DNA from: Theocolax elegans | Lineage: Eukaryota; Arthropoda; Insecta; Hymenoptera; Cerocephalidae | Reading direction: 5' to 3' | Length of the DNA: 64,000 nucleotides | Assembly (NCBI GenBank): GCA_026168455.1 | Contig: CM047426.1 | Span: 43,728,307-43,792,306, forward strand | Part shown: piece after piece, positions 1 through 64,000 of the stretch | Layout of the letters: each line of letters starts with the position of its first letter | Numbering within the stretch: position 1 is the first letter of the stretch | Program-made: the position numbers and the translations under genes | Notes under the pieces: model-generated | What the model saw: only the letters and a program-made list of their open reading frames with translations | What the model was told of the DNA's origin: nothing | Databases searched by the model: none

Positions 1-1104
1 ACCTCTTGTAAGCCATGTTTCGAGCCTTAATGTTTTGCCTAATGAGTGGAGTGATCCAAGATTTATTAGAGCATTTAATGGTAGTGAGCTTTGCTGGTGC
101 TAGGGAGTCAAATGTAAATAGAATAGAAGTGACAAGATTGGAGAGGAGGTTATTGATAATGATGGGCGACGAAGAGAGTGACAGCAAATTAGACTGAAAC
201 GGAGAGATTGAAGGAGAAGGAGAAGGAAGGATTGTGCGGCCAGGCGAGGTATGCGACAAATGAGTAGATGATCGATAAGATGACATAATAGTGGTGTTAA
301 GATGAGATGAAGCTCGATCAAAAGTATTCGAAAACAGTGCAGCCACATCCGACAGATCGATCAACGCAAGGTTGCGCGGCCAGAACCTTTTTGATTTCGG
401 CAAAGGTTTACTAAAATCTAGTTCGAGAATGATAAAGGCATGCCCTGCTGCAAAGGGCACGAGTGATTTCGTATACTTGTAAACTGGCGGAGGATTTCGA
501 ACAATAAATAAATCGAGCCATGTGTGGGATGAAATATTAGCTGCGTGAGTATGATGAGTAGGGTCGGATTCAATTAGAGAGAGGTCTAATGACTCGAAGT
601 AGGACTCCAACATGGCGGACGACCCATCTTTTTTGCCCATATTGATGTTAAAGTCTCCGGTGATTACCACTTGATCGCATGTATGTAAGAACTTTGATAT
701 TGACTTAAAAAATTCGAATGGGTATGCCGCTGTGGGCCTCCGGTAAACCACACAAAAGAGTAACGAACTGGAGCAACCATAAATTTGAAAAATCATAAAC
801 TCGGAAAAAACAGGGTCCGAGTGGGTGACTAACATAACATCAAGGTTACTCCTAATGTAAGCTCAACACCCCCCCCCCACTCCTTTGCAACTCGATCCAA
901 TCTATATAATGTGTAGTTTGGAAGGCCCAGCATATCGGAGGAGTCGTAATCCTTAAGAAAAGTTTCGGAAAAGGAAAAGATATCGTGACTTGAAGGTGCA
1001 ATTAATGATTCAACGGATGAGAAATGAGCTTTTAGTCGGTTGATGTTAACATGAAAGATGCAGAATGTAGTGTTAGTGAGAGATGGTGCCTGGCCAGCCG
1101 ACAC
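1..1104 (-). pseudogene. LINE-A ORF2, AP endonuclease domain (frameshifted, partial)
   Basis: The endonuclease nicks target DNA to prime reverse transcription. From 1104 downward the frame reads NINRLKAHF, then FSFSETFL (metal-binding Glu), then GGGV; it is thrown out of frame at the run of C at about 865-874. In the next frame the domain continues with VYRRP (about 740), GDFNIN (about 650), HTWLDLF (about 525) and GHAFIILELDF (about 440), reaching the left edge. The reverse transcriptase lies outside the window. The frame is joined in phase to the ORF1 stop at 1105-1107 with no ATG, so the ORF2 start is not determined. The homopolymer shift could be a true mutation or a sequencing error. Confidence 0.8.
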
Positions 1105-2333
1105 TCATTTCGACGATGTGGAATTAGAGGACGAGAAACTAAGGATGTCCGATTCTGAATGTATGAGAAGAAGCTGCACTCCCTTGGTTTTACGCATATA
1201 TACATTAAGATTCTTGACTATAGGCCTCGCATAAGTCAGAAGAGGGACGAATAGTCTTAGATAATAAAACGTGTAGTTGCTTGGGCCATAACGCACGTAA
1301 AAATATTGAGCTCGTACCACCCGCACCGAAGAGAGAAAGAGTCCGCCGTAACGCCTTTTAAGAGACGCGCTCGCTCAAGGATGAGATCCCTGATAGAGGG
1401 AGAGGAAAACCTTACCACGATACCGTTACTGGCGTTGTTACTACTTGAAGCAATGGTTGACGATGTTGTCGCGTGCTCGATCTGATTATTAGCTCTATTT
1501 CGGGCAAGCCAAGGTCTGGTGACTATGATGTGCGAGTTGGCCCGGGGGAGTTTAATAGTTGACAATACCTTTTCAACGGCCTCTCCCTCCGAAATTTCCA
1601 AATTAACCGGAAGACCGAGCAACAGTATTTCGCAGGTATCGTTTACCGGCATCGTGGTATTCCCCAAGCAAATATTTTTAACCTCTTCGATTGGACCGCG
1701 AATGTCAACATTCGCGTCCTCCAGACTACCCAGATGACTCGAAAGACCCGTAAACCTTTCATCAGTCTCAGCCTCTAATAGTAAAACCCGGGAATTAAGC
1801 TCCCGAATCTCGTTAGCCAATCCTTGTACCGATGACTCGATGCACGAGACCGAATTTGCCAATTTCGACTCTAAATGGCTCGCGAATTCAGTTAAGAGCG
1901 CGGCCATATCAACGGCACCGGTCGACTGCGCGGGTAGGCCGGAGTGGCACTCAGTGGGCGTGGCGCCGCGAGCTTGCTTAGCAACCTGCGACAATGATGG
2001 CGACGGAGGCGAGGCTACGCGCTTGACACTGAAAGGAGTCGGTATGGGCGTGGCAGATGGCTCGGTAGCACAGATCTCCTTAACTTGTCGTGGCAACCCA
2101 GGCGGTGGCGCCCTCACATCAGTGGCAGCCACGACTAACGCTTTAGCTTTTGCCATCTCGCAACAGCGGCGCTCGGAAGAGCCCGACGGAACCTCAAAAC
2201 AGTAAGAGTGTGTAATCTTATTACACACCGGACAAACCTCGGTATAATCTTTCCTCGTGAGACGTCCGCCACACACAAAGCAGCCGCGCGATGATGCCAT
2301 TACTGCTAATCGACGTCCGCCGGTGAAGGTCAC
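1105..2333 (-). pseudogene. LINE-A ORF1 protein, PHD-like zinc finger plus coiled coil (frameshifted)
   Basis: ORF1 proteins bind element RNA as a chaperone. The N-terminus (residues about 18-60) has a cysteine-rich PHD-like finger: CFVCGG, CPVCNK, HSYC, RRCC. A Pro/Ser-rich linker follows, then a heptad-rich stretch (about 145-215), then a globular part with IIVTRPWLARNR and GIVVRFSS. The likely ATG is at 2299 (MASSRG); the frame is open to 2333. Near 1320 the frame is broken: the C-terminal segment YVRYGPSNYTFYY continues in another frame to the stop at 1105-1107. LINE-B ORF1 has the same order of parts. Confidence 0.75.
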
Positions 2334-2616
2334 AAATAGTAGTGCGAATATAGTGCGAAAGCAGTTTTAAGTTGAGAGTACTGCTCCCCGCAGAGCCGCG
2401 AATTCCCTCTCGCAAGCTAACCTCCAAAAACAACGTTTTGCGAAATTAAAGATTATTGAACTGCCGGCTGCAGCAAAGCAAGACTATTTGTAAAAATAGA
2501 CGCTGCAGTCGGTGAGCGTCCTTTCCACGTTTACTGAAACATACTCGAGGCAGTTGTGTGTGAGCGCCAAGTTTAAGCAAAAACGGAGCAAGAAAACAAG
2601 CTGTCATGTACTCACC

Positions 2617-2634
2617 GAGAGAAAGAGAGAGAGA
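2617..2634. repeat. (GA)n / (TC)n tract between the two LINEs
   Basis: A short GA tract with one AAA interruption lies between the 3' end of LINE-B and the 5' end of LINE-A. It is the probable insertion target of LINE-B; the matching tract is at 7616-7634. Confidence 0.85.
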
Positions 2635-2794
2635 TTGATTGAAAAACAATTTATTGATGCCTAGGTTAAGATTTAACCTTAAGGCAAGAAAGAAATTTGT
2701 ACAATGGTAATAATACATACTAATAATTACAACGCTAATATAAAACTAACAATAACGCAGGCTAAAGGCAAATATACAGAATTATTCAGAATTA

Positions 2795-4423
2795 TTAAAG
2801 AGAATTTAAACTAGACATTAGTAATTGCGCATATAAACGATTCTTAAAAATAGCTACACTAGGGCTTAGTCTAATCTCCGTTTGTAACGAATCCCACAGA
2901 TCCATCGCCTTAATGGTAAACAAATGTTGGTAGGTACTCGTATTTGGGATAGGACGCTCAAAACATGAATATTTAGTGCGTTCAGAACGGCGTAATTCAT
3001 TCCTTGGCGGAGGTAATAATGCATACAAATAATCGGGTTTCAGAGTGGTAAGAATCTGATATACTAGGATACCTAAGAAATATTGCCGCCTAGAATTTAC
3101 CGATAGCCATTTAAGTTTAGAATAAAATGGCATTAACCTAGCATCCTTTCTGAGACGAAAAACGTACCTAACACATGTGTTAAGTAATCGTTGAAGCTTA
3201 ACATTAAGATAATCGGGCAAATCATTGTACACAACAGAGGCATAGTCGAAATGGGGCAATATTAGAGCCGCAACTAACATTTTCCTAACATTATAAGACA
3301 GGAAATTTCCCTTGTTTCGCAACTTGTGCAATACACCATGCACACGAGTAACTACATTCGAGACCTGAGAATTCCATTGGAGATTTTCATTAAATATTAC
3401 ACCTAAGTTCCGCGTAAAACTAACTAGGTCGATAGTATGACCATCAATGACGATAGGCGGTAGCTGATCACGTCTAATACACCTAAGTTGTTGGGGTGAT
3501 CCTATAAACATTGCTTTGGTTTTAGAAAAATTTAGATCTAAACCATAATTTTGAGCCCAATTTGCTATCCTACACCCATCGTGTATAATCTTATCAATAG
3601 CTATGGCACAATCACAAGGCTTGACATGTAAATATAACTGTAGATCGTCCGCAAACAAAAGACCCTTAGTGAAAGTCAACTCATCCAGAATCGAGTTTAT
3701 AAAAATAAGAAAAATAATAGGACCAGGTGTCGATCCCTGGGGTACACCTGAAGTAGTATTGACAAACTGAGAAAGAACGCCTCTTTGGTCAACGACGGCC
3801 TAAATACGCCCAGTAAGATACGAATGAAACCACTCTATTACATTATTATCAAAATTCAGATTTTTGAGCATGCGTAAGAGTTCAAAGTGATTTAGCGTAT
3901 CAAATGCTTTCTTAAAGTCGAAAAGGATAAGGAGAGTAATCAATCCCTGATCAATACCCAACCGTATACCTTCAGTAAGCTTCAGCAAGGTAGTTTGAGT
4001 ACTAAAGGAACTACGAAACCCAGATTGATACGGTGATAAAATGCTATTAGACTCTAAGTGGGAGGTGATCTGCTGAGTTACCAACCTATCAAACACCTTA
4101 GCAAAGTGAGGTAAATTTGCAATAGGTCTAGTGTCAGAAGGCGACAACGGTTTAGATATTTTATTAAGAGGAATGATCGTTGCTGCCTTCCAAATAAGAG
4201 GATATCTATTAGTCGATAAAGAAAGGTTGAATAAAACAGTTAGTGGCGGGGTAATAATATCAAAAACATTCTGAAAATAAGATAAGGAAAGACCATCTAA
4301 ACTACGACTTCTCGCCTTAGGAAGGCAGGAAGAAAGAGCTTTTCTGACTTCAGTAGCAGAAATAGGTTTAAATGAGAAAAGTGGATAGTTCTGGGTAGGA
4401 AGCAAGCTCAAGATCTCCTGCAA
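2795..4423 (-). pseudogene. LINE-B ORF2 reverse transcriptase (one in-frame stop)
   Basis: Copies element RNA into DNA at the nicked target. The frame 4423 to 2795 is continuous except for one TAG at 3800-3802, in a position where related RTs usually have Gln after the fingers/palm motif SYLTGRI. Motifs in order: PIWKAA-like WKAATIIPLNK (about 4190), FRPIAN-like region, YQSGFR (about 4025), LFDFKKAFDT with catalytic Asp (about 3920), GVPQGS (about 3740) and FADDLQ with the catalytic Asp pair (3655-3644), then the thumb and LGVIF. The upstream join to the endonuclease needs a frameshift near 4430. Confidence 0.9.
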
Positions 4424-5592
4424 CTGGTCGGAAGTGCAGCACGGGTGTTAATAAGTTCATCAGCAGTGAAAAACTTTAATGGAGAATTCGATGTGTCTCT
4501 AGTAATCCCTAATTTACTGGGTAACCGCCAATATTGAGATTGATCTGAGAGACTAGAAAATGACCGTTCATAAAATGAATCACGTGCTAACTTAAGTTCA
4601 AATTTAAGCGATTTCCGCACATTCCTATACTCATTGAGTAAAAGTGAATCACGAAGTCTTTTGGCTCTTTTATATAACCGATCGCGCAATTTACATTTAG
4701 ATTTAAGTGTAGGAGTAAGCCAAGGAGCAGAACGTTGGCGAACCCGTTTAGTTGTAATAGGTGCATGTTTGTCTACATTGGTGATAAAGATACAACGTAC
4801 AAGATCAAGATACGAGTCAACATTGTAGGACTCAAAAGATGTAACACATGCTGCATCCAAATCAGAAGTAATAGAAGTAGTAAATAACGAAGGAGAAAAG
4901 TTATTAAAGTCACGAAAAGTATAAATCTTATAATCCGAAATCTGAGATGAAATAATAAAATCAATAACAATAAAATCATGTCCATTTATAAAGGGACTGT
5001 GAGACTGCTTCAATGAACTTATTTTCTCCTTAGAATCAACAAGAATAACATCAAGCCATGTGTCGGTATCATCTCTATGATGCGTTGCTTCAAAAGGCAC
5101 TAAATGATACAAGTTTTCAGTAATTAGATCTTTAAAGTGCTTACTATAGTAATCATCGGCAAGTAAATTTGAATTAAAGTCACCGGCAATAATGACATTT
5201 TTGTACAGATGTGACCAATCTTGCAAAGCATTAAAAAATTTAGTAAGAACATTACCCTTGGGCCTTCTATATACAGAGGCGAAGAGAATTTTAGCACTTG
5301 TCAAAGATAACTCCAAAATCAAATATTCAGTTTCATTAATAGAATTAATCTGAGGAGCCTCTAAAATTTTAAATCCAATACCATCACGAAGGTAACATGC
5401 TACACCACCTCCTTGGATAAACTCCCTTTTACCGGTAGACGAGGTTAATCCACGATCATTACGAACTAAAGTAAAGTTAGGTATAGTGTAAGATGAATCT
5501 GGGCGATTGGGCGTTAACCAAGATTCTGAAATAGACAAAATATCAATATTTTCAGTGCTAAGAAGAAATTCAATATCAGCCAAATGATTCAT
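4408..5592 (-). CDS. LINE-B ORF2, AP-type endonuclease domain
   Basis: 394 codons from an ATG at 5592. Apurinic-type endonuclease fold visible by motif: ESWL (Glu23), GGGV (61-64), YRRP (108-111), GDFN (137-140), LDVILVD (180-186) and GHDFIVIDF (204-212, active-site His region). The C-terminal third (about 265-370) is the basic linker to the RT. The domain starts a few residues late compared with usual AP endonucleases, so the true ORF2 start may lie upstream (5593-5676) with a lesion. The frame ends at 4408, overlapping the RT frame by 16 nt; an ancestral ORF2 would have been continuous. Confidence 0.88.
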   Translation of the reverse strand: MNHLADIEFLLSTENIDILSISESWLTPNRPDSSYTIPNFTLVRNDRGLTSSTGKREFIQGGGVACYLRDGIGFKILEAPQINSINETEYLILELSLTSAKILFASVYRRPKGNVLTKFFNALQDWSHLYKNVIIAGDFNSNLLADDYYSKHFKDLITENLYHLVPFEATHHRDDTDTWLDVILVDSKEKISSLKQSHSPFINGHDFIVIDFIISSQISDYKIYTFRDFNNFSPSLFTTSITSDLDAACVTSFESYNVDSYLDLVRCIFITNVDKHAPITTKRVRQRSAPWLTPTLKSKCKLRDRLYKRAKRLRDSLLLNEYRNVRKSLKFELKLARDSFYERSFSSLSDQSQYWRLPSKLGITRDTSNSPLKFFTADELINTRAALPTSCRRS

Positions 5593-5676
5593 TATAGAGT
5601 TAGCATTTATTTGGGCAACGCGTAGTGACGATTTACAGCTAAATTTCGATTTGTTACAAATATGGTTAGCAGGCAG

Positions 5677-6705
5677 TCAAGATAACTTCTCGAGATCAGC
5701 TAAAGTGATAATTTGAATGCGCTCGGATTTGTCGTCTTTGCGGACATAAAGTTTGCCTTCACGAGTCCAGATGTATTTATAATCTAACGGTTCGAGCCTG
5801 CTTTTGGTAAGCAAGCGCAACTCATGGATAGATGGGGGTAACATCTCATACAAATTAATAGGTTTGTTAGCTAAAATACCCGAATTATCAACAATATTAC
5901 CGTAAGTAATTACACCAAATTTACGCTTTACTTCCAAAACAAAATTACGAATTTCAGCAGATTTAAATCTAATTACAAATGATTTCGTCAGATTACCAGC
6001 ATTTTGAGTCGACGGACCTGCGATTCTAGTAGAACTATTGGAAGAAACATTAAAAGGGCGGATCTCAAGGATGTCATTTAGTAAATGCTCTAATTTTAAA
6101 AGGCACAATATTTTCCTGGATAATTCGTTTAGGGGTGTCAGACATAATGATGGTATACCTGTAACCTTAATTTGGGTACTAGGTGTCGCATTAACATACA
6201 AATCTTTGAGTTGCTGGATTTCAGCACGTAGAGCGGCATTTTCAGTTTCTAATGCAGTAACACGATCATTATATAAATCAAAGTTTTTATCTAACTTATC
6301 CAATTTGTCTTTAATGAGATCGCTATCAGCTTTAGAGCTTTTGTAAAGAAAGGCAGTTTGCTGGGACTGGGACATAGATTCCCAATCATCAGGTAAATCC
6401 ATCGCGACAAGCTGATTTACAAAAGACGAGTTGCCAAAAGAAGAATTTAGAGCACCATCCAAATCACGCGCGGCATCAAAAGCACAATTTGTTTTACTGT
6501 TCGAGCAAGATATTAATTGTGATTTTAAGATCGGGTCACTTAAATTAGTACGACAACAAATATCGCTAGGCTTATTTCTTAAATATATATTTACGCAACC
6601 CGGATGAAAAAGCTTACCACACACATTACAAATTCTTATAAATGTAGAAACATTCTTGGCACATCTACAACAATTTGTAAAACCAGTTTTGGAACTGGTG
6701 TTCAT
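5677..6705 (-). CDS. LINE-B ORF1 protein, PHD-like finger and coiled coil
   Basis: Intact RNA-binding ORF1 frame. I take the ATG at 6705 (MNTSSK); the open frame extends to 6723 with no earlier ATG. N-terminal cysteine cluster: CCRCAK, CNVCGK, FHPGC, DICC (PHD-like). A long heptad-rich helix lies at about residues 135-175 (DKLDKLDKNF, LETENAAL). After it comes an RRM-like region with KVTGIP and SFVIRFKS, and a basic C-terminal domain (LTKSRLEPLDY, EGKLYVRKDDK). It ends at 5677, 85 nt before the endonuclease frame. Confidence 0.85.
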   Translation of the reverse strand: MNTSSKTGFTNCCRCAKNVSTFIRICNVCGKLFHPGCVNIYLRNKPSDICCRTNLSDPILKSQLISCSNSKTNCAFDAARDLDGALNSSFGNSSFVNQLVAMDLPDDWESMSQSQQTAFLYKSSKADSDLIKDKLDKLDKNFDLYNDRVTALETENAALRAEIQQLKDLYVNATPSTQIKVTGIPSLCLTPLNELSRKILCLLKLEHLLNDILEIRPFNVSSNSSTRIAGPSTQNAGNLTKSFVIRFKSAEIRNFVLEVKRKFGVITYGNIVDNSGILANKPINLYEMLPPSIHELRLLTKSRLEPLDYKYIWTREGKLYVRKDDKSERIQIITLADLEKLS

Positions 6706-7615
6706 TAGAAGTGAAGAAAACACAGAACAAAGTAGAGGTACAAATGTGCCAAGAACACTCTAATAGTACAAAAAAGAAAAAAGAAAAAATACTATGAACT
6801 TATAACAACTATGCACCGTTATCATTATTATTCATAACAAGACTACTAGTTAATTAATTTGCAATAACAATAACAATAATAGTAATAATAATACTCGCAA
6901 TAAGAATCACAATATTGAATTCGGTTATAAGCTAAAAGTAGATAACTGTTAAAAGCAGATAATTTAACGCGAAAGTCGTGTGTGTGGCGCCATCTAGCGG
7001 TAAACTTAGAAATCACGTACCCAGAGTACTCGGAGAAAAGCACATGTTTTACCTAACCTAAATTAATTAAAAATACAGAGTGTAAGTTAATTGAAATATA
7101 AACAAATAAGTGTCAGATAACGAAAATAGAAAGTTCACAAAAGTCAAATCCTTAAAAATCACCGGTAAATATATAAAAATACACTGTTCGAGTTTAGGCA
7201 CTAGCACTACTACACTTCCTGTATAGATGTAAAAACAGTCACTATACTAGATATGAGGTAATATAAACAACACTGACTAGGCACCATACAGTCAGGATCA
7301 GGTTTCCAGCATGGAAGAAGTAGTAGCAGCAGCGTCACACCAGGAAAGCGATTGACGTCACGCCAGTCGTCACCGACGGGATACTGACCTCGTACGAGAT
7401 GGTAGTCAACCCATCAAAAGTATCGATAAATAATGCACAGTTTTAATTAGATCCTGAGTTGCTCACAGCATAAAAAACTACAAAGTAATTGCGCCAAAGT
7501 GAGCTCCCAGGTATTAGAAATCCTGCAAAATAATATCTCTCCCAACAAGCATTAAAATAAAGAGTAAACAGATAAGTAGAAAGAGCAGTCAAAATAATAC
7601 GTCTGTTTACTTACC
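6706..7615 (-). other. LINE-B 5' leader / promoter region
   Basis: About 900 bp without a convincing gene. It is placed in the element because it lies between ORF1 and the shared 5' motif GGTAAGTA at 7615. It contains a splice-donor-like start (GGTAAGTA) and an acceptor-like TTATTTTGCAG near 7525 in the element's sense, so a leader intron is possible but unproven. Confidence 0.55.
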
Positions 7616-8033
7616 AAGAGAGAGAGAGAGAGAATATAATACAATCGAATATTATATTAATTCGTTATAATATATATATATGTATATGGGTGGTTCTCTG
7701 TCACATCGAAGATGAAAAAAATAAATATTGCTATAACTGTGGGAATATGTTTTAGAGGTATCCAGTAGTTCTCCTGAATTTTTTCAGATTTTTTCTGGGC
7801 CATTATTTTAAGTTAGAGAGAGTCAAAGTTGACATTTTAGCACTTTTTCGCATTATATGCCCATTTTCATGAATTTTTAGCTCCCAGGGGATGCATTTTT
7901 CACTAAAAACATAAGTATGACTTTTTTTGTAAAATTTTCCGAACTTTTCATTAAAAATACTTTTAAAGACATAAATGTATGCTGTACACTCTTGTAAGCC
8001 ATTTAAACCTTAAATAGTGAAAATCAGCAATTA
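7616..8033. other. (GA)n tract and AT-rich spacer
   Basis: (GA)n at 7616-7634 and a short (TA)n near 7670-7680, then AT-rich sequence in which I see no gene or repeat. Confidence 0.6.
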
Positions 8034-8830
8034 TTACCAAATAATTTTACAACAATCGTTTTGACAACTACTACTACATATTTTCCATGCAATCGCTTTC
8101 TGCATTTTGATACGCAGACGATGCGGGAATTTTAAAACCAAATTTATTGCAATAATCAATTTTACAATATTGCTATACACAATTCTATGCGATCGTATTC
8201 TGCATTTTGTTAGGCAGACGATGCTCGAATTGTTACCAAAAAATTTTACAACAATCGTTTTGTAACTTCTACTACACATTTTCCATGCAATCGTTTTCTG
8301 CATTTAGATGCACAGACGATGCAGGAATTTTGAAACCAAAATAATTTCAATAATCAATTAAACCACTATTGCTATACATAATTCTATGCGAGCGTTTTCT
8401 GCATTTTGTCAGGCAGACGATGCTCAAATTGTTACCAAAAAATTTTACAACAATCGTTCTGACAACTACTACTACATATTTTCCATGCAATCGCTTTCTG
8501 CATTTTGATACGCAGACGATGCAGGAATTTTAAAACCAAATTTATTACAATAATCAATTTTACAATATTGTTGTTCACAATTCTATGCGATCGTTTTCTG
8601 TATTTTGTTAGGCAGACGATGCACGAATTATTACCAAATAATTTTACAATAATCGTTTTGGCATCTACTTCTACACATTTTCCATGCAATCGTTATCTGC
8701 ATTTAGATACGCAGACGATGCAGGAATTTTGAAACCACAATTAGTTCAATAATCAATTAAACTACTATTGCTATACACAATTCTATGCATTCGTTTTCTG
8801 CATCTGATATGCTGTTCAATGCAATCATTA
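8034..8830. repeat. Satellite, ~199 bp unit built of two ~100 bp monomers, ~4 copies
   Basis: The phrase TTACCAAA(T/A)AATTTTAC recurs at about 8034, 8232, 8432 and 8631. Within each unit two related halves can be aligned: one has CCATGCAATCG...GCAGACGATGC(A/G)GGAATTTTAA, the other CTATGCGATCG...GGCAGACGATGC(T/A)CGAATT. The monomer offset is about 100 bp and the unit repeats at about 199 bp, a dimeric higher-order repeat. A decayed partial monomer ends near 8830. Confidence 0.9.
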
Positions 8831-9034
8831 TGTGAATTACCTTATTTTACTCAAATCTACTTAATAAAAATTTATATTGGTATCGTAGCTAAGCGCTATG
8901 TGGTGTTGACATAAGCATCGCAAACGATAGGTAGATGCAGGACTAGTTGGCTAGTAGACAGCAGATAAATAAAGGATCCATTGTCATCGCAGTCTGCATT
9001 TAGTGGAAGATTCTATGAATGTTTGATTAAACTT
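8831..9034. other. AT-rich spacer
   Basis: Unique-looking sequence between the satellite and the first direct repeat; I see no gene. Confidence 0.5.
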
Positions 9035-9330
9035 CGAAATTAACCTGTAAGTACCTAAAAAGTTTTTTTACATGAACTAATCATTTACACATATAAAAGA
9101 AAACCGATTCATTTATTGAAGAGTAAGAACAGTAACCTAATCTACAAACGTAACTCTCATAATTACGGTCAATCTGTTAATTTTTCACTCACAAGATAGT
9201 CCTACATCCTTCACATATAATTTGATTGCACTTCTTTAGATAGGAAATAAGATCTGCATAATGGTTTGGCGTTAGGTATTATTTCCAAAGACAATAATAT
9301 GTATGCAATCAAACATAACCTTTATTATGT
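9035..9330. repeat. Direct repeat copy 1 (~290 bp)
   Basis: Starts GAAATTAACCTG and contains ACATGAACTAATCATT, AATTACGGTCAATC and GTTTGGCGTTGG-like blocks in the same order and spacing as 9697-9990. The two copies look roughly 80% identical by eye, with starts ~662 bp apart. No coding content recognised. Confidence 0.8.
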
Positions 9331-9696
9331 TTATGCAAGGAGTACCTGAAATTTTTCGTATATGGACTGCTTAATTACTAAATAGACAAAAGCTGGTGCA
9401 TTAATTGAAGTATTTGGGTTTGGTAGATGATTAGTGGATGTAAATAAAGACAGTAACCAACCCACAGGTAGAGATCCTATGGCTACTGTAACCAGCAGTT
9501 AGATGGAAATTCCATTGCTGTTATAGACAGCTGTTCGAGGTCCAATTGGCAATTATATTCAGCATTAGCTAGAGGATACAATGACATCATAGATCTACTG
9601 TTAATTCGAAAATTTCATGAGTGTCGTAGCTATCTATTAGTAACTGGAGGTTACTTGTATTAAGAAAGACCAAATGAATTTTCATCACTTCACTTT

Positions 9697-9990
9697 GAAA
9701 TTAACCTGGACGTATCTAAAAAATTTGTTGTACATGAACTAATCATTCATACAAACAGAAGATAATCGATGCAATAATCAAAGAGAAAAAACAGTAACCT
9801 AACCTATAAACACAACTCTTATAATTACGGTCAATCAGTTAATTTCTCACCTACAAGACAGCCCGACATCCATCACACATGATTTGTTTGCAGTTCCTTG
9901 GCTAGAGATTAAAGTTATGTATAATTGTTTGGCGTTGGATATTATTTTCAAAGATGACGAGCTATATGGTATCAAACATAACCTTGAAGT
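9697..9990. repeat. Direct repeat copy 2 (~290 bp)
   Basis: Second copy of the 9035-9330 block, ending near ATCAAACATAACCTT. The sequence between the copies is not obviously shared. Confidence 0.8.
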
Positions 9991-10555
9991 CGGACGCCAC
10001 CAAACGCTGGATAGCTGGGTATTTTTTTATACAAGAGCCATTGCGTGAACTCCGCAACATTGACGTAGTCAGGAAAATCAACATTCAGTATTTCGAAATT
10101 ATCACTATATACCACAATGCTCACGAAAAAACACAACAATGTTTACAAGCCGTTTTTTTATCCAAATGAAACGGTCACGAGCACCGTGCAGAGTGACCAG
10201 TTGGCGATTTTTTTTCCTTTTCTCTCTTACGTATATTGATGTATATTAATCAAGAGCAACAAGGAGAAAAATTCGCCATCTGGCAACCCTGGCAACGTGA
10301 ACCTCACTAGTATCGACCCGGGAAGCACAACTGCGCATGCGCGCACGGACTCTAGTCGAACGAGAGACATACGCGGCCCGTTCTATCGACAATCGTGCCT
10401 TGATAAAGGCCCTGATTTCTTATTAATTTTTACTAATTTTTATAGCTTCCATTAATGCATAGCAATCTACGAAATAACAATCAGAACTAAATAAAAACTA
10501 TTAATATTAAATAATTTAAAGAATATATGAAATTTTCTAAATTATACGATACTCA
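9991..10555. other. Unannotated spacer
   Basis: No gene recognised. A CpG-containing patch at 10320-10400 (GCGCATGCGCGC) resembles 11210-11260, so it may be the edge of the repeated block described next. Confidence 0.45.
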
Positions 10556-10559
10556 ACCT

Positions 10560-11170
10560 CACATAACGACGACTATAGCCTACGCGTCCGGCTAACTGGA
10601 CGACTCGACGCGCGAGCCGGCCGCCTAGGTCTCCAGCTGACAATTTTTCGCTTTTTTAAACAAGCTTGATTATTGTTAGCCTTTTTCGAGTTTATCTAAG
10701 GCTATGAATGTGTGGTTTTGCATAAACAATAACCATATATAATTATTATTTTTATTAAATAAACAATTGATATTATTTGTAATCTATCGCATTTTAAAAC
10801 GGATTTAAATATTATGTTTTGTTTTCGTTTTTAGAAATATATCTAAAGTCTATAGATAATTGGTGTTGTGTTAAACAATAACCAAGTAAAATAATTATTT
10901 TTTTATTAAATAAACCATCTAAACATTTTTGTCATTTGCTTCACCAAGACATCGTATGACCTCCGTCGCTGATTAGCACCGGTTTGGGAGCATGAAAAGA
11001 GCGACGTTAAAATAATTAAAAAAAAATCCCCGGAAAAACCATTTCTAGCCTTACACACCAACGAATATAGCCTACGCGGCCGGCTAACTCGACGACTCGA
11101 CCGGCGAGCCGGCCGCCTAGGCCTCCAGCTGACATTTTGTCGTGTTTTCTGTACCGAACAAACTTGGTAA
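10560..11170. repeat. Duplicated GC-rich hairpin block in AT-rich DNA
   Basis: Two copies (about 10570-10650 and 11055-11135) of a GC-rich palindrome. In copy 2 CCTACGCGGCCGGCT pairs with AGCCGGCCGCCTAGG with one mismatch around a ~20 nt loop; copy 1 keeps the same arms with two mismatches. Between them an AT-rich ~140 bp motif (AAACAATAACCA...TTATTAAATAAAC) occurs twice (10680-10770 and 10800-10915). Confidence 0.75.
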
Positions 11171-11607
11171 TCGTGCAACGGCACACAAGCCGTCACTAGT
11201 TATCCGAAAATTGCGCGTGCGCATGCGCGTTCGTATTCTGGTGTAACGAGAGAGAGAGAGGGAAAGAGATGGAAGCATGCAAGCCAACCGTGGCCTCTAA
11301 ATAAAAATATTTTGCTTTTTTATTGTATTTGTTTTCCATTGTTTTCCCGATTAAATAAGCTAAGAATGTCGTCATTCTTCAATGCATAAGCACGACTTTT
11401 ATTATACGTCTTTTATTGATATAAGGCCGGTGTATGAATTATGGTATTTAACGCCATATTGCTACAACCATTTGCTCATGTGCTTCCACGTTAAGTATAC
11501 AATACATAGTACAGACTAAGCACGTCGTGCACTCTAGCGGCGAAATTGATACTAAGATAACTTTGTCAATAATATAAACTATTTATTTTTGTCAATATTA
11601 TGTAAAA

Positions 11608-11812
11608 CCCAAATACAGAAGAACTAGATAATGGTGCAATATGTCTTTCTACAAAGTTCCAGATCAATACAACAGGGACACCCTAAAAAATTTCTGCACG
11701 GAAAAATGACTATTTTTTCCGTGCAAACTTTTTTTAGGATGTCCTTCATATATTGACTTCAAACTTCGTATAAATGCGTATTATGTGATTATCTAGTGCT
11801 TCTGTATTTGCA
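11608..11812. mobile_element. Foldback / MITE-like palindrome, ~205 bp
   Basis: Ends pair as AAATACAGAAG...CTTCTGTATTT, then ACTAGATAATG / TTATCTAGT; the centre forms a strong hairpin with TGCACGGAAAAA / TTTTTCCGTGCA flanked by GGACA and TGTCC. No coding capacity. A non-autonomous DNA transposon is the simplest reading. Confidence 0.7.
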
Positions 11813-12291
11813 TTTTGCAAATAAAACCATAATATGTTCATCAAGTGTAATAATGTATCCATCTGACTCGGTCGGTAATAATCTAGTATGGCACCCTCTT
11901 ATGCTGACTTTTGCGGATTTATGTCGACATTGGCGTAAATTCAGCTACACGCGAGGGTACTTATGCTGACTTAGGGATTTATGCGGACTGTTATACATAC
12001 CCTTTTTTAACCAAATTTGGGTTAAAAAATTAAAAATTTCATTTTATTTTGAAATTGAAAAGCGAGTTTGGCGCTAAAAAGCAAGATCGATCCCGTTAAA
12101 GTCGATAACCTGACGGATAATTATTTTTTAAAAACACAATCTAAGTTTATACTAAAGATAGAGTCCGCATAACTGCCGATTCATAGATTTATATAAAAAC
12201 ATTTATTTCAGAATAGTATATGCCCTGTTATACTAATTATTATTTATGTATTCGAATAAATCCTATCTTATGTAGTACATAATCCAATAGT

Positions 12292-12710
12292 TTAAGGGGA
12301 CGCCCAAGCCACTTTAGAAATTCAAATTTCTCGCCAAAAATGTAATCGATTATTTCGTGTTTATTGTAAAACTAATTATTTGAAATAAAAAAAAAAGTTG
12401 TCCCCCCTAGCTGTCATAAAAAGGACTATTGCCGCCAAGCGAGAGTAAATAATATTGTTTCGTTTTTCTCAAAACTTTGACCTACTAAACGTAGAGGTTA
12501 TGTTTTACCATTTTTAGTAGTTCAAAGTTTTCAGAAAAACGAAACAATATTATTTACTCTCGCTTGGCGGAATTTTTACTTTTTATGATAGCTAGGGGGG
12601 ACAACTCTTTTTTTTATTTAAAATAATTAGTTTTACAATAAACACAAAATAATCGATTACATTTTTAGCGCGAAATTTGAATTTCTAAAGTGGCTTTGGC
12701 GTCCCCTTAA
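12292..12710. mobile_element. 419 bp near-perfect palindromic foldback element with TTAA ends
   Basis: Arms of ~185 bp pair almost base for base: TTAAGGGGACGCC at the left matches GGCGTCCCCTTAA at the right, then GCCACTTTAGAAATTC, AATCGATTA, GGGGGGACAA and AAGCGAGAGTAAATAATATT each with their complement. The loop (~12490-12520) is short. TTAA at both outer ends matches the TTAA target duplication used by piggyBac-type transposases (family knowledge), but because TTAA is itself a palindrome the duplication is not proven here. Confidence 0.85.
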
Positions 12711-12809
12711 TATCGAAAAACTCCTTCTACCAAGGTGTAAGAATTTGCAAGTATGGTGTTATTCCGATCACACTTTTACAATTGTTATCTAATAGCTTAT
12801 AATCTAATT

Positions 12810-13040
12810 TTAACGCACAACTTTTTTCTACTTAAAACAATAACTTATTAAATTTGTTAAATTCTTAAAAAGCTTTCGCAATAGAAAGTACTGAAATCAA
12901 ATTGGAATCGATAAGACATTTATCAACAGAAATACTTGTCAATTCCATTTTGATTTCAGTAATTTCTACTGCGGAAGTTGTTTGAAAATAAAAAGAAATT
13001 AAGTTATTGTCTTAAGTAGAAAAAAAACATGCGTTAAAGT
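12810..13040. mobile_element. Second palindromic MITE-like element
   Basis: Imperfect inverted repeat: TTTAACGCAC...TTTTCTACTTAA...AATAACTT on the left, AAGTTATT...TTAAGTAGAAAA...GCGTTAAA on the right, with the inner arms TACTGAAATCAAATTGGAAT / ATTCCATTTTGATTTCAGTA. A partial relative of its right half lies at about 13332-13440. Confidence 0.75.
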
Positions 13041-15240
13041 GAGGGTTACCATTTAGAATTTTTCTGTCCTCTAGTATGTTATATAAATGAAATCGTACCG
13101 TGTGAGTGCAACGAAGAAAAAGTACCTCTATCTGGCAATCCTGGTTAAAATTAGGTTATTAAATGTTAGATATCTAGGGTAAAAGTGTTATTGGAATTAT
13201 ACCATATTCACGTATTTTTACATCTTCGCAGAAGGTGTTTTACGATATTTAACGATTAGATTATATATTACATAAAGTTTGATATAATAAAAAAAAATTA
13301 AAGTATAACAAATAGTGTAGGTCATACTTTTCTGAAATAAATGTCTTATTTTTCAATAGAAATACTTATCTATTCCATTGCGATTTCAGCAATTCTGTTG
13401 TAGTATCTTTTTGTATGCTTTTAGTTATTTATTTCTACTAATAAACAACACGCTTGATTATTGGTAAATGAGTATCAAAAGATTTTATATTTTTTTTTAT
13501 TCTCTTTGCTCATCACCCCGTATACCCATTATTAAATGCAAAATTAGCGTGACGCATATTTGACGCTTACTGAAATGACAATTCCAAGCTCGACGTACGC
13601 GCTCACGCTCGCACATGATTACGTTTTCACACTTTTTGTGTATACCAAACTTACTAATACGATATTTTAATGATTTTTCAATAAACTATAGATACTTACA
13701 CTTACATATATTAGTTATTAATAATATTAAGTAGGTATATTTTATTATATTAATTAAAAATTTATATGTCGCAGAGTATCAAAATTATATTGAAAAATAT
13801 TTTTCTATTTCCAAGTAATATACACTGCTTATCAAATCTAATGTATTTATAGGAATAAATTGTTTTTACAATTATAAAAAAATATGCAATAACTAAGTTG
13901 TTAAATTTCTGTCGCATATTACTTTATAATCTGCATGCTGTGATTAATTGAAATAACACAAATCTTAGTTTTCTTCTTTTATATTATTAACTACTTCATT
14001 GTATTATACATTTTTACACGTGTTTTCTCATTGACACGAACAAAACGAAATACATTTAACTCCGGTCGAGACACAATTGCACGATTCTGTCGAGCATTTT
14101 GTACATGTACAGTTATATGCTAACTCGTCAACTGTTGGTAACAAAATTTCAACTTTTTGTGGGAGCAATAAATCACCGTCGAAAGAAAAGAATCCTATAC
14201 GTGTTATAGTTCATATAATTATTAAATATTATGCACTTGCCAAAGTATCGAACACATATATCGGCTTTATAGAAAATAAAAAATAGAGAACGATAAAGCA
14301 TCAATTTAATTATACTATATTATTTTTTAAATTTATTTTGGTCAATGTGAAAAACATTGAGATCAAGATAGATTTATTATAAAGATACAAGTATAAATAC
14401 CTTCAAATAATGAAGTTTAATGCAAGTATACATTACATTATGTAAATACAATATGATACAGTAATATAATATAAGAAATATAATTAAAATATGTAATAAT
14501 ATAAATTTATTTTTTGTACAAATCGTTATATGTTTGTTCAGATTAAATAATATTATAACTTAAGATAAAAAAGGAAATACCAATACTTGCATAAAAATAT
14601 AAGCATAGTTTTTATGGTTAGAGTTTTATATTATCACTTTCTCTTTCTCTCTTGCTCCCTTTCTCGTTCTCGTTTCTCGGGTGAATATGAAGTCTTAATC
14701 TTGCAATAGTCCGTTGCAATGTTGTACAACTAATAATACCAAAATGGAATAGTGTTGGAAAAATTACGTAAACAACTAATTGAAACTCATAACTTTTCAC
14801 AACAAAAACGGCCAGACGATACAGCTGTGATGAAAGTATTTACTTGATACTAGCTCCCTCTTACGGCCACGTTATAACTTCTTCTATGTTTTTACCACTG
14901 TGCGCGTTCTTTCACGGGCTGGAAAAGAGTGTCTTTCTTTCCCTCTTATATGTTCACTTATCGCTCAATTTCAACTTTTTTCCAAGTATAAATATAGATG
15001 TATACGGGTAATGTGAAAAGGGAGGAAGTAAAAATCAAGTAAAGGAATTCGACATCCAATTTCTTTATCGCGACTTGTCTTAATTATGCAATAATTATAT
15101 CGCTCAAAACTAGATGTAAACCAAAAATATATGAATAGGAAAAACGGTGTTTTATAAATTTCACAAAAATAAATAGTATATAATAAACGGTTATGAAAGG
15201 AAAAATACGATGACTGAGTTAGCTTTATAATAAGGCTTAC
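13041..15240. other. AT-rich region, no recognised gene
   Basis: Strongly AT-rich. The partial palindrome copy at 13332-13440 is the only repeat I identify. Short open frames (for example 14077-14286, 69 codons) have no recognisable domain and I do not call them genes. Confidence 0.5.
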
Positions 15241-16210
15241 GCGTCTATACTTGCGTCGGGCGCTGTCGCCCCTTTGTAACCCTTGAGTAACAGCAAAGAG
15301 TATAGGGAACGATGCGCGCGCAGGAACGTGAGTATTGTGCGGGAGAAAGTGAGAAAGGTATCAAGATCGCGCGCGCACGGTGAGACAACCTTATGTCGAG
15401 CAGGTCCGACAATCTTTTTGTTGTGAATAAAAGAACTAAGGTGTCAATCTGTTTGTGTGTGGGTGTGAGGTATTGCTCCCCACCAACCTCCACGTCGGTG
15501 TGCGGAGTAGCACGTCCTGCCGTACAAAGAAGAAGCAAGCAAGGAGTCGGCAGTCGTCCCGACCAATGGAGTGAGAGAGAGAGAGATAGTGCCGAGGCCA
15601 AGCTCTCTCAGTCGCCCAGCCTTTTCCCGCCGATACGACTTACTCAGATTCGCGTTAAGTAGTGCACCACATATAGACCCGCGTGTCTTATTAATATTTC
15701 GTATCCCGATTTACCTCGTATGGTTCATGAGAGGAAGCGTTCCCCTTTTTACCCCTCTCGTGACAAACCCCGCCCGGGTAGACAGGTCGGTGGTTCGCGG
15801 GAGCCACTTCACAAGAGAAGGCGCGCGTGACGTAGGCAGCTTGTACGATAGAGCTCCCTGCGTCAGAGATACATACGTCACACGGTGTGACGTATAGCCA
15901 TCAGGTTAAGCAGCCGATCATTCCCGGATCGGTTGCTCAGTTCTCGTTCATTAATAAGTGTTAACGATTTGTTTTCGGGCTGACCTCGGGGGTAGTCATC
16001 GGTACGACTCCTCTTGAATTAATGATTGTTAATTTATTATTACGTGATTGTTTATTTAATAAATTGACTCGGCGAGACGATCTTTCTCGCCGATTAACAT
16101 AATATCTCGGTTGTTGATAACGTTTTACCAGTCATAGTCCTCTCCCACGAATACCGCCCTCTCCGGCGTATATCCTATTTGGCAATTTTGGTCATAGGGC
16201 CCAACACACA
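15241..16210. other. GC-richer island with LTR-like 3' end
   Basis: Base composition shifts to CpG-containing sequence with overlapping short frames on both strands and no recognised domain. At 16069-16093 a hairpin CGGCGAGA/TCTCGCCG occurs, and at about 16172 TTTGGCAATTTTGGTCATAGG begins with TGG like a tRNA primer-binding site. It could be an LTR with primer site or a host promoter/first exon; I cannot decide. Confidence 0.3.
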
Positions 16211-17644
16211 ATATTAAAGTCTAACGAGGTGTTTGACGTTGTTAACGACATTGCACGAGAATCAAAGTGATTCCCGGCCGCATCGTGGGACTGTACACTT
16301 AGGTTGGTAAGTTGGGACAGATTGGGCTTACCCGGGGGCCTTACATGCCCCAGTATCCACCCCATTACATATATATATATATATATATATAAACTTCCCA
16401 ATAGGGGTTTATGACGCCTGACATAATAAATTTGTATCTTCTGTCTCCTTCCACCCACTGGTTGGAATGGGAGTGGGCGGGTTATGGAGCCCTGACGTCA
16501 TAACCCGAACCTCTCTCTTGCTCGTTCTAAAGTACGTATCTTCTCTCTCTGTCATATATATATATATATATATATATAATTATGTAGAGAGCACTATCGT
16601 TGACTATATAAGCCGCATCGAGATTCATTTTCACTTACATGGACTCCCTTCGGTCAGATACAATACAACTGACGACATGTTTAGACCCTGCATAATTTTT
16701 GTAAATTTAACTTGATTTCTCTCCCTTAAATCATCTCCCTCTCTTAATAATCGTGTTTTATGAAAAATTCAATTTTATGTAAAATAAAATATATAAAATA
16801 CAATATATAAAATAAAATATATATAGGTATAATATCGATCACAAGGATGTAACATCACAGACGGCGGCGAAGAAAATTTTATCTGGAAAATGTGTTAGCA
16901 ATAAAGTAAAAGCATTTTAATATAATATAGATATATATTTATAGGTAGATGATTAAATTTATACGGTACTGGTTCAGATAAGACTAATTTGATGTACTGA
17001 AGAAGTAGATACAAAATTTTAGCATAAAACCTTATTTTCTCAAAAGCTAATTTTATTATTTTTCAATATTATATGTATTAAAATCCTGAGTCGACCATTC
17101 AATTTCTATCAATACGATTAGTCTAAATTCGTTGGATTACTTACATTCGCTTAATTCAACACATAATTGAATTCAAAGTTGTATCGTCCTTAAATTATCA
17201 TTCCGTATATAAAAATACTGTATTTTATTGATAATAAATTACTACTAGATGATTAATTTTATGATGTATTAATTGCAGTAAATTAAAAGACTTTTCGTAG
17301 TAATAGAAATTGTATCAATCGATGAAAAGCAAAAAATGATATTATCACAAAATTTTATTACAGATTTTTTAATAAATATAAAAAGTTTATCAAATATAAA
17401 AAGTCGACAAATTCAGCCTCCGAATATCTTAGGAAGATAATATTGTTGAAAAATTTAGGTCTGGATCGGATATAGAGCAGTTCCAATATTATAAGAAACA
17501 TCAGTTTAGCAAAGTAGTGGGCTTAATATTTTGTAAAGAACCTAGTGGAAAAAATTTTGTTTGGAAACTATTCAAATTTATGCCAATGTGCTTGAAAACT
17601 TTGACATGGCAGTTTGTATTGCATGCCGTATCCAAATTATCCGT
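16211..17644. other. AT-rich region with two (TA)n microsatellites
   Basis: (TA)n at about 16368-16391 and 16555-16577. Otherwise AT-rich with no recognised gene. Confidence 0.5.
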
Positions 17645-18850
17645 TTATTCAATAAAAAAATCGTTAAAGTCTGTATACTTATAAAATATACTTATTAAAT
17701 TGTCATTTATTATATAATTTTCAGTTTCTTCAGTTGCTTCTTCATTTATCCATAGTATTTCAGTTCTCGGGAAAATATCCACATTTTCCCTAGACGTAAT
17801 TATTTCTTTTTTATTCATTTTACAAATAGAACTAATATTGTTATCACGAGGTTCGCATTTATCGTCCACCTCGATTTCATAATCCACTTGTACTTGACAA
17901 TTATTAACTGTTTTGTCGAATAAATTTTCTTCATATTTTATTTCATTTTCATAATTAACACAAGATGGATTCTTAGCCATCCTATCGCGCAATGGTACTT
18001 CACTAATATCATAATTTGCAGTAATTTCGCCAACTTGTCCTTTAATACCTGGTTTAGTCGCATCACAGACTCATGATTACATGTTTTCATCGTTTATTTG
18101 TAATCGTTCTTCCTTTATTAATCATAACAATTTTCACTTACTTCACTTGCATAATTCTTTAGATCCGACTCCTCGTCAATTTCACTTACAACGACTGTCT
18201 AATTGTGTTTCTGTTTTAACTTAGCAAGATCTTCAGTCCACTCGTAGTATGCTTTGATATGTTATGAGCGTTGAAGCCCGGTATTAAACCTAAAGCTTCC
18301 CTTAGCGATGGATCTCGAATTTGAGATGTCAATTCGTCTTTAATCTTAAAGAGTTTGCTTGTTCGACTTATATTAGCTTATCGTCGAGTACTTCCGCTGT
18401 GTCTGTCACTAAAACCTTTGCTTCCTCAGTCTCTTTTTCAATCAGAGCGGAAATAATATTTAACGCGCCTTTAATCTTATTAATGATACCTTTAAGAGTT
18501 GTCCCTTTTGGACACTTTCTTGTAAACTTCCTACGATTTTAGGTTCCTCGAGTTAAAAATCTAACAACTCTTTTTTTACTTCAGTCGCAAGCCGTTTTCT
18601 TACCGAGCTTACAACATTATCCGGTGTTAAAATCAGTGGTTCATAAGAACGATTAATTGGGGCTGGCGCACTAAAACTTATAGGATCATTCGCGATAAGT
18701 TCTTTTTGTTCTTCGTATTTCAAAACAGCGTGTTTTAAGCTAAAATGTTTTACGCGCGTGGCAGTAATTATCGTATCTTCTTGCTCGTGTTCACTAACTT
18801 CGGTATTAGAAAGATGGGTTGGAAAAAAGGGGTCTCTACATGAAAAATTG
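17645..18850 (-). pseudogene. Decayed acidic reading frame, unrecognised
   Basis: The minus strand from about 18830 to 17645 yields coherent protein-like stretches interrupted by stops and frameshifts. Near 18820-18560 there is a run with TATRVKHFSLKHAVLKYEEQ and SSVRKRLATEVKKELL; near 18480-18390 a helical run IINKIKGALNIISALIEKE; near 18330-18270 IRDPSLREALGLIPGFNA; and an intact 115-codon end (17992-17645) that is acidic and Asn-rich. I recognise no family. The consistent strand and amino-acid character argue against chance, so it may be a degraded host or element gene. Confidence 0.45.
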
Positions 18851-19207
18851 TGAGATATTTTTATAGATAATCAAGTAATTGCTGTATTTGTTTCTAGTCC
18901 ATCCTTTAAATAATTTATTTCTTTTGTCAAATTTTGCACTGTTTCGTAGGTGTTTTAATTGAATTGAGAGTATCGAAAGTCTGAACTTTTCTTTGTATAA
19001 ATTTAATAATGTATCATTTATAAAAAATTCTATATTCGTGTTTCTTTGATTATTTACTAATAATAATGAGTATTTTTATGTGAACCTCACATTTTTTTCT
19101 AAACACATTATTCCATTAATCTCTTCTTATCTTTTAATCTTTTTTTCTCTTAAAAATAAGAGTTTCCTGGCCGATGCATTCAAGCTATTAAAATAATTAA
19201 TACAATC
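18851..19207. other. AT-rich spacer
   Basis: No gene recognised between the decayed frame and the repeat that starts at 19208. Confidence 0.5.
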
Positions 19208-19408
19208 TGTCACGTCCAGACTTGGAACAATCATTATAAAAATGTTACAAGAAGGCATATGGTTAATAAACATTTCGCGTTCCTTTCGTTCTTGTTATGA
19301 CTAGGACTAGCCGTACGTTTCTGGGAGTATCGAGCAAACATTTGACAGCAATTTCAGGATATAGTGTGGTATTATAAATACATATTTTGACTTATAGAAT
19401 TCATGCAT
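19208..19408 (+). repeat. LTR-like repeat X, copy 1, left part (split by BEL/Pao)
   Basis: Begins TGTCACGTCCAGACTTG and matches 45684-45890 block by block (TTACAAGAAGGCA, GGTTAATAAAC, TCGCGTTCCTTTCG, GACTAGGACTAGCC). The match resumes at 25946 after the BEL/Pao insertion. The TG start suggests an LTR, but the far end is not defined. Confidence 0.7.
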
Positions 19409-19761
19409 TGTTGCGAAAAGTCTTGGAAAAGTACGAGAATAAAGGCGAGTTGGAGAAAGAGGTGTAATAGGTGCTTTGAGAAATGATTAACTCCACAATT
19501 GTCACGCATTTAACTTTACTTATAACTAACTGTACAAAAATATTAGAAAGTACATGAATCGTGTATCCGCGCTTACACTGTCGTACATGCGTTTACGTCC
19601 GCGTTGAGTACGAGTCTGAGCGTAGAAACGTTGCCTAAACGTAAACACTGTGTTTGTGTATGTGTGCGCGTGAACAATATAAGAAATAACGAGTGTTGTA
19701 TATTTGTATGAGTAAATGTGCTGTTGCTCGAATTTAATTTAAAATTTGAGGTTTTGGAACA
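19409..19761 (-). repeat. BEL/Pao 3' LTR
   Basis: ~353 bp, begins TGTTCCAAAACC and ends CTTTTCGCAACA in element sense. It differs from the 5' LTR at about four sites, all transitions, at least three of them affecting CpG dinucleotides. The end of the integrase frame (stop at 19734) lies inside it. A G-rich polypurine tract (GGTGAGGGCGGGCGGGA, 19762-19778) abuts it. Confidence 0.93.
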
Positions 19762-22190
19762 TCCCGCCCGCCCTCACCAGTCCGTGGTGAATCAGTATCT
19801 TCCTGATCGAAAGGCAGAATGCAAATCTTCGATATCGGTCTAATGAGCGTTGATGTTGCTGTTTTGAGTTTGACAACTCGCACGAGTCCGTCCTTCCCTG
19901 GTAATGTCTCGATGATTCGTGCAAGTGACCATTTACATGGAGGCAGGAGATTTGTGCGTATAAGACACATTTTTCCGGGTTCGACGTTGCGTTGTTGGGT
20001 TCGCCATTTTGGTCTTTGCTGCAGTTCCTGAAGATATTCTGTAGACCATCTCGACCAAAAATGTTCATACATTTGGCGAAGCAGTTGCCAACGAGAAAGA
20101 CGAGGAGTTGCAATGTCTAGAGTTGATGGTTCAGGCACGGTGGTAAGAGTGTCCCCGATAAGAAAATGTGCTGGCGTGAGGACGGAGAGATCCGATGGGT
20201 CGTCCGTGAGAGGTTGTAATGGCCTTGAATTAAGGCATGCCTCGATCTGAGAGAGCATGGTGCTCATCTCTTCAAACGTTAACAAAGCTTCACCTATAAC
20301 TCGTTTGAGGTGAAACTTCACCGATTTAACCGCCGCTTCCCACAATCCTCCAAAATGAGGAGCCGAAGGGGGGTTGAGTCGCCATTCAGTTCCGTCGTTT
20401 GCCAGATGACGAGCGATGTCTTGATTTTGAAGTTTAGCTGTCTCGAAAAGACCGCGAAGTTCTCGATCCGCACCGATGAAGTTGGTACCGCAATCACTTG
20501 ATAAAGTCGCGCAAATGCCTCGATGTGCGGTAAATCTGCGAAAAACATGTAAAAAATCATTGGTGGAGTAACCTGAAGCAGCTTCGAGGTGGATAGCACG
20601 CGTCGTAAAACAAACAAATACGGCTATATATCCCTTGTATGATTTTTGTCCTCTTCCTGGAGAACACTTCACGTTGATGGGTCCTGCATAGTCTACTCCT
20701 GCATGTAGGAATGGTCTCGATGGTTGCACTCTTGATTTAGGTAAATTGGCCATAATTTGAGTAGATGGTATTGATCGATGACGCCAACAAGGCAAACATT
20801 GGAACAGTACCCTTTTGACAAGTTGTCTTCCACGAGGTATCCAAAATTTTTGCCTGATATAATTGAGGGTGGTCTGTGTTCCACCGTGTAATGTCTTGTT
20901 ATGAGCATCTCGAACTATCAAAAGTGATAGGTGTGATGACGAAGGCAGAATGATCGGATGCTTTTCATCCGGATGTAAAAGGGAGTGTTGAAGTCGTCCT
21001 CCCACTCGAAGTAATCCTTCATCATCGAGATATGGCGATAAGCGACTAACAGAGCTCTTGATTGGAATTGATGATCCACGAGCCAATGAGCGCAATTCCT
21101 CCTTGAAAAACAAAACTTGAGTTTGATGGATCCAAAAATTGAGGGTATTGAGGAGTATACACGGAGTCAACTCCACTATGCCGTCATTTGATGAAATGTT
21201 TTGAGACATTTTTTGTGTAGCCTGCTTTTTGAGTTTCTGAATGAACTCGAAACACCTAGCGGTAACACGTAACAGCCGCTTTAGAGTTGAGATATCTACT
21301 AGGATCTCGTTCTCTTGATGAATTATCTTGGAGCTAAGACTTGATGTTGAACGTATTTCAGGGCGATCTTGGCTCACCGAAAAGTTTACATCTGGAGGCC
21401 AAGAATTTGTAGATGACGTTAGAAAATCCGGTCCATTTGTCCATAAGGTAGATGAGATCAACTCTTGCGCTGATGTGCCCCGAGAGGCAAGATCCGCTGG
21501 GTTCTTCTTACTAGCAATGTGATGCCAGTAAGCTTGAGGGAGTGTCGTTTGTATTTCGGACACTCTGTTTGCGACGTACGTCTTCCATTGAGTAGGATGA
21601 CCTCTGATCCATGAGAGAGTGATCGTTGAGTCTGACCATAGGTGACAGGCAACCTCACCTAGTTCGATTGTAGATTGCGCCCGTTTTATAAGTCTAGCGA
21701 GTAAATGAGCGGCAGAAAGCTCCAAACGAGGCAACGAGACTTGCTTAAGTGGAGCAACTTTGGTTTTTGAGGTTAAAATGATACAGCTCACCTCATCTGA
21801 CACGTTTACAGTACGTAGATAAACGACTGCACCGTAAGCCCGTTCAGAGGCATCTGCAAATCCATGAAGTTCAGTAAATGCTAGAGTTGATGTCAACCCA
21901 GTCCAACGAGGAATTCGATAAAAATTGAGATCATCCAATTTTTCTAAACATTGATTCCAGCGATTCTGTAAATCACCTGGAAGTGGGTCGTCCCAATTGA
22001 GTCCGATGTGCCAAAGACTCTGCATAAAAATCTTGAAGGTGACTGTGTTTGGTGTAATCCACCCAACTGGATCGTAAAGACGCCCGATAAATGAGAGCGT
22101 GCTCCGCTTCGTTGTTTCGGTTTTGATTGGCTCCTTAGTCAGGCAAAATGAAAAGCAGTCTTCAATCGGTTGCCACGAAATGCCTAGCAT
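19734..22190 (-). CDS. pol: BEL/Pao Pol C-terminal part: RNase H, integrase, DUF5641
   Basis: 818 open codons, the longest frame in the window. It starts within the RT thumb/connection (LYDPVGW, 39-45). RNase H residues: Asp113 in GFADASE, Glu157 in LPRLELSAA, Asp187 in WSDST, then NPADLASRG (230-238). Integrase: zinc-binding H430, H435, C465, C468, then the catalytic triad Asp500 (HAGVDYAGP), Asp566 (LSSDCGTNF), Glu618 (FGGLWEAA). A DUF5641-type C-terminus follows (about 690-795). The ATG at 22190 is internal; the native Pol would begin far upstream. The integrase triad and RNase H residues are all present. Confidence 0.95.
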   Translation of the reverse strand: MLGISWQPIEDCFSFCLTKEPIKTETTKRSTLSFIGRLYDPVGWITPNTVTFKIFMQSLWHIGLNWDDPLPGDLQNRWNQCLEKLDDLNFYRIPRWTGLTSTLAFTELHGFADASERAYGAVVYLRTVNVSDEVSCIILTSKTKVAPLKQVSLPRLELSAAHLLARLIKRAQSTIELGEVACHLWSDSTITLSWIRGHPTQWKTYVANRVSEIQTTLPQAYWHHIASKKNPADLASRGTSAQELISSTLWTNGPDFLTSSTNSWPPDVNFSVSQDRPEIRSTSSLSSKIIHQENEILVDISTLKRLLRVTARCFEFIQKLKKQATQKMSQNISSNDGIVELTPCILLNTLNFWIHQTQVLFFKEELRSLARGSSIPIKSSVSRLSPYLDDEGLLRVGGRLQHSLLHPDEKHPIILPSSSHLSLLIVRDAHNKTLHGGTQTTLNYIRQKFWIPRGRQLVKRVLFQCLPCWRHRSIPSTQIMANLPKSRVQPSRPFLHAGVDYAGPINVKCSPGRGQKSYKGYIAVFVCFTTRAIHLEAASGYSTNDFLHVFRRFTAHRGICATLSSDCGTNFIGADRELRGLFETAKLQNQDIARHLANDGTEWRLNPPSAPHFGGLWEAAVKSVKFHLKRVIGEALLTFEEMSTMLSQIEACLNSRPLQPLTDDPSDLSVLTPAHFLIGDTLTTVPEPSTLDIATPRLSRWQLLRQMYEHFWSRWSTEYLQELQQRPKWRTQQRNVEPGKMCLIRTNLLPPCKWSLARIIETLPGKDGLVRVVKLKTATSTLIRPISKICILPFDQEDTDSPRTGEGGRDVPKPQILN

Positions 22191-22858
22191 TTGAAAAGCT
22201 TCTGTTTGATGCCAAGTACGTGGAAGAGAAGGAGCTACATGATGAGAAGGCAGCGCCGATAGTATCTTTGGGTGATTGGCGGTCCATTTGCTTAATGGAA
22301 AGCCGCCCGCCTTGAGTAAAGCAGTTAACTCTTTCTTTAGAGATATGGTTTCTTCGAGGGTGTCTCCTCCAGCTAAAATGTCGTCAACGTAACTATTACG
22401 TAATAGAGTTTGAGAAGCTGATGGATACTTATTAGATTCGTCCTGAGCAAGCTGATGTAAAATTCGTATTGCCTGATATGGAGAGCTAGCAAGACCATAA
22501 GTGACGGTTGAGAGGCAAAACGTCTTGATAGGTTGATCAGCTGTTGAACGCCAAAGAAAAGATGGATAAGAATTTGACGCAACATCTTTTCGATGTCAGC
22601 TGAGAAGACAAATCGATGCATCCTCAAACGAAGCAAAATATCGAAAGTCTCCGTTTGCAGTTTCGGACCCACATGAAGGCAGTCGTTGACGGTCAATCCT
22701 TGATTGAGTTTTACAGAACCATTGAAAACGACTCTTAGTTTCTTCTTGTCTCCTGTGACTCTGAAAACACCATGATGAGGCAGGTAGAAGCTCTTCTTTC
22801 TAGGTAACTTGTCGTCTGAATCGTTAACTACGCGCATGTGGTCAAGCGCAACATATTA
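22191..22858 (-). pseudogene. BEL/Pao reverse transcriptase core (frameshifted)
   Basis: After a TAA at 22856-22858 the frame reads YLPHHGVFR, KLRVVFNGS, DCLHVGPKLQ and FVFSADIEKM (catalytic Asp, about 22600), then breaks near 22560. In another frame the domain continues with TYGLASSPYQA and the catalytic YVDD at about 22385, LKAGGFPLSKW, and joins the 818-codon frame at 22190. All core RT motifs survive but not in one frame. Confidence 0.85.
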
Positions 22859-23908
22859 TTGCATAAAGCTCTGATATTGTTTATGTAGATCTGTATTTGA
22901 AGCAAATCTACGTTCCATATGATGTAGCATCGAGGTAGCTGCTGATATCGAGTCTTCTAGATGAGATTTATTTGGCCTAAAGGGCAAGCGAAGTATATAT
23001 CTTCCTTCAGAAGTTCGAGTGTGGGTAGATACAAAATGATTTTCGCACTCAACTTCGTCTGCTGTGAGTGCTTGAGATGAAGGCACGACAACTTCTTGTT
23101 GCCAGAAGCGTTCCAAGATTTCTGATAGATCTCGATCGACTACTATTTGGTGACTAGTTACCGACCGAGGACTTTGAGATTCAATAGTGTATTGAGGCAC
23201 TGCTCCGGTGAGAACCCAACCTAAATGCGTGGATTGAGCGATGAGATCTCCGTCCGTGCTTTTCTTGAGACCATCAAGAATTAATTTCGGGTAAACGTCT
23301 GCGCCTATAATCATCTCTATCGAGTCCATTGATTCTAGTCGAGGGTCCGCCATGATAAGGCCATCGGTTAGTTCGGTTGAAGTTTTCCACACGAACGGAG
23401 ATGGTGAGTAGTCTGTAAGACGAGATAAAATTAATGCTTTGAAATTTCATGATTGAGAGGTATCAAAATGTGATGAAATTGATACGGCTGCCTGTGTTTT
23501 AACTGTTTGACACCGAGTAGCGCCGACTCCAGTAACAGGCACGAGTACCGCTTGACGAGTCAATTTCAACCGTTGGGCGAGAGATTCAGAGATGAAAGAT
23601 GCTTCTGAGCACGGGTCGATAAGTGCTCTTACTTCACATTGCCTTTGAAGTTTAGAGAAGCCTATAACTCGCGCAGTTGCAAGCAAAATCGTCCGTCTAG
23701 ATAAAGTTGTCTTTACTGCATGAGAAGAGACTGAAGTTGAGAGAACGTTCTCCGATTTGCTTGAAGACTCCGCCTTCAATGTAGTTGATTGAGGTTCATT
23801 TGACTCCGAGGCAATGTGCAGTAGCGAGTGATGACGATGTTGACATGTCTTACAGGTTTTCTTGCTGTGACAGTCCTTAACTCGGTGGGAGCCTAAACAA
23901 TTAAACAA
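22856..23908 (-). pseudogene. BEL/Pao second zinc knuckle, protease and RT N-terminus (stops)
   Basis: The frame 23908-23447 starts inside a zinc knuckle (FNCLGSHRVKDC, then CKTCQHRHHSLLH) and contains a retropepsin-like active-site region ALIDPCSEASFIS where the usual DSGS-type triad reads DPCS. An in-frame TGA at 23447-23449 separates it from 23392-22856, same frame, with IIGADVYPKLILDG (protease flap/C-terminus) and the start of the RT domain (GRYILRLPF). A TAA at 22856 ends it. A frameshift near 23900 separates it from gag. Confidence 0.85.
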
Positions 23909-25023
23909 AGGTTATTATCCTTCACAAATGAACGGCGTTTGTCGAGAGTAATCGAATGGAAAGAGTTGCATGAGGCAATAAAATGATTTCCTTTGCAATA
24001 AGAACATTGCTGTTCTTTGTGAGTTGCAGCATGTGCCGTAATTCGAGAATTAGCATCTGACGATTTGAAGGCAGAACCGCATGACTTCTTATGAGACGAC
24101 GCACGATCAGTGGTTATCGACCTTTTGAAAGGTTCGACAAGTTCGAGCGTCTCGATACGATGTTTTAAAAACTTATCTAGATCGCCATACTTAGCAGGTT
24201 CCGTTGATTCACTTTGAGACGTTTGCCAATCTCGGCGCGTGCGGGAGTCCAAGCGTTGAACCACGATGAATACCAAGATGTCATCCCAGTGCTGCACCGG
24301 TCGTTGAAGCGCTTCCAATGTTTCCTTGGATTCATTGACGGAATCTCTTAAACGTCTAAGTTCACTTGAAGTTTCTGATGTAAGATTGCTGATCTGAAAC
24401 AAGGAAGTCAAAGCGGCATTAACAAGTGATTTTCTATTATCGTAATGCGCGACGAGTCGATCCCAGGCACGACGATAATTTTCAGCTGTGATGGAAATAT
24501 TCTTGATGGTTTTAGCCGCATCATCCGTGAGGCTAGCCTTTAAATAATGCAAACGTTCTACATCGGATAAACTATTACAATTTTCGATGAGAGCTTGAAA
24601 TAAATCTTTAAACGATGTCCAATCACAGTATTTTCCTGAGAACGTTGGAAGCTCAATAGCAGGCAATTTTCGTGGAGTGCCGGTTGAAACAGTTCTTACA
24701 TTACCGACTGATGATGTCGATTGTTGTTGCGGAATCAACGTTAAGGCAGCGTCGATAAATTTAGCGTCTTCGTCTAAATACGTTTCCTCAGCATGTTCGA
24801 AAAAATTGTCCTTGAAATAAGTTAAGCCGTCATCTGCCTTTGCTTTGATAGAGAGAATTTTCTTGTGTTGGGTTACGATAGCGTCCCACTTTGCGCGCAT
24901 AGCATTTCGACGAGCTTCGATGGTACCCGTTGTCGGTTGTCCTTTCTTTTTCAAATTGATAAACGCTCGAGAAATGCCCATCAGGCAATTCGTTTGCTCT
25001 TCGATGAGCTCTTGAAGCGACAT
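23893..25023 (-). CDS. gag: BEL/Pao Gag (DUF1759-type)
   Basis: 376 codons from ATG 25023; capsid-like protein that packages element RNA. A helical N-terminus with coiled-coil character (to about 110) is followed by the conserved LPTFSGKYCDWTSFKDLF segment (about 128-145) and the DUF1759 capsid-like region to about 300. A CCHC knuckle CSYCKGNHFIASC lies near the end. The frame ends at 23893 within what should be the next knuckle, so this stop is a frameshift product rather than the natural end. Confidence 0.92.
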   Translation of the reverse strand: MSLQELIEEQTNCLMGISRAFINLKKKGQPTTGTIEARRNAMRAKWDAIVTQHKKILSIKAKADDGLTYFKDNFFEHAEETYLDEDAKFIDAALTLIPQQQSTSSVGNVRTVSTGTPRKLPAIELPTFSGKYCDWTSFKDLFQALIENCNSLSDVERLHYLKASLTDDAAKTIKNISITAENYRRAWDRLVAHYDNRKSLVNAALTSLFQISNLTSETSSELRRLRDSVNESKETLEALQRPVQHWDDILVFIVVQRLDSRTRRDWQTSQSESTEPAKYGDLDKFLKHRIETLELVEPFKRSITTDRASSHKKSCGSAFKSSDANSRITAHAATHKEQQCSYCKGNHFIASCNSFHSITLDKRRSFVKDNNLCLIV

Positions 25024-25567
25024 GATAACTCGGAGATTGATTATCTAATAGTAAGAGAGAGACACGTAATAAACGCGTGAAGACTTGAGTGAGTTTGAGA
25101 AAATTCACTGTAAACTTTATCGTGCTTTACGTGACGATAAAGTTCGAAAATAAGAGAGAGAGAGCGATGAGAGTTCGAGAGTCAACGCGTAAACAAAGTC
25201 GCGCGATCCTCGCTATGAGAATTAATACCCGAACGTAAACACACACGATACCTTTGCCAAAACCTTGTAAGCACTTCGAGAATTCGAGAGAGATGTAATT
25301 ACACAAGGCACTGAAATAAAACTTAATTTGTATATTTAAAAACAATGGTTGCACACGAGTCACTTATCGAAAAAAATCGTATTTTCCACACTTAGATTCC
25401 TTGAATTTTTCTGAGTAGATTGATGCCTATTAAGTTGAACTTCATGAAGCAATACCTTGTTCAATGCCTTTGATGCAGATGTGGACAATTGTATAAATGC
25501 ATTAATAACCAATAAAACTTGCCTCTGTAGATTCCCAAGTCACGATGTAGTCCGGAAAATACAATCC

Positions 25568-25586
25568 TAATCCGGCTCGAAGGACC
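25568..25586 (-). other. BEL/Pao primer-binding site
   Basis: In element sense TGGTCCTTCGAGCCGGATT lies 5 nt after the 5' LTR. TGG is the complement of a tRNA CCA end. I did not assign the tRNA. Confidence 0.7.
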
Positions 25587-25591
25587 AGCAA

Positions 25592-25945
25592 ATGTTGCGA
25601 AAAGTCTTGGAAAAGTACGAGAATAAAGGCAAGTTGGAGAAAGAGGTGCAATAGGTGCTTTGAGAAATGATTAACTCCACAATTGTCACGTATTTAACTT
25701 TACTTATAACTAACTGTACAAAAATATTAGAAAGTACATGAATCGTGTATCCGCGCTTACACTGTCGTACATGCGTTTACGTCCGCGTTGAGTACAAGTC
25801 TGAGCGTAGAAACGTTGCCTAAACGTAAACACTGTGTTTGTGTATGTGTGCGCGTGAACAATATAAGAAATAACGAGTGTTGTATATTTGTATGAGTAAA
25901 TGTGCTGTTGCTCGAATTTAATTTAAAATTTGAGGTTTTGGAACA
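25592..25945 (-). repeat. BEL/Pao 5' LTR
   Basis: ~354 bp with TG...CA ends in element sense, about 99% identical to 19409-19761. The 25024-25567 stretch downstream is the leader with primer site; it holds no gene. Confidence 0.93.
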
Positions 25946-26579
25946 TGCATTATTTATTGAAATAAATTTTTACAAATGATTTTAGTGGAATAATAGTCAA
26001 TTAAATTGTTTATTAACCAATCCGCGAAATACTTAAATAAATTTATTAGCATACATTATAACGGGGTAGGTACTGGGGATTATTAGGCCCCGTACCCGGT
26101 ACCAATACCAATGCCGTTAGCAACACCAAATACCTTGTTTGGCTTTAAATCAGTGTATTGAGAAGGACAACGACCAGGAAACTGAACAACAAGCTTAATA
26201 AATAAGACTAAATAAATAAATAATAACAACTGGACAATAACAAATAAGAAGAAGTCTTATCGATATCTACCCCGAGGTCAGCGGGAAAAGAACAATTAAA
26301 AGTTACGATTAGCCACGCAATCAGCAACCGATCCGCAAACGATCAATTACTCAACCTAATGGCGACGTCATACACTGCGACGTCACGCTTGCCGTCTCTC
26401 GCAAACTACTTAACCGGGCGTAATTTGTCACGAGCGATGGGGGGGGGGAAGGAGGATGCTCCCTCCTATATATAGGATATATATCTCACGACGTGAAAGG
26501 CTGCGTGGGAATATATAAAAGTACACACAGAAGCGCACGATTTTATAAGCAATCACGTAAGTTTATAATCAATATTAAC
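25946..26579 (+). other. Continuation of repeat X and spacer
   Basis: The first ~60 bp (TGCATTATTTATT...) continue repeat X from 19408. Beyond that I see a CpG-containing stretch with GGGGTAGGTACTGGGG near 26060, a G9-10 run near 26440 and a small hairpin CTCCCTCCTATATATAGG at 26460-26477, but no gene. Confidence 0.5.
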
Positions 26580-27450
26580 AATACACATAATTTCCCCGGG
26601 ACCCTCCCTTTGGAGGGCAGAGCACTTTTCCATGCTACCGGACGCGTCCACAGGTTGCGGATAGTGGAACGACCAGAGAGAGTAGTGGTCATAGGAGACT
26701 ATAACCAGTCTCTCTGGTCAGTCGCTAATATACTGAATACGCGACCGCGGACAGTGGGATACAAACGCAGCTGATAGTGGTAAGTTGTTGTTTTGACATC
26801 TACTTATACACTAAACACACATACACTTCCGCTCGAGCTAGCTGAGCCCATCGGCAGTAGGAGGCCCTATAAACTGATATTTTCCAAGCGGGATATGAAT
26901 GAAAGGCGGCTCTATAAACGAGACCGATCTGCGTGAATGGGGAGACCCCTATAAATGGGTGTGCTTCGAACGTGGCATGACTGCACTGGGTTCTATGCTG
27001 GGGAGAGCGGAGACACAGCAGGTGTTATCAGCTGGGTGGTGGAGCGATCAACAGGGAGCTTTCTCGTGACTGCAGGCTCGTTCACTCTGGAGAGTGCTGT
27101 CGTTAACACCAGTATCGCACTCCTGGGCTGCCACTAGTTCTTGGGCCGAAACCCGGCTTAGCCAGCATGGGAGGCTGCCCTTTACAGTGCTAAACGTCGG
27201 AAACGGCGCAAATCTCGCTTCTCGTAGTAATGTCGACTGGCGATCGAATAGGACCTTGCTGCCAGTCGTGGGGGAGGAACGGTCGATGCCACCGGACTGT
27301 AGGGGAGCTAAGTTATCGGCACAGCTTAGGACAGACCGCGCAAGCCACCGCCTGGTCACTATCTGATCACTTTACACAGACATACACGTATAGGGGGACG
27401 GGGATTAATAAAATATGATGGAAAGTTCTATTAAAATTGCAGGTACTTGA

Positions 27451-28715
27451 GTGATGTCTGCGTCATCCGACTCAGGAGAGTCACGAAGGCTTCCCAGTTC
27501 CCCCATCACGCCGGTAGGTAACCTGACTGGCGTGGCGGAAACTGCTACAGGAAATCTCGCACGACACATCGGAGGGTCACCAACTAGCAGGGAGGCAACC
27601 GAGAGTAAGCTGCACGAACAGCTGCTCAACATACGCAGTAGCCTGGCTAGGATGACCGGGAGAACGAATATCCAAAACTGTAAGCCGCGCAATCACACAC
27701 AGAATGAGTGAAATAAATGAATCGGTTGAAGTCGCGATGTACGAATTGCAACGAATGAAACTGCTCCGCAAACCGACGATCACAAACTCTGACGTGTGCA
27801 TGGCTGAAGTTACTCCTCAGCAACAACAGAAACGGAAACGGGTAAATCAGACCCCTACACCTGAACAAGCTACCGTTCACCACATAGACGCAGCTCAGAT
27901 AGAAAGTTGGTCGACGGTCGTCCAAAAAAAGAAAAAAAAAGGACGGTCGCGGTCAACCCACGACCGGACTCGCAACCTGGACCATCTACTGCCCACTAAA
28001 GTCGGCAATCGAATCGGCCCAATCCTAAACAGGGAAGAGGCACGATGCTGATCAAACCGGCGGAGGGACAGACGTACGCAAATGTCTTACAGACCATTCG
28101 TTTGAAGGTGGATCCCGCAAAGACAAAGACGGACGTGCGACAGATCCACAAAACGAAAGAGGGTGGAGTTCTGCTACGACTCGGTAAACAAGAGTCGCGG
28201 CAGGATTTCCAACGGATCTTACATGTCGCCCTTGGAGAAAGTGCCCAGGTAAAAGATCTGACAGCTACGACAACGCTAGAGTTCCTTGATCTAGACTGCA
28301 TTACAAGCGAGAACGACGTAAATGACGCTATTAACCGGGAACTTGGGACAACCGCAGAACGAAGGGTCGATGTTTTTGGGTCCAACTCTCGAGGCCTGGC
28401 CCTTGTGATATGTGATTTTGACACGAGGGATGCGACCGAGATCCTTAAAAAAGGAAGAATAAAAATCGGTTGGGTTAACTGCCGCGTGAGACCTAGGCTT
28501 CGTGTACCTAGGTGCCACAAATGCCTCGGATATGGGCATATTATAAAAGACTGCAAAGGACCCGACAGACACCGATGCTGCTGGCGATGCGGCTGAGAGG
28601 GGCACGATGCACGGGCGTGCAAAAACACACAAAATGCTGCACACGGTTCGGGTTCGTGTGCAGCATTTAAGGAAGCACTGACGACGACGAAGACCAAGAC
28701 AATAAAATGCCGGTA
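27451..28715 (+). pseudogene. R1-like LINE ORF1 (Gag-like, CCHC knuckles; frameshifted)
   Basis: Three successive frames: 27451-27711 (Ser/Thr-rich), 27704-28051 (Gln/Lys-rich, basic) and 28045-28596. The last contains GGVLLRLGK (RRM-like Gag core), RRVDVFGSNSRG and the knuckles CHKCLGYGHIIKDC and CCWRCG. The second knuckle is cut by TGA at 28594-28596, and EGHDARAC follows in the same frame to a stop near 28717. At least two frameshifts and one nonsense change. Confidence 0.85.
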
Positions 28716-28766
28716 GCTGTTCTCCAACGTTGTCCAACTACAATATGAATCGGAGTAGCGTGGCAC

Positions 28767-29160
28767 ATGCGCTCTGCAATCGGAGCGATAGCCCTCGTTA
28801 GGAACATCTTTGACGAACATAACGTTAGGTGCCATGCAACCAGGCCACTAGTTTTACTGGCTACGCTGGACGTTAGGAGCGCCTTTAATTCGGCGAGGTG
28901 GTTGGATATCCTGAAAGCGCTGAAAACAGCATTTCGGGTGCCCGACTACCTTCTCCGGGTTCTGAAGGACTAGTTGAGGAACCGACGTCTTACTTACGGA
29001 CCACTGACGGACGAAAAGACAGACGAATAACAGCAGGAGTCGCCCAGGGTTCCATTCTGGGGCTAGACTTCTGGAACATATTATATGACAGTCTTCTCCT
29101 AATGGAGATGCCGACGTACACATTCCTCGTCATAGATTTAGCTAAAGTTGAACCAGGTTA
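28767..29160 (+). pseudogene. R1-like LINE RT fragment, duplicate 1
   Basis: Palm segment with LLATLDVRSAFNSARW (catalytic Asp), RVLKD then TAG, LRNRRLTY, GVAQGSILG and DFWNILYDSLL. The segment carrying the ADD motif is deleted and the sequence jumps to the region QLKLNQ/GWM equivalent near 29140. Same TAG as duplicate 2. Confidence 0.85.
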
Positions 29161-29811
29161 TGCGGCGGGTGACTGGATGGATGAAGGATCCCGGACTGTA
29201 CGAGTTATTGCTTAGACCAAGGCTTCTACAGTCGATAAAGGACGCAGGGGACTTATCAGACCGACAGCACGGGTTTCGACAAGGACGCTCAACCATCGGA
29301 GCGATAACCTTTGTGAAAACCATTTTTGACAAACGTAACATCAGGTGCCACGCGACCAGGCCTCTGGTATTGCTGGCTACGTTGGACGTTAGGAGCGCCT
29401 TTAATTCGGCGAGGTGGGTGGATATCCTGGAAGCGTTGGCAACAGCATTTCGGGTGCCCGACTACCTTCTCCGGGTTCTGAAGGACTAGTTGAGGAACCG
29501 ACGTCTTACTTACGAGACCTTTGATGAACAAAAAGACAGACAAATAACCGCAGGAGTCGCCCAGGGTTCCATTCTGGGGCCAGATTTCTGGAACGTACTG
29601 TATGACAGTCTTCTCCGAATGTAGATGCCACGAACACATCCCTCGTCACTTACGCTGATGACGTTGCGGTCATCGTAGCCCGTGACACACGCCTGATTCA
29701 GCTAAAGCTGAACCAGATTATGCGTCGAGTGACTGGATGGATGAAAGACCACGGACTGCAACTTGCGTCACAAAAGACGGAACTTGTGCTTCTAAGTAGA
29801 CGAAGAATCGA
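29161..29811 (+). pseudogene. R1-like LINE RT fragment, duplicate 2 (with ADD motif)
   Basis: Repeats the palm: HGFRQGRSTIGAI, LLATLDVRSAFNSARW, the shared TAG after RVLKD (about 29487), GVAQGSILGPDFWN, and then in a shifted frame TYADDVAVIVARDTR with the catalytic Asp pair (about 29650-29690) and ELVLLSRRRI. It breaks at the target duplication 29797-29811. Confidence 0.87.
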
Positions 29812-29952
29812 GAACGAAACGCCTTTAATTATTTAAAAAGGCCGTGCTCTGGGAAATTTCACCAACCATAGTGGACAAAGAGTACGATAGGCCTGCTTTA
29901 TTCTAAAATAAAGCATTTAGTTCGGAGAGACCGATATTATATAATTTACACA
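29812..29952 (+). mobile_element. Solitary 5'-truncated hammerhead-repeat (retrozyme-like) insertion
   Basis: 141 bp matching the array unit at 55591-61260 from the last bases of hammerhead stem II (ACGAAACGCC) to AATTTACACA. It shares private variants with array unit 2 (GCCGTGCTCTGGGAAATTTC, CTTTATTCTAAAATAAAG). It is flanked by perfect 15 bp duplications TAGACGAAGAATCGA (29797-29811, 29953-29967), and the LINE coding sequence resumes after it. It has no poly(A). It ends within 2 nt of the 3' end of the big array. Confidence 0.92.
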
Positions 29953-29967
29953 TAGACGAAGAATCGA

Positions 29968-30931
29968 CACGGGGATACCGTTAACAGTCGGACTCGAACG
30001 CGTGGTGGTCCAAGACGAGGTCAAGTATCTAGGGATGACTCTGAATACGAAACTGATTTTCTGGCCTCACATACGCACGGTGACTAAAAAGGCACAAGAA
30101 AAGACAAAAGCCTTGAGCAGACTCATGGTTAATATGAACGGACCGAGACCGAGCACCCGACGTCTACTTATAAGCGTTACCCACTCGATCATGCTATATG
30201 GGGCGGAAATCTGGGCGGACGCATTACACGTTAAGAGACGGGCGAAAGCGATGACTAGCGTACAGCGGGTGGGCCCGTTAAGAATCGCGTGCGCGTACAA
30301 AACGGTGTCCGAAAACGCCGTTCTTGTTACCGCGGGCGTAATTCCGATCGACCTACTCGCGATGGAACGAAAGCGCATATACGATCGAAGCGCGGACACG
30401 GGGCGGGTTTACGCTGCGACAAACGAACGTACTAAAACCATGGAACTTTGGCAAACCCGGTGGACAAATAGCCAACAGGCGCAATGGACACGTAGACTTA
30501 TCCCTGCGGTTGCTCCGTGGAAGAGGAGAAAGCACGGTGAGGTAGACTTCTATCTCACCCAATTTTTCTCTGGACACGGATAATTCCGCGGCTATCTACA
30601 CAAGATGGGCAGACTTGCTTCACCTGAATGCAATTACTGCGGATGGGTCTATGATGACGCTGATCATACGTTCTTCGCCTGCAAGCGATGGGCAGATCAA
30701 CGTCAACGACTTGAAATGGACATAGAAGCGATCACTCCGGAAAACGTGACGAGACTTATGACGACGAACGCGGACAACCGGCGCCTGACCGCAAATTACG
30801 TTACGAATGTATTGCGGAGCAAAAAAGCAGATGGATGTCTGATAGATCGAGTAAATGTGATTCGAGAAGAAAAGAGTAAAAGGATGAATGTGTTTTTTGG
30901 ACACGCAAGACAGCCGCCCAGTCTGAAGTAA
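29968..30931 (+). pseudogene. R1-like LINE RT C-terminal region and CCHC domain
   Basis: After the insertion the frame continues through VKYLGMTLNTKL (thumb), RLLISVTHSIMLYGAEIW, ALHVKRRAKAM and the tail to a TAA at about 30581-30583. It then resumes in the next frame (30605-30931) with the R1-type C-terminal knuckle CNYCGWVYDDADHTFFAC. The 3' UTR follows to 31103. Confidence 0.88.
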
Positions 30932-31118
30932 TGTGAATAATAGTTCCGGGCTGGTGTCGGTGCGAACAGAGATTTGTGGGTTTAGTGGGTATTGCTCCTA
31001 CTGAGTCCCACACTCGGTGGACTGTCTGCTCTTGTGAGGGGGTGGATAGTTTGCCGGTTGTGCGTAAAATGTCATTGCCACAGACTCAAAAAAAACAAAA
31101 AAAAATACACATAATTTC

Positions 31119-32179
31119 ATGGTCAAGACAGTTAACTAATTATCTTCTTTAGCGAATATAATATATGTAACATTATTTTATTACAACCATTACTATTTAA
31201 AATACAAAATACATATTATTATAAATAAAATGCAGATCGTTCATTAAATAAAATAATACAAAATATGATGTTATCTTTACGTATTTGGGAAAGCGTATGG
31301 ATACATCTTAGTTCCCAAATAAATGGTGAGGAACGAACGGCTGCCTCAGACGTAGGTAACGGTGGTAAGAGGGACTTAGTGATATCACGCTAGACTTGCA
31401 GATGCCGACGTTAGATGCGTATGAGTATGAAGCTCGATGATTGCTTCATGTCAAAGTCGTAGTTCTTTGAGTAAGGCACTTAGATACAGGCAATGCGTCT
31501 CAGTTCTTAAAGAGAAGATTTGTCGCGACTTCGACGTATATTTTTTAAATTCCGAGTAGCAGAGCTCTACGACGGAACTTGTCGGTTCCTTAATTATTTT
31601 AATAATTCGGCCAACGAAAAGTAAGTGTATGACTGAATATCCGTGCGTCTATTGCCAATTAAGCGGGCTTTTCTATTTGTGTAAACCTTGTGCTAGACTT
31701 TGTGTTTCTGTTTCAGTAACTGTCCATTATATTAACGCCGATATATACCGCCGGTAGTTGTGAATATTCGCCAAAACCGCTAGATTTATTTCTGTTCCAG
31801 ATTTTATTCATAATACAACGAATTGCCGGTATTAACCACCGGTAGAGCAATTATGCCTGAACCGCCAGTATTAACTGCTTGTAATTGAAACAAATTGCCA
31901 AATTTGCCAGACTTTATTCTGTTACAGGTTGTCAGTTTGTAAACCGCCATTTATATAGACAGATAGATATATTGTGCTTGAGAGTAAAAGCGCGAAGCAG
32001 TCATTTAATTATATTCGAATAATTATTTTATTGATTATTGGTTACCTCACAGTACGAGGTTTGTAGATAATTTGTTGCGGTGGTGGTAATAGTAGTTTAT
32101 GAAGTTTGCCGTGTCGAATATCCCGTTCGAAGAATCCAGGTCGGTTTTTTACAATTTTAAAAATTTAACCGCCGGATTA
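31119..32179. other. LTR-like, diverged repeat (relative of 47990-48250)
   Basis: The 31320-31560 segment (GACGTTAGATG, TCAAAGTCGTAGTTC) resembles 48000-48240, suggesting a shared LTR family. The 31734-32180 part is repetitive with ACCGCCGGTA-type motifs. No gene. Confidence 0.5.
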
Positions 32180-34860
32180 TTAATAAAAGTTACCGAACAC
32201 GTTAGAGAGACGTAATATGAAGCCGACGATTACCAAGATAGCGGATGAGCAAGTCGGTCTGGAATTAGCGTTACGTCGGCTGCGTGCTACCGGCTCAGGC
32301 GCTACGCTGCGGGACAGATTATTGTGTGCCCGATTGCGGGACAGATAATGATCATATTCCGTGGTACCAATGAGGTAAGGAACATGCGGAGGTGTGTAAA
32401 GAGTCGGGAAGCGTTGGTGTTTACCGAACCAAGGTGATGTTGGCGTTTGACAATGCCGCCAAGCAGAAGCAGAGGTGGAAAAGAGAGCTGTTAGCTCAGA
32501 TGAAGGAGCCGATGATAGAGAAATGGTAATATCTGATGACGTAACTTGTGCTGGCAGTAAGGTGTACAGCGAGTTACCACCAAGCGGAACTGCTAGAGGC
32601 ACTGCTACCGACGAAATAGGACCTACGTACACAACAGTCGTCACGCAGACTACTTATACGTATGATAATACGTTTACGACACAGCCTGCATGGGTTTGTC
32701 GATTACATCATCATTGGCGTTACCGTCGTCTAGTTATACACCAGCACCGCTCACCATTCCGCCGGAATTGTGTGATTATATTTGTTAGCATCCAGCCGAA
32801 TGAACTACGTTAATGACGCAAATATGTGTAATTTCCGCCAGCTCCAATCAGGTTCCACCGGTAGAGAGTAGGAGTGATCGAGAGACTGCATTGAGTTCGA
32901 ACGGTTCCAAGAAATCGAATACGAAGAAGAAGAGCATAGTTCTCACTGAATCAGATGCTTTCATACCGTCAAGCCAATCCGGCACTGAGTTAGGTATTGT
33001 AGTGCGGAGGGAGCGAGTCATAAGAGAAAAAAAATTATTACTCCGTCGAAGAAGGCTGAGAAATTGAAAAGTAAGAAGCCATTAAGCATGACCAACTCTA
33101 CGAGGTGCAGCGAGGCGATAAAGCCGATTGACCTCAGAAATGTGGAGAAAGCGTTGAAACAAGTCGGTAAAAAGAAGCAGACCACTTCCGCCGGTAGTAT
33201 AGTGAGCAATGGATCGAAGAGTCGAGAAGCAGCGCAAATTAATTCCAGCCATTCGGAAAGTGATTCCGACGAGGGATTCACGCGCGTACAATCTCAAAAA
33301 TGAAAGTCGTCCAGTCCAATGAGTCTCCGCAGTATGAAGCTGCTAAAGAGTTGGGGACTGAAGTTCCACGGTGATATGACAGATGACATCGTAAACTCGT
33401 GAAAGATTTGAACGATTTGGAATATTACGGGTGGAAATAGGAACGCCAGCAAGAATTGAATAGCCGGATTATCCCGCTACCGTCGATTAAGAGGACGAGA
33501 ATCCCTGGAACAGTATACAAGGGACGATCGACGAAATCCAAGGTCGCTGCGCTGTTGGATGTAGACGTGGAAGAAGCCACCTTTGTTATCATCAAGAGCC
33601 CTACGCCAATAAAGACGGAGGTAGTTGAGAAGCCGAAGCTTCATGAGTTGGACGTTTTGTCGAGTGTAGCGGCTGAAGTGCTAGTAGCCCCGCAGCCGAC
33701 TTACGCAATGGAAGCGAACCGAGGCTCGCCAAATCGGCAGGTTAATTCCGCTTGTAGACAGAAGAGTAAGCCTAACGTGTCTACAACAAGGAGAATTCAA
33801 GCCGACGACGTCGGGTAGTCGGGAATTTTATAGTCTCTGCTTCAACTTCCAGATGGTAGAGTATAGAGCAGCGGAATATCCACAGAAGGTGTTTAGACCG
33901 CAGCCACCATCATACACACCACAAGAGTCGTGTCAGGTGTGAGGAAAGCCAGAAGTCGTATCAAGCTTTTGCCCTGGCTGTGCTGAGGTTCGTGTCAAGT
34001 TAGGAAATTTGCTGACTAGGGGTCAGTGAATCTGCTAATCCCCCAGCAGCACTTCCATAACCTCGCCGGAAAATACTATAGTAAGTCGCCGGTCGAGACT
34101 CAGGAAATTGACGTAGGAGGTTAACAGACGCGAGCCCAGAATCACGTTACGCCGGACGTAGACATGAAACGGTAGAAGAAACGTTTCTCCTATGCATCAT
34201 CCTATGAATCATTCCATCGGAGAAGCTGAGTATTCGTGGAAGAATCTACAAACGTTTCGTGAGAGGGTGAGGCAGAAGGAGAGCGAAGTCGCCATGCAAC
34301 TATAGCCAAGTGAGAATCTCAAAGAAGAACGGGAATTCCCGAGGCTGCATATAGTGAAGCGCGCCGTAGAGATGCTCTCAGCACAATCACCCCTCGACTT
34401 GTCGGTAGAGATGGAGGTGCAAAGAAGCCCAACGCCGAATTCAATTAGTAGAGGAGCGATTCCGAAAAAAACCCGGATGGAATTGAGTATTCCGCCGCCG
34501 AATAGTGAGGAGAAGCATAAGCTTTATTTGATCCGGGAGCTATGATTTCGCTCGCTCAACCGAATGTAATGGAGAAATTTAGGAGCATGTTAGAACCATG
34601 TAAACAATAATCGAAAACGTCACAGCAGACGTGTTAAATAGCAGCCTAGAGATAGACAAATACGCCGAAATAATTCCGCTCAAAGGAGAATAACGCGCAA
34701 AAGAAGGAAAATAGAAAACCTTCACCTCCACAGCCGTAGATGGAGGAGCGACAATATATGCTGAATGCGCCGACATCCTAGAATTATAAGAAGACTAACG
34801 GGAACGTGTGTTGCCGAAACCATCAGATACTTTCGGTGCAATCGATCTAACCGAACATCA
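32180..34860 (+). pseudogene. Decayed Gypsy-like gag/leader region
   Basis: Many short plus-strand frames (32475-32813, 32813-33067, 33064-33303, 33456-33818) with Lys/Ser-rich, charged composition and stops between them, lying upstream of and in the same strand as a recognisable Gypsy RT relic. A C-x2-C type remnant occurs near 33975 (FCPGCAE). I recognise no single domain with certainty; assignment to gag rests on position. Confidence 0.35.
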
Positions 34861-34911
34861 CCTATAATACACAAAGTTCGACTGTTGTCGCCAAGAATGT
34901 TGCAGATTGTA

Positions 34912-35730
34912 CGAGATTAAGTGAATAAGATGCTGCGTAATGATATTTTTGAGAGGTCCACCATTGATTGGAGGAATGCGTCGGTGATGGTAAAGAAACC
35001 AGATGGATCAATACAGTTTTGTATAGATTGCCGATATTTAAACTAGGTGACAAGGAAGAATGAACATCCGATGGCTACTATGGATTCCATCCTTGATAAA
35101 ATGCGTCGGGCAAAGAGCATTACGAAAATTGACCTGAAGCAGTCGTTTGTTTCAAATAATGATGGAAGAAACCAGCCGGAAGTATACCGCCTTTGCCGTA
35201 CTAGAACCAGGGCAAAATCAGTTTAAGAGGATGCCGCTCTTGTCTTGCTAATGCGCCGAAAACGTTCCAGCGCTTAATGGACGCGTTGTTCGGGCCGGGG
35301 TAGGAACCGTACATTTTCGGTTACCTAGATGATATAATCATCGTAGCAGAAAACTTTAATGAACATCTTAAGTGGTTGGAGCTAGTGTTGCAAAAGCTCG
35401 TGGATGCCGGTTTAGTGGTGAATCGGAACAAATATGAGCTCTGGCGCTCCAGTGTAACCTATCTAGGTTTCATACACGATAGCTAAGGATTACGTTCTGA
35501 TGCAGAGAAAGTTTTGCCGGTTGTAGACTACCTAGAGCCTTGCAACGTTAGAGAATTACGCCGGTTCCTTGAGAAGGATTCAGAGCTAAAAGTGTTTTTA
35601 GTAAAACTTCTCCGTAAAAGCCAAGAGTGAACGTGGGGAGACGAGGACTGAGATGCTTTTGCCGCTCTCAAGAAAGCTCTTACTCAAGCGCCAGTATTCG
35701 CAAGGCCGGATTTCAGTAACCCTTTTACGA
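34912..35730 (+). pseudogene. Ty3/Gypsy reverse transcriptase relic
   Basis: Conceptual translation shows MVKKPDGSIQFCIDCRYLN, VTRKNEHPMATMDSIL and ITKIDLKQ (catalytic Asp). Then, after frameshifts, APKTFQRLMDAL, YLDDIIIVAENF (catalytic pair, about 35325), HLKWLELVLQKL, VTYLGFIHD and ALTQAPVFARPDF of the RNase H border. Numerous stops (for example about 35045, 35485, 35627) make it non-functional. No integrase was found downstream. Confidence 0.88.
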
Positions 35731-36842
35731 TTCAGTGCAACCAGTAATTTCGCTATGTAAGCCGTCCTCACGCAAGGGAAGGACGATGGAGAACATCCAA
35801 TATCAGCTGGGTGTTAACGCCGGCCAAGGAAAACTATACGACGTCGGAAAAGGAGTCCTTACATCGAAGGCTACATTTTTACGGTCATTACTGACCATAG
35901 TACTCTTCGATATCTTCAAAATTTCAAGTTGAACTAACCAAACGGCGTACAAGCTTCCAGCACTAATTATCTGCTCACCAAATGCTTGTCATCTACCTAC
36001 TTCACTATTTTATCTTACTCCACGAACCGTAGCTTCAAATCAGTCTTTGCACTTATTTAGTCTCCATTCTGACGTGAGTCTCGAATATTTATTTTGATCT
36101 ATTACTTCATTATGGTTCTATCTACGAATTTACTTACTTACTTATTATTTTATATGCGATCACTGTTTTATTTAGTTGATACATAGTGTAATTTATATAT
36201 TTATTTGTTTAATCAATTTTAAGAATGCATTTTTTGTTATTATTTAAATTTTATTCGTTGTTTTTTATTATAGTTATTGTTATCTTGTTATATTGCTTTA
36301 TTTATTCTTTTTATTATTATTAACTTAAATCATTGTATCTTTTGTACTTTTGCGAGTTCATATTATCAATCAATCTCTCTCGCTATCTTCTTCTCGATCA
36401 CCCTTTCTCATCAGGAAGAGCACTGCACATTTTCTCTTGTACTATCAGATAGAAGTACAAAACGTGCAATTAATGGCAGCGTACCAGGTATTGTGATATG
36501 ATTAAAAAACTTATATTTGTGTAGCCTTCAATTAATCTGCAACATGAGATAACAGCACATTTCATATAAACAATAAAATAACTAAGAATTTCTCGATTGA
36601 CATATTTCTTTTCTCTCCCCCCCCCCCCCCCAATTACATTTTTTTTCCAAAATATTGACTTGCCTTTTAACTTGTCTGATGCACAAAAAATAAACCTCAT
36701 AGCTCTAAAATATATTTTATAATTCATATTTTATTTTAATGTATAAAAAATAAATGTGCATTTTAAGTTAGTTTGCAAATATATCGAGAGCAAAAATTAT
36801 TCTTTTGAAATGTTTGGGATTCATTTAAAAATTTGAACTAAC
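35731..36842. other. AT-rich spacer with a C homopolymer
   Basis: No gene recognised. An uninterrupted run of ~15-16 C at about 36616-36631 is notable as a likely sequencing problem spot. The part next to the kinase exon is presumably intron. Confidence 0.5.
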
Positions 36843-37123
36843 CTTTGTTAAGCTTTGCAACTCTCCTGTCGAGAATTTTGAAACAGTGGAATTTACTCTT
36901 AGGAAGTCAGCTAAATCTCCAAATGGCATATATTCACAAACTATACATGGACCATTATCCGTATCGCGTAGAATGACCCCAAGTAGTGTAAGTATGTTTT
37001 CATGACGGAACGTCGACATAATATCTACTTCACGTTGAAAGTTCTCTTCAGCTTCGCGACTTGCAGTATCTTTAAGCATTTTAATTGCTACAATTTCTCT
37101 AGAATTTTCACGAATAAGTTCCC
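36843..37123 (-). CDS. Receptor-tyrosine-kinase catalytic-domain exon
   Basis: A 281 nt exon bounded by an acceptor (AAATTTTCAG then GGGAAC at 37123) and a donor (AAAG then GTTAGT at 36842). It encodes the N-lobe of a tyrosine kinase: VAIKMLKD with the ATP-binding Lys, then the alpha-C helix ENFQREVDIM with its Glu, FRHENILTLLGV (beta-4) and PCIVCEYMPFGDLADFLR (hinge). Gly-loop and catalytic-loop exons are not seen nearby. The GDLADFLR hinge and HENI type fit Ror/MuSK/PTK7-like receptors, but I cannot place the subfamily. It is intact and the best evidence for a functional host gene here. Confidence 0.88.
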
Positions 37124-38681
37124 CTGAAAATTTGAGTTATATTTATTATAAAAAGTTATCTAAAAAGGTATTCCTTAGTGAGATATTACAAATTTATAAT
37201 CATGTGTCACTGATTCCGACTATAGAGCCTATAGAAATTAGTGCGTGATGATATTTAGAATAGAATTTTTAACTTTTTAATACTTGCAGCAACCGTACGG
37301 AACAACAAATCTAACCTTTATAGTTTGAAAACATGGTTATGCAGTGTGGACATATGAATTTTAACTTAGTGAATTAAGTTTAGCCGTAAATATGTGATAT
37401 TAGAAATATAATATATTTTTATTATTTCAAAAGCTGACTTTAAAAAAGAGCAATAAAAGTAAAAAATACTTTACGTTGAACAAATAATTTATTTTCGATA
37501 AAGTAATTCATACTTTTGACTAAATAGGAGGGAATAATAGAATAATGTACTTTTTTATATTTTATTTAAAATTTATTTTAATTTGTAACGGTAAACGAGT
37601 TATCAATCAGATAAGGAATGGAAAGCGAAAAGTTCGTGCTGCGCGCATACGCGGAAAGAGAAGAAATATCATGCGGCTAAACAGGCTTCTCGACAAAGGT
37701 CAAGCAGAGACAACCTTCGCCTCTCTAGGTTTGGTAATCAAACGGCTACCCAAGGCCGCACGTCGCGTTTGAGTTGGAGATATAACGGGTACGGGATTCA
37801 AATGTACTTGACCTCCGGGAAACGAATCTTATCTTAATATTAGTATATCTTTTATAATAGAAAATATGAAGAAAGCCAAGTTATCCCTTGCCAATGGCCA
37901 CTTTTACGAAAGTTATTCGACATTTAATAATAATATCAGTAAAAATTAGTTCCAAAATGATTGCTTATAACTCGGAAAAAAATAAAGATAGGCACTTAAA
38001 CCAAAAACCAGAAAAAAGTTGAGTTCAAGTAGATAGGGTTTGAGAAAAAAAGCATAAATTGCTTAATTTAGAATAAAGTTATGGAGAAAATAAGAAATTG
38101 AAGACATTTTAAACAAAATTTAATATGAAAAATTTATCGTTTCTTTTGGCCTAATAATCTTTAATTTCTTATTTACTTCATAACTTTACTGTCACTCGCC
38201 CATCAGCATAAATCACCATAAAACTCTCAGCAGTTATACCCATACAATTGTTAAACTGTGCCTTTACCTAATACGGACACAACAAAGTATGTATCTATGT
38301 AAAAGTATTGGTAGCTACATACAAGAATTGGGTTGACAAGTAAGGTTATGGTAACCATAACATTATAATAATTATCAACTAATTAAATCATATGGTATTC
38401 AATATAATAAACATTCCCTCCGGAGTTAGTTTATTACTTTAGAAGCAAGATGGAAACACCATCCGTCCCGTTTTGAACCTATCAACGGATAATCAGACAC
38501 GACAGAACGATGTATAACATATATCACCAGCTACTACAAAAATCGTCCTCGGCGTATTCACCGAGAGCCGCGAACTGACAGAACCGGTACGACGCCAACA
38601 TAGCAACGGCCTGTTTATTATCGCTATTTATGTAGTAAACTATATTAGAGTGTGTATGTGCTTGGTGTACATAGTACTTAC
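37124..38681. other. Presumed intron / intergenic
   Basis: AT-rich. A 75-codon plus-strand frame (37545-37772) is Arg/Lys-rich in its second half but shows no domain and is not called. A small acceptor-like site followed by FAALGEYAEDDF in minus sense occurs at about 38540-38590. Confidence 0.4.
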
Positions 38682-38834
38682 CAGTAACAATACGAAGAGA
38701 CGATCTCCATTGCACTTAAGGTTGATGCACGCCACTGCAGCAACTCCACAGCTTTCCTTCTCCCATACCATAAGTATGCTTTCATTCTCTCCTACTCGAC
38801 CCGTATCCGAGCCCATATCTCCTTGCGCAGCAAA
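38682..38834 (-). CDS. Candidate coding exon, unrecognised
   Basis: A 153 nt open segment (51 codons, phase 0) between an acceptor-like GCGGCAG at 38835-38841 and a consensus donor (ACTG then GTAAGT, 38681). It encodes FAAQGDMGSDTGRV...SCGVAAVACINLKC. It is on the same strand as, and upstream of, the kinase exon, so it could belong to the same gene, but I recognise no domain. Confidence 0.3.
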
Positions 38835-38989
38835 CTGCCGCAGCTCGCATACAGCCGAGCATATATATATATCTACCGAATATATGCGGATGATGCCCAA
38901 ATTCATTTCATTTCAAGGCCACGCATTAATCCACAGCGTGATCATTACAGTGGTTACCAACTTGATTATATATATAACTTTATCTTTAA

Positions 38990-39487
38990 ATTTATTAGTT
39001 TGTTACTCAAAGTTTTTTTAATGATATCATTTGCATTTGCTATTATATCAACAAGAATTTCCAGTAAATCATTTTCTTGTTTTAATTGATTAGAATATTT
39101 TTCTACGCTTATATCTATTGGTCATTATCTAAGTAGATTATCAGTATCGCATATTTGAAGATTTTCAGCTTTACTCATGCGTATAAAACTAGTCCATAAA
39201 TAATTATTTTTTATCGAATTTTTTATAACTTCAGTAAGACTGCTATGCCAAACAATAGACGACTATTGGCTAGAATCTCCTAAAATAAGTAATATTTTAC
39301 CATTAAATATTTCTTTAGTATTACATATATATTGAAGTAGTCAGTCGACAGCTTGGAAAGCAAATCTGAACGTCATGGTATTTCATTCCATATTATAATT
39401 TACACTCCTTTTAAATTTTCACCATCCAATGAGTTAGATTTTATATTACATGTTGTACATACCGTTATAATGAGTGATGATTTAAAT
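38990..39487 (-). pseudogene. Helitron helicase relic, C-terminal side
   Basis: Conceptual minus-strand translation gives MTFRFAFQAVD, then GKILLILGDSSQ (degenerate Walker B / GGDFRQ motif), EVIKNSIKNNYLW and NLQICDTDNLL. These match the order of PIF1-type helicase motifs of Helitron transposases (VLGGDFRQ, SIKxSxLW; family knowledge). Stops are present. The upstream half of the same helicase is at 45095-45683, separated by the Penelope-like cluster. Confidence 0.75.
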
Positions 39488-40563
39488 AATAAGTGCATTA
39501 TTAAGTGATTTTTTGTCGTCCATGCAGTGTATTTAGGAGTAGTGTAGGTTTTCCTCGATATTGATGAACAAACCATATTTATTTATTTGGCGACGTTTCG
39601 ATGGATATCCTCCATCCTCATCGGGCTATACCTTTTTATTAAAAAATGATTTCATTTTACAACATCTTTAAAACACAATTTTTACATATATAAATCTAAG
39701 TTACTTACTATTTCGTCAATATATAGGTATACAATATTATTAACAGCATCTCTGATGCGTCGCTCTATAATTGAAAACAATGATTAAAATAACAAACGTT
39801 TAACAATTTTTGCACAGAAATTGAGGTTATATATAACATACCTTTCCCCTATTGTTGTGTCCATAATCAACACAAAAAATTGAAAATTAAATAAATACTT
39901 GAAGAACATTACAAAATAAATTAACACATAATCACACAAATTAAGCAAAAGGCAGTCAAATATTAAAATAAAGCTAACAATGTATATCACAGACGGTTAA
40001 TACTGAAAAATTTGAAATCTCACGTCCCCCGTTTTCAGAGACACCTATGCGATCAATCTTAATCAGATCGACAACACAGTCATCCCCACCACAGGCGCGA
40101 AACTTCAAATTAAGTACATTATGTTTACTGATAAGTAATAAAAATTAATAAATTATTTATGATTATTTACAAGAGAACTCAAAAAAATTTTTTTAAAACT
40201 AAATTAAAATTTACCATTTCAATAAAAAAATTTTTTTTTTCCCCCGTTGAAACAAATAATAATTGGTAATAAAAATTAAAAAAATTAAATTTAAGTAGTT
40301 AAGTATTTTATTAAATTTTAAATATAGTAGATTAACTAAACAATTTTTATAATAATGAATAATCTTTTAATTATGAACCTAATTGAGAAGAAATTATAAA
40401 AAAAAAACCAAAAATATATATTTGAATTTACCGGGCCGCGCATCGTGCAAGACACAATACGCGCAGTAAGAATCGATCAACACGCAAGTCAATCACTCAC
40501 CTTATCCAAACATCTGATCGATATATATTGATTTGAGGTTATGTCATAGGGGAGAGATACACA

Positions 40564-41118
40564 TTATAATTTAGATTTTAATTTAATACTATTGATAATG
40601 TCACTGTAATGTTGGCTAAGACGTCTAGTATCGTCTTTGCAATTGATCGCATTATGTTGCAGATTTATGTGGATCATTTCTGATAATACTCGTTTTTTCA
40701 AAAATTGCCTTGTCCACCAATGTATATACCATAGCCCGCTTCTGCTGTATTGTATGACTAGATTCAAAATGTAAAAATCGTCCTGAAAAGGTATCTTTCA
40801 CATACCAATTAGTAATAACTTTTCTATTTTCATTTCTTATTAGTGATACCTCTAAAAAACTTATATAACCATTATTCTCTTTTTCATGAGTGAACTGCAA
40901 TTTCTCATGGTAGTTATTGAAAACTTCAATTACATTTGTTAATTTATTTTCGGGAATACACATAATTGTATCATCCACATATCTGTAATAGAACGGTGGA
41001 ATAAAATCTAATTTTTTGAGACAGTATTGCTCCAAATCTGTCATAACAATATCAGCAAAAATCGGGCTTACCGGGCTGCCCATAGGACTTCCATATAGTT
41101 GTTGATAAAATTTATTAT
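40564..41118 (-). pseudogene. Penelope-like RT, minus arm, internally deleted
   Basis: From about 41083: MGSPVSPIFADIVM, then YRYVDDTIM with the catalytic Asp pair, YISFLEV and VYTLVDKAIF. Then a deletion joins directly to the extreme C-terminus (RVLSEMIHINLQHNAI...), removing the linker and the GIY-YIG nuclease. The junction shifts the frame (overlapping frames 41083-40652 and 40767-40564). Confidence 0.88.
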
Positions 41119-41132
41119 CCTATTGAAAGTAA

Positions 41133-42400
41133 GTGTTGCGCATCAAAAATTGGATGTTCCAGAAGAATTCTAATGTTCCAGAAGAATTAGTTCTTAAAGG
41201 TATTGAAAAAAGATACCATTTAATAAGAAAAATACATAATGTTTCTCTACATGAATTAATTGAAGCAGTAAAATTTTTGATGCGCAAGACTTCCTTTAAA
41301 TGGGATAATAAATTTTAACAACAACTATATGGATGTCCTATGGGCATCCCGGTAAGCCCGATTTTTGCTGATATTGTTATGACAGATTTGGAGCGATACT
41401 GTCTCAAAAAATTAGATTTTATTCCACCGTTCTATTACAGATATGTGGATGATACAATTATGTGTATTCCCGAAAATAAATTAACAAATGTAATTGAAGT
41501 TTTCAATAACTACCATGAGAAATTGCAGTTCACTCATGAAAAAGAGAATAATGGTTATATAAGTTTTTTAGAGGAATCACTAATAAGAAATGAAAATAGA
41601 AAAGTTATTACTAATTGGTATGTGAAAGATACCTTTTCAGGACGATTTTTACATTTTGAAACTAGTCATACAATACAGCAGAAGCGGGCTATGGTATATA
41701 CATTGGTGGACAAGGCAATTTTGTTAGCACATGAAAAATTTCATGGAACCAATATTAAACTAGTCAAAGAATTTTTAAAAAATAATTGTTACCCAAAAAA
41801 GTTTATAAATCATAGTGTAAGAAAAAGATTAGAGAAAATAAAATATAGTTCTAGTCATAACAATGATCAAGTTAATAATAGAGTAGTAACTAATTATAAA
41901 GCAACTTTAAATATTCCTTTTATTCCTAAATTTTATGAAAAAATATCTGGTTCTATGAAGGGCAAAGCTATGAAAGTTATACCTAAAATTTATAATAAAA
42001 TTGATGGTGTTATTGTGAGGGGCAAAGATAAAATAGACAAATTAACTAAAACTAATGTAGTGTATAAAATAGATTGTAAAGATTGTAATGCTAGTTATGT
42101 GGGTGAAACAAAGAGACAAGTAAAATGTCGTATTAAAGAACATAAAGCTAATATAAACAAAACTGAGTCGCACTATGTAATCAATGAACATATGCTCGCA
42201 TATGATCATTCGTTAGATTTTGACAACGTCAAATACTTGATACTGAAAAGAATTGGAAAAAACGAGTATTATCAGAAATGATCCACATAAATCTGCAACA
42301 TAATGCGATCAATTGCAAAGACGATACTAGACGTCTTAGCCAACATTACAGTGACATTATCAATAGTATTAAATTAAAATCTAAATTATAATGTGTTTCT
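41133..42400 (+). pseudogene. Penelope-like RT plus GIY-YIG endonuclease, plus copy 1 (5' truncated)
   Basis: Starts mid-RT (VPEELVLKGIEKRYHLI...; TAA near 41318), then 41340-42281 open: GIPVSPIFADIVM, YRYVDDTIM (catalytic), HFETSHTIQQKRAM, a lysine-rich linker and a GIY-YIG nuclease: VVYKIDCKDCNASYVGETKR, CRIKEH, then SHYVINEHMLAYDHSLDF. The C-terminal end (SEMIHINLQHN) is shifted out of frame near 42230-42280. RT and GIY-YIG together define Penelope-like elements. Confidence 0.92.
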
Positions 42401-42639
42401 CTCCCCTATGACATAACCTCAAATCAATGTATATCGATCAGATGTTTGGATAAGGTGAGTGATTGACTTGCGTGTTGATCGATTCTTACTGCGTGTATTG
42501 TGTCTTGCACGATGCGCGGCCCGGTAAATTCAAATATATATTTTTGGTTTTTTTTTTTAATTTCTTCTCAATTAGGTTCATAATCAAAAGATTCTTCATT
42601 ATTATAAAAATTGTTTAGTTAATCGGAATACTATAATGT

Positions 42640-44050
42640 ACATTTATGTAATAGAAACGGTAATAAAATCTAATTTTTTGGACAGTATTGCTCCAAATCG
42701 TCATAACAATATCAGCAAAACTCGGGCTTACCGGGCTGCCAAGGACTTCCATCTAGTGTTGATAAATTTTTATCTATTGAAAGTAAGTGTTGCGCATCAA
42801 AAATTGGATGTTCCAGAAGAATTTAATGTTCCAGAAGAATTAGTCTTAAAGGTATTGAAAAAAGGATACCATTTATAAGAAAAAAAAAAATATAATGTTT
42901 CTCTACAGATTAATTGAAGCAGTAAAAATTTTTGATGCGCAAGACTTCCTTTAAATGGGATAATAAATTTTAACAAACAACTATATGGATGTCCTATGGG
43001 CATCCCCGGTAAGCCCCGATTTTTGCCTGATATTGTTATGACAGATTTGGAGCGATACTGTCTCAAAAAATTAGATTTTATTCCACCGTTCTATTACAGA
43101 TATGTGGATGATACAATTATGTGTATTCCCGAAAATAAATTAACAAATGTAATTGAAGTTTTCAATAACTACCATGAGAAATTGCAGTTCACTCATGAAA
43201 AAGAGAATAATGGTTATATAAGTTTTTTAGAGGAATCACTAATAAGAAATGAAAATAGAAAAGTTATTACTAATTGGTATGTGAAAGATACCTTTTCAGG
43301 ACGATTTTTACATTTTGAAACTAGTCATACAATACAGCAGAAGCGGGCTATGGTATATACATTGGTGGACAAGGCAATTTTGTTAGCACATGAAAAATTT
43401 CATGGAACCAATATTAAACTAGTCAAAGAATTTTTAAAAATAATTGTTACCCAAAAAAGTTTATAAATCATAGTGTAAGAAAAAGATTAGAGAAAATAAA
43501 ATATAGTTCTAGTCATAACAATGATCAAGTTAATAATAGAGTAGTAACTAATTATAAAGCAACTTTAAATATTCCTTTTATTCCTAAATTTTATGAAAAA
43601 ATATCTGGTTCTATGAAGGGCAAAGCTATGAAAGTTATACCTAAAATTTATAATAAAATTGATGGTGTTATTGTGAGGGGCAAAGATAAAATAGACAAAT
43701 TAACTAAAACTAATGTAGTGTATAAAATAGATTGTAAAGATTGTAATGCTAGTTATGTGGGTGAAACAAAGAGACAAGTAAAATGTCGTATTAAAGAACA
43801 TAAAGCTAATATAAACAAAACTGAGTCGCACTATGTAATCAATGAACATATGCTCGCATATGATCATTCGTTAGATTTTGACAACGTCAAAATACTTGAT
43901 ACTGAAAAGAATTGGAAAAAACGAGTATTATCAGAAATGATCCACATAAATCTGCAACATAATGCGATCAATTGCAAAGACGATACTAGACGTCTTAGCC
44001 AACATTACAGTGACATTATCAATAGTATTAAATTAAAATCTAAATTATAA
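42640..44050 (+). pseudogene. Penelope-like RT plus GIY-YIG endonuclease, plus copy 2
   Basis: A near-repeat of 41000-42400 that includes the inverted joint (42650-42790 is the antisense RT start). 42996-43466 encodes the RT palm with YRYVDD; a one-base loss near 43440 shifts the frame; 43613-44050 encodes the linker, GIY-YIG nuclease and the natural C-terminus ending SIKLKSKL. The first ~400 bp carry many single-base indels relative to copy 1, while the rest is almost identical. Confidence 0.9.
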
Positions 44051-45080
44051 TGTGTTTCTCTCCCCTATGACATAACCTCAAATCAATGTATATCGATCAG
44101 ATGTTTGGATAAGGTGAGTGATTGACTTGCGTGTTGATCGATTCTTACTGCGTGTATTGTGTCTTGCACGATGCGCGGCCCGGTAAATTCAAATATATAT
44201 TTTTGGTTTTTTTTTTTTAATTTCTTCTCAATTAGGTTCATAATCAAAAGATTCTTCATTATTATAAAAATTGTTTAGTTAATCTACTATATTTAAAATT
44301 TAATAAAATACTTAACTACTTAAATTTAATTTTTTAAATTTTTATTACCAATTATTATTTGTTTCAACGGGGGAAAAAAAAAATTTTTTTATTGAAATGG
44401 TAAATTTTAATTTAGTCTTAAAAAAATTTTTTTGAGTTCTCTTGTAAATAATCATAAATAATTTATTAATTTTTATTACTTATCAGTAAACATAATGTAC
44501 TTAATTTGAAGTTTCGCGCCTGTGGTGGGGATGACTGTGTTGTCGATCTGATTAAGATTGATCGCATAGGTGTCTCTGAAAACGGGGGACGTGAGATTTC
44601 AAATTTTTCAGTATTAACCGTCTGTGATATACATTGTTAGCTTTATTTTAATATTTGACTGCCTTTTGCTTAATTTGTGTGATTATGTGTTAATTTATTT
44701 TGTAATGTTCTTCAAGTATTTATTTAATTTTCAATTTTTTGTGTTGATTATGGACACAACAATAGGGGAAAGGTATGTTATATATAACCTCAATCTCTGT
44801 GCAAAAATTGTTAAACGTTTGTTATTTTAATCATTGTTTTCAATTATAGAGCGACGCATCAGAGATGCTGTTAATAATATTGTATACCTATATATTGACG
44901 AAATAGTAAGTAACTTAGATTTATATATGTACAAATTGTGTTTAAAAGATGTTGTAAAATGAAATCATTTTTTAATAAAAAGGTATAGCCCGATGAGGAT
45001 GGAGGATATCCATCGAAACGTCGCCAAATAAATAAATATGGTTTGTTCATCAATATCGAGGAAAACCTACACTACTCCTA
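44051..45080 (+). repeat. Penelope-like 3' UTR / terminal region (mirrored at 39531-40563)
   Basis: About 1 kb non-coding segment present as an inverted copy at 39531-40563, so it forms the long arms of the inverted repeat. It contains a short open frame (44624-44830) mirrored at 39990-39784; it is hydrophobic and probably not translated. It ends GAAAACCTACACTACTCCTA at the target duplication. Confidence 0.85.
44990..45019 (+). ncRNA. Hammerhead-like core motif near Penelope-like end (tentative)
   Basis: CCGATGAG, then GATGG/CCATC around AGGATAT, then CGAAAC resembles the hammerhead core CUGANGA-stem II-GAAA with U4 changed to C. The inverted copy is at 39594-39625. I find no convincing stem III or cleavage triplet, so activity is doubtful. 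Penelope-like elements of other animals are known to carry hammerheads in their terminal repeats. Confidence 0.35.
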
Positions 45081-45094
45081 AATAAGTGCATTAT

Positions 45095-45683
45095 ATTTCC
45101 ATTTTATAATAAATTAGCCGCAATGCCTGTCCAGTTAATACATAAAAATGGTATATTTGAAAATGTCAGATAGTCTAATGAGATATTAAGTGTGAGAAAC
45201 TTTTTCCACATCCTCTTGATTCATCAATAAAAATAGAATTTTTCTTTATAATTTTGAAACATTACGAAACAGTATCATAGATATATTTTTATTGTTCATT
45301 GAATTAATTTACTGTAAATTGGTATTCAATAAACATGTTACTTTTGTTGTAGAATGTTGTTATCATGAATATATTTAATAAATTAAAATCATTTAATGAA
45401 TATCCATTGATTTGCAGCTTCTTATCAAATGCATTAAAAACTAAGTTTCCACTGTAACTTTTTTCACATTTTAGGTTATAAAATAAGTGTTGATTGTAAG
45501 ACATGCAAATAATTCACAACGGGCAGCAGGAAAGTGTAATTGCGCTGGCTTCTTCTAAACATCTATCCCACACATGATCCTCATTAACTAAATGTTTAGT
45601 TATAGCAGCTTTATAAAATGTGGGATATATTATACCATCAACCTTGTGTAAATCTTTAAATGAAATTACCCCGCCTAACATAT
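45095..45683 (-). pseudogene. Helitron helicase relic, N-terminal side
   Basis: In minus sense: VISFKDLHKVDGIIYPTFYKAA and VWDRCLEEASA (the conserved ATSFEDLRTVDG...YPTF...W.xCLEEA block of Helitron transposases). Then, with stops and frameshifts, FIDESRGCGKSF (degenerate Walker A, about 45200) and LTGQALRLIYY. It continues at 39487 beyond the Penelope-like cluster. Repeat X interrupts it upstream at 45684. Confidence 0.78.
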
Positions 45684-45930
45684 TGTCACGTCCAGACTTG
45701 CACCAATCACTATAAAAAATATTACAAGAAGGCAAATGGTTAATAAACCATTCGCGTTCCTTTCGCTCTTGTTTGACTAGGACTAGCCTTACGTCTCCGG
45801 GAGTAGCGAGCGAAGTTATTTTGAGAATAGAGATGCAGGATATAATGTGGGATAAATAAAATAATATATGTTTTATTTCGTATTAATGATGCATTATTTA
45901 TTTAAATATAATATGCTGTTTTCCTTTAAA
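45684..45930 (+). repeat. LTR-like repeat X, copy 2 (uninterrupted by BEL/Pao)
   Basis: Same start TGTCACGTCCAGACTTG as 19208 and continuous across the site where the BEL/Pao sits in copy 1 (AATGATGCATTATTTATT), so it acts as the paralogous empty site. Confidence 0.75.
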
Positions 45931-47660
45931 TGAACACGTGCAACTAAATTATTACAGCTTTTTAATGGGCAAAAATACATAAATTCACACTATTTTATTT
46001 ACAATTGCATAAATTTATTTAAGTCAAATAAAGATCTTAATTTTGATTAAATAAACAAGTGTGCGGCGAACACGGTAACATATTACAGAATAAAATATTC
46101 GCAAGGTTATTTTATTATAAACATTAATAATTAATAATTGAAATAAGAATCATTATAAATAAATGCAGATTAAATAAAAAAATTGTTGTCGTTTAAAACA
46201 TGAATTATAGTTAATAAATTGCAATTCAAACCGTGAATATTTCAAATCAAATGCAATGCAACGAATAATTATTATAAATAAATTGTACTATATAATAATA
46301 ATTGTTTTAAAAGCAAAAGGTTGGTTCAGCAATCGAAATAACATAAAATATCAGGTCTGCATTGTGACGCTGCACTGGGGATCAGGGTGCAGGTCAATTA
46401 TGGTCAACAATTAATATAAATAAAATAAGTATTTATTACACGATATATATATTAGAGGGGTGGGCGCCAGCCGCGTTAACTCGCGACGAATCTCGATAAC
46501 ACGCGGGTTATCGGTAACTACCTGGAGCCGTGCTCCACTGCTCGTATCCGTTTCGCTGTAGGGGAGGGGAAGGGGAAGGATGGGACTGACGGGATGCTCG
46601 CACGCACCTTGCGCGGTACACGGCGGTACCGGCAGCAGAGATATGTATTATTCTCACCAACCTTACTAAATCTCCGGAACACCGGGTTGATCGCTAGTCT
46701 CCGGAACACCGGGTTGGTACGCTGTTGCTCGCTTTATCTCTCTCTCTTTCTCACACACTCGCTATCGCCTTGGCGGACCGTAGAGCTCTGACTCTCGGCG
46801 TGCTCGAGAGTCCCGTGTTCGTACCGCGCGCCTGCGCAGTACGTACTCGTGCGCGGCACCTCGATCTCGCGTCGTGCGAGCGTGTCGAGTGCCGCAGTGT
46901 TCAGGCTGTATCGTTACAAGTCAGATGTATGGCGTTTGTTGGCCTGGTGCAGTGTACCTCTCGGCGATGCTGTAGGACTTCATCCTGGGTAATTATTACA
47001 TCGTTCCGTCTTGCTTATATCAACTAATTGGTACGGCGTGAGTTTCAGGTACGAAGCTCACCCGCCGCTGCATTGCTGCCCGACGCCGCCTCGATCATCT
47101 CTCCACGACGACGACGTACCAGAACGACCGGTCCCAGGTCTTCAACTACTCCAGGTAATTCATTCAGTGTTGGGGTCACGCTAGTGTGCGTGTTCAAGTG
47201 TATAGTATTTTACAAGGTCTGCTGTACACGTTGTTTGTGTACAGCAACCTAACCTCTTTGTCCTATACAGTTCCTTGTACAGCGGTAGTAATTATATACA
47301 GCTGTACATATCTTCCCTTGTCTTGTCTCTTCTTGGCTGTGGCAATTTATCCTCTTCCTTGCTCCTTACCCTATTGCTGTGTTTTTGTTCTTATAAACAT
47401 CTCTTTTACAGCTGTATCTTGCTTGGCGTTGGAGGTTCTTCGGCTTCCTGCCTGGGTACCATCTCATCGCCCTGACTGCTGCACTGTAGAGCTGAGGAGT
47501 GTCCTCTAGGCTCATTCATCGACAGCCTCCCTTGATCCATCTATGCTGTTGAGTTAGACCCGAAGGAGCCCTCCTGATTTCTATGCTCGCCCAGGACTTC
47601 CTCGCCAGGATCACCTAGTGCTTCGGCTGCATGTGTGTGTTGCGCTTGGGGTGGGGTTAT
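45931..47660. other. AT-rich then CpG-containing region, no recognised gene
   Basis: 45931-46440 is AT-rich, probably still repeat X. From 46460 the sequence becomes GC-richer with (TC)n patches near 46738. Several short overlapping frames exist with no domain; likely internal/leader sequence of an LTR element or a host 5' region. Not assigned. Confidence 0.35.
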
Positions 47661-47666
47661 TAGACT

Positions 47667-47773
47667 GTGAGGGTAGGTAGGATGTAGCTGATGTGCGGGT
47701 AGGTAGCTAGGGAAGAGTATATGGGTAGGTAGTATAGCTAGGGACTCGTTTAGCTTATCCGGGTAGGTAGGTG
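47667..47773. repeat. Minisatellite with GGGTAGGTAG, four copies
   Basis: GGGTAGGTAG recurs at 47671, 47697, 47723 and 47761, spaced 26-38 bp with partly similar spacers. Confidence 0.75.
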
Positions 47774-47919
47774 TTTGTCATGGGTTCAGTCGCTCGCTCT
47801 TGACATGTGCAAAGCACATTGTCACAGCATTTACGAATAATACAAGCGTATTGATAGCCGAAAAGAATATACCTTAAGTACCCAAACATATAGATATACA
47901 TATAAGTATATACATATAA

Positions 47920-47924
<5 letters not shown>

Positions 47925-47985
<61 letters not shown>
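47925..47985. repeat. (TA)n(TG)n compound microsatellite
   Basis: About 33 bp of TA followed by about 28 bp of TG. Confidence 0.95.
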
Positions 47986-47987
<2 letters not shown>

Positions 47988-47989
47988 TC

Positions 47990-48946
47990 GGTGAAGAACG
48001 AAGGTCCGCCTCGAACGTGGATAGCGGTGTCAAATTGCTGGATAATGCCCTGCTAGACCTGCGGGCGTCGACGTTAGATGTGTATGCGATTGGAGTCCGA
48101 TGATTTCCAGATGTCGAAGTCGTAGTTCCTTGACTATGGCTCGTAGATGTCAATGATACGTCTTGATCCCCGAATACAAGATCTCTCGTGATTTGTAATG
48201 TGTATTACTTTAAAGTTCGAGTAACAGAGCCACGCACTCGGATAAAAATCAAAGAGTTGACTAGCAGAGCTTCGCCTTGCGAAAGCTTTAGATGAAAAAT
48301 TAGGAGTGGCTGTGTCTGTCCTGGGTCCTCTTTATATACCCTAAAAATCTATGCATCTGTCCTTGTCTTACACTTCGCCTTGTCTTACACTTTACCTTAT
48401 ATGGAAATTGTGTAAGTAGTTCTCGATTTTTCTGTGCTTGCACCCGATTGGGCCGTTAGATGTGCGTAATTAAAAATTATCGAATCCCGTGCATTTTCTG
48501 TATCGCTTCGTAGTTAATTCGGAGAATATGCTGTCCCCCTTTTATTACTGCGACGTTACCCAAAGAACGGCTTAATTTATTACTTCCTTCTAATGCTCGA
48601 ATTTTCTAGTCGATGTTTCCCATCGCCGGCTCTTCTCCGAGCATTGATTTTATAGTGCAGTACAAAAAAACTCTTGCGTAACCCTTCGTTTCGATCTCAC
48701 TATCGGCGATCCCGCTTATATGCGTATTGGCTTTGAATAATATCTTCAACTCTACTTATCAGTCTCTTTTTCGTTTGAAACACTCGTAAAATAATCTGTT
48801 CCTTAGCTCTATTTTATATTACTGCATTTACTTAGAATCATTCTTTATCAACCTTATTTTGTTCGTCTTCTACGCCGTATTTTTATTCTAAACTACGCAG
48901 TACTTTTTACGAAAAATAATAATATAATTTTCGTCGGGACGCGACA
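47990..48946 (-). repeat. Gypsy-type LTR-like segment
   Basis: In minus sense it starts TGTCGCGTCCCGACG at 48946 right after a polypurine-like tract AAAAAGGGGGGGAGT (48947-48961), and has a TATA-like TATATAAAG near 48335. The 48421-48565 part matches the reverse complement of 54440-54595, the leader/gag start of the Gypsy element, in the opposite sense to the LTR reading, so the internal organisation is not settled. Confidence 0.5.
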
Positions 48947-48961
48947 ACTCCCCCCCTTTTT

Positions 48962-49429
48962 AAAAACGACGCCCTCGTCGTTGATCAATATTATTATTAT
49001 ATTATTATTTCTCTTAACATAAGATATCATACTTAATTTTAAATTATAAACATTATTTCGATTAATTTTTCTTTATTTCTTATGGTGAACTTTATAAACC
49101 ATATTACAATTATTTCTTTCGTAATTCAACTTCGTTTGTTATTATTTTTCATACATCTATTACATTATTTCAAACAGTTTAACAGTATTGATATAGTTCA
49201 CCTATAAAAATAGAAGCTAAAAAATATAAAGGGTTTTATTATTACAACTTTTATTCTAGATATTCCGAAAAATTGTATAATTTTTATTAAATGTGTTTTC
49301 TGTATATAAAGAATTTATTCTTCTTTTGTTTTTACTCCTAATTTTTAGTATTCATCAATTCGTGTTAAAAATATATGTTATTTGTATTTTTCTTGTTCTC
49401 GTATCCATTTTTTTTACAAAAGTTAACTT
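48962..49429. other. AT-rich spacer
   Basis: No gene or repeat recognised. Confidence 0.5.
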
Positions 49430-50275
49430 ATGGAAAATGTAAAGTAGAAATGTAAAGTTGAAAATGCTAAATTTATACTTTTGAAAAGTATAAATTTTTG
49501 GGCGTTAATTCTCAAAGAGTAAGTAATAGATTTTGTACACGGAGAAAAATTTCTTACGTTTAACCTATAAAATTGACGTGCTCTCTAACCAAGCGTATGT
49601 GTACAGTTTTAACCTAAGCGTATTAAGATTCGTTCTAATGCACTCACAGGTTCAACCTATGTGAAATTGATGCTACACATTAAAGACATCAAACTTCATA
49701 GGTTAAACCTGTAACGCCACGGGATTAAACTATAAACATACGCTTGATTAGAGAGCACACGCCAATTTTATAGGTTAAACGTAAGAAATGTTTCTCCGTG
49801 TACTTTAGCTAAAGTTTAAAACACTAAATTTACACTTTTAAAAAGTATAAATTTAGCATTTTCAACTTTACGGAAAGTGTAGTATCCACTATTTACTCTT
49901 TGAAAATGAAGGTCCGAAAAATTATACTTTACAAAAGAGGAAAAATCGCAATTTCAACTTTTCAAAAGTGTAAATTTATCGTTTTAAAGTTCACCTAAAG
50001 TATAACATCCATTATTTGGTCTTTTCAAGACAACGTCTGAAAAATTATACTTTTCAAAGGAGTAAAAATCGCAATTTATACTTCTCTTATAGTGGAATTT
50101 TCGCTTTTTACACTTTAGAAAAATAGAAATATAGCATTTTACACTAATCAAAGTGTAATTTTCGTTATTTACTCTCTTCAAAAGAGGAATTCTATAAATT
50201 TAATCTTTTCAAAATAGTAAATTGACATTTTTATACTTTTTAGGTTCAGTTTTTACACTTTAGAGTTTAGAGTGT
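49430..50275. repeat. Nested palindromes: 269 bp MITE inside a CACTTTTxAAAAGTG-type palindromic repeat field
   Basis: Inner element 49535-49803: GTACACGGAGAAA...TTTAACCTATAAAATTG pairs with its complement at the right end, and AAGCGTATG / CATACGCTT inside. Outer inverted repeat: GTAAAGTTGAAAATGCTAAA (49452) pairs with 49840-49872. From 49870 to 50275 short self-complementary motifs (TACACTTT/AAAGTGTA) recur, with a ~125 bp direct repeat (ATCCA(C/T)TATTT...GAAAAATTATACTTT). Confidence 0.8.
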
Positions 50276-50439
50276 ACGGTCTTTCAGATTAACCAAATAC
50301 TTAATATGGGTTTGATTATTTTTTTCTATTATTACAATGTATTTTATATATTATCAAATACCTAATACATTGGTATATCGGAATATAAATAAATTTCTCT
50401 TCCAGTGTCTACTTAATTTAATTTGATTATGCTATTAAA

Positions 50440-51105
50440 GTGGTTACTACATTTTTATTTTTTTATTTCTTCTTTTTTGCCGACTTTAAAGTAAACTTCC
50501 TGCTCATCTTCATTATGCATAGCTAATCGTATTATGGCATGTGATATTTCGTGTAATGTATATTCTAATAATCTGCGCATTCTTTCTAGGGAACATAAAT
50601 ACCTCTCTTATTTCAGTAAATGCCCAGTCGTGTTCTTTGAAGACAATATTTAAATTTTATACAATGTATAGTAAACCACATAATTCTACGTTAATGTCAC
50701 AATTAAATTTTATCAGCAAATGAGAACCATATGGTACAACAAATCTATTAGCAACTTCTCCTTTATGATTTTACTTTTATAAATGATTTCTTTATTCTCA
50801 ATTCCTTAAATATAATATGGAAATCCAGGCGAATTTAAAGTTGTTTTATTATTATAATTTTTTGGAAAACATTTCATACATTTTTTGTCTTTACTCATAC
50901 AAGGAGAACTTGTGTTTTGTTCTTCACACGGACGGAGAATCATAAATTCTTTTACGATGTTATGTAACCATTGATAAATATTTTCATAGTTCATCAACTT
51001 GCTCAGGAGTATTGATTTAATTATCGCCATCTAAAAATAGTTTCATATTTTTCTATATTTTTTATTATTTCTATCATAAATAAGTGAGGCTTTCCATAAA
51101 AGCCA
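50440..51105 (-). pseudogene. Helitron Rep (HUH-type) relic
   Basis: In minus sense from about 51105: YGFYGKPHLFMIEI (degenerate HUH region), then the 74-codon frame 51030-50806 with RPCEEQNTSSPCMSKDKKCM and CFPKNYNNKT, matching the conserved HGPCG...SPCM...CxKxFPK block. Then VVPYGSHLLIKFNCDINVE and, shifted, RLLEYTLHEISHAIIRLAMH with EVYFKVG. Same strand and correct order relative to the helicase relic, so one Helitron split by later insertions is likely. Confidence 0.75.
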
Positions 51106-52091
51106 TATTTACTTTATACTACTTTATATATATATATATAAATAAACGTATTTTTCCCGCGTTGCGGCGGCGGTTACCTGTCCGCTCTACCAAATCTGTT
51201 AAGTGTTAGTCTGAAACCGTGTTACTGTTTCAGATAACAACCAGGTAAAATTCAAATCTGAAATTGACCGCGAAACAGGGATATCGCGTCGAGCACTTGT
51301 CAACCAGCAATATACGAGCTCTTAGGATTACGGAAGGAATTGTACGCGGGTTAAAATTCAATTACTCGAATATCGAATTAAAATATAATGATAAATTGAA
51401 TTTATTGAAATAAATGTAAAAGATAAATAACAAACAAAATCTCTAATCGTCGCCGAGGTCTATGCTTTTATTACAAGTCGGTAAACGGCCGACTTGTAGA
51501 GAGAGGGAGGAAAAATATCGCGAACTAAAATAATATGCCCAGTCGATTATTTATTAATTGCAAATAAAAACACGATCGCGTGAAGTGGCACCACTTACTT
51601 TATAAGTTGCTGTAGTGGTTGGTAAACAACGAACAACCGATTGGTTGCTCTCTCTCTCTCTCTCTAACTCTCGCTGCGGTGTAGAACAGATTGTCCGTGC
51701 GCCCGTGCACCGAGGTTGTGTGGATGCAGGTCGGTTCACGGTGTTGCACCACTCACTGCAAATGCAGGATCGGCCTGCAGTCGGAACGCACACACGAAAC
51801 GCACGGCAAAACACAGCACGGTGAAGCTTAACACGGGACACGGGGAGATCACACCTGTTGCGTAAGAAGGCGGCTATATCTCTTCGCAGCGCGCGTGAAT
51901 CTCTCCCTCACCTAACTGATCAAGTGCGTGCGTGAATATTTCGCGCGCGAAGTCGATCTCGTCCGTGTAGCCACGACGAACCGAGCCGAGCCGAATCTCG
52001 CCGGCCCGACCCGATGCGAACATTACGATACTGTTCGCTCGTGTTGCTCGAATTCGTCAAACGATAAGGTAAACAATACCTTACCGTTACA
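51106..52091 (-). repeat. Gypsy 3' LTR region (far end uncertain)
   Basis: In element sense it begins TGTAACGGTAAGG at 52091, just after the polypurine tract GGAAGGGGGG (52092-52101). It is CpG-containing, with a (TC)n tract at 51648-51665 and a hairpin TACAAGTCGG/CCGACTTGTA at 51472-51499. The other end and the 5' LTR were not found. Confidence 0.55.
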
Positions 52092-52279
52092 CCCCCCTTC
52101 CAGATTCCACATACCCGTGATGTGGCTTCTGCATCCCTGACGAATTTGGGATGGGAAGTGGCTACACAGGTACAAAAAAACTGGCCCGAAAGTCCGGACT
52201 CGAACTGCAGTTTCGTCGTGGTCTGCCTCTACCTCGCTTGGCTAGCCCGCGGTGGCTAGCGGTCGGAATTACCGTCGAC

Positions 52280-53105
52280 CTATCCCGCGGCCTGGCGTCG
52301 ACCCTCGCGTTTTTTACGCGGCCTACCTCTATTTCTTTTAACGGGGGGCACGACATTCGCGTTATCTCGTTCCCCGCGTGGAACGGCGCTCGCTTGCGCC
52401 TCGCCGCGTGAGACGTCTTCGCTCGCAGGAACCGTGTCGCGTTCGGGTTCTTCTTCCCTCGTAGGTAGATCGGTCTCGATATCGTCTTGTTGGCCGTACT
52501 CATCGCCATGGTCATCCGATAAGTACGGTTTGAGGTACTGGACATGGCATTTCTCCTCATGTCCCTGGGTATCCTGGATCTTAACAGTATTTGGGCCGTA
52601 ACTGTGGACAATCAAATAAGGACCGACGTATTTTGGAGTTAACTTGGCTGAGATGCCTTGTGCGCTGGATGAGAGGACTCGGTTCTTCTTCCATACCAAG
52701 TCCCCGACTTCAAAAGAAGCCGCTCGTCTCCCGGCATTATAGTAACCGGCTTGCCTATCCTGAGCTTTATTAGCTCTAGCTGAAGCTTTCTTGTAAAGCT
52801 TACGTAGTCGTGATAGCCGATCACTCCACACAAGCAAACGCTGGTGTTCCAAACGTTGCTGAGTCAACTCGTCTTGAACTCAACGAGCAGTGCCGGGTGG
52901 CTGAGGCTGGCGGCCGTAATTTAACATGACCGGGCTCCATCCTGTCGAACTCTGTACCGCCGTATTTAAAGCAAACACAAGTAGTGGTACGGAGGAATAG
53001 TTGTATGAAATATTCCTCGTTCCACGAGACAATTATCTACGAGCTTGTTCTTGAACTCAGTGCCATTGTCGGATAAAAATACTTCCGGTGTGCCAAAACG
53101 CATGA
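52280..53105 (-). pseudogene. Gypsy integrase remnant: core fragment and GPY/F C-terminus
   Basis: From 53103: FGTPEVFLSDNGTEFKNK (second catalytic Asp of the DDE core) and HTTIPPYH. A further deletion removes the Glu region and joins to FALNTAVQSSTGWSP. After a stop near 52880 the frame 52867-52280 carries the helical linker, DLVWKKNR and KLTPKYVGPYLI (GPY/F module), then an acidic/basic tail ending in an AT-hook-like RGRPRKKR. No complete catalytic triad. Confidence 0.85.
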
Positions 53106-53109
53106 CGAC

Positions 53110-54465
53110 TCATCCTTCTAGTGTCTCCTTCCTCCTCCTAAACTGAGGAGGAGACTTGTGGGTTTTCTTCCAAGGTGGCGTATCTTTATCCACCTTAACC
53201 CCAGCTATCTGGCTACTCGTTCGCATGGTCCTAAGGGATTCTTCCAGGACTTTTGTGGGCCGTTCAATCCGATCTTCCCGACTCGACTCGCTCACCTCCT
53301 TAGCCACGCTTGCTACCTTGGGCTTGGCGGTTGACCGCTTTTTGGACTTTGCCTTGTAAGCAAGTTTCGGCAGCATTAAATCTGCCTCTGCTGGAGGCGG
53401 TCGATATAACTTTTCCCGCTCGAGCGTTTGTTCGGCGTTCATCGCCAGCTCCAATAAATCTTCAACCGATTTGGCTTCAGCCCTCTTAAACAACCGCTTA
53501 AGCTGAGGTAGCATGTTACGGTAGAGATGGTCCAATTGCCTACGCTCGCTCGGGATCGGGTTGAGTTTTCGCATGATTGCGATTGAGCAGGTGATGTAAT
53601 TTCTCACCGGCTCATCCTTACCCTGTGTCCGAGCATTGGACTCCTCGATGAGCCTTTGCTAAAAGCTTTGGCTCATTCCGTACCATTTCTTGGCAGATTT
53701 CACAAAATCTTGCCACGAGTGCCATTTGTCCTTCTCATTTCGGTACCACGTAGTTGCGGTTCCAGTGAGTAGTTCGGACAAGGACGGCAACACCTCGTCC
53801 TCGCTGAGGTTGGCGAGAATCCTACAGTCTTCGACTCTTGCAAGGAAGGCATCGATACTCTGGCTTTTGTCGCCAGAGAATCGGACTCCCCACTTACGAA
53901 CCACCGCACCAACGTCGCGCGGTGTCCCGGCCGATCTCGACGTTGATTGGTCGGACTCGTAAAAGTCCTTCAGATTTAGGTAGGGAGAGCTTGAACGTGA
54001 AGGCTGTCTCAGTCTCCGTATGTCACCCCTCCCCCAAGCTCCTCCAGCATTTGCATGAAGTGCTTGAGACCCCTCAGGCTCTACCTGCACGTGTTGTGGT
54101 CTGATGTCCGTCTCGTCCAGGATGTAACACGTATAGGTGTCCTGAAACTGTACATGTTGGGTTGGCTCCCGGGTATTGTTTAAGCTGGAAGCTTGTGCAC
54201 CGTTTGGCAAGTCCAACTTGCCGTTGACGGTGTGCATCTGTACTTCCAGCTCCTTAACCCGTTCCGTCAAGGTGGATAATTTACTTATTTGCTCCGCTAA
54301 CATCGAAGCAAAATTCTTTGGTATCTCGAACTGAGCGCCAGTATCGGATACCAAAGTTATCCATTCCTCCTTGTCGGTTTCTTGGTCGGAGGTGTCGAAC
54401 TGCCCATCTTCCTCTCGCTCGTCCGTATCTTCTACATCTAGAGCGAGATTTTTGGGTAATGCCAC
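53110..54465 (-). pseudogene. Gypsy Gag (one in-frame stop)
   Basis: One frame from 54465 to 53110 interrupted by TAG at 53659-53661. N-terminal acidic region (about 10-35), a heptad helix LSTLTERVKELEVQM, a Ser-rich linker and then the Gag core: FLARVEDCRILANLS, LLTGTATTWYRNEKDKW, WQDFVKSAKKWYG before the stop and RNYITCSIAIMRKL, LYRNMLPQLK, SVEDLLELAMNAE after it. No ATG at 54465 (codon is GTG), so the true start lies upstream or is lost. No zinc knuckle seen before the deletion point. Confidence 0.82.
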
Positions 54466-54600
54466 AAAGATGAAAGGGGGGTACCAATTTCTCCGTATGA
54501 ACTACAAAGCGATACTGAAAATGCATGGGATTCGATAATTTTTGATCACGCACATCAAACGAGTGTAAGTACAGAAAAATCGAGAACCGATTATACTTAA

Positions 54601-55072
54601 AATCTTTCCTATACTTAAAAATTTATATCAGTTGTAAATGCGATGTTTAATAAGCATTTTGAGTTTATTTATTATAAAACGCGTATTCATATTTCACCGT
54701 GTATTATTGTTTTATTAGTGCGTTCAAGGCAATGTTGCTTATTTACACGTAATTGCATTATAATAACAATGAAAGGATAGTTACCGATACAATAAAGCGT
54801 CGAATTATGCAAATATTTAGCTAAACATATCCCGTGTTCAGTTATAATCATAAAACTCATCAAGTCGGTCTATTCAAGTTCAGTTAAGGTAGAACAAAAC
54901 CCTTACGCGTGAAGGAGGAGCCTAATTCAAGTACGCGTTGATTCATTGAAATATTACCATTAGTATATTATGCAACATGGGCGTAAAAAGCTGTTTTAGT
55001 CTCGCGTGCTGATCGCCGTGTCTCGCCGATCAGCACAAGGGAAAAACTCGTACGCCCGCGTTGCATACGCTA
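54601..55072. other. AT-rich spacer with a ~97 bp hairpin (54970-55066)
   Basis: ATGCAACatGGGCGTA pairs with TACGCCCgcGTTGCAT, and inside GTGCTGATCG pairs with CGATCAGCAC around a short loop. No gene. Confidence 0.7.
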
Positions 55073-55092
55073 TTTTTTGCAACAGTGTGAGT

Positions 55093-55577
55093 TAAATTTT
55101 GTTAAAACGTACAAAAATTAAGAATACAACGTAATTGAACGAGGACATCTCCGTAATAAATGAATGCAACACAAGTAGAGTGCGGGTAAGGGGGTGGAGA
55201 ACGGGTCCAGGGCTGCAAGCCTTGGTGGGGGGGGGGACTTTGCCCCCCCCCGTTAAAAAATAATTTAAAAAATGCTTTTATAAAATAAAAAAAAAAATTA
55301 TTATAAAATTTATATTAATTAGTTAAGCCCCCACCCGTACAAACAAATTTCTGCATCAAATAATGTTTAATTATTCATAAATATGAAACTGACTAAACGA
55401 TCAAATATGAAGCACAGTAATATATTTTTATCAAAGATATAAGAGAAGGGTAAATTTCTACCTGTATCAGAATATTATACCATTTATTAGTAAACATTGT
55501 GGCATATAGATATTGCAGTATATCGTAAATATAAGTATTATTACCATAAATTGTGTACATGTTATTATGAGACTTAC
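55093..55577. other. Non-coding left flank with G-run/C-run hairpin
   Basis: G10 at 55227-55236 and C9 at 55243-55251 form a 9 bp hairpin in a G-rich stretch. The rest is AT-rich with no gene. Confidence 0.6.
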
Positions 55578-55926
55578 AGTATACAGTGTAATTTGAAATA
55601 AAATGAATTTATCGTTCGGTGATATTTATATGTGTAAATTATATAATATCGATCTCTCCGAACTAAATGCTTTATTTTAGATTAAAGCAGGCCTATCGTA
55701 CTCTTTGTCCACTATGGTTGGTGGAATATAAATATCACCGAACGATAAATTCATTTTATTTCAAATAACTTGCGACTTGGTCTATTACGTCGCACTCTGG
55801 TTGGTGGTTTTTCCCACCACCAGATGGAGACGACTATCTCCCTACACTCGTTGGAGAGATCGTCGTCTTTTTTCTATATATATAGCCGCAGAACATCGAG
55901 CTGGCGTCGCCGTTCATCTTGCGCCA

Positions 55927-55993
55927 GGCGTCGAAGGTAAGATCTCCAGTTCCTTACTGAGGAGTCAAAGCTGGAGATCGAGGACGAAACGCC
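55927..55993 (+). ncRNA. Hammerhead ribozyme, unit 1 (variant)
   Basis: Core CTGAGGA, GAAA and the GTC triplet present. Stem I starts GAAGG (first pair lost) and stem II is GTCA/GGAC (3 bp). Probably weakened. Confidence 0.8.
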
Positions 55994-56330
55994 TTTAATT
56001 ATTTTAAAAGGCCGTACTCTGGGAAATTCCACCAACCATAGTGGACAAAGAGTACGATAGCCCTGCTTTAATATAAAATAAAGCATTTAGTTCGGAGAGA
56101 CCGATATTATATAATTTACACATATACATATCACCGAACGATAAATTCATTTTATTTCAAATAACTTGACTCTGGGTCTAGTACGTCGCACTCTGGCTAG
56201 TGGTTTTTCCCACCACCAGATGGAGACGACTATCTCTCTACACTCGTTGGAGAGATCATCGTCTCTTTTCTATATATAGCCGCAGAATATCTTGCTGGCG
56301 TCGCGGTTCACCTTGCGACAGGCGTCTAAG

Positions 56331-56397
56331 GTAAGATCTCCAGTTCCTTACTGAGGAGTCCAAGCTGGAGATCGAGGACGAAACGCCTTTAATTATT
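56331..56397 (+). ncRNA. Hammerhead ribozyme, unit 2 (consensus)
   Basis: Stem III GGCGT/ACGCC, cleavage predicted after GTC at 56336, stem I TAAGG/CCTTA, CTGAGGA, stem II GTCC/GGAC, GAAA. Loop I GATCTCCAG and loop II CTGGAGATC are perfectly complementary. Confidence 0.93.
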
Positions 56398-56714
56398 TAA
56401 AAAGGCCGTGCTCTGGGAAATTTCACCAACCATAGTGGACAAAGAGTACGATAGGCCTGCTTTATTCTAAAATAAAGCATTTATTTCGGAGAGACCGATA
56501 TTATATAATTTACACATATAAATATCACCGAACGATAAATTCATTTTATTTCAAATAACTTGCGACTGGGTCTAGTACGTCGCACTCTGGCTGGTGGTTT
56601 TCCCCACCACCAGATGGAGACGACTATCTCTCTACACTCGTTGGAGATCATCGTCTCTTTTCTATATATATAGCCGCAGAATATCTTGCTAGCCTCGCGG
56701 TTCATCTTGCGACA

Positions 56715-56781
56715 GGCGTCTAAGGTAAGATCTCCACTTCCTTACTGAGGAGTCCAAGCTGGAGATCGAGGACGAAACGCC
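56715..56781 (+). ncRNA. Hammerhead ribozyme, unit 3
   Basis: All core and stems intact; loop I reads GATCTCCAC (one loop-loop pair lost). Almost identical to unit 4. Confidence 0.92.
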
Positions 56782-57110
56782 TTTAATTATTTAAAAAGGC
56801 CGTACTCTGGGAAATTCCACCAACCATAGTGGAGAAAGAGTACGATAGGCCTGCTTTAATCTAAAATTAAGCTTTTAGTTCGAAGAGACCGATATTATAT
56901 TATTTACACATATAAATATCACAGAACGATAAATTAATTTTATTTCAAATAACTTGCGACTCGGTCTAATACGTCGCACTCTGGCTGGTGGTTTTTCCCA
57001 CCACTAGATGGAGACGACTATCTCTCTACACTCGTTGGAGATCATCGTCTCTTTTCTATATATATATAGCCGCAGAATATCTTGCTAGCCTCGCGGTTCA
57101 TCTTGCGACA

Positions 57111-57177
57111 GGCGTCTAAGGTAAGATCTCCACTTCCTTACTGAGGAGTCCAAGCTGGAGATCGAGGACGAAACGCC
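57111..57177 (+). ncRNA. Hammerhead ribozyme, unit 4
   Basis: All core and stems intact; loop I GATCTCCAC. Confidence 0.92.
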
Positions 57178-57505
57178 TTTAATTATTTAAAAAGGCCGTA
57201 CTCTGGGAAATTCCACCAACCATAGTGGAGAAAGAGTACGATAGGCCTGCTTTAATCTAAAATTAAGCTTTTAGTTCGAAGAGACCGATATTATATTATT
57301 TACACATATAAATATCACAGAACGATAAATTAATTTTATTTCAAATAACTTGCGACTCGGTCTAATACGTCGCACTCTGGCTGGTGGTTTTTCCACCACT
57401 AGATGGAGACGACTATCTCTCTACACTCGTTGGAGATCATCGTCTCTTTTCTATATATATATAGCCGCAGAATATCTTGCTAGCGTCGCGGTTCATCTTG
57501 CGACA

Positions 57506-57572
57506 GGCGTCTAAGGTAAGATCTCCAGTTCCTTACTGAGGAGTCCAAGCTGGAGATCGAGGACGAAACGCC
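57506..57572 (+). ncRNA. Hammerhead ribozyme, unit 5 (consensus)
   Basis: All core, stems and the 9 nt loop-loop complementarity intact. Confidence 0.93.
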
Positions 57573-57903
57573 TTTAATTATTTTAAAAGGCCGTACTTTG
57601 GGAAATTCCACCAACCACAGTGGACAAAGACTACGATAGGCCTGCTTTAATATAAAATAAAGCATTTAGTTCGGAGAGACCGATATTATAAAATTTACAC
57701 ATATAAATATCACCGAACGATAAATTCATTTTATTTCAAATAACTTGCGACTCGGGTCTAGTACGTCGCACTCTGGCTGGTGGTTTTTCCCCACCACCAG
57801 ATGGAGACGACTATCTCCCTACACTCGTTGGAGAGATCATCGTCTCTTTTCTATATATATAGCCGCAGAATATCTTGCTAGCGTCGCGGTTCATCTTGCG
57901 ACA

Positions 57904-57970
57904 GGCGTCTAAGGTAAGATCTCCACTTCCTTACTGAGGAGTCCAAGCTGGAGATCGAGGACGAAACGCC
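57904..57970 (+). ncRNA. Hammerhead ribozyme, unit 6
   Basis: All core and stems intact; loop I GATCTCCAC. Confidence 0.92.
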
Positions 57971-58299
57971 TTTAATTATTTAAAAGGCCGTACTCTGGGA
58001 AATTCCACCAACCATAGTGGACAAAGAGTACGATAGGCCTGCTTTAATCTAAAATAAGCATTTTAGTTCGAAGAGACCGATATTATATAATTTACACATA
58101 TAAATATCACCGAACGATAAATTCATTTTATTTCAAATAACTTGCGACTCGGTCTAATACGTCGCACTCTGGCTGGTGGTTTTTCCCCACCACTAGATGG
58201 AGACGACTATCTCTCTACACTCGTTGGAGATCATCGTCTCTTTTCTATATATATATAGCCGCAGAATATCTTGCTAGCGTCGCGGTTCATCTTGCGACA

Positions 58300-58366
58300 G
58301 GCGTCTAAGGTAAGATCTCCAGTTCCTTACTGAGGAGTCCAAGCTGGAGATCGAGGACGAAACGCC
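58300..58366 (+). ncRNA. Hammerhead ribozyme, unit 7 (consensus)
   Basis: All core, stems and loop-loop complementarity intact. Confidence 0.93.
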
Positions 58367-58695
58367 TTTAATTATTTTAAAAGGCCGTACTCTGGGAAAT
58401 TCCACCAACCACTAGTGGACAAAGACTACGATAGGCCTGCTTTAATCTAAATTAAGCATTTTAGTTCGGAGAGACCGATATTATAATATTTACACATATA
58501 AATATCACCGAACGATAAATTAATTTTATTTCAAATAACTTGCGACTCGGTCTATACGTCGCACTCTGGCTGGTGGTTTTTCCCACCACCAGATGGAGAC
58601 GACTATCTCCCTACACTCGTTGGAGAGATCATCGTCTCTTTTCTATATATATAGCCGCAGAATATCTTGCTAGCGTCGCGGTTCATCTTGCGACA

Positions 58696-58762
58696 GGCGT
58701 CTAAGGTAAGATCTCCAGTTCCTTACTGTGGAGTCCAAGCTGGAGATCGAGGACGAAACGCC
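58696..58762 (+). ncRNA. Hammerhead ribozyme, unit 8 (core mutant)
   Basis: Core reads CTGTGGA: the invariant A of CUGANGA is T, so self-cleavage should be lost. Stems intact. Confidence 0.88.
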
Positions 58763-59092
58763 TTTAATTATTTTAAAACGCCGTACTTTGGGAAATTCCA
58801 CCAACCATAGTGGACAAAGAGTACGATAGCCCTGCTTTAATATAAAATAAAGCATTTAGTTCGGAGAGACCGATATTATATAATTTACACATATACATAT
58901 CACCGAACGATAAATTCATTTTATTTCAAATAACTTGCGACTCGGGTCTAGTACGTCGCACTCTGGCTGGTGGTTTTTCCCCACCACCAGATGGAGACGA
59001 CTATCTCCTCTACACTCGTTGGAGATCATCGTCTCTTTTCTATATATATAGCCGCAGAATATCTTGCTAGCCTCGCGGTTCATCTTGCGACA

Positions 59093-59159
59093 GGCGTCTA
59101 AGGTAAGATCTCCACTTCCTTACTGAGGAGTCCAAGCTGGAGATCGAGGACGAAACGCC
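59093..59159 (+). ncRNA. Hammerhead ribozyme, unit 9
   Basis: All core and stems intact; loop I GATCTCCAC. Confidence 0.92.
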
Positions 59160-59486
59160 TTTAATTATTTTAAAAGGCCGTACTCTGGGAAATTCCACCA
59201 ACCATAGTGGAGAAAGAGTACGATAGGCCTGCTTTAATCTAAAATTAAGCTTTTAGTTCGGAGAGACCGATATTATATTATTTACACATATAAATATCAC
59301 AGAACGATAAATTAATTTTATTTCAAATAACTTGCGACTCGGTCTAATACGTCGCACTCTGGCTGGTGGTTTTTCCCACCACCAGATGGAGACGACTATC
59401 TCTCTACACTCGTTGGAGATCATCGTCTCTTTTCTATATATATAGCCGCAGAATATCTTGCTAGCGTCGCGGTTCATCTTGCGACA

Positions 59487-59553
59487 GGCGTCTAAGGTAA
59501 GATCTCCAGTTCCTTACTGTGGAGTCCAAGCTGGAGATCGAGGACGAAACGCC
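59487..59553 (+). ncRNA. Hammerhead ribozyme, unit 10 (core mutant)
   Basis: Same CTGTGGA core change as unit 8 and the same neighbouring variant (AAAACGCCGTACTTTGG). Confidence 0.88.
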
Positions 59554-59882
59554 TTTAATTATTTTAAAACGCCGTACTTTGGGAAATTCCACCAACCATA
59601 GTGGACAAAGAGTACGATAGCCCTGCTTTAATATAAAATAAAGCATTTAGTTCGGAGAGACCGATATTATATAATTTACACATATACATATCACCGAACG
59701 ATAAATTCATTTCATTTCAACTAACTTGCGACTCGGTCTATTACGTCGCACTCTGGCTGGTGGTTTTTCCTACCACCAGATGCAGACGACTATCTCCCTA
59801 CACTCGTTGGAGATATCATCGTCTCTTTTCTATATATATAGCCGCAGAATATCTTGCTAGCGTCGCGGTTCATCTTGCGACA

Positions 59883-59949
59883 GGCGTCTAAGGTAAGATC
59901 TCCACTTCCTTACTGAGGAGTCCAAGCTGGAGATCGAGGACGAAACGCT
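59883..59949 (+). ncRNA. Hammerhead ribozyme, unit 11
   Basis: Core intact; stem III is GGCGT/ACGCT with a terminal G-U pair; loop I GATCTCCAC. Confidence 0.9.
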
Positions 59950-60276
59950 TTTAATTATTTTAAAAGGCCGTACTCTGGGAAATTCCACCAACCATAGTGG
60001 AGAAAGAGTACGACAGGCCTGCTTTAATCTAAAATTAAGCTTTTAGTTCGGAGAGACCGATATTATATTATTTACACATATAAATATCACAGAACGATAA
60101 ATTAATTTTATTTCAAATAACTTGACTCTGGGTCTAGTACGTCGCACTCTGGCTAGTGGTTTTTCCCACCACCAGATGGAGACGACTATCTCTCTACACT
60201 CGTTGGAGAGATCATCGTCTCTTTTCTATATATAGCCGCAGAATATCTTGCTGGCGTCGCGGTTCACCTTGCGACA

Positions 60277-60343
60277 GGCGTCTAAGGTAAGATCTCCAGT
60301 TCCTTACTGAGGAGTCCAAGCTGGAGATCGAGGACGAAACGCC
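60277..60343 (+). ncRNA. Hammerhead ribozyme, unit 12 (consensus)
   Basis: All core, stems and loop-loop complementarity intact. The surrounding unit is almost identical to unit 13. Confidence 0.93.
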
Positions 60344-60671
60344 TTTAATTATTTTAAAAGGCCGTACTCTGGGAAATTCCACCAACCATAGTGGACAAAG
60401 AGTACGATAAGCTTGCTTTAATCTAAAATTAAGCTTTTAGTTCGGAGAGACCGATATTATATTATTTACACATATAAATATCACCGAACGATAAATTAAT
60501 TTTATTTCAAATAACTTGCGACTCGGTCTAATACGTCGCACTCTGGCTGGTGTTTTTCCCACCTCCAGATGGAGACGACTGTCTTTCTACACTCGTTGGA
60601 GAGATCGTCGTCTTTTTTCTATATATATAGCCGCAGAATATCTTGCTGGCGTCGCGGTTCACCTTGCGACA

Positions 60672-60738
60672 GGCGTCTAAGGTAAGATCTCCAGTTCCTT
60701 ACTGAGGAGTCCAAGCTGGAGATCGAGGACGAAACGCC
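60672..60738 (+). ncRNA. Hammerhead ribozyme, unit 13 (consensus)
   Basis: All core, stems and loop-loop complementarity intact. Confidence 0.93.
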
Positions 60739-61066
60739 TTTAATTATTTTAAAAGGCCGTACTCTGGGAAATTCCACCAACCATAGTGGACAAAGAGTAC
60801 GATAAGCTTGCTTTAATCTAAAATTAAGCTTTTAGTTCGGAGAGACCGATATTATATTATTTACACATATAAATATCACCGAACGATAAATTAATTTTAT
60901 TTCAAATAACTTGCGACTCGGTCTAATACGTCGCACTCTGGCTGGTGTTTTTCCCACCTCCAGATGGAGACGACTGTCTTTCTACACTCGTTGGAGAGAT
61001 CGTCGTCTTTTTTCTATATATATAGCCGCAGAACATCGAGCTGGCGTCGCAGTTCATCTTGCGACA

Positions 61067-61133
61067 GGCGTCTAAGGTAAGATCTCCAGTTCCTTACTGA
61101 GGAGTCAAAGCTAGAGATCGAGGACGAAACGCC
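61067..61133 (+). ncRNA. Hammerhead ribozyme, unit 14 (variant)
   Basis: Core and stem I intact; stem II GTCA/GGAC as in unit 1; loop II CTAGAGATC (one loop-loop mismatch). Confidence 0.85.
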
Positions 61134-61273
61134 TTTAATTATTTTAAAGGGCCGTACTCTGGGAAATTCCACCAACCATAGTGGACAAAGAGTACGATAG
61201 CCCTGCTTTAATATAAAATAAAGCATTTAGTTCGGAGAGACCGATATTATATAATTTACAAGTATACAGTGTA

Positions 61274-62097
61274 GTTTAAAATCAAAAATAAAAATTTTCA
61301 CATTTTACTTTCGCAAGTTGTAAAATTGATTTTTAGTTACAGTGTTTTAAAAAGTACCTTTTTACTACCTAATATCGAGGACCAAAATCCAATTTTACTC
61401 ACACTGTTGCAAAAATAATATTTCGATTTTGATTTTCTAAGCAGCAAAGTTTGTTAAGCGTGCGAATATTTCTTAATTTTAGATTTAGTTATAATCGAAC
61501 GGTCAAACAGAGAAGATCATTCTGTCTCTTGTAAATAGGCAAAAATAAACTTGTTATAATGCACTTCAGACTTTTATTATTCCATCGATCTATAGGTGCA
61601 TCCGATTACTGTCGCGTGCACAGCAGTTTTCCATACTCTTGATATTTGAGTATCTGAGAGTTTTGCCTAGTCACTTCTAAACAATGTCCTTCAACCCGGA
61701 CAAAAGAAAAGTTGAATCGCAAGTTTTGAAGTACGATTCGCAAGTTTATTTGCGTCAAGTCGATCGGTGTCAAATCTTCAAGTGTATGCAGTTCTAATGT
61801 GAGTTTACAACACATTCGCAGACGACATCGAAAGTAATACAAAATCGCAATCTATAGTTCGAGTAACTCAATCGATAAGACAACGGCCAACCCAACTGTG
61901 AGAATTACAAGGCCGTCCAATACGTTGATACTACACGACGTTCATCAACGAGACGATTAACGCAGTAAAACCAAGGTTTTTAACGAAGCAATCATGCAAC
62001 ACCGCGTCATAATCAAAGCTAATTAATCTCGTGAATTTTCCATATACTTTTCTATCCTTTGCTTCAATTTCAAAATTTAAGATATTCGATTAATTTG
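61274..62097 (+). other. Flank and probable 5' LTR/leader of the right-hand BEL/Pao element
   Basis: AT-rich to 61450. A polyadenylation-like AAAATAAA near 61548 suggests an LTR, but I could not place its ends or the primer site. Confidence 0.35.
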
Positions 62098-62868
62098 AAA
62101 ATGCCAGATAACGACGTAATTAGGGATCTCAAAGCCCAACGGGGTGTAGTTAAAACTAAAAAAAAAATCATGAATTTTCTAAACGATACTTCAAATATGG
62201 AAAGAAAAACGGAGATTAAAGTAAGGTTAGTATGAATCGAACCACTTTTAAATGAATTTGAAAATTTTACAAAACAAATTGACGCGATTACCGTAGATCA
62301 AACTAATAAATTTGACGATTTCGAAAGGGTATTTTATAAAATTATAAATAAGGCATACGATTTAATAGAGAATCAAAATGTAGTTAGACCACAAGCTATA
62401 TGCGTTATGAATGCAAATTTAAATGAAGATTCACAGCTTCGTCTACCGCCTATTGAATTTACTACGTTCGACGGTGCATTCGATAAATGGCTATCCTTTT
62501 CTATACAATTCAATTCAATGGTTTACGTTAATTTTAGCATAAACACTATTCAGAAACTATATTATTTAAAGAGTTGCTTAAAAAAAGAAGCTGAAGATAT
62601 TATAAGTTTACCCGAATTAATTGAGGAAAATTATAAAGTCTCACTACAACTATTAAAAGAGCGTTACGGCATCAAACGCATTATTATTCAAAAGCACGTT
62701 AGGACTCTTATGATTTTAGTATTGATTAATAGAGAATCTGCGCATGATCTGCGCAAATTCATCGATTTAATTAATGAGCATTTACGCGCTCTTAAGTCAT
62801 TAGGTCCACCCAATGAATCATGAGACACGTTATTAATTCATTCACTCACGACTAAATTAGATCGTGCT
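62098..62868 (+). pseudogene. BEL/Pao (second family) Gag, DUF1759-type, with stops
   Basis: An ATG at 62098 opens MPDNDVIRDL, broken by TGA near 62233. The frame 62407-62823 holds the DUF1759-type core: LPPIEFTTFDGAFDKWLSFS, QKLYYLKSCLKKEAEDII, LLKERYGIKRIIIQKHV, LRKFIDLINEHLRALKSLG. It ends in TGA at 62821-62823; the same frame continues with DTLLIHSLTTKLD. Sequence differs clearly from the 19-25 kb BEL/Pao, so it is another family and on the opposite strand. Confidence 0.85.
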
Positions 62869-62879
62869 TCGCATCAAGA

Positions 62880-63383
62880 ATGGGAAAAAAATCAGTTACC
62901 GATGCGGAAATACCGAATATGAAGGAGTTTATGTCGTTTTCGGTACAACGTTGTCCAGTTTTCCGGGTAACAAGTATCAACCTTCCTGCCAAAATAAACG
63001 TATCCGCAAAACCTAATAGCGGAAAAAACAAGTGTGAAACGTTAAGAGCACTTCAAGTCGAAGAACGTCTTGGAAGTGTAAAATCAAGCAATCTATGCTT
63101 TAATTGTTTACGCCCTGGCCACGTGAATTCTGATTGTAAATGGTCAGGCTGTAAAAAATGCGGTAAGAAGCAGAATACGATGCTTTACTACGAGGTAAAA
63201 GAAATTAATAAAGTAAGTAGCGGTCACTCAATTACTGAGCAACAAGAAACGTTAACCACAAATTTTAATGGTCTAGTCAGCAAAGCTCGCAACGCACATA
63301 TTTCACCACAATCAGTGCTTTCGACTGCCGTGGTTAATGTAAAAAATAAGGGCGGAAAGCTCGTGCAAACTCGCGTTTATTAG
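62880..63383 (+). pseudogene. BEL/Pao (second family) zinc-knuckle region
   Basis: C-terminal Gag with LCFNCLRPGHVNSDC and a second Cys-rich stretch CKKCGKKQNT. The frame terminates at 63381-63383; one base out of frame, LLDSGAQFNFI (retropepsin active site with the DSG triad) begins at about 63375, so a frameshift separates Gag and protease. Confidence 0.85.
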
Positions 63384-64000
63384 ATAGTGGAGCTCAGTTC
63401 AATTTTATAATGGAACGAATTGTTCAAACAAGTGCCGCAGAAACAAATTGATATTCAAGTAGAAACGTTGAATCAAGTAGAAACGCGCGTAAAACATTCA
63501 GTGCAAGTTGAAATCCAATCACGATGCACAAACTATAAAGAAAATCTCGATTTCCTTGTGTTACCGAATATTTGCAATCATTTACCAAGTGAGTTCATTG
63601 ATAAACGTATTATTAGCATACCGCAAAGAAAACCGTTAGCTGACCCCGAATTCAATAAACCAAAGGAAATTGATGCGCTAATAGGAGTTGTATTATTTTA
63701 TCACTTGCTATCCGTTGGACAAGAAAAGATACCAGGATTCACAGCTTTGTGGCAAGAAACAAAGCTAGGTCGGATACTGGCCTGTAAAATTAACGCGCTC
63801 AATCAGTTGCTAAAATCTACTCAATGCATGCTTGTATTTCACGCCCTCCATAAAGCGATTAACAAATTTTGAAAAATAGAAGAGGTAGAAAGCAAGAAAG
63901 TTTTATCCGGAGAGGAGTATAAAGTCGGGCAGCATTTTAAAAATACTACCGCGCGTGACCATGTTACGGGTCAATATACGGTAATATTACCCTTTAATGA
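63384..64000 (+). pseudogene. BEL/Pao (second family) protease and RT start, cut by window
   Basis: The frame 63420-63872 contains LDFLVLPNICNHLPSEFID and IDALIGVVLFYHLL (protease C-terminal motif) and ALWQETKLGRILA. After a TGA near 63870 the RT N-terminal segment (KNTTARDHVTGQYTVILPF) runs to the edge. Confidence 0.82.

Follow-up and report, generated by a model that had tools for sequence, protein, structure and literature searches.

The window, a stretch of 64,000 nucleotides from Theocolax elegans (contig CM047426.1, assembly GCA_026168455.1), raises the question of whether a tandem array of units bearing hammerhead motifs is a plain satellite or a mobile element whose RNA may cut itself. 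Tandem Repeats Finder and unit comparison identified one direct array on the plus strand at 55726-61260, with a period of 394, 14.0 copies and 95% matches. This bears out an earlier note which, made from the sequence, had proposed fourteen tandem units of ~395 bp. The span given there, 55591-61260, held for 55726-61260, but positions 55591-55727 proved to be an inverted partial unit. Measured from cleavage site to cleavage site, the array consists of 13 full units of 394-398 bp together with a left and a right partial unit. The GC content of the unit is 42%, and the array is non-coding, the longest open frame being 66 codons.

The strands of a hammerhead occur in the same fixed order in all 14 units, as had been claimed. 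The core consensus and position numbering used here are those generally known for the hammerhead, partly taken from the literature. In a base-by-base check with G-U counted as a pair, 10 of the 14 motifs proved intact in every core base and in every pair of the three helices (I, II and III), and all ten were also matched by the Rfam type III model RF00008: motifs 2 (56321-56387), 3 (56715-56781), 4 (57111-57177), 5 (57506-57572), 6 (57904-57970), 7 (58300-58366), 9 (59093-59159), 11 (59883-59949), 12 (60277-60343) and 13 (60672-60738), each on the plus strand. Nine contain only Watson-Crick pairs, the same nine that the earlier note had counted as fully intact, and motif 11 (unit 59889) has one G-U pair in helix III. 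The other four plus-strand motifs are damaged, which counts against a retrozyme reading. Motif 1 (55927-55993, unit 55933) has one mismatch each in helices I and II, motif 14 (61067-61133, unit 61073) has one in helix II, and core residue A6 is altered (CTGTGGA) in motifs 8 (58696-58762, unit 58702) and 10 (59487-59553, unit 59493).

The 10 intact units have the conserved core, three helices with helix III open, and an NUH cleavage site, and RF00008 matched them with E-values of 3.6e-5 to 8.5e-5 and scores of 35.2-36.5 bits (7001 bases searched against 4227 families). The gathering score of the model is 48.5 bits, above all of these scores, and no Rfam match reached the gathering threshold anywhere in the 64-kb window. 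The type III layout with open helix III and a GUC site, as first proposed, is thus supported by both sequence and model, although under Rfam's curated threshold; the covariance search named as a check on it returned nothing above that threshold, which, taken strictly, is one of the two results that the earlier note required jointly for its refutation, while the E-values speak against chance. The pattern CTGANGA-N(8-38)-GAAAC was found 13 times in the window, 12 of them inside the array, where shuffles gave an expectation of 1.0. Fewer alignment columns vary within the hammerhead (6 of 68) than in the rest of the unit (56 of 334), but not significantly so (p 0.14), and no compensatory change was seen among the variable hammerhead columns in the alignment of units.

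Loops I and II, each of 14 nt, contain segments complementary to one another over nine positions, perfectly in eight units and at 8 of 9 positions in six. In unit 2 these are GATCTCCAG in loop I (56335-56343) and CTGGAGATC in loop II (56365-56373). Such loops depart from the usual type III sizes of 6-8 nt for loop I and 4 nt for loop II (PMC7936874, in excerpt). When loops were shuffled, a complement of nine or more arose in 14 of 100,000 trials. We also scanned viral and prokaryote sequences for a hammerhead core with a GTCC/GGAC stem II, which occurred in at least 120 and at least 117 stretches, respectively. The matches listed comprised 237 loci and yielded 106 type III-like motifs, in which the loop-loop run never exceeded 3 nt (3 nt in 11, 2 in 27, 1 in 64 and 0 in 4). 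This control is weak, as 54 of these 106 motifs have two 4-nt loops, too small for nine pairs, and the loop shuffles are the fairer test. The complement is possibly a kissing contact, and it can also fold into a hairpin in which the ribozyme is locked. This locked hairpin, and not the hammerhead, is both the minimum-energy and the centroid fold of the region, which counts against a retrozyme reading. Folded as circles, all 13 full units are predicted to be highly self-paired (z -4.1 to -7.8).

These folds raise the possibility that there is no ribozyme at all, the conserved feature being the nested 9-bp hairpin with its outer stem and the hammerhead core a coincidence. The hairpin fold and the sub-threshold Rfam score agree with this explanation. 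On the other hand, the core and three helices stand in the correct order at an E-value of 3.6e-5, and the core pattern is far in excess of expectation, so that we regard a coincidence as very unlikely.

The ends of the array were then considered. It is flanked, together with the inverted partial unit, by a 13-bp target-site duplication, AGTATACAGTGTA, at 55578-55590 and 61261-61273. Among 2000 random site pairs, one had an abutting duplication reaching 13 bp; this test supersedes a looser one based on the longest word shared anywhere in the flanks, in which 3 of 500 random pairs reached the observed lengths. The inverted part (55591-55727, minus strand) covers unit positions 94-230 with its outer end at 230, and the 3' end of the array lies at unit position 188, a distance of 42 nt. 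Position 188 falls within the loop of a predicted hairpin in 13 of 13 full units (in unit 2, 56497-56526, plus strand, loop AAUUUACAC).

A second copy of the family was found at 29812-29952 on the plus strand, where a 5'-truncated solo copy interrupts a LINE reverse transcriptase frame between 15-bp duplications (29797-29811 and 29953-29967). When the insert is left out, the LINE frame is open across the empty site. The solo copy ends at unit position 190, within 2 nt of the 3' end of the array; this is one base beyond the predicted loop, which counts against a start within the loop. Over 139 aligned of its 141 bases it differs from unit 2 at a single position, suggesting that the family moved recently. 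The earlier note had set the locus beside known hammerhead satellites and retrozymes; the hammerhead array stands, but a plain satellite is too narrow a description of a retrotransposed insertion that is flanked by target-site duplications and has a further copy elsewhere in the window. The self-processing and the circles that the note foresaw are plausible.

A related explanation is that a retroposed fragment later grew by unequal exchange into an ordinary satellite, with the ribozymes as relics and no self-cut RNA. Two pairs of adjoining units are near-identical (about 100% for units 3 and 4, 99% for units 12 and 13), the two extremities of the array are alike (unit 14 is nearest unit 1, and the left partial unit nearest unit 13), and the hammerhead is not conserved significantly above the rest of the unit. 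The 10 intact motifs out of 14 and the recent movement indicated by the solo copy speak against relics, and we consider this explanation unlikely.

Concerning the machinery of insertion, the window contains a Penelope-like element with an inverted copy (39502-45084), a candidate type of helper. It is bordered by a duplication of ~14 bp (39488-39501 and 45081-45094) and carries a tail of 28-32 nt at its left end only. In Penelope-like elements, two start sites are separated by a tail of 30-40 bp, and reverse transcription starts near a stem-loop (PMC11167929). With its ends 42 nt apart and a predicted hairpin loop around the right-hand one, the array resembles these start sites and the 'tail', and its inverted part and 13-bp duplication likewise belong to Penelope-type anatomy. 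Penelope-like elements as published (PMC11167929; PMC3846280, in excerpt) share with our unit the tandem and inverted copies and the target-site duplications, as well as an extra 30-40 bp at one end, a start near a stem-loop and a TATATATA run. Their hammerheads, in contrast, are minimal type I motifs, and the non-coding unit has no frame for a reverse transcriptase with a GIY-YIG endonuclease. Penelope duplications measure 8-10 bp (PMC3846280, in excerpt), shorter than the 13-15 bp observed here, which counts against the Penelope reading. Compared with the end of this Penelope-like element, the unit shows no shared sequence beyond chance (836 of 1000 shuffles scored as well). As a separate observation, a type I hammerhead was considered within the Penelope-like element and rejected; a hammerhead-like stretch reading CCGATGA for CTGATGA is present twice, but Rfam reports no hammerhead there.

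The same retrozyme might instead have used LINE machinery, with the 5' truncation and inversion arising during ordinary target-primed reverse transcription. Duplications of 13-15 bp, the 5' truncation and the inverted 5' part also fit LINEs, LINEs are present in the window (RVT_1 at 2795-3799), and hammerhead repeats of Nematostella carry 15-bp LINE-like duplications (PMC4918200, in excerpt). Neither the array nor the solo copy, however, ends in a poly(A) or simple-repeat tail, and ends 42 nt apart with one in a hairpin loop are a better fit to the Penelope pair of start sites (PMC11167929). LINE machinery seems to us an unlikely alternative.

We also considered whether an infectious circular RNA, viroid-like or delta-like, might have left a genomic copy here. 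The delta-like RNAs of termites and toads have type III hammerheads with base-paired loops (PMC7936874, in excerpt), and the unit as a circle is predicted to be highly self-paired. This class, however, has ribozymes in both polarities (PMC7936874; PMC11721086; both in excerpt), and neither the Rfam search nor motif parsing found a ribozyme on the minus strand, on which ground a viroid-like origin was judged unlikely. The short longest frame (66 codons) also speaks against it, as do two insertions with a nearly common 3' end, which point to a resident retroelement; two exact patterns specific to the unit had no match in viral contigs. Taken with these points, such an origin is highly improbable.

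What the sequence itself establishes is an array with a type III layout, duplications at two insertion sites, an inverted partial unit, a solo copy whose 3' end agrees to within 2 nt, and a LINE frame that is open once the solo insert is omitted. Taking these into account, we think that the array is probably a non-autonomous, retrozyme-type retrotransposon, whose RNA is predicted to cut itself into ~395-nt monomers that would be circularised, and which was likely moved by Penelope-like machinery. Transcripts of the array would cut themselves at the type III hammerheads to give the ~395-nt monomers, which a host ligase could close into circles. The loop-loop complement may kiss during transcription and then become the nested hairpin, locking the ribozyme in the finished circle. 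Reverse transcription would begin in or beside the predicted hairpin loop of the unit RNA at a nicked chromosomal site, in a target-primed process presumably primed from both sides, with the machinery probably supplied by a Penelope-like element. Because the insert crosses 14 cleavage sites, we infer that the template was a circular or uncut multimeric RNA. The earlier note mentions neither the complementarity of the loops nor the inverted end, and it does not refer to the solo copy or the Penelope-like element.

Published retrozymes carry type I hammerheads in animals (PMC7229834, in excerpt) and type III hammerheads in plants (PMC4918200, in excerpt). Our unit resembles the metazoan non-LTR retrozymes in being a short non-coding tandem unit (395 bp against 170-400 bp in those described, and inside the 150-450 bp of the class) with one hammerhead per unit, a GC content below 50%, high self-pairing and duplications longer than 4 bp, here 13 and 15 bp. 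It differs from them in its type III hammerhead, a layout familiar chiefly from plants, in the ribozyme being locked in the predicted circle of unit 2 where it is free in most of their circles, and in providing direct insertion-end evidence on the start of reverse transcription (PMC7229834, in excerpt). With the plant LTR retrozymes it shares the type III hammerhead and the prediction that the circle blocks the ribozyme, but these have a dimeric LTR layout with a 4-bp duplication (PMC4918200, in excerpt), as opposed to 14 tandem units and 13 bp, and are ~700 bp long with a GC content over 55% (PMC7229834, in excerpt), as opposed to 395 bp and 42%. If the unit RNA cleaves, the divide between animal type I and plant type III would be broken, and in a mobile element.

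Type III hammerheads described from termites, dipterans and delta-like RNAs likewise come from insects or other animals and have a Watson-Crick contact between the loops of helices I and II. Their contact spans ~4 nt and is made by an internal loop in a long helix I with an additional hairpin, whereas here two 14-nt terminal loops could form 8-9 pairs; the termite genomic motifs are isolated, whereas ours are in tandem within an insertion. Hymenopterans yielded no similar motifs in the same published search (all PMC7936874, in excerpt). Insects are named among the organisms whose elements carry type III hammerheads, with work in preparation cited (PMC7761336, in excerpt). In our searches of open PubMed Central papers we found no description of this unit or of any animal type III retrozyme; unpublished or subscription work may exist. 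Tentatively, this may be the first animal type III retrozyme, as well as the first known from Hymenoptera. It would be a mobile RNA circle with a Penelope-type start in a hairpin loop and a 9-bp helix acting as a two-way switch, kissing to cut and hairpin to lock. The complement would offer a simple explanation of how an RNA that cuts itself might persist as a stable circle.

Penelope-like elements have been proposed to move animal retrozymes on the basis of shared features and coexistence (PMC7229834, in excerpt). The end sites 42 nt apart, the inverted copy, the end in a predicted hairpin loop and the solo copy with its pre-insertion site make this hypothesis directly testable. The pDo500 satellite of Dolichopoda cave crickets is also an insect tandem repeat with a hammerhead, but its stem III forms inside a single motif, stems I and II are shared by two copies in a dimeric form, and its description mentions no insertion anatomy (PMC2837043, in excerpt). 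Finally, the TATATATA run begins 56-60 nt upstream of the cleavage site at all 14 sites (for motif 2, at 56271-56278 on the plus strand), and our guess is that it might serve as a promoter.

Tandem Repeats Finder made a single array call at 55726-61260, a direct tandem repeat on the + strand with a period of 394 and 14.0 copies. Cut at the predicted cleavage sites, the array consists of 13 full units of 394-398 bp each, with a partial unit on the left and another on the right. Every unit had its type III hammerhead strands in the correct order, confirming an earlier note that had called fourteen such units in tandem. When counted base by base, 10 of the 14 units retained every core base and every pair in helices I to III, one of them with a G-U pair; the nine fully intact units of the earlier note are correct if this one is excluded. 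The damaged motifs carried a changed core base (2/14) or mismatches in helix I and/or II (2/14). A covariance search with the Rfam type III model supported the assignment in part, with full-length matches in 10 of the 14 units (E values of 3.6e-5 to 8.5e-5, 35.2-36.5 bits), but no unit reached the gathering score of 48.5 bits. Rfam searches and motif parsing found no ribozyme on the other strand of the unit. Conservation of the hammerhead was not significantly higher than elsewhere in the unit (variable columns: 6 of 68 versus 56 of 334, p 0.14), and the unit alignment contained 0 compensatory changes among the variable hammerhead columns. A TATATATA run begins 56-60 nt upstream of each of the 14 predicted cleavage sites; our guess would be a promoter element.

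Each of the two loops, I and II, spans 14 nt, and their segments at positions 4-12 are reverse complements of one another (GATCTCCAG / CTGGAGATC), scoring 9/9 in eight units and 8/9 in six. Among 100,000 trials with shuffled loop pairs, a complement of at least 9 arose in 14. In 106 type III-like motifs of phages and prokaryotes, among 237 loci listed, the loop-loop run never exceeded 3, 54 of the 106 having 4-nt loops that are unable to exceed this. When nested, the loop pairs give the minimum-energy structure predicted for the 67-nt region (-26.7 kcal/mol). A hammerhead with its three helices but no contact between the loops comes to -11.3 kcal/mol, to which a 9-bp loop duplex could contribute up to about -14, so that the hammerhead with the duplex and the nested hairpin have similar predicted energies. 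From these models we infer that the complement may act as a two-way switch between a hammerhead and a locked hairpin. Base pairing between stems I and II has precedents: it is expected in about 40% of the hammerheads studied in PMC3088659, where breaking the contact in a type II motif is reported to lower the rate, and a short base-paired contact is described for termite and toad type III motifs in PMC7936874. As circles, all 13 full units were predicted to fold more stably than their own shuffles (40 each, z of -4.1 to -7.8). In the one circle inspected, that of unit 2, whose motif is fully intact, the ribozyme was predicted in the locked state, and the longest open frame around this circle has 66 codons.

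The array is flanked by an exact 13-bp target-site duplication, AGTATACAGTGTA, at 55578-55590 and 61261-61273, a length that one random site pair in 2000 attains. The left duplication is followed by an inverted partial unit (55591-55727, - strand), with its outer end at unit position 230, after which come the direct units. The direct part starts at unit position 190 and ends on the right at position 188, giving whole turns of the unit minus one base. Such a length would be expected from copying a circle, and could also be a coincidence. The array is a mosaic of unit subfamilies with ~95% identity, in which units 3 and 4 (56721-57511) are about 100% identical and units 12 and 13 (60283-61072) 99%, a sign of local duplication or conversion. 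The outermost parts are also alike, unit 14 being nearest unit 1 and the left partial nearest unit 13. These two features make it likely that the array partly grew after insertion.

A solo 5'-truncated copy with a 15-bp target-site duplication was found at 29812-29952 (+). It aligns with unit 2 over 139 of its 141 bases with one mismatch, and sits inside the reverse transcriptase frame of a LINE whose frames are in pieces (28000-30931, +); removing the insert and one duplication leaves the frame open across the site. The family has thus likely moved recently. The solo copy ends at unit position 190, so that across both insertions seen the 3' end is set within 2 nt. In all 13 full units, position 188 maps to a predicted hairpin loop, whose sequence is AAUUUACAC in five units, UAUUUACAC in another five and different again in the remaining three. 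Such loops take up 10-20% of the unit's nucleotides; position 190 is one base beyond the predicted loop of unit 2.

A Penelope-like element is present at 39502-45084, with an inverted copy on its left and a duplication of 14 bp; only its left end bears a tail, of 28-32 nt. The inverted arms measure 1173 nt and are accompanied by partial tandem copies. One and the same frame contains GIY-YIG above the Pfam cut-off and reverse transcriptase matches just below it. For one Penelope-like element, reverse transcription was shown to begin within the RNA, in a stem-loop rich in A and C, and to use two start sites separated by the length of the 30-40 bp tail (PMC11167929). PMC3846280 reports an inverted pseudo-LTR, a tail of 31 bp and a TATATATA box, along with 8-10 bp duplications and a foreign gene mobilised in trans, and favours self-priming as the origin of its inverted copies. 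By these two accounts, the array has the same form as Penelope-like elements. No sequence is common to the array and the end of the neighbouring element at 39502-45084, so one has to assume either a common structure or a different Penelope-like family. Movement of the array by LINE rather than Penelope-like machinery remains a rival explanation. On the sense strand, the left tail of the Penelope-like element reads ATG GAC GAC AAA AAA TCA CTT and could start the element's own frame. Both arms also carry a hammerhead-like CCGATGAGGATGGAGGATATCCATCGAAACGTC, at 44990 (+) and 39624 (-), in which core position 4 is C instead of U; an Rfam search of this stretch gave no match.

According to PMC7229834, animal retrozymes carry type I hammerheads and span 170-400 nt, and Penelope-like helpers are proposed for them from common features and coexistence. 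Plant retrozymes carry type III hammerheads (PMC4918200). Type III motifs are reported from two termite genomes, where they are isolated, and several dipterans, and structure-based searches for them found none in hymenopterans, according to PMC7936874. We found no animal type III retrozyme in the open literature. The array is predicted to work like metazoan retrozymes, but departs from the printed definition in its ribozyme type (III, not I); with animal type I in print and no animal type III found, we regard it as a variant outside the printed animal definition.

Other elements were also noted in the window. A BEL/Pao element in several frames (19734-25044, -) contains Peptidase_A17, DUF5641 and an H2C2 zinc-binding domain; among the best 120 of 4800 matches, the top named ones were from Trichogramma kaykai (57% identity), a sweat bee and ants; a damselfly and a beetle ranked lower among the matches listed. 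For the Penelope-like frame, an ant was the best named match, Trichogramma pretiosum equalled it at 40%, and a beetle and a fly followed; for a LINE frame the best named match was an ant at 34%. Together, these matches make a hymenopteran host likely. Tandem Repeats Finder detected a 199 bp repeat of 3.9 copies at 8029-8803, which has no ribozyme match at the Rfam gathering threshold. Judged by eye, a frame at 36825-37136 (-) resembles a receptor tyrosine kinase exon, perhaps of a host gene. Further retroelement frames lie at 52280-54501 (-), with a Tf2-1-like SH3 domain at 52280-52879, and at 62236-63872 (+), with DUF1759 at 62236-62823.
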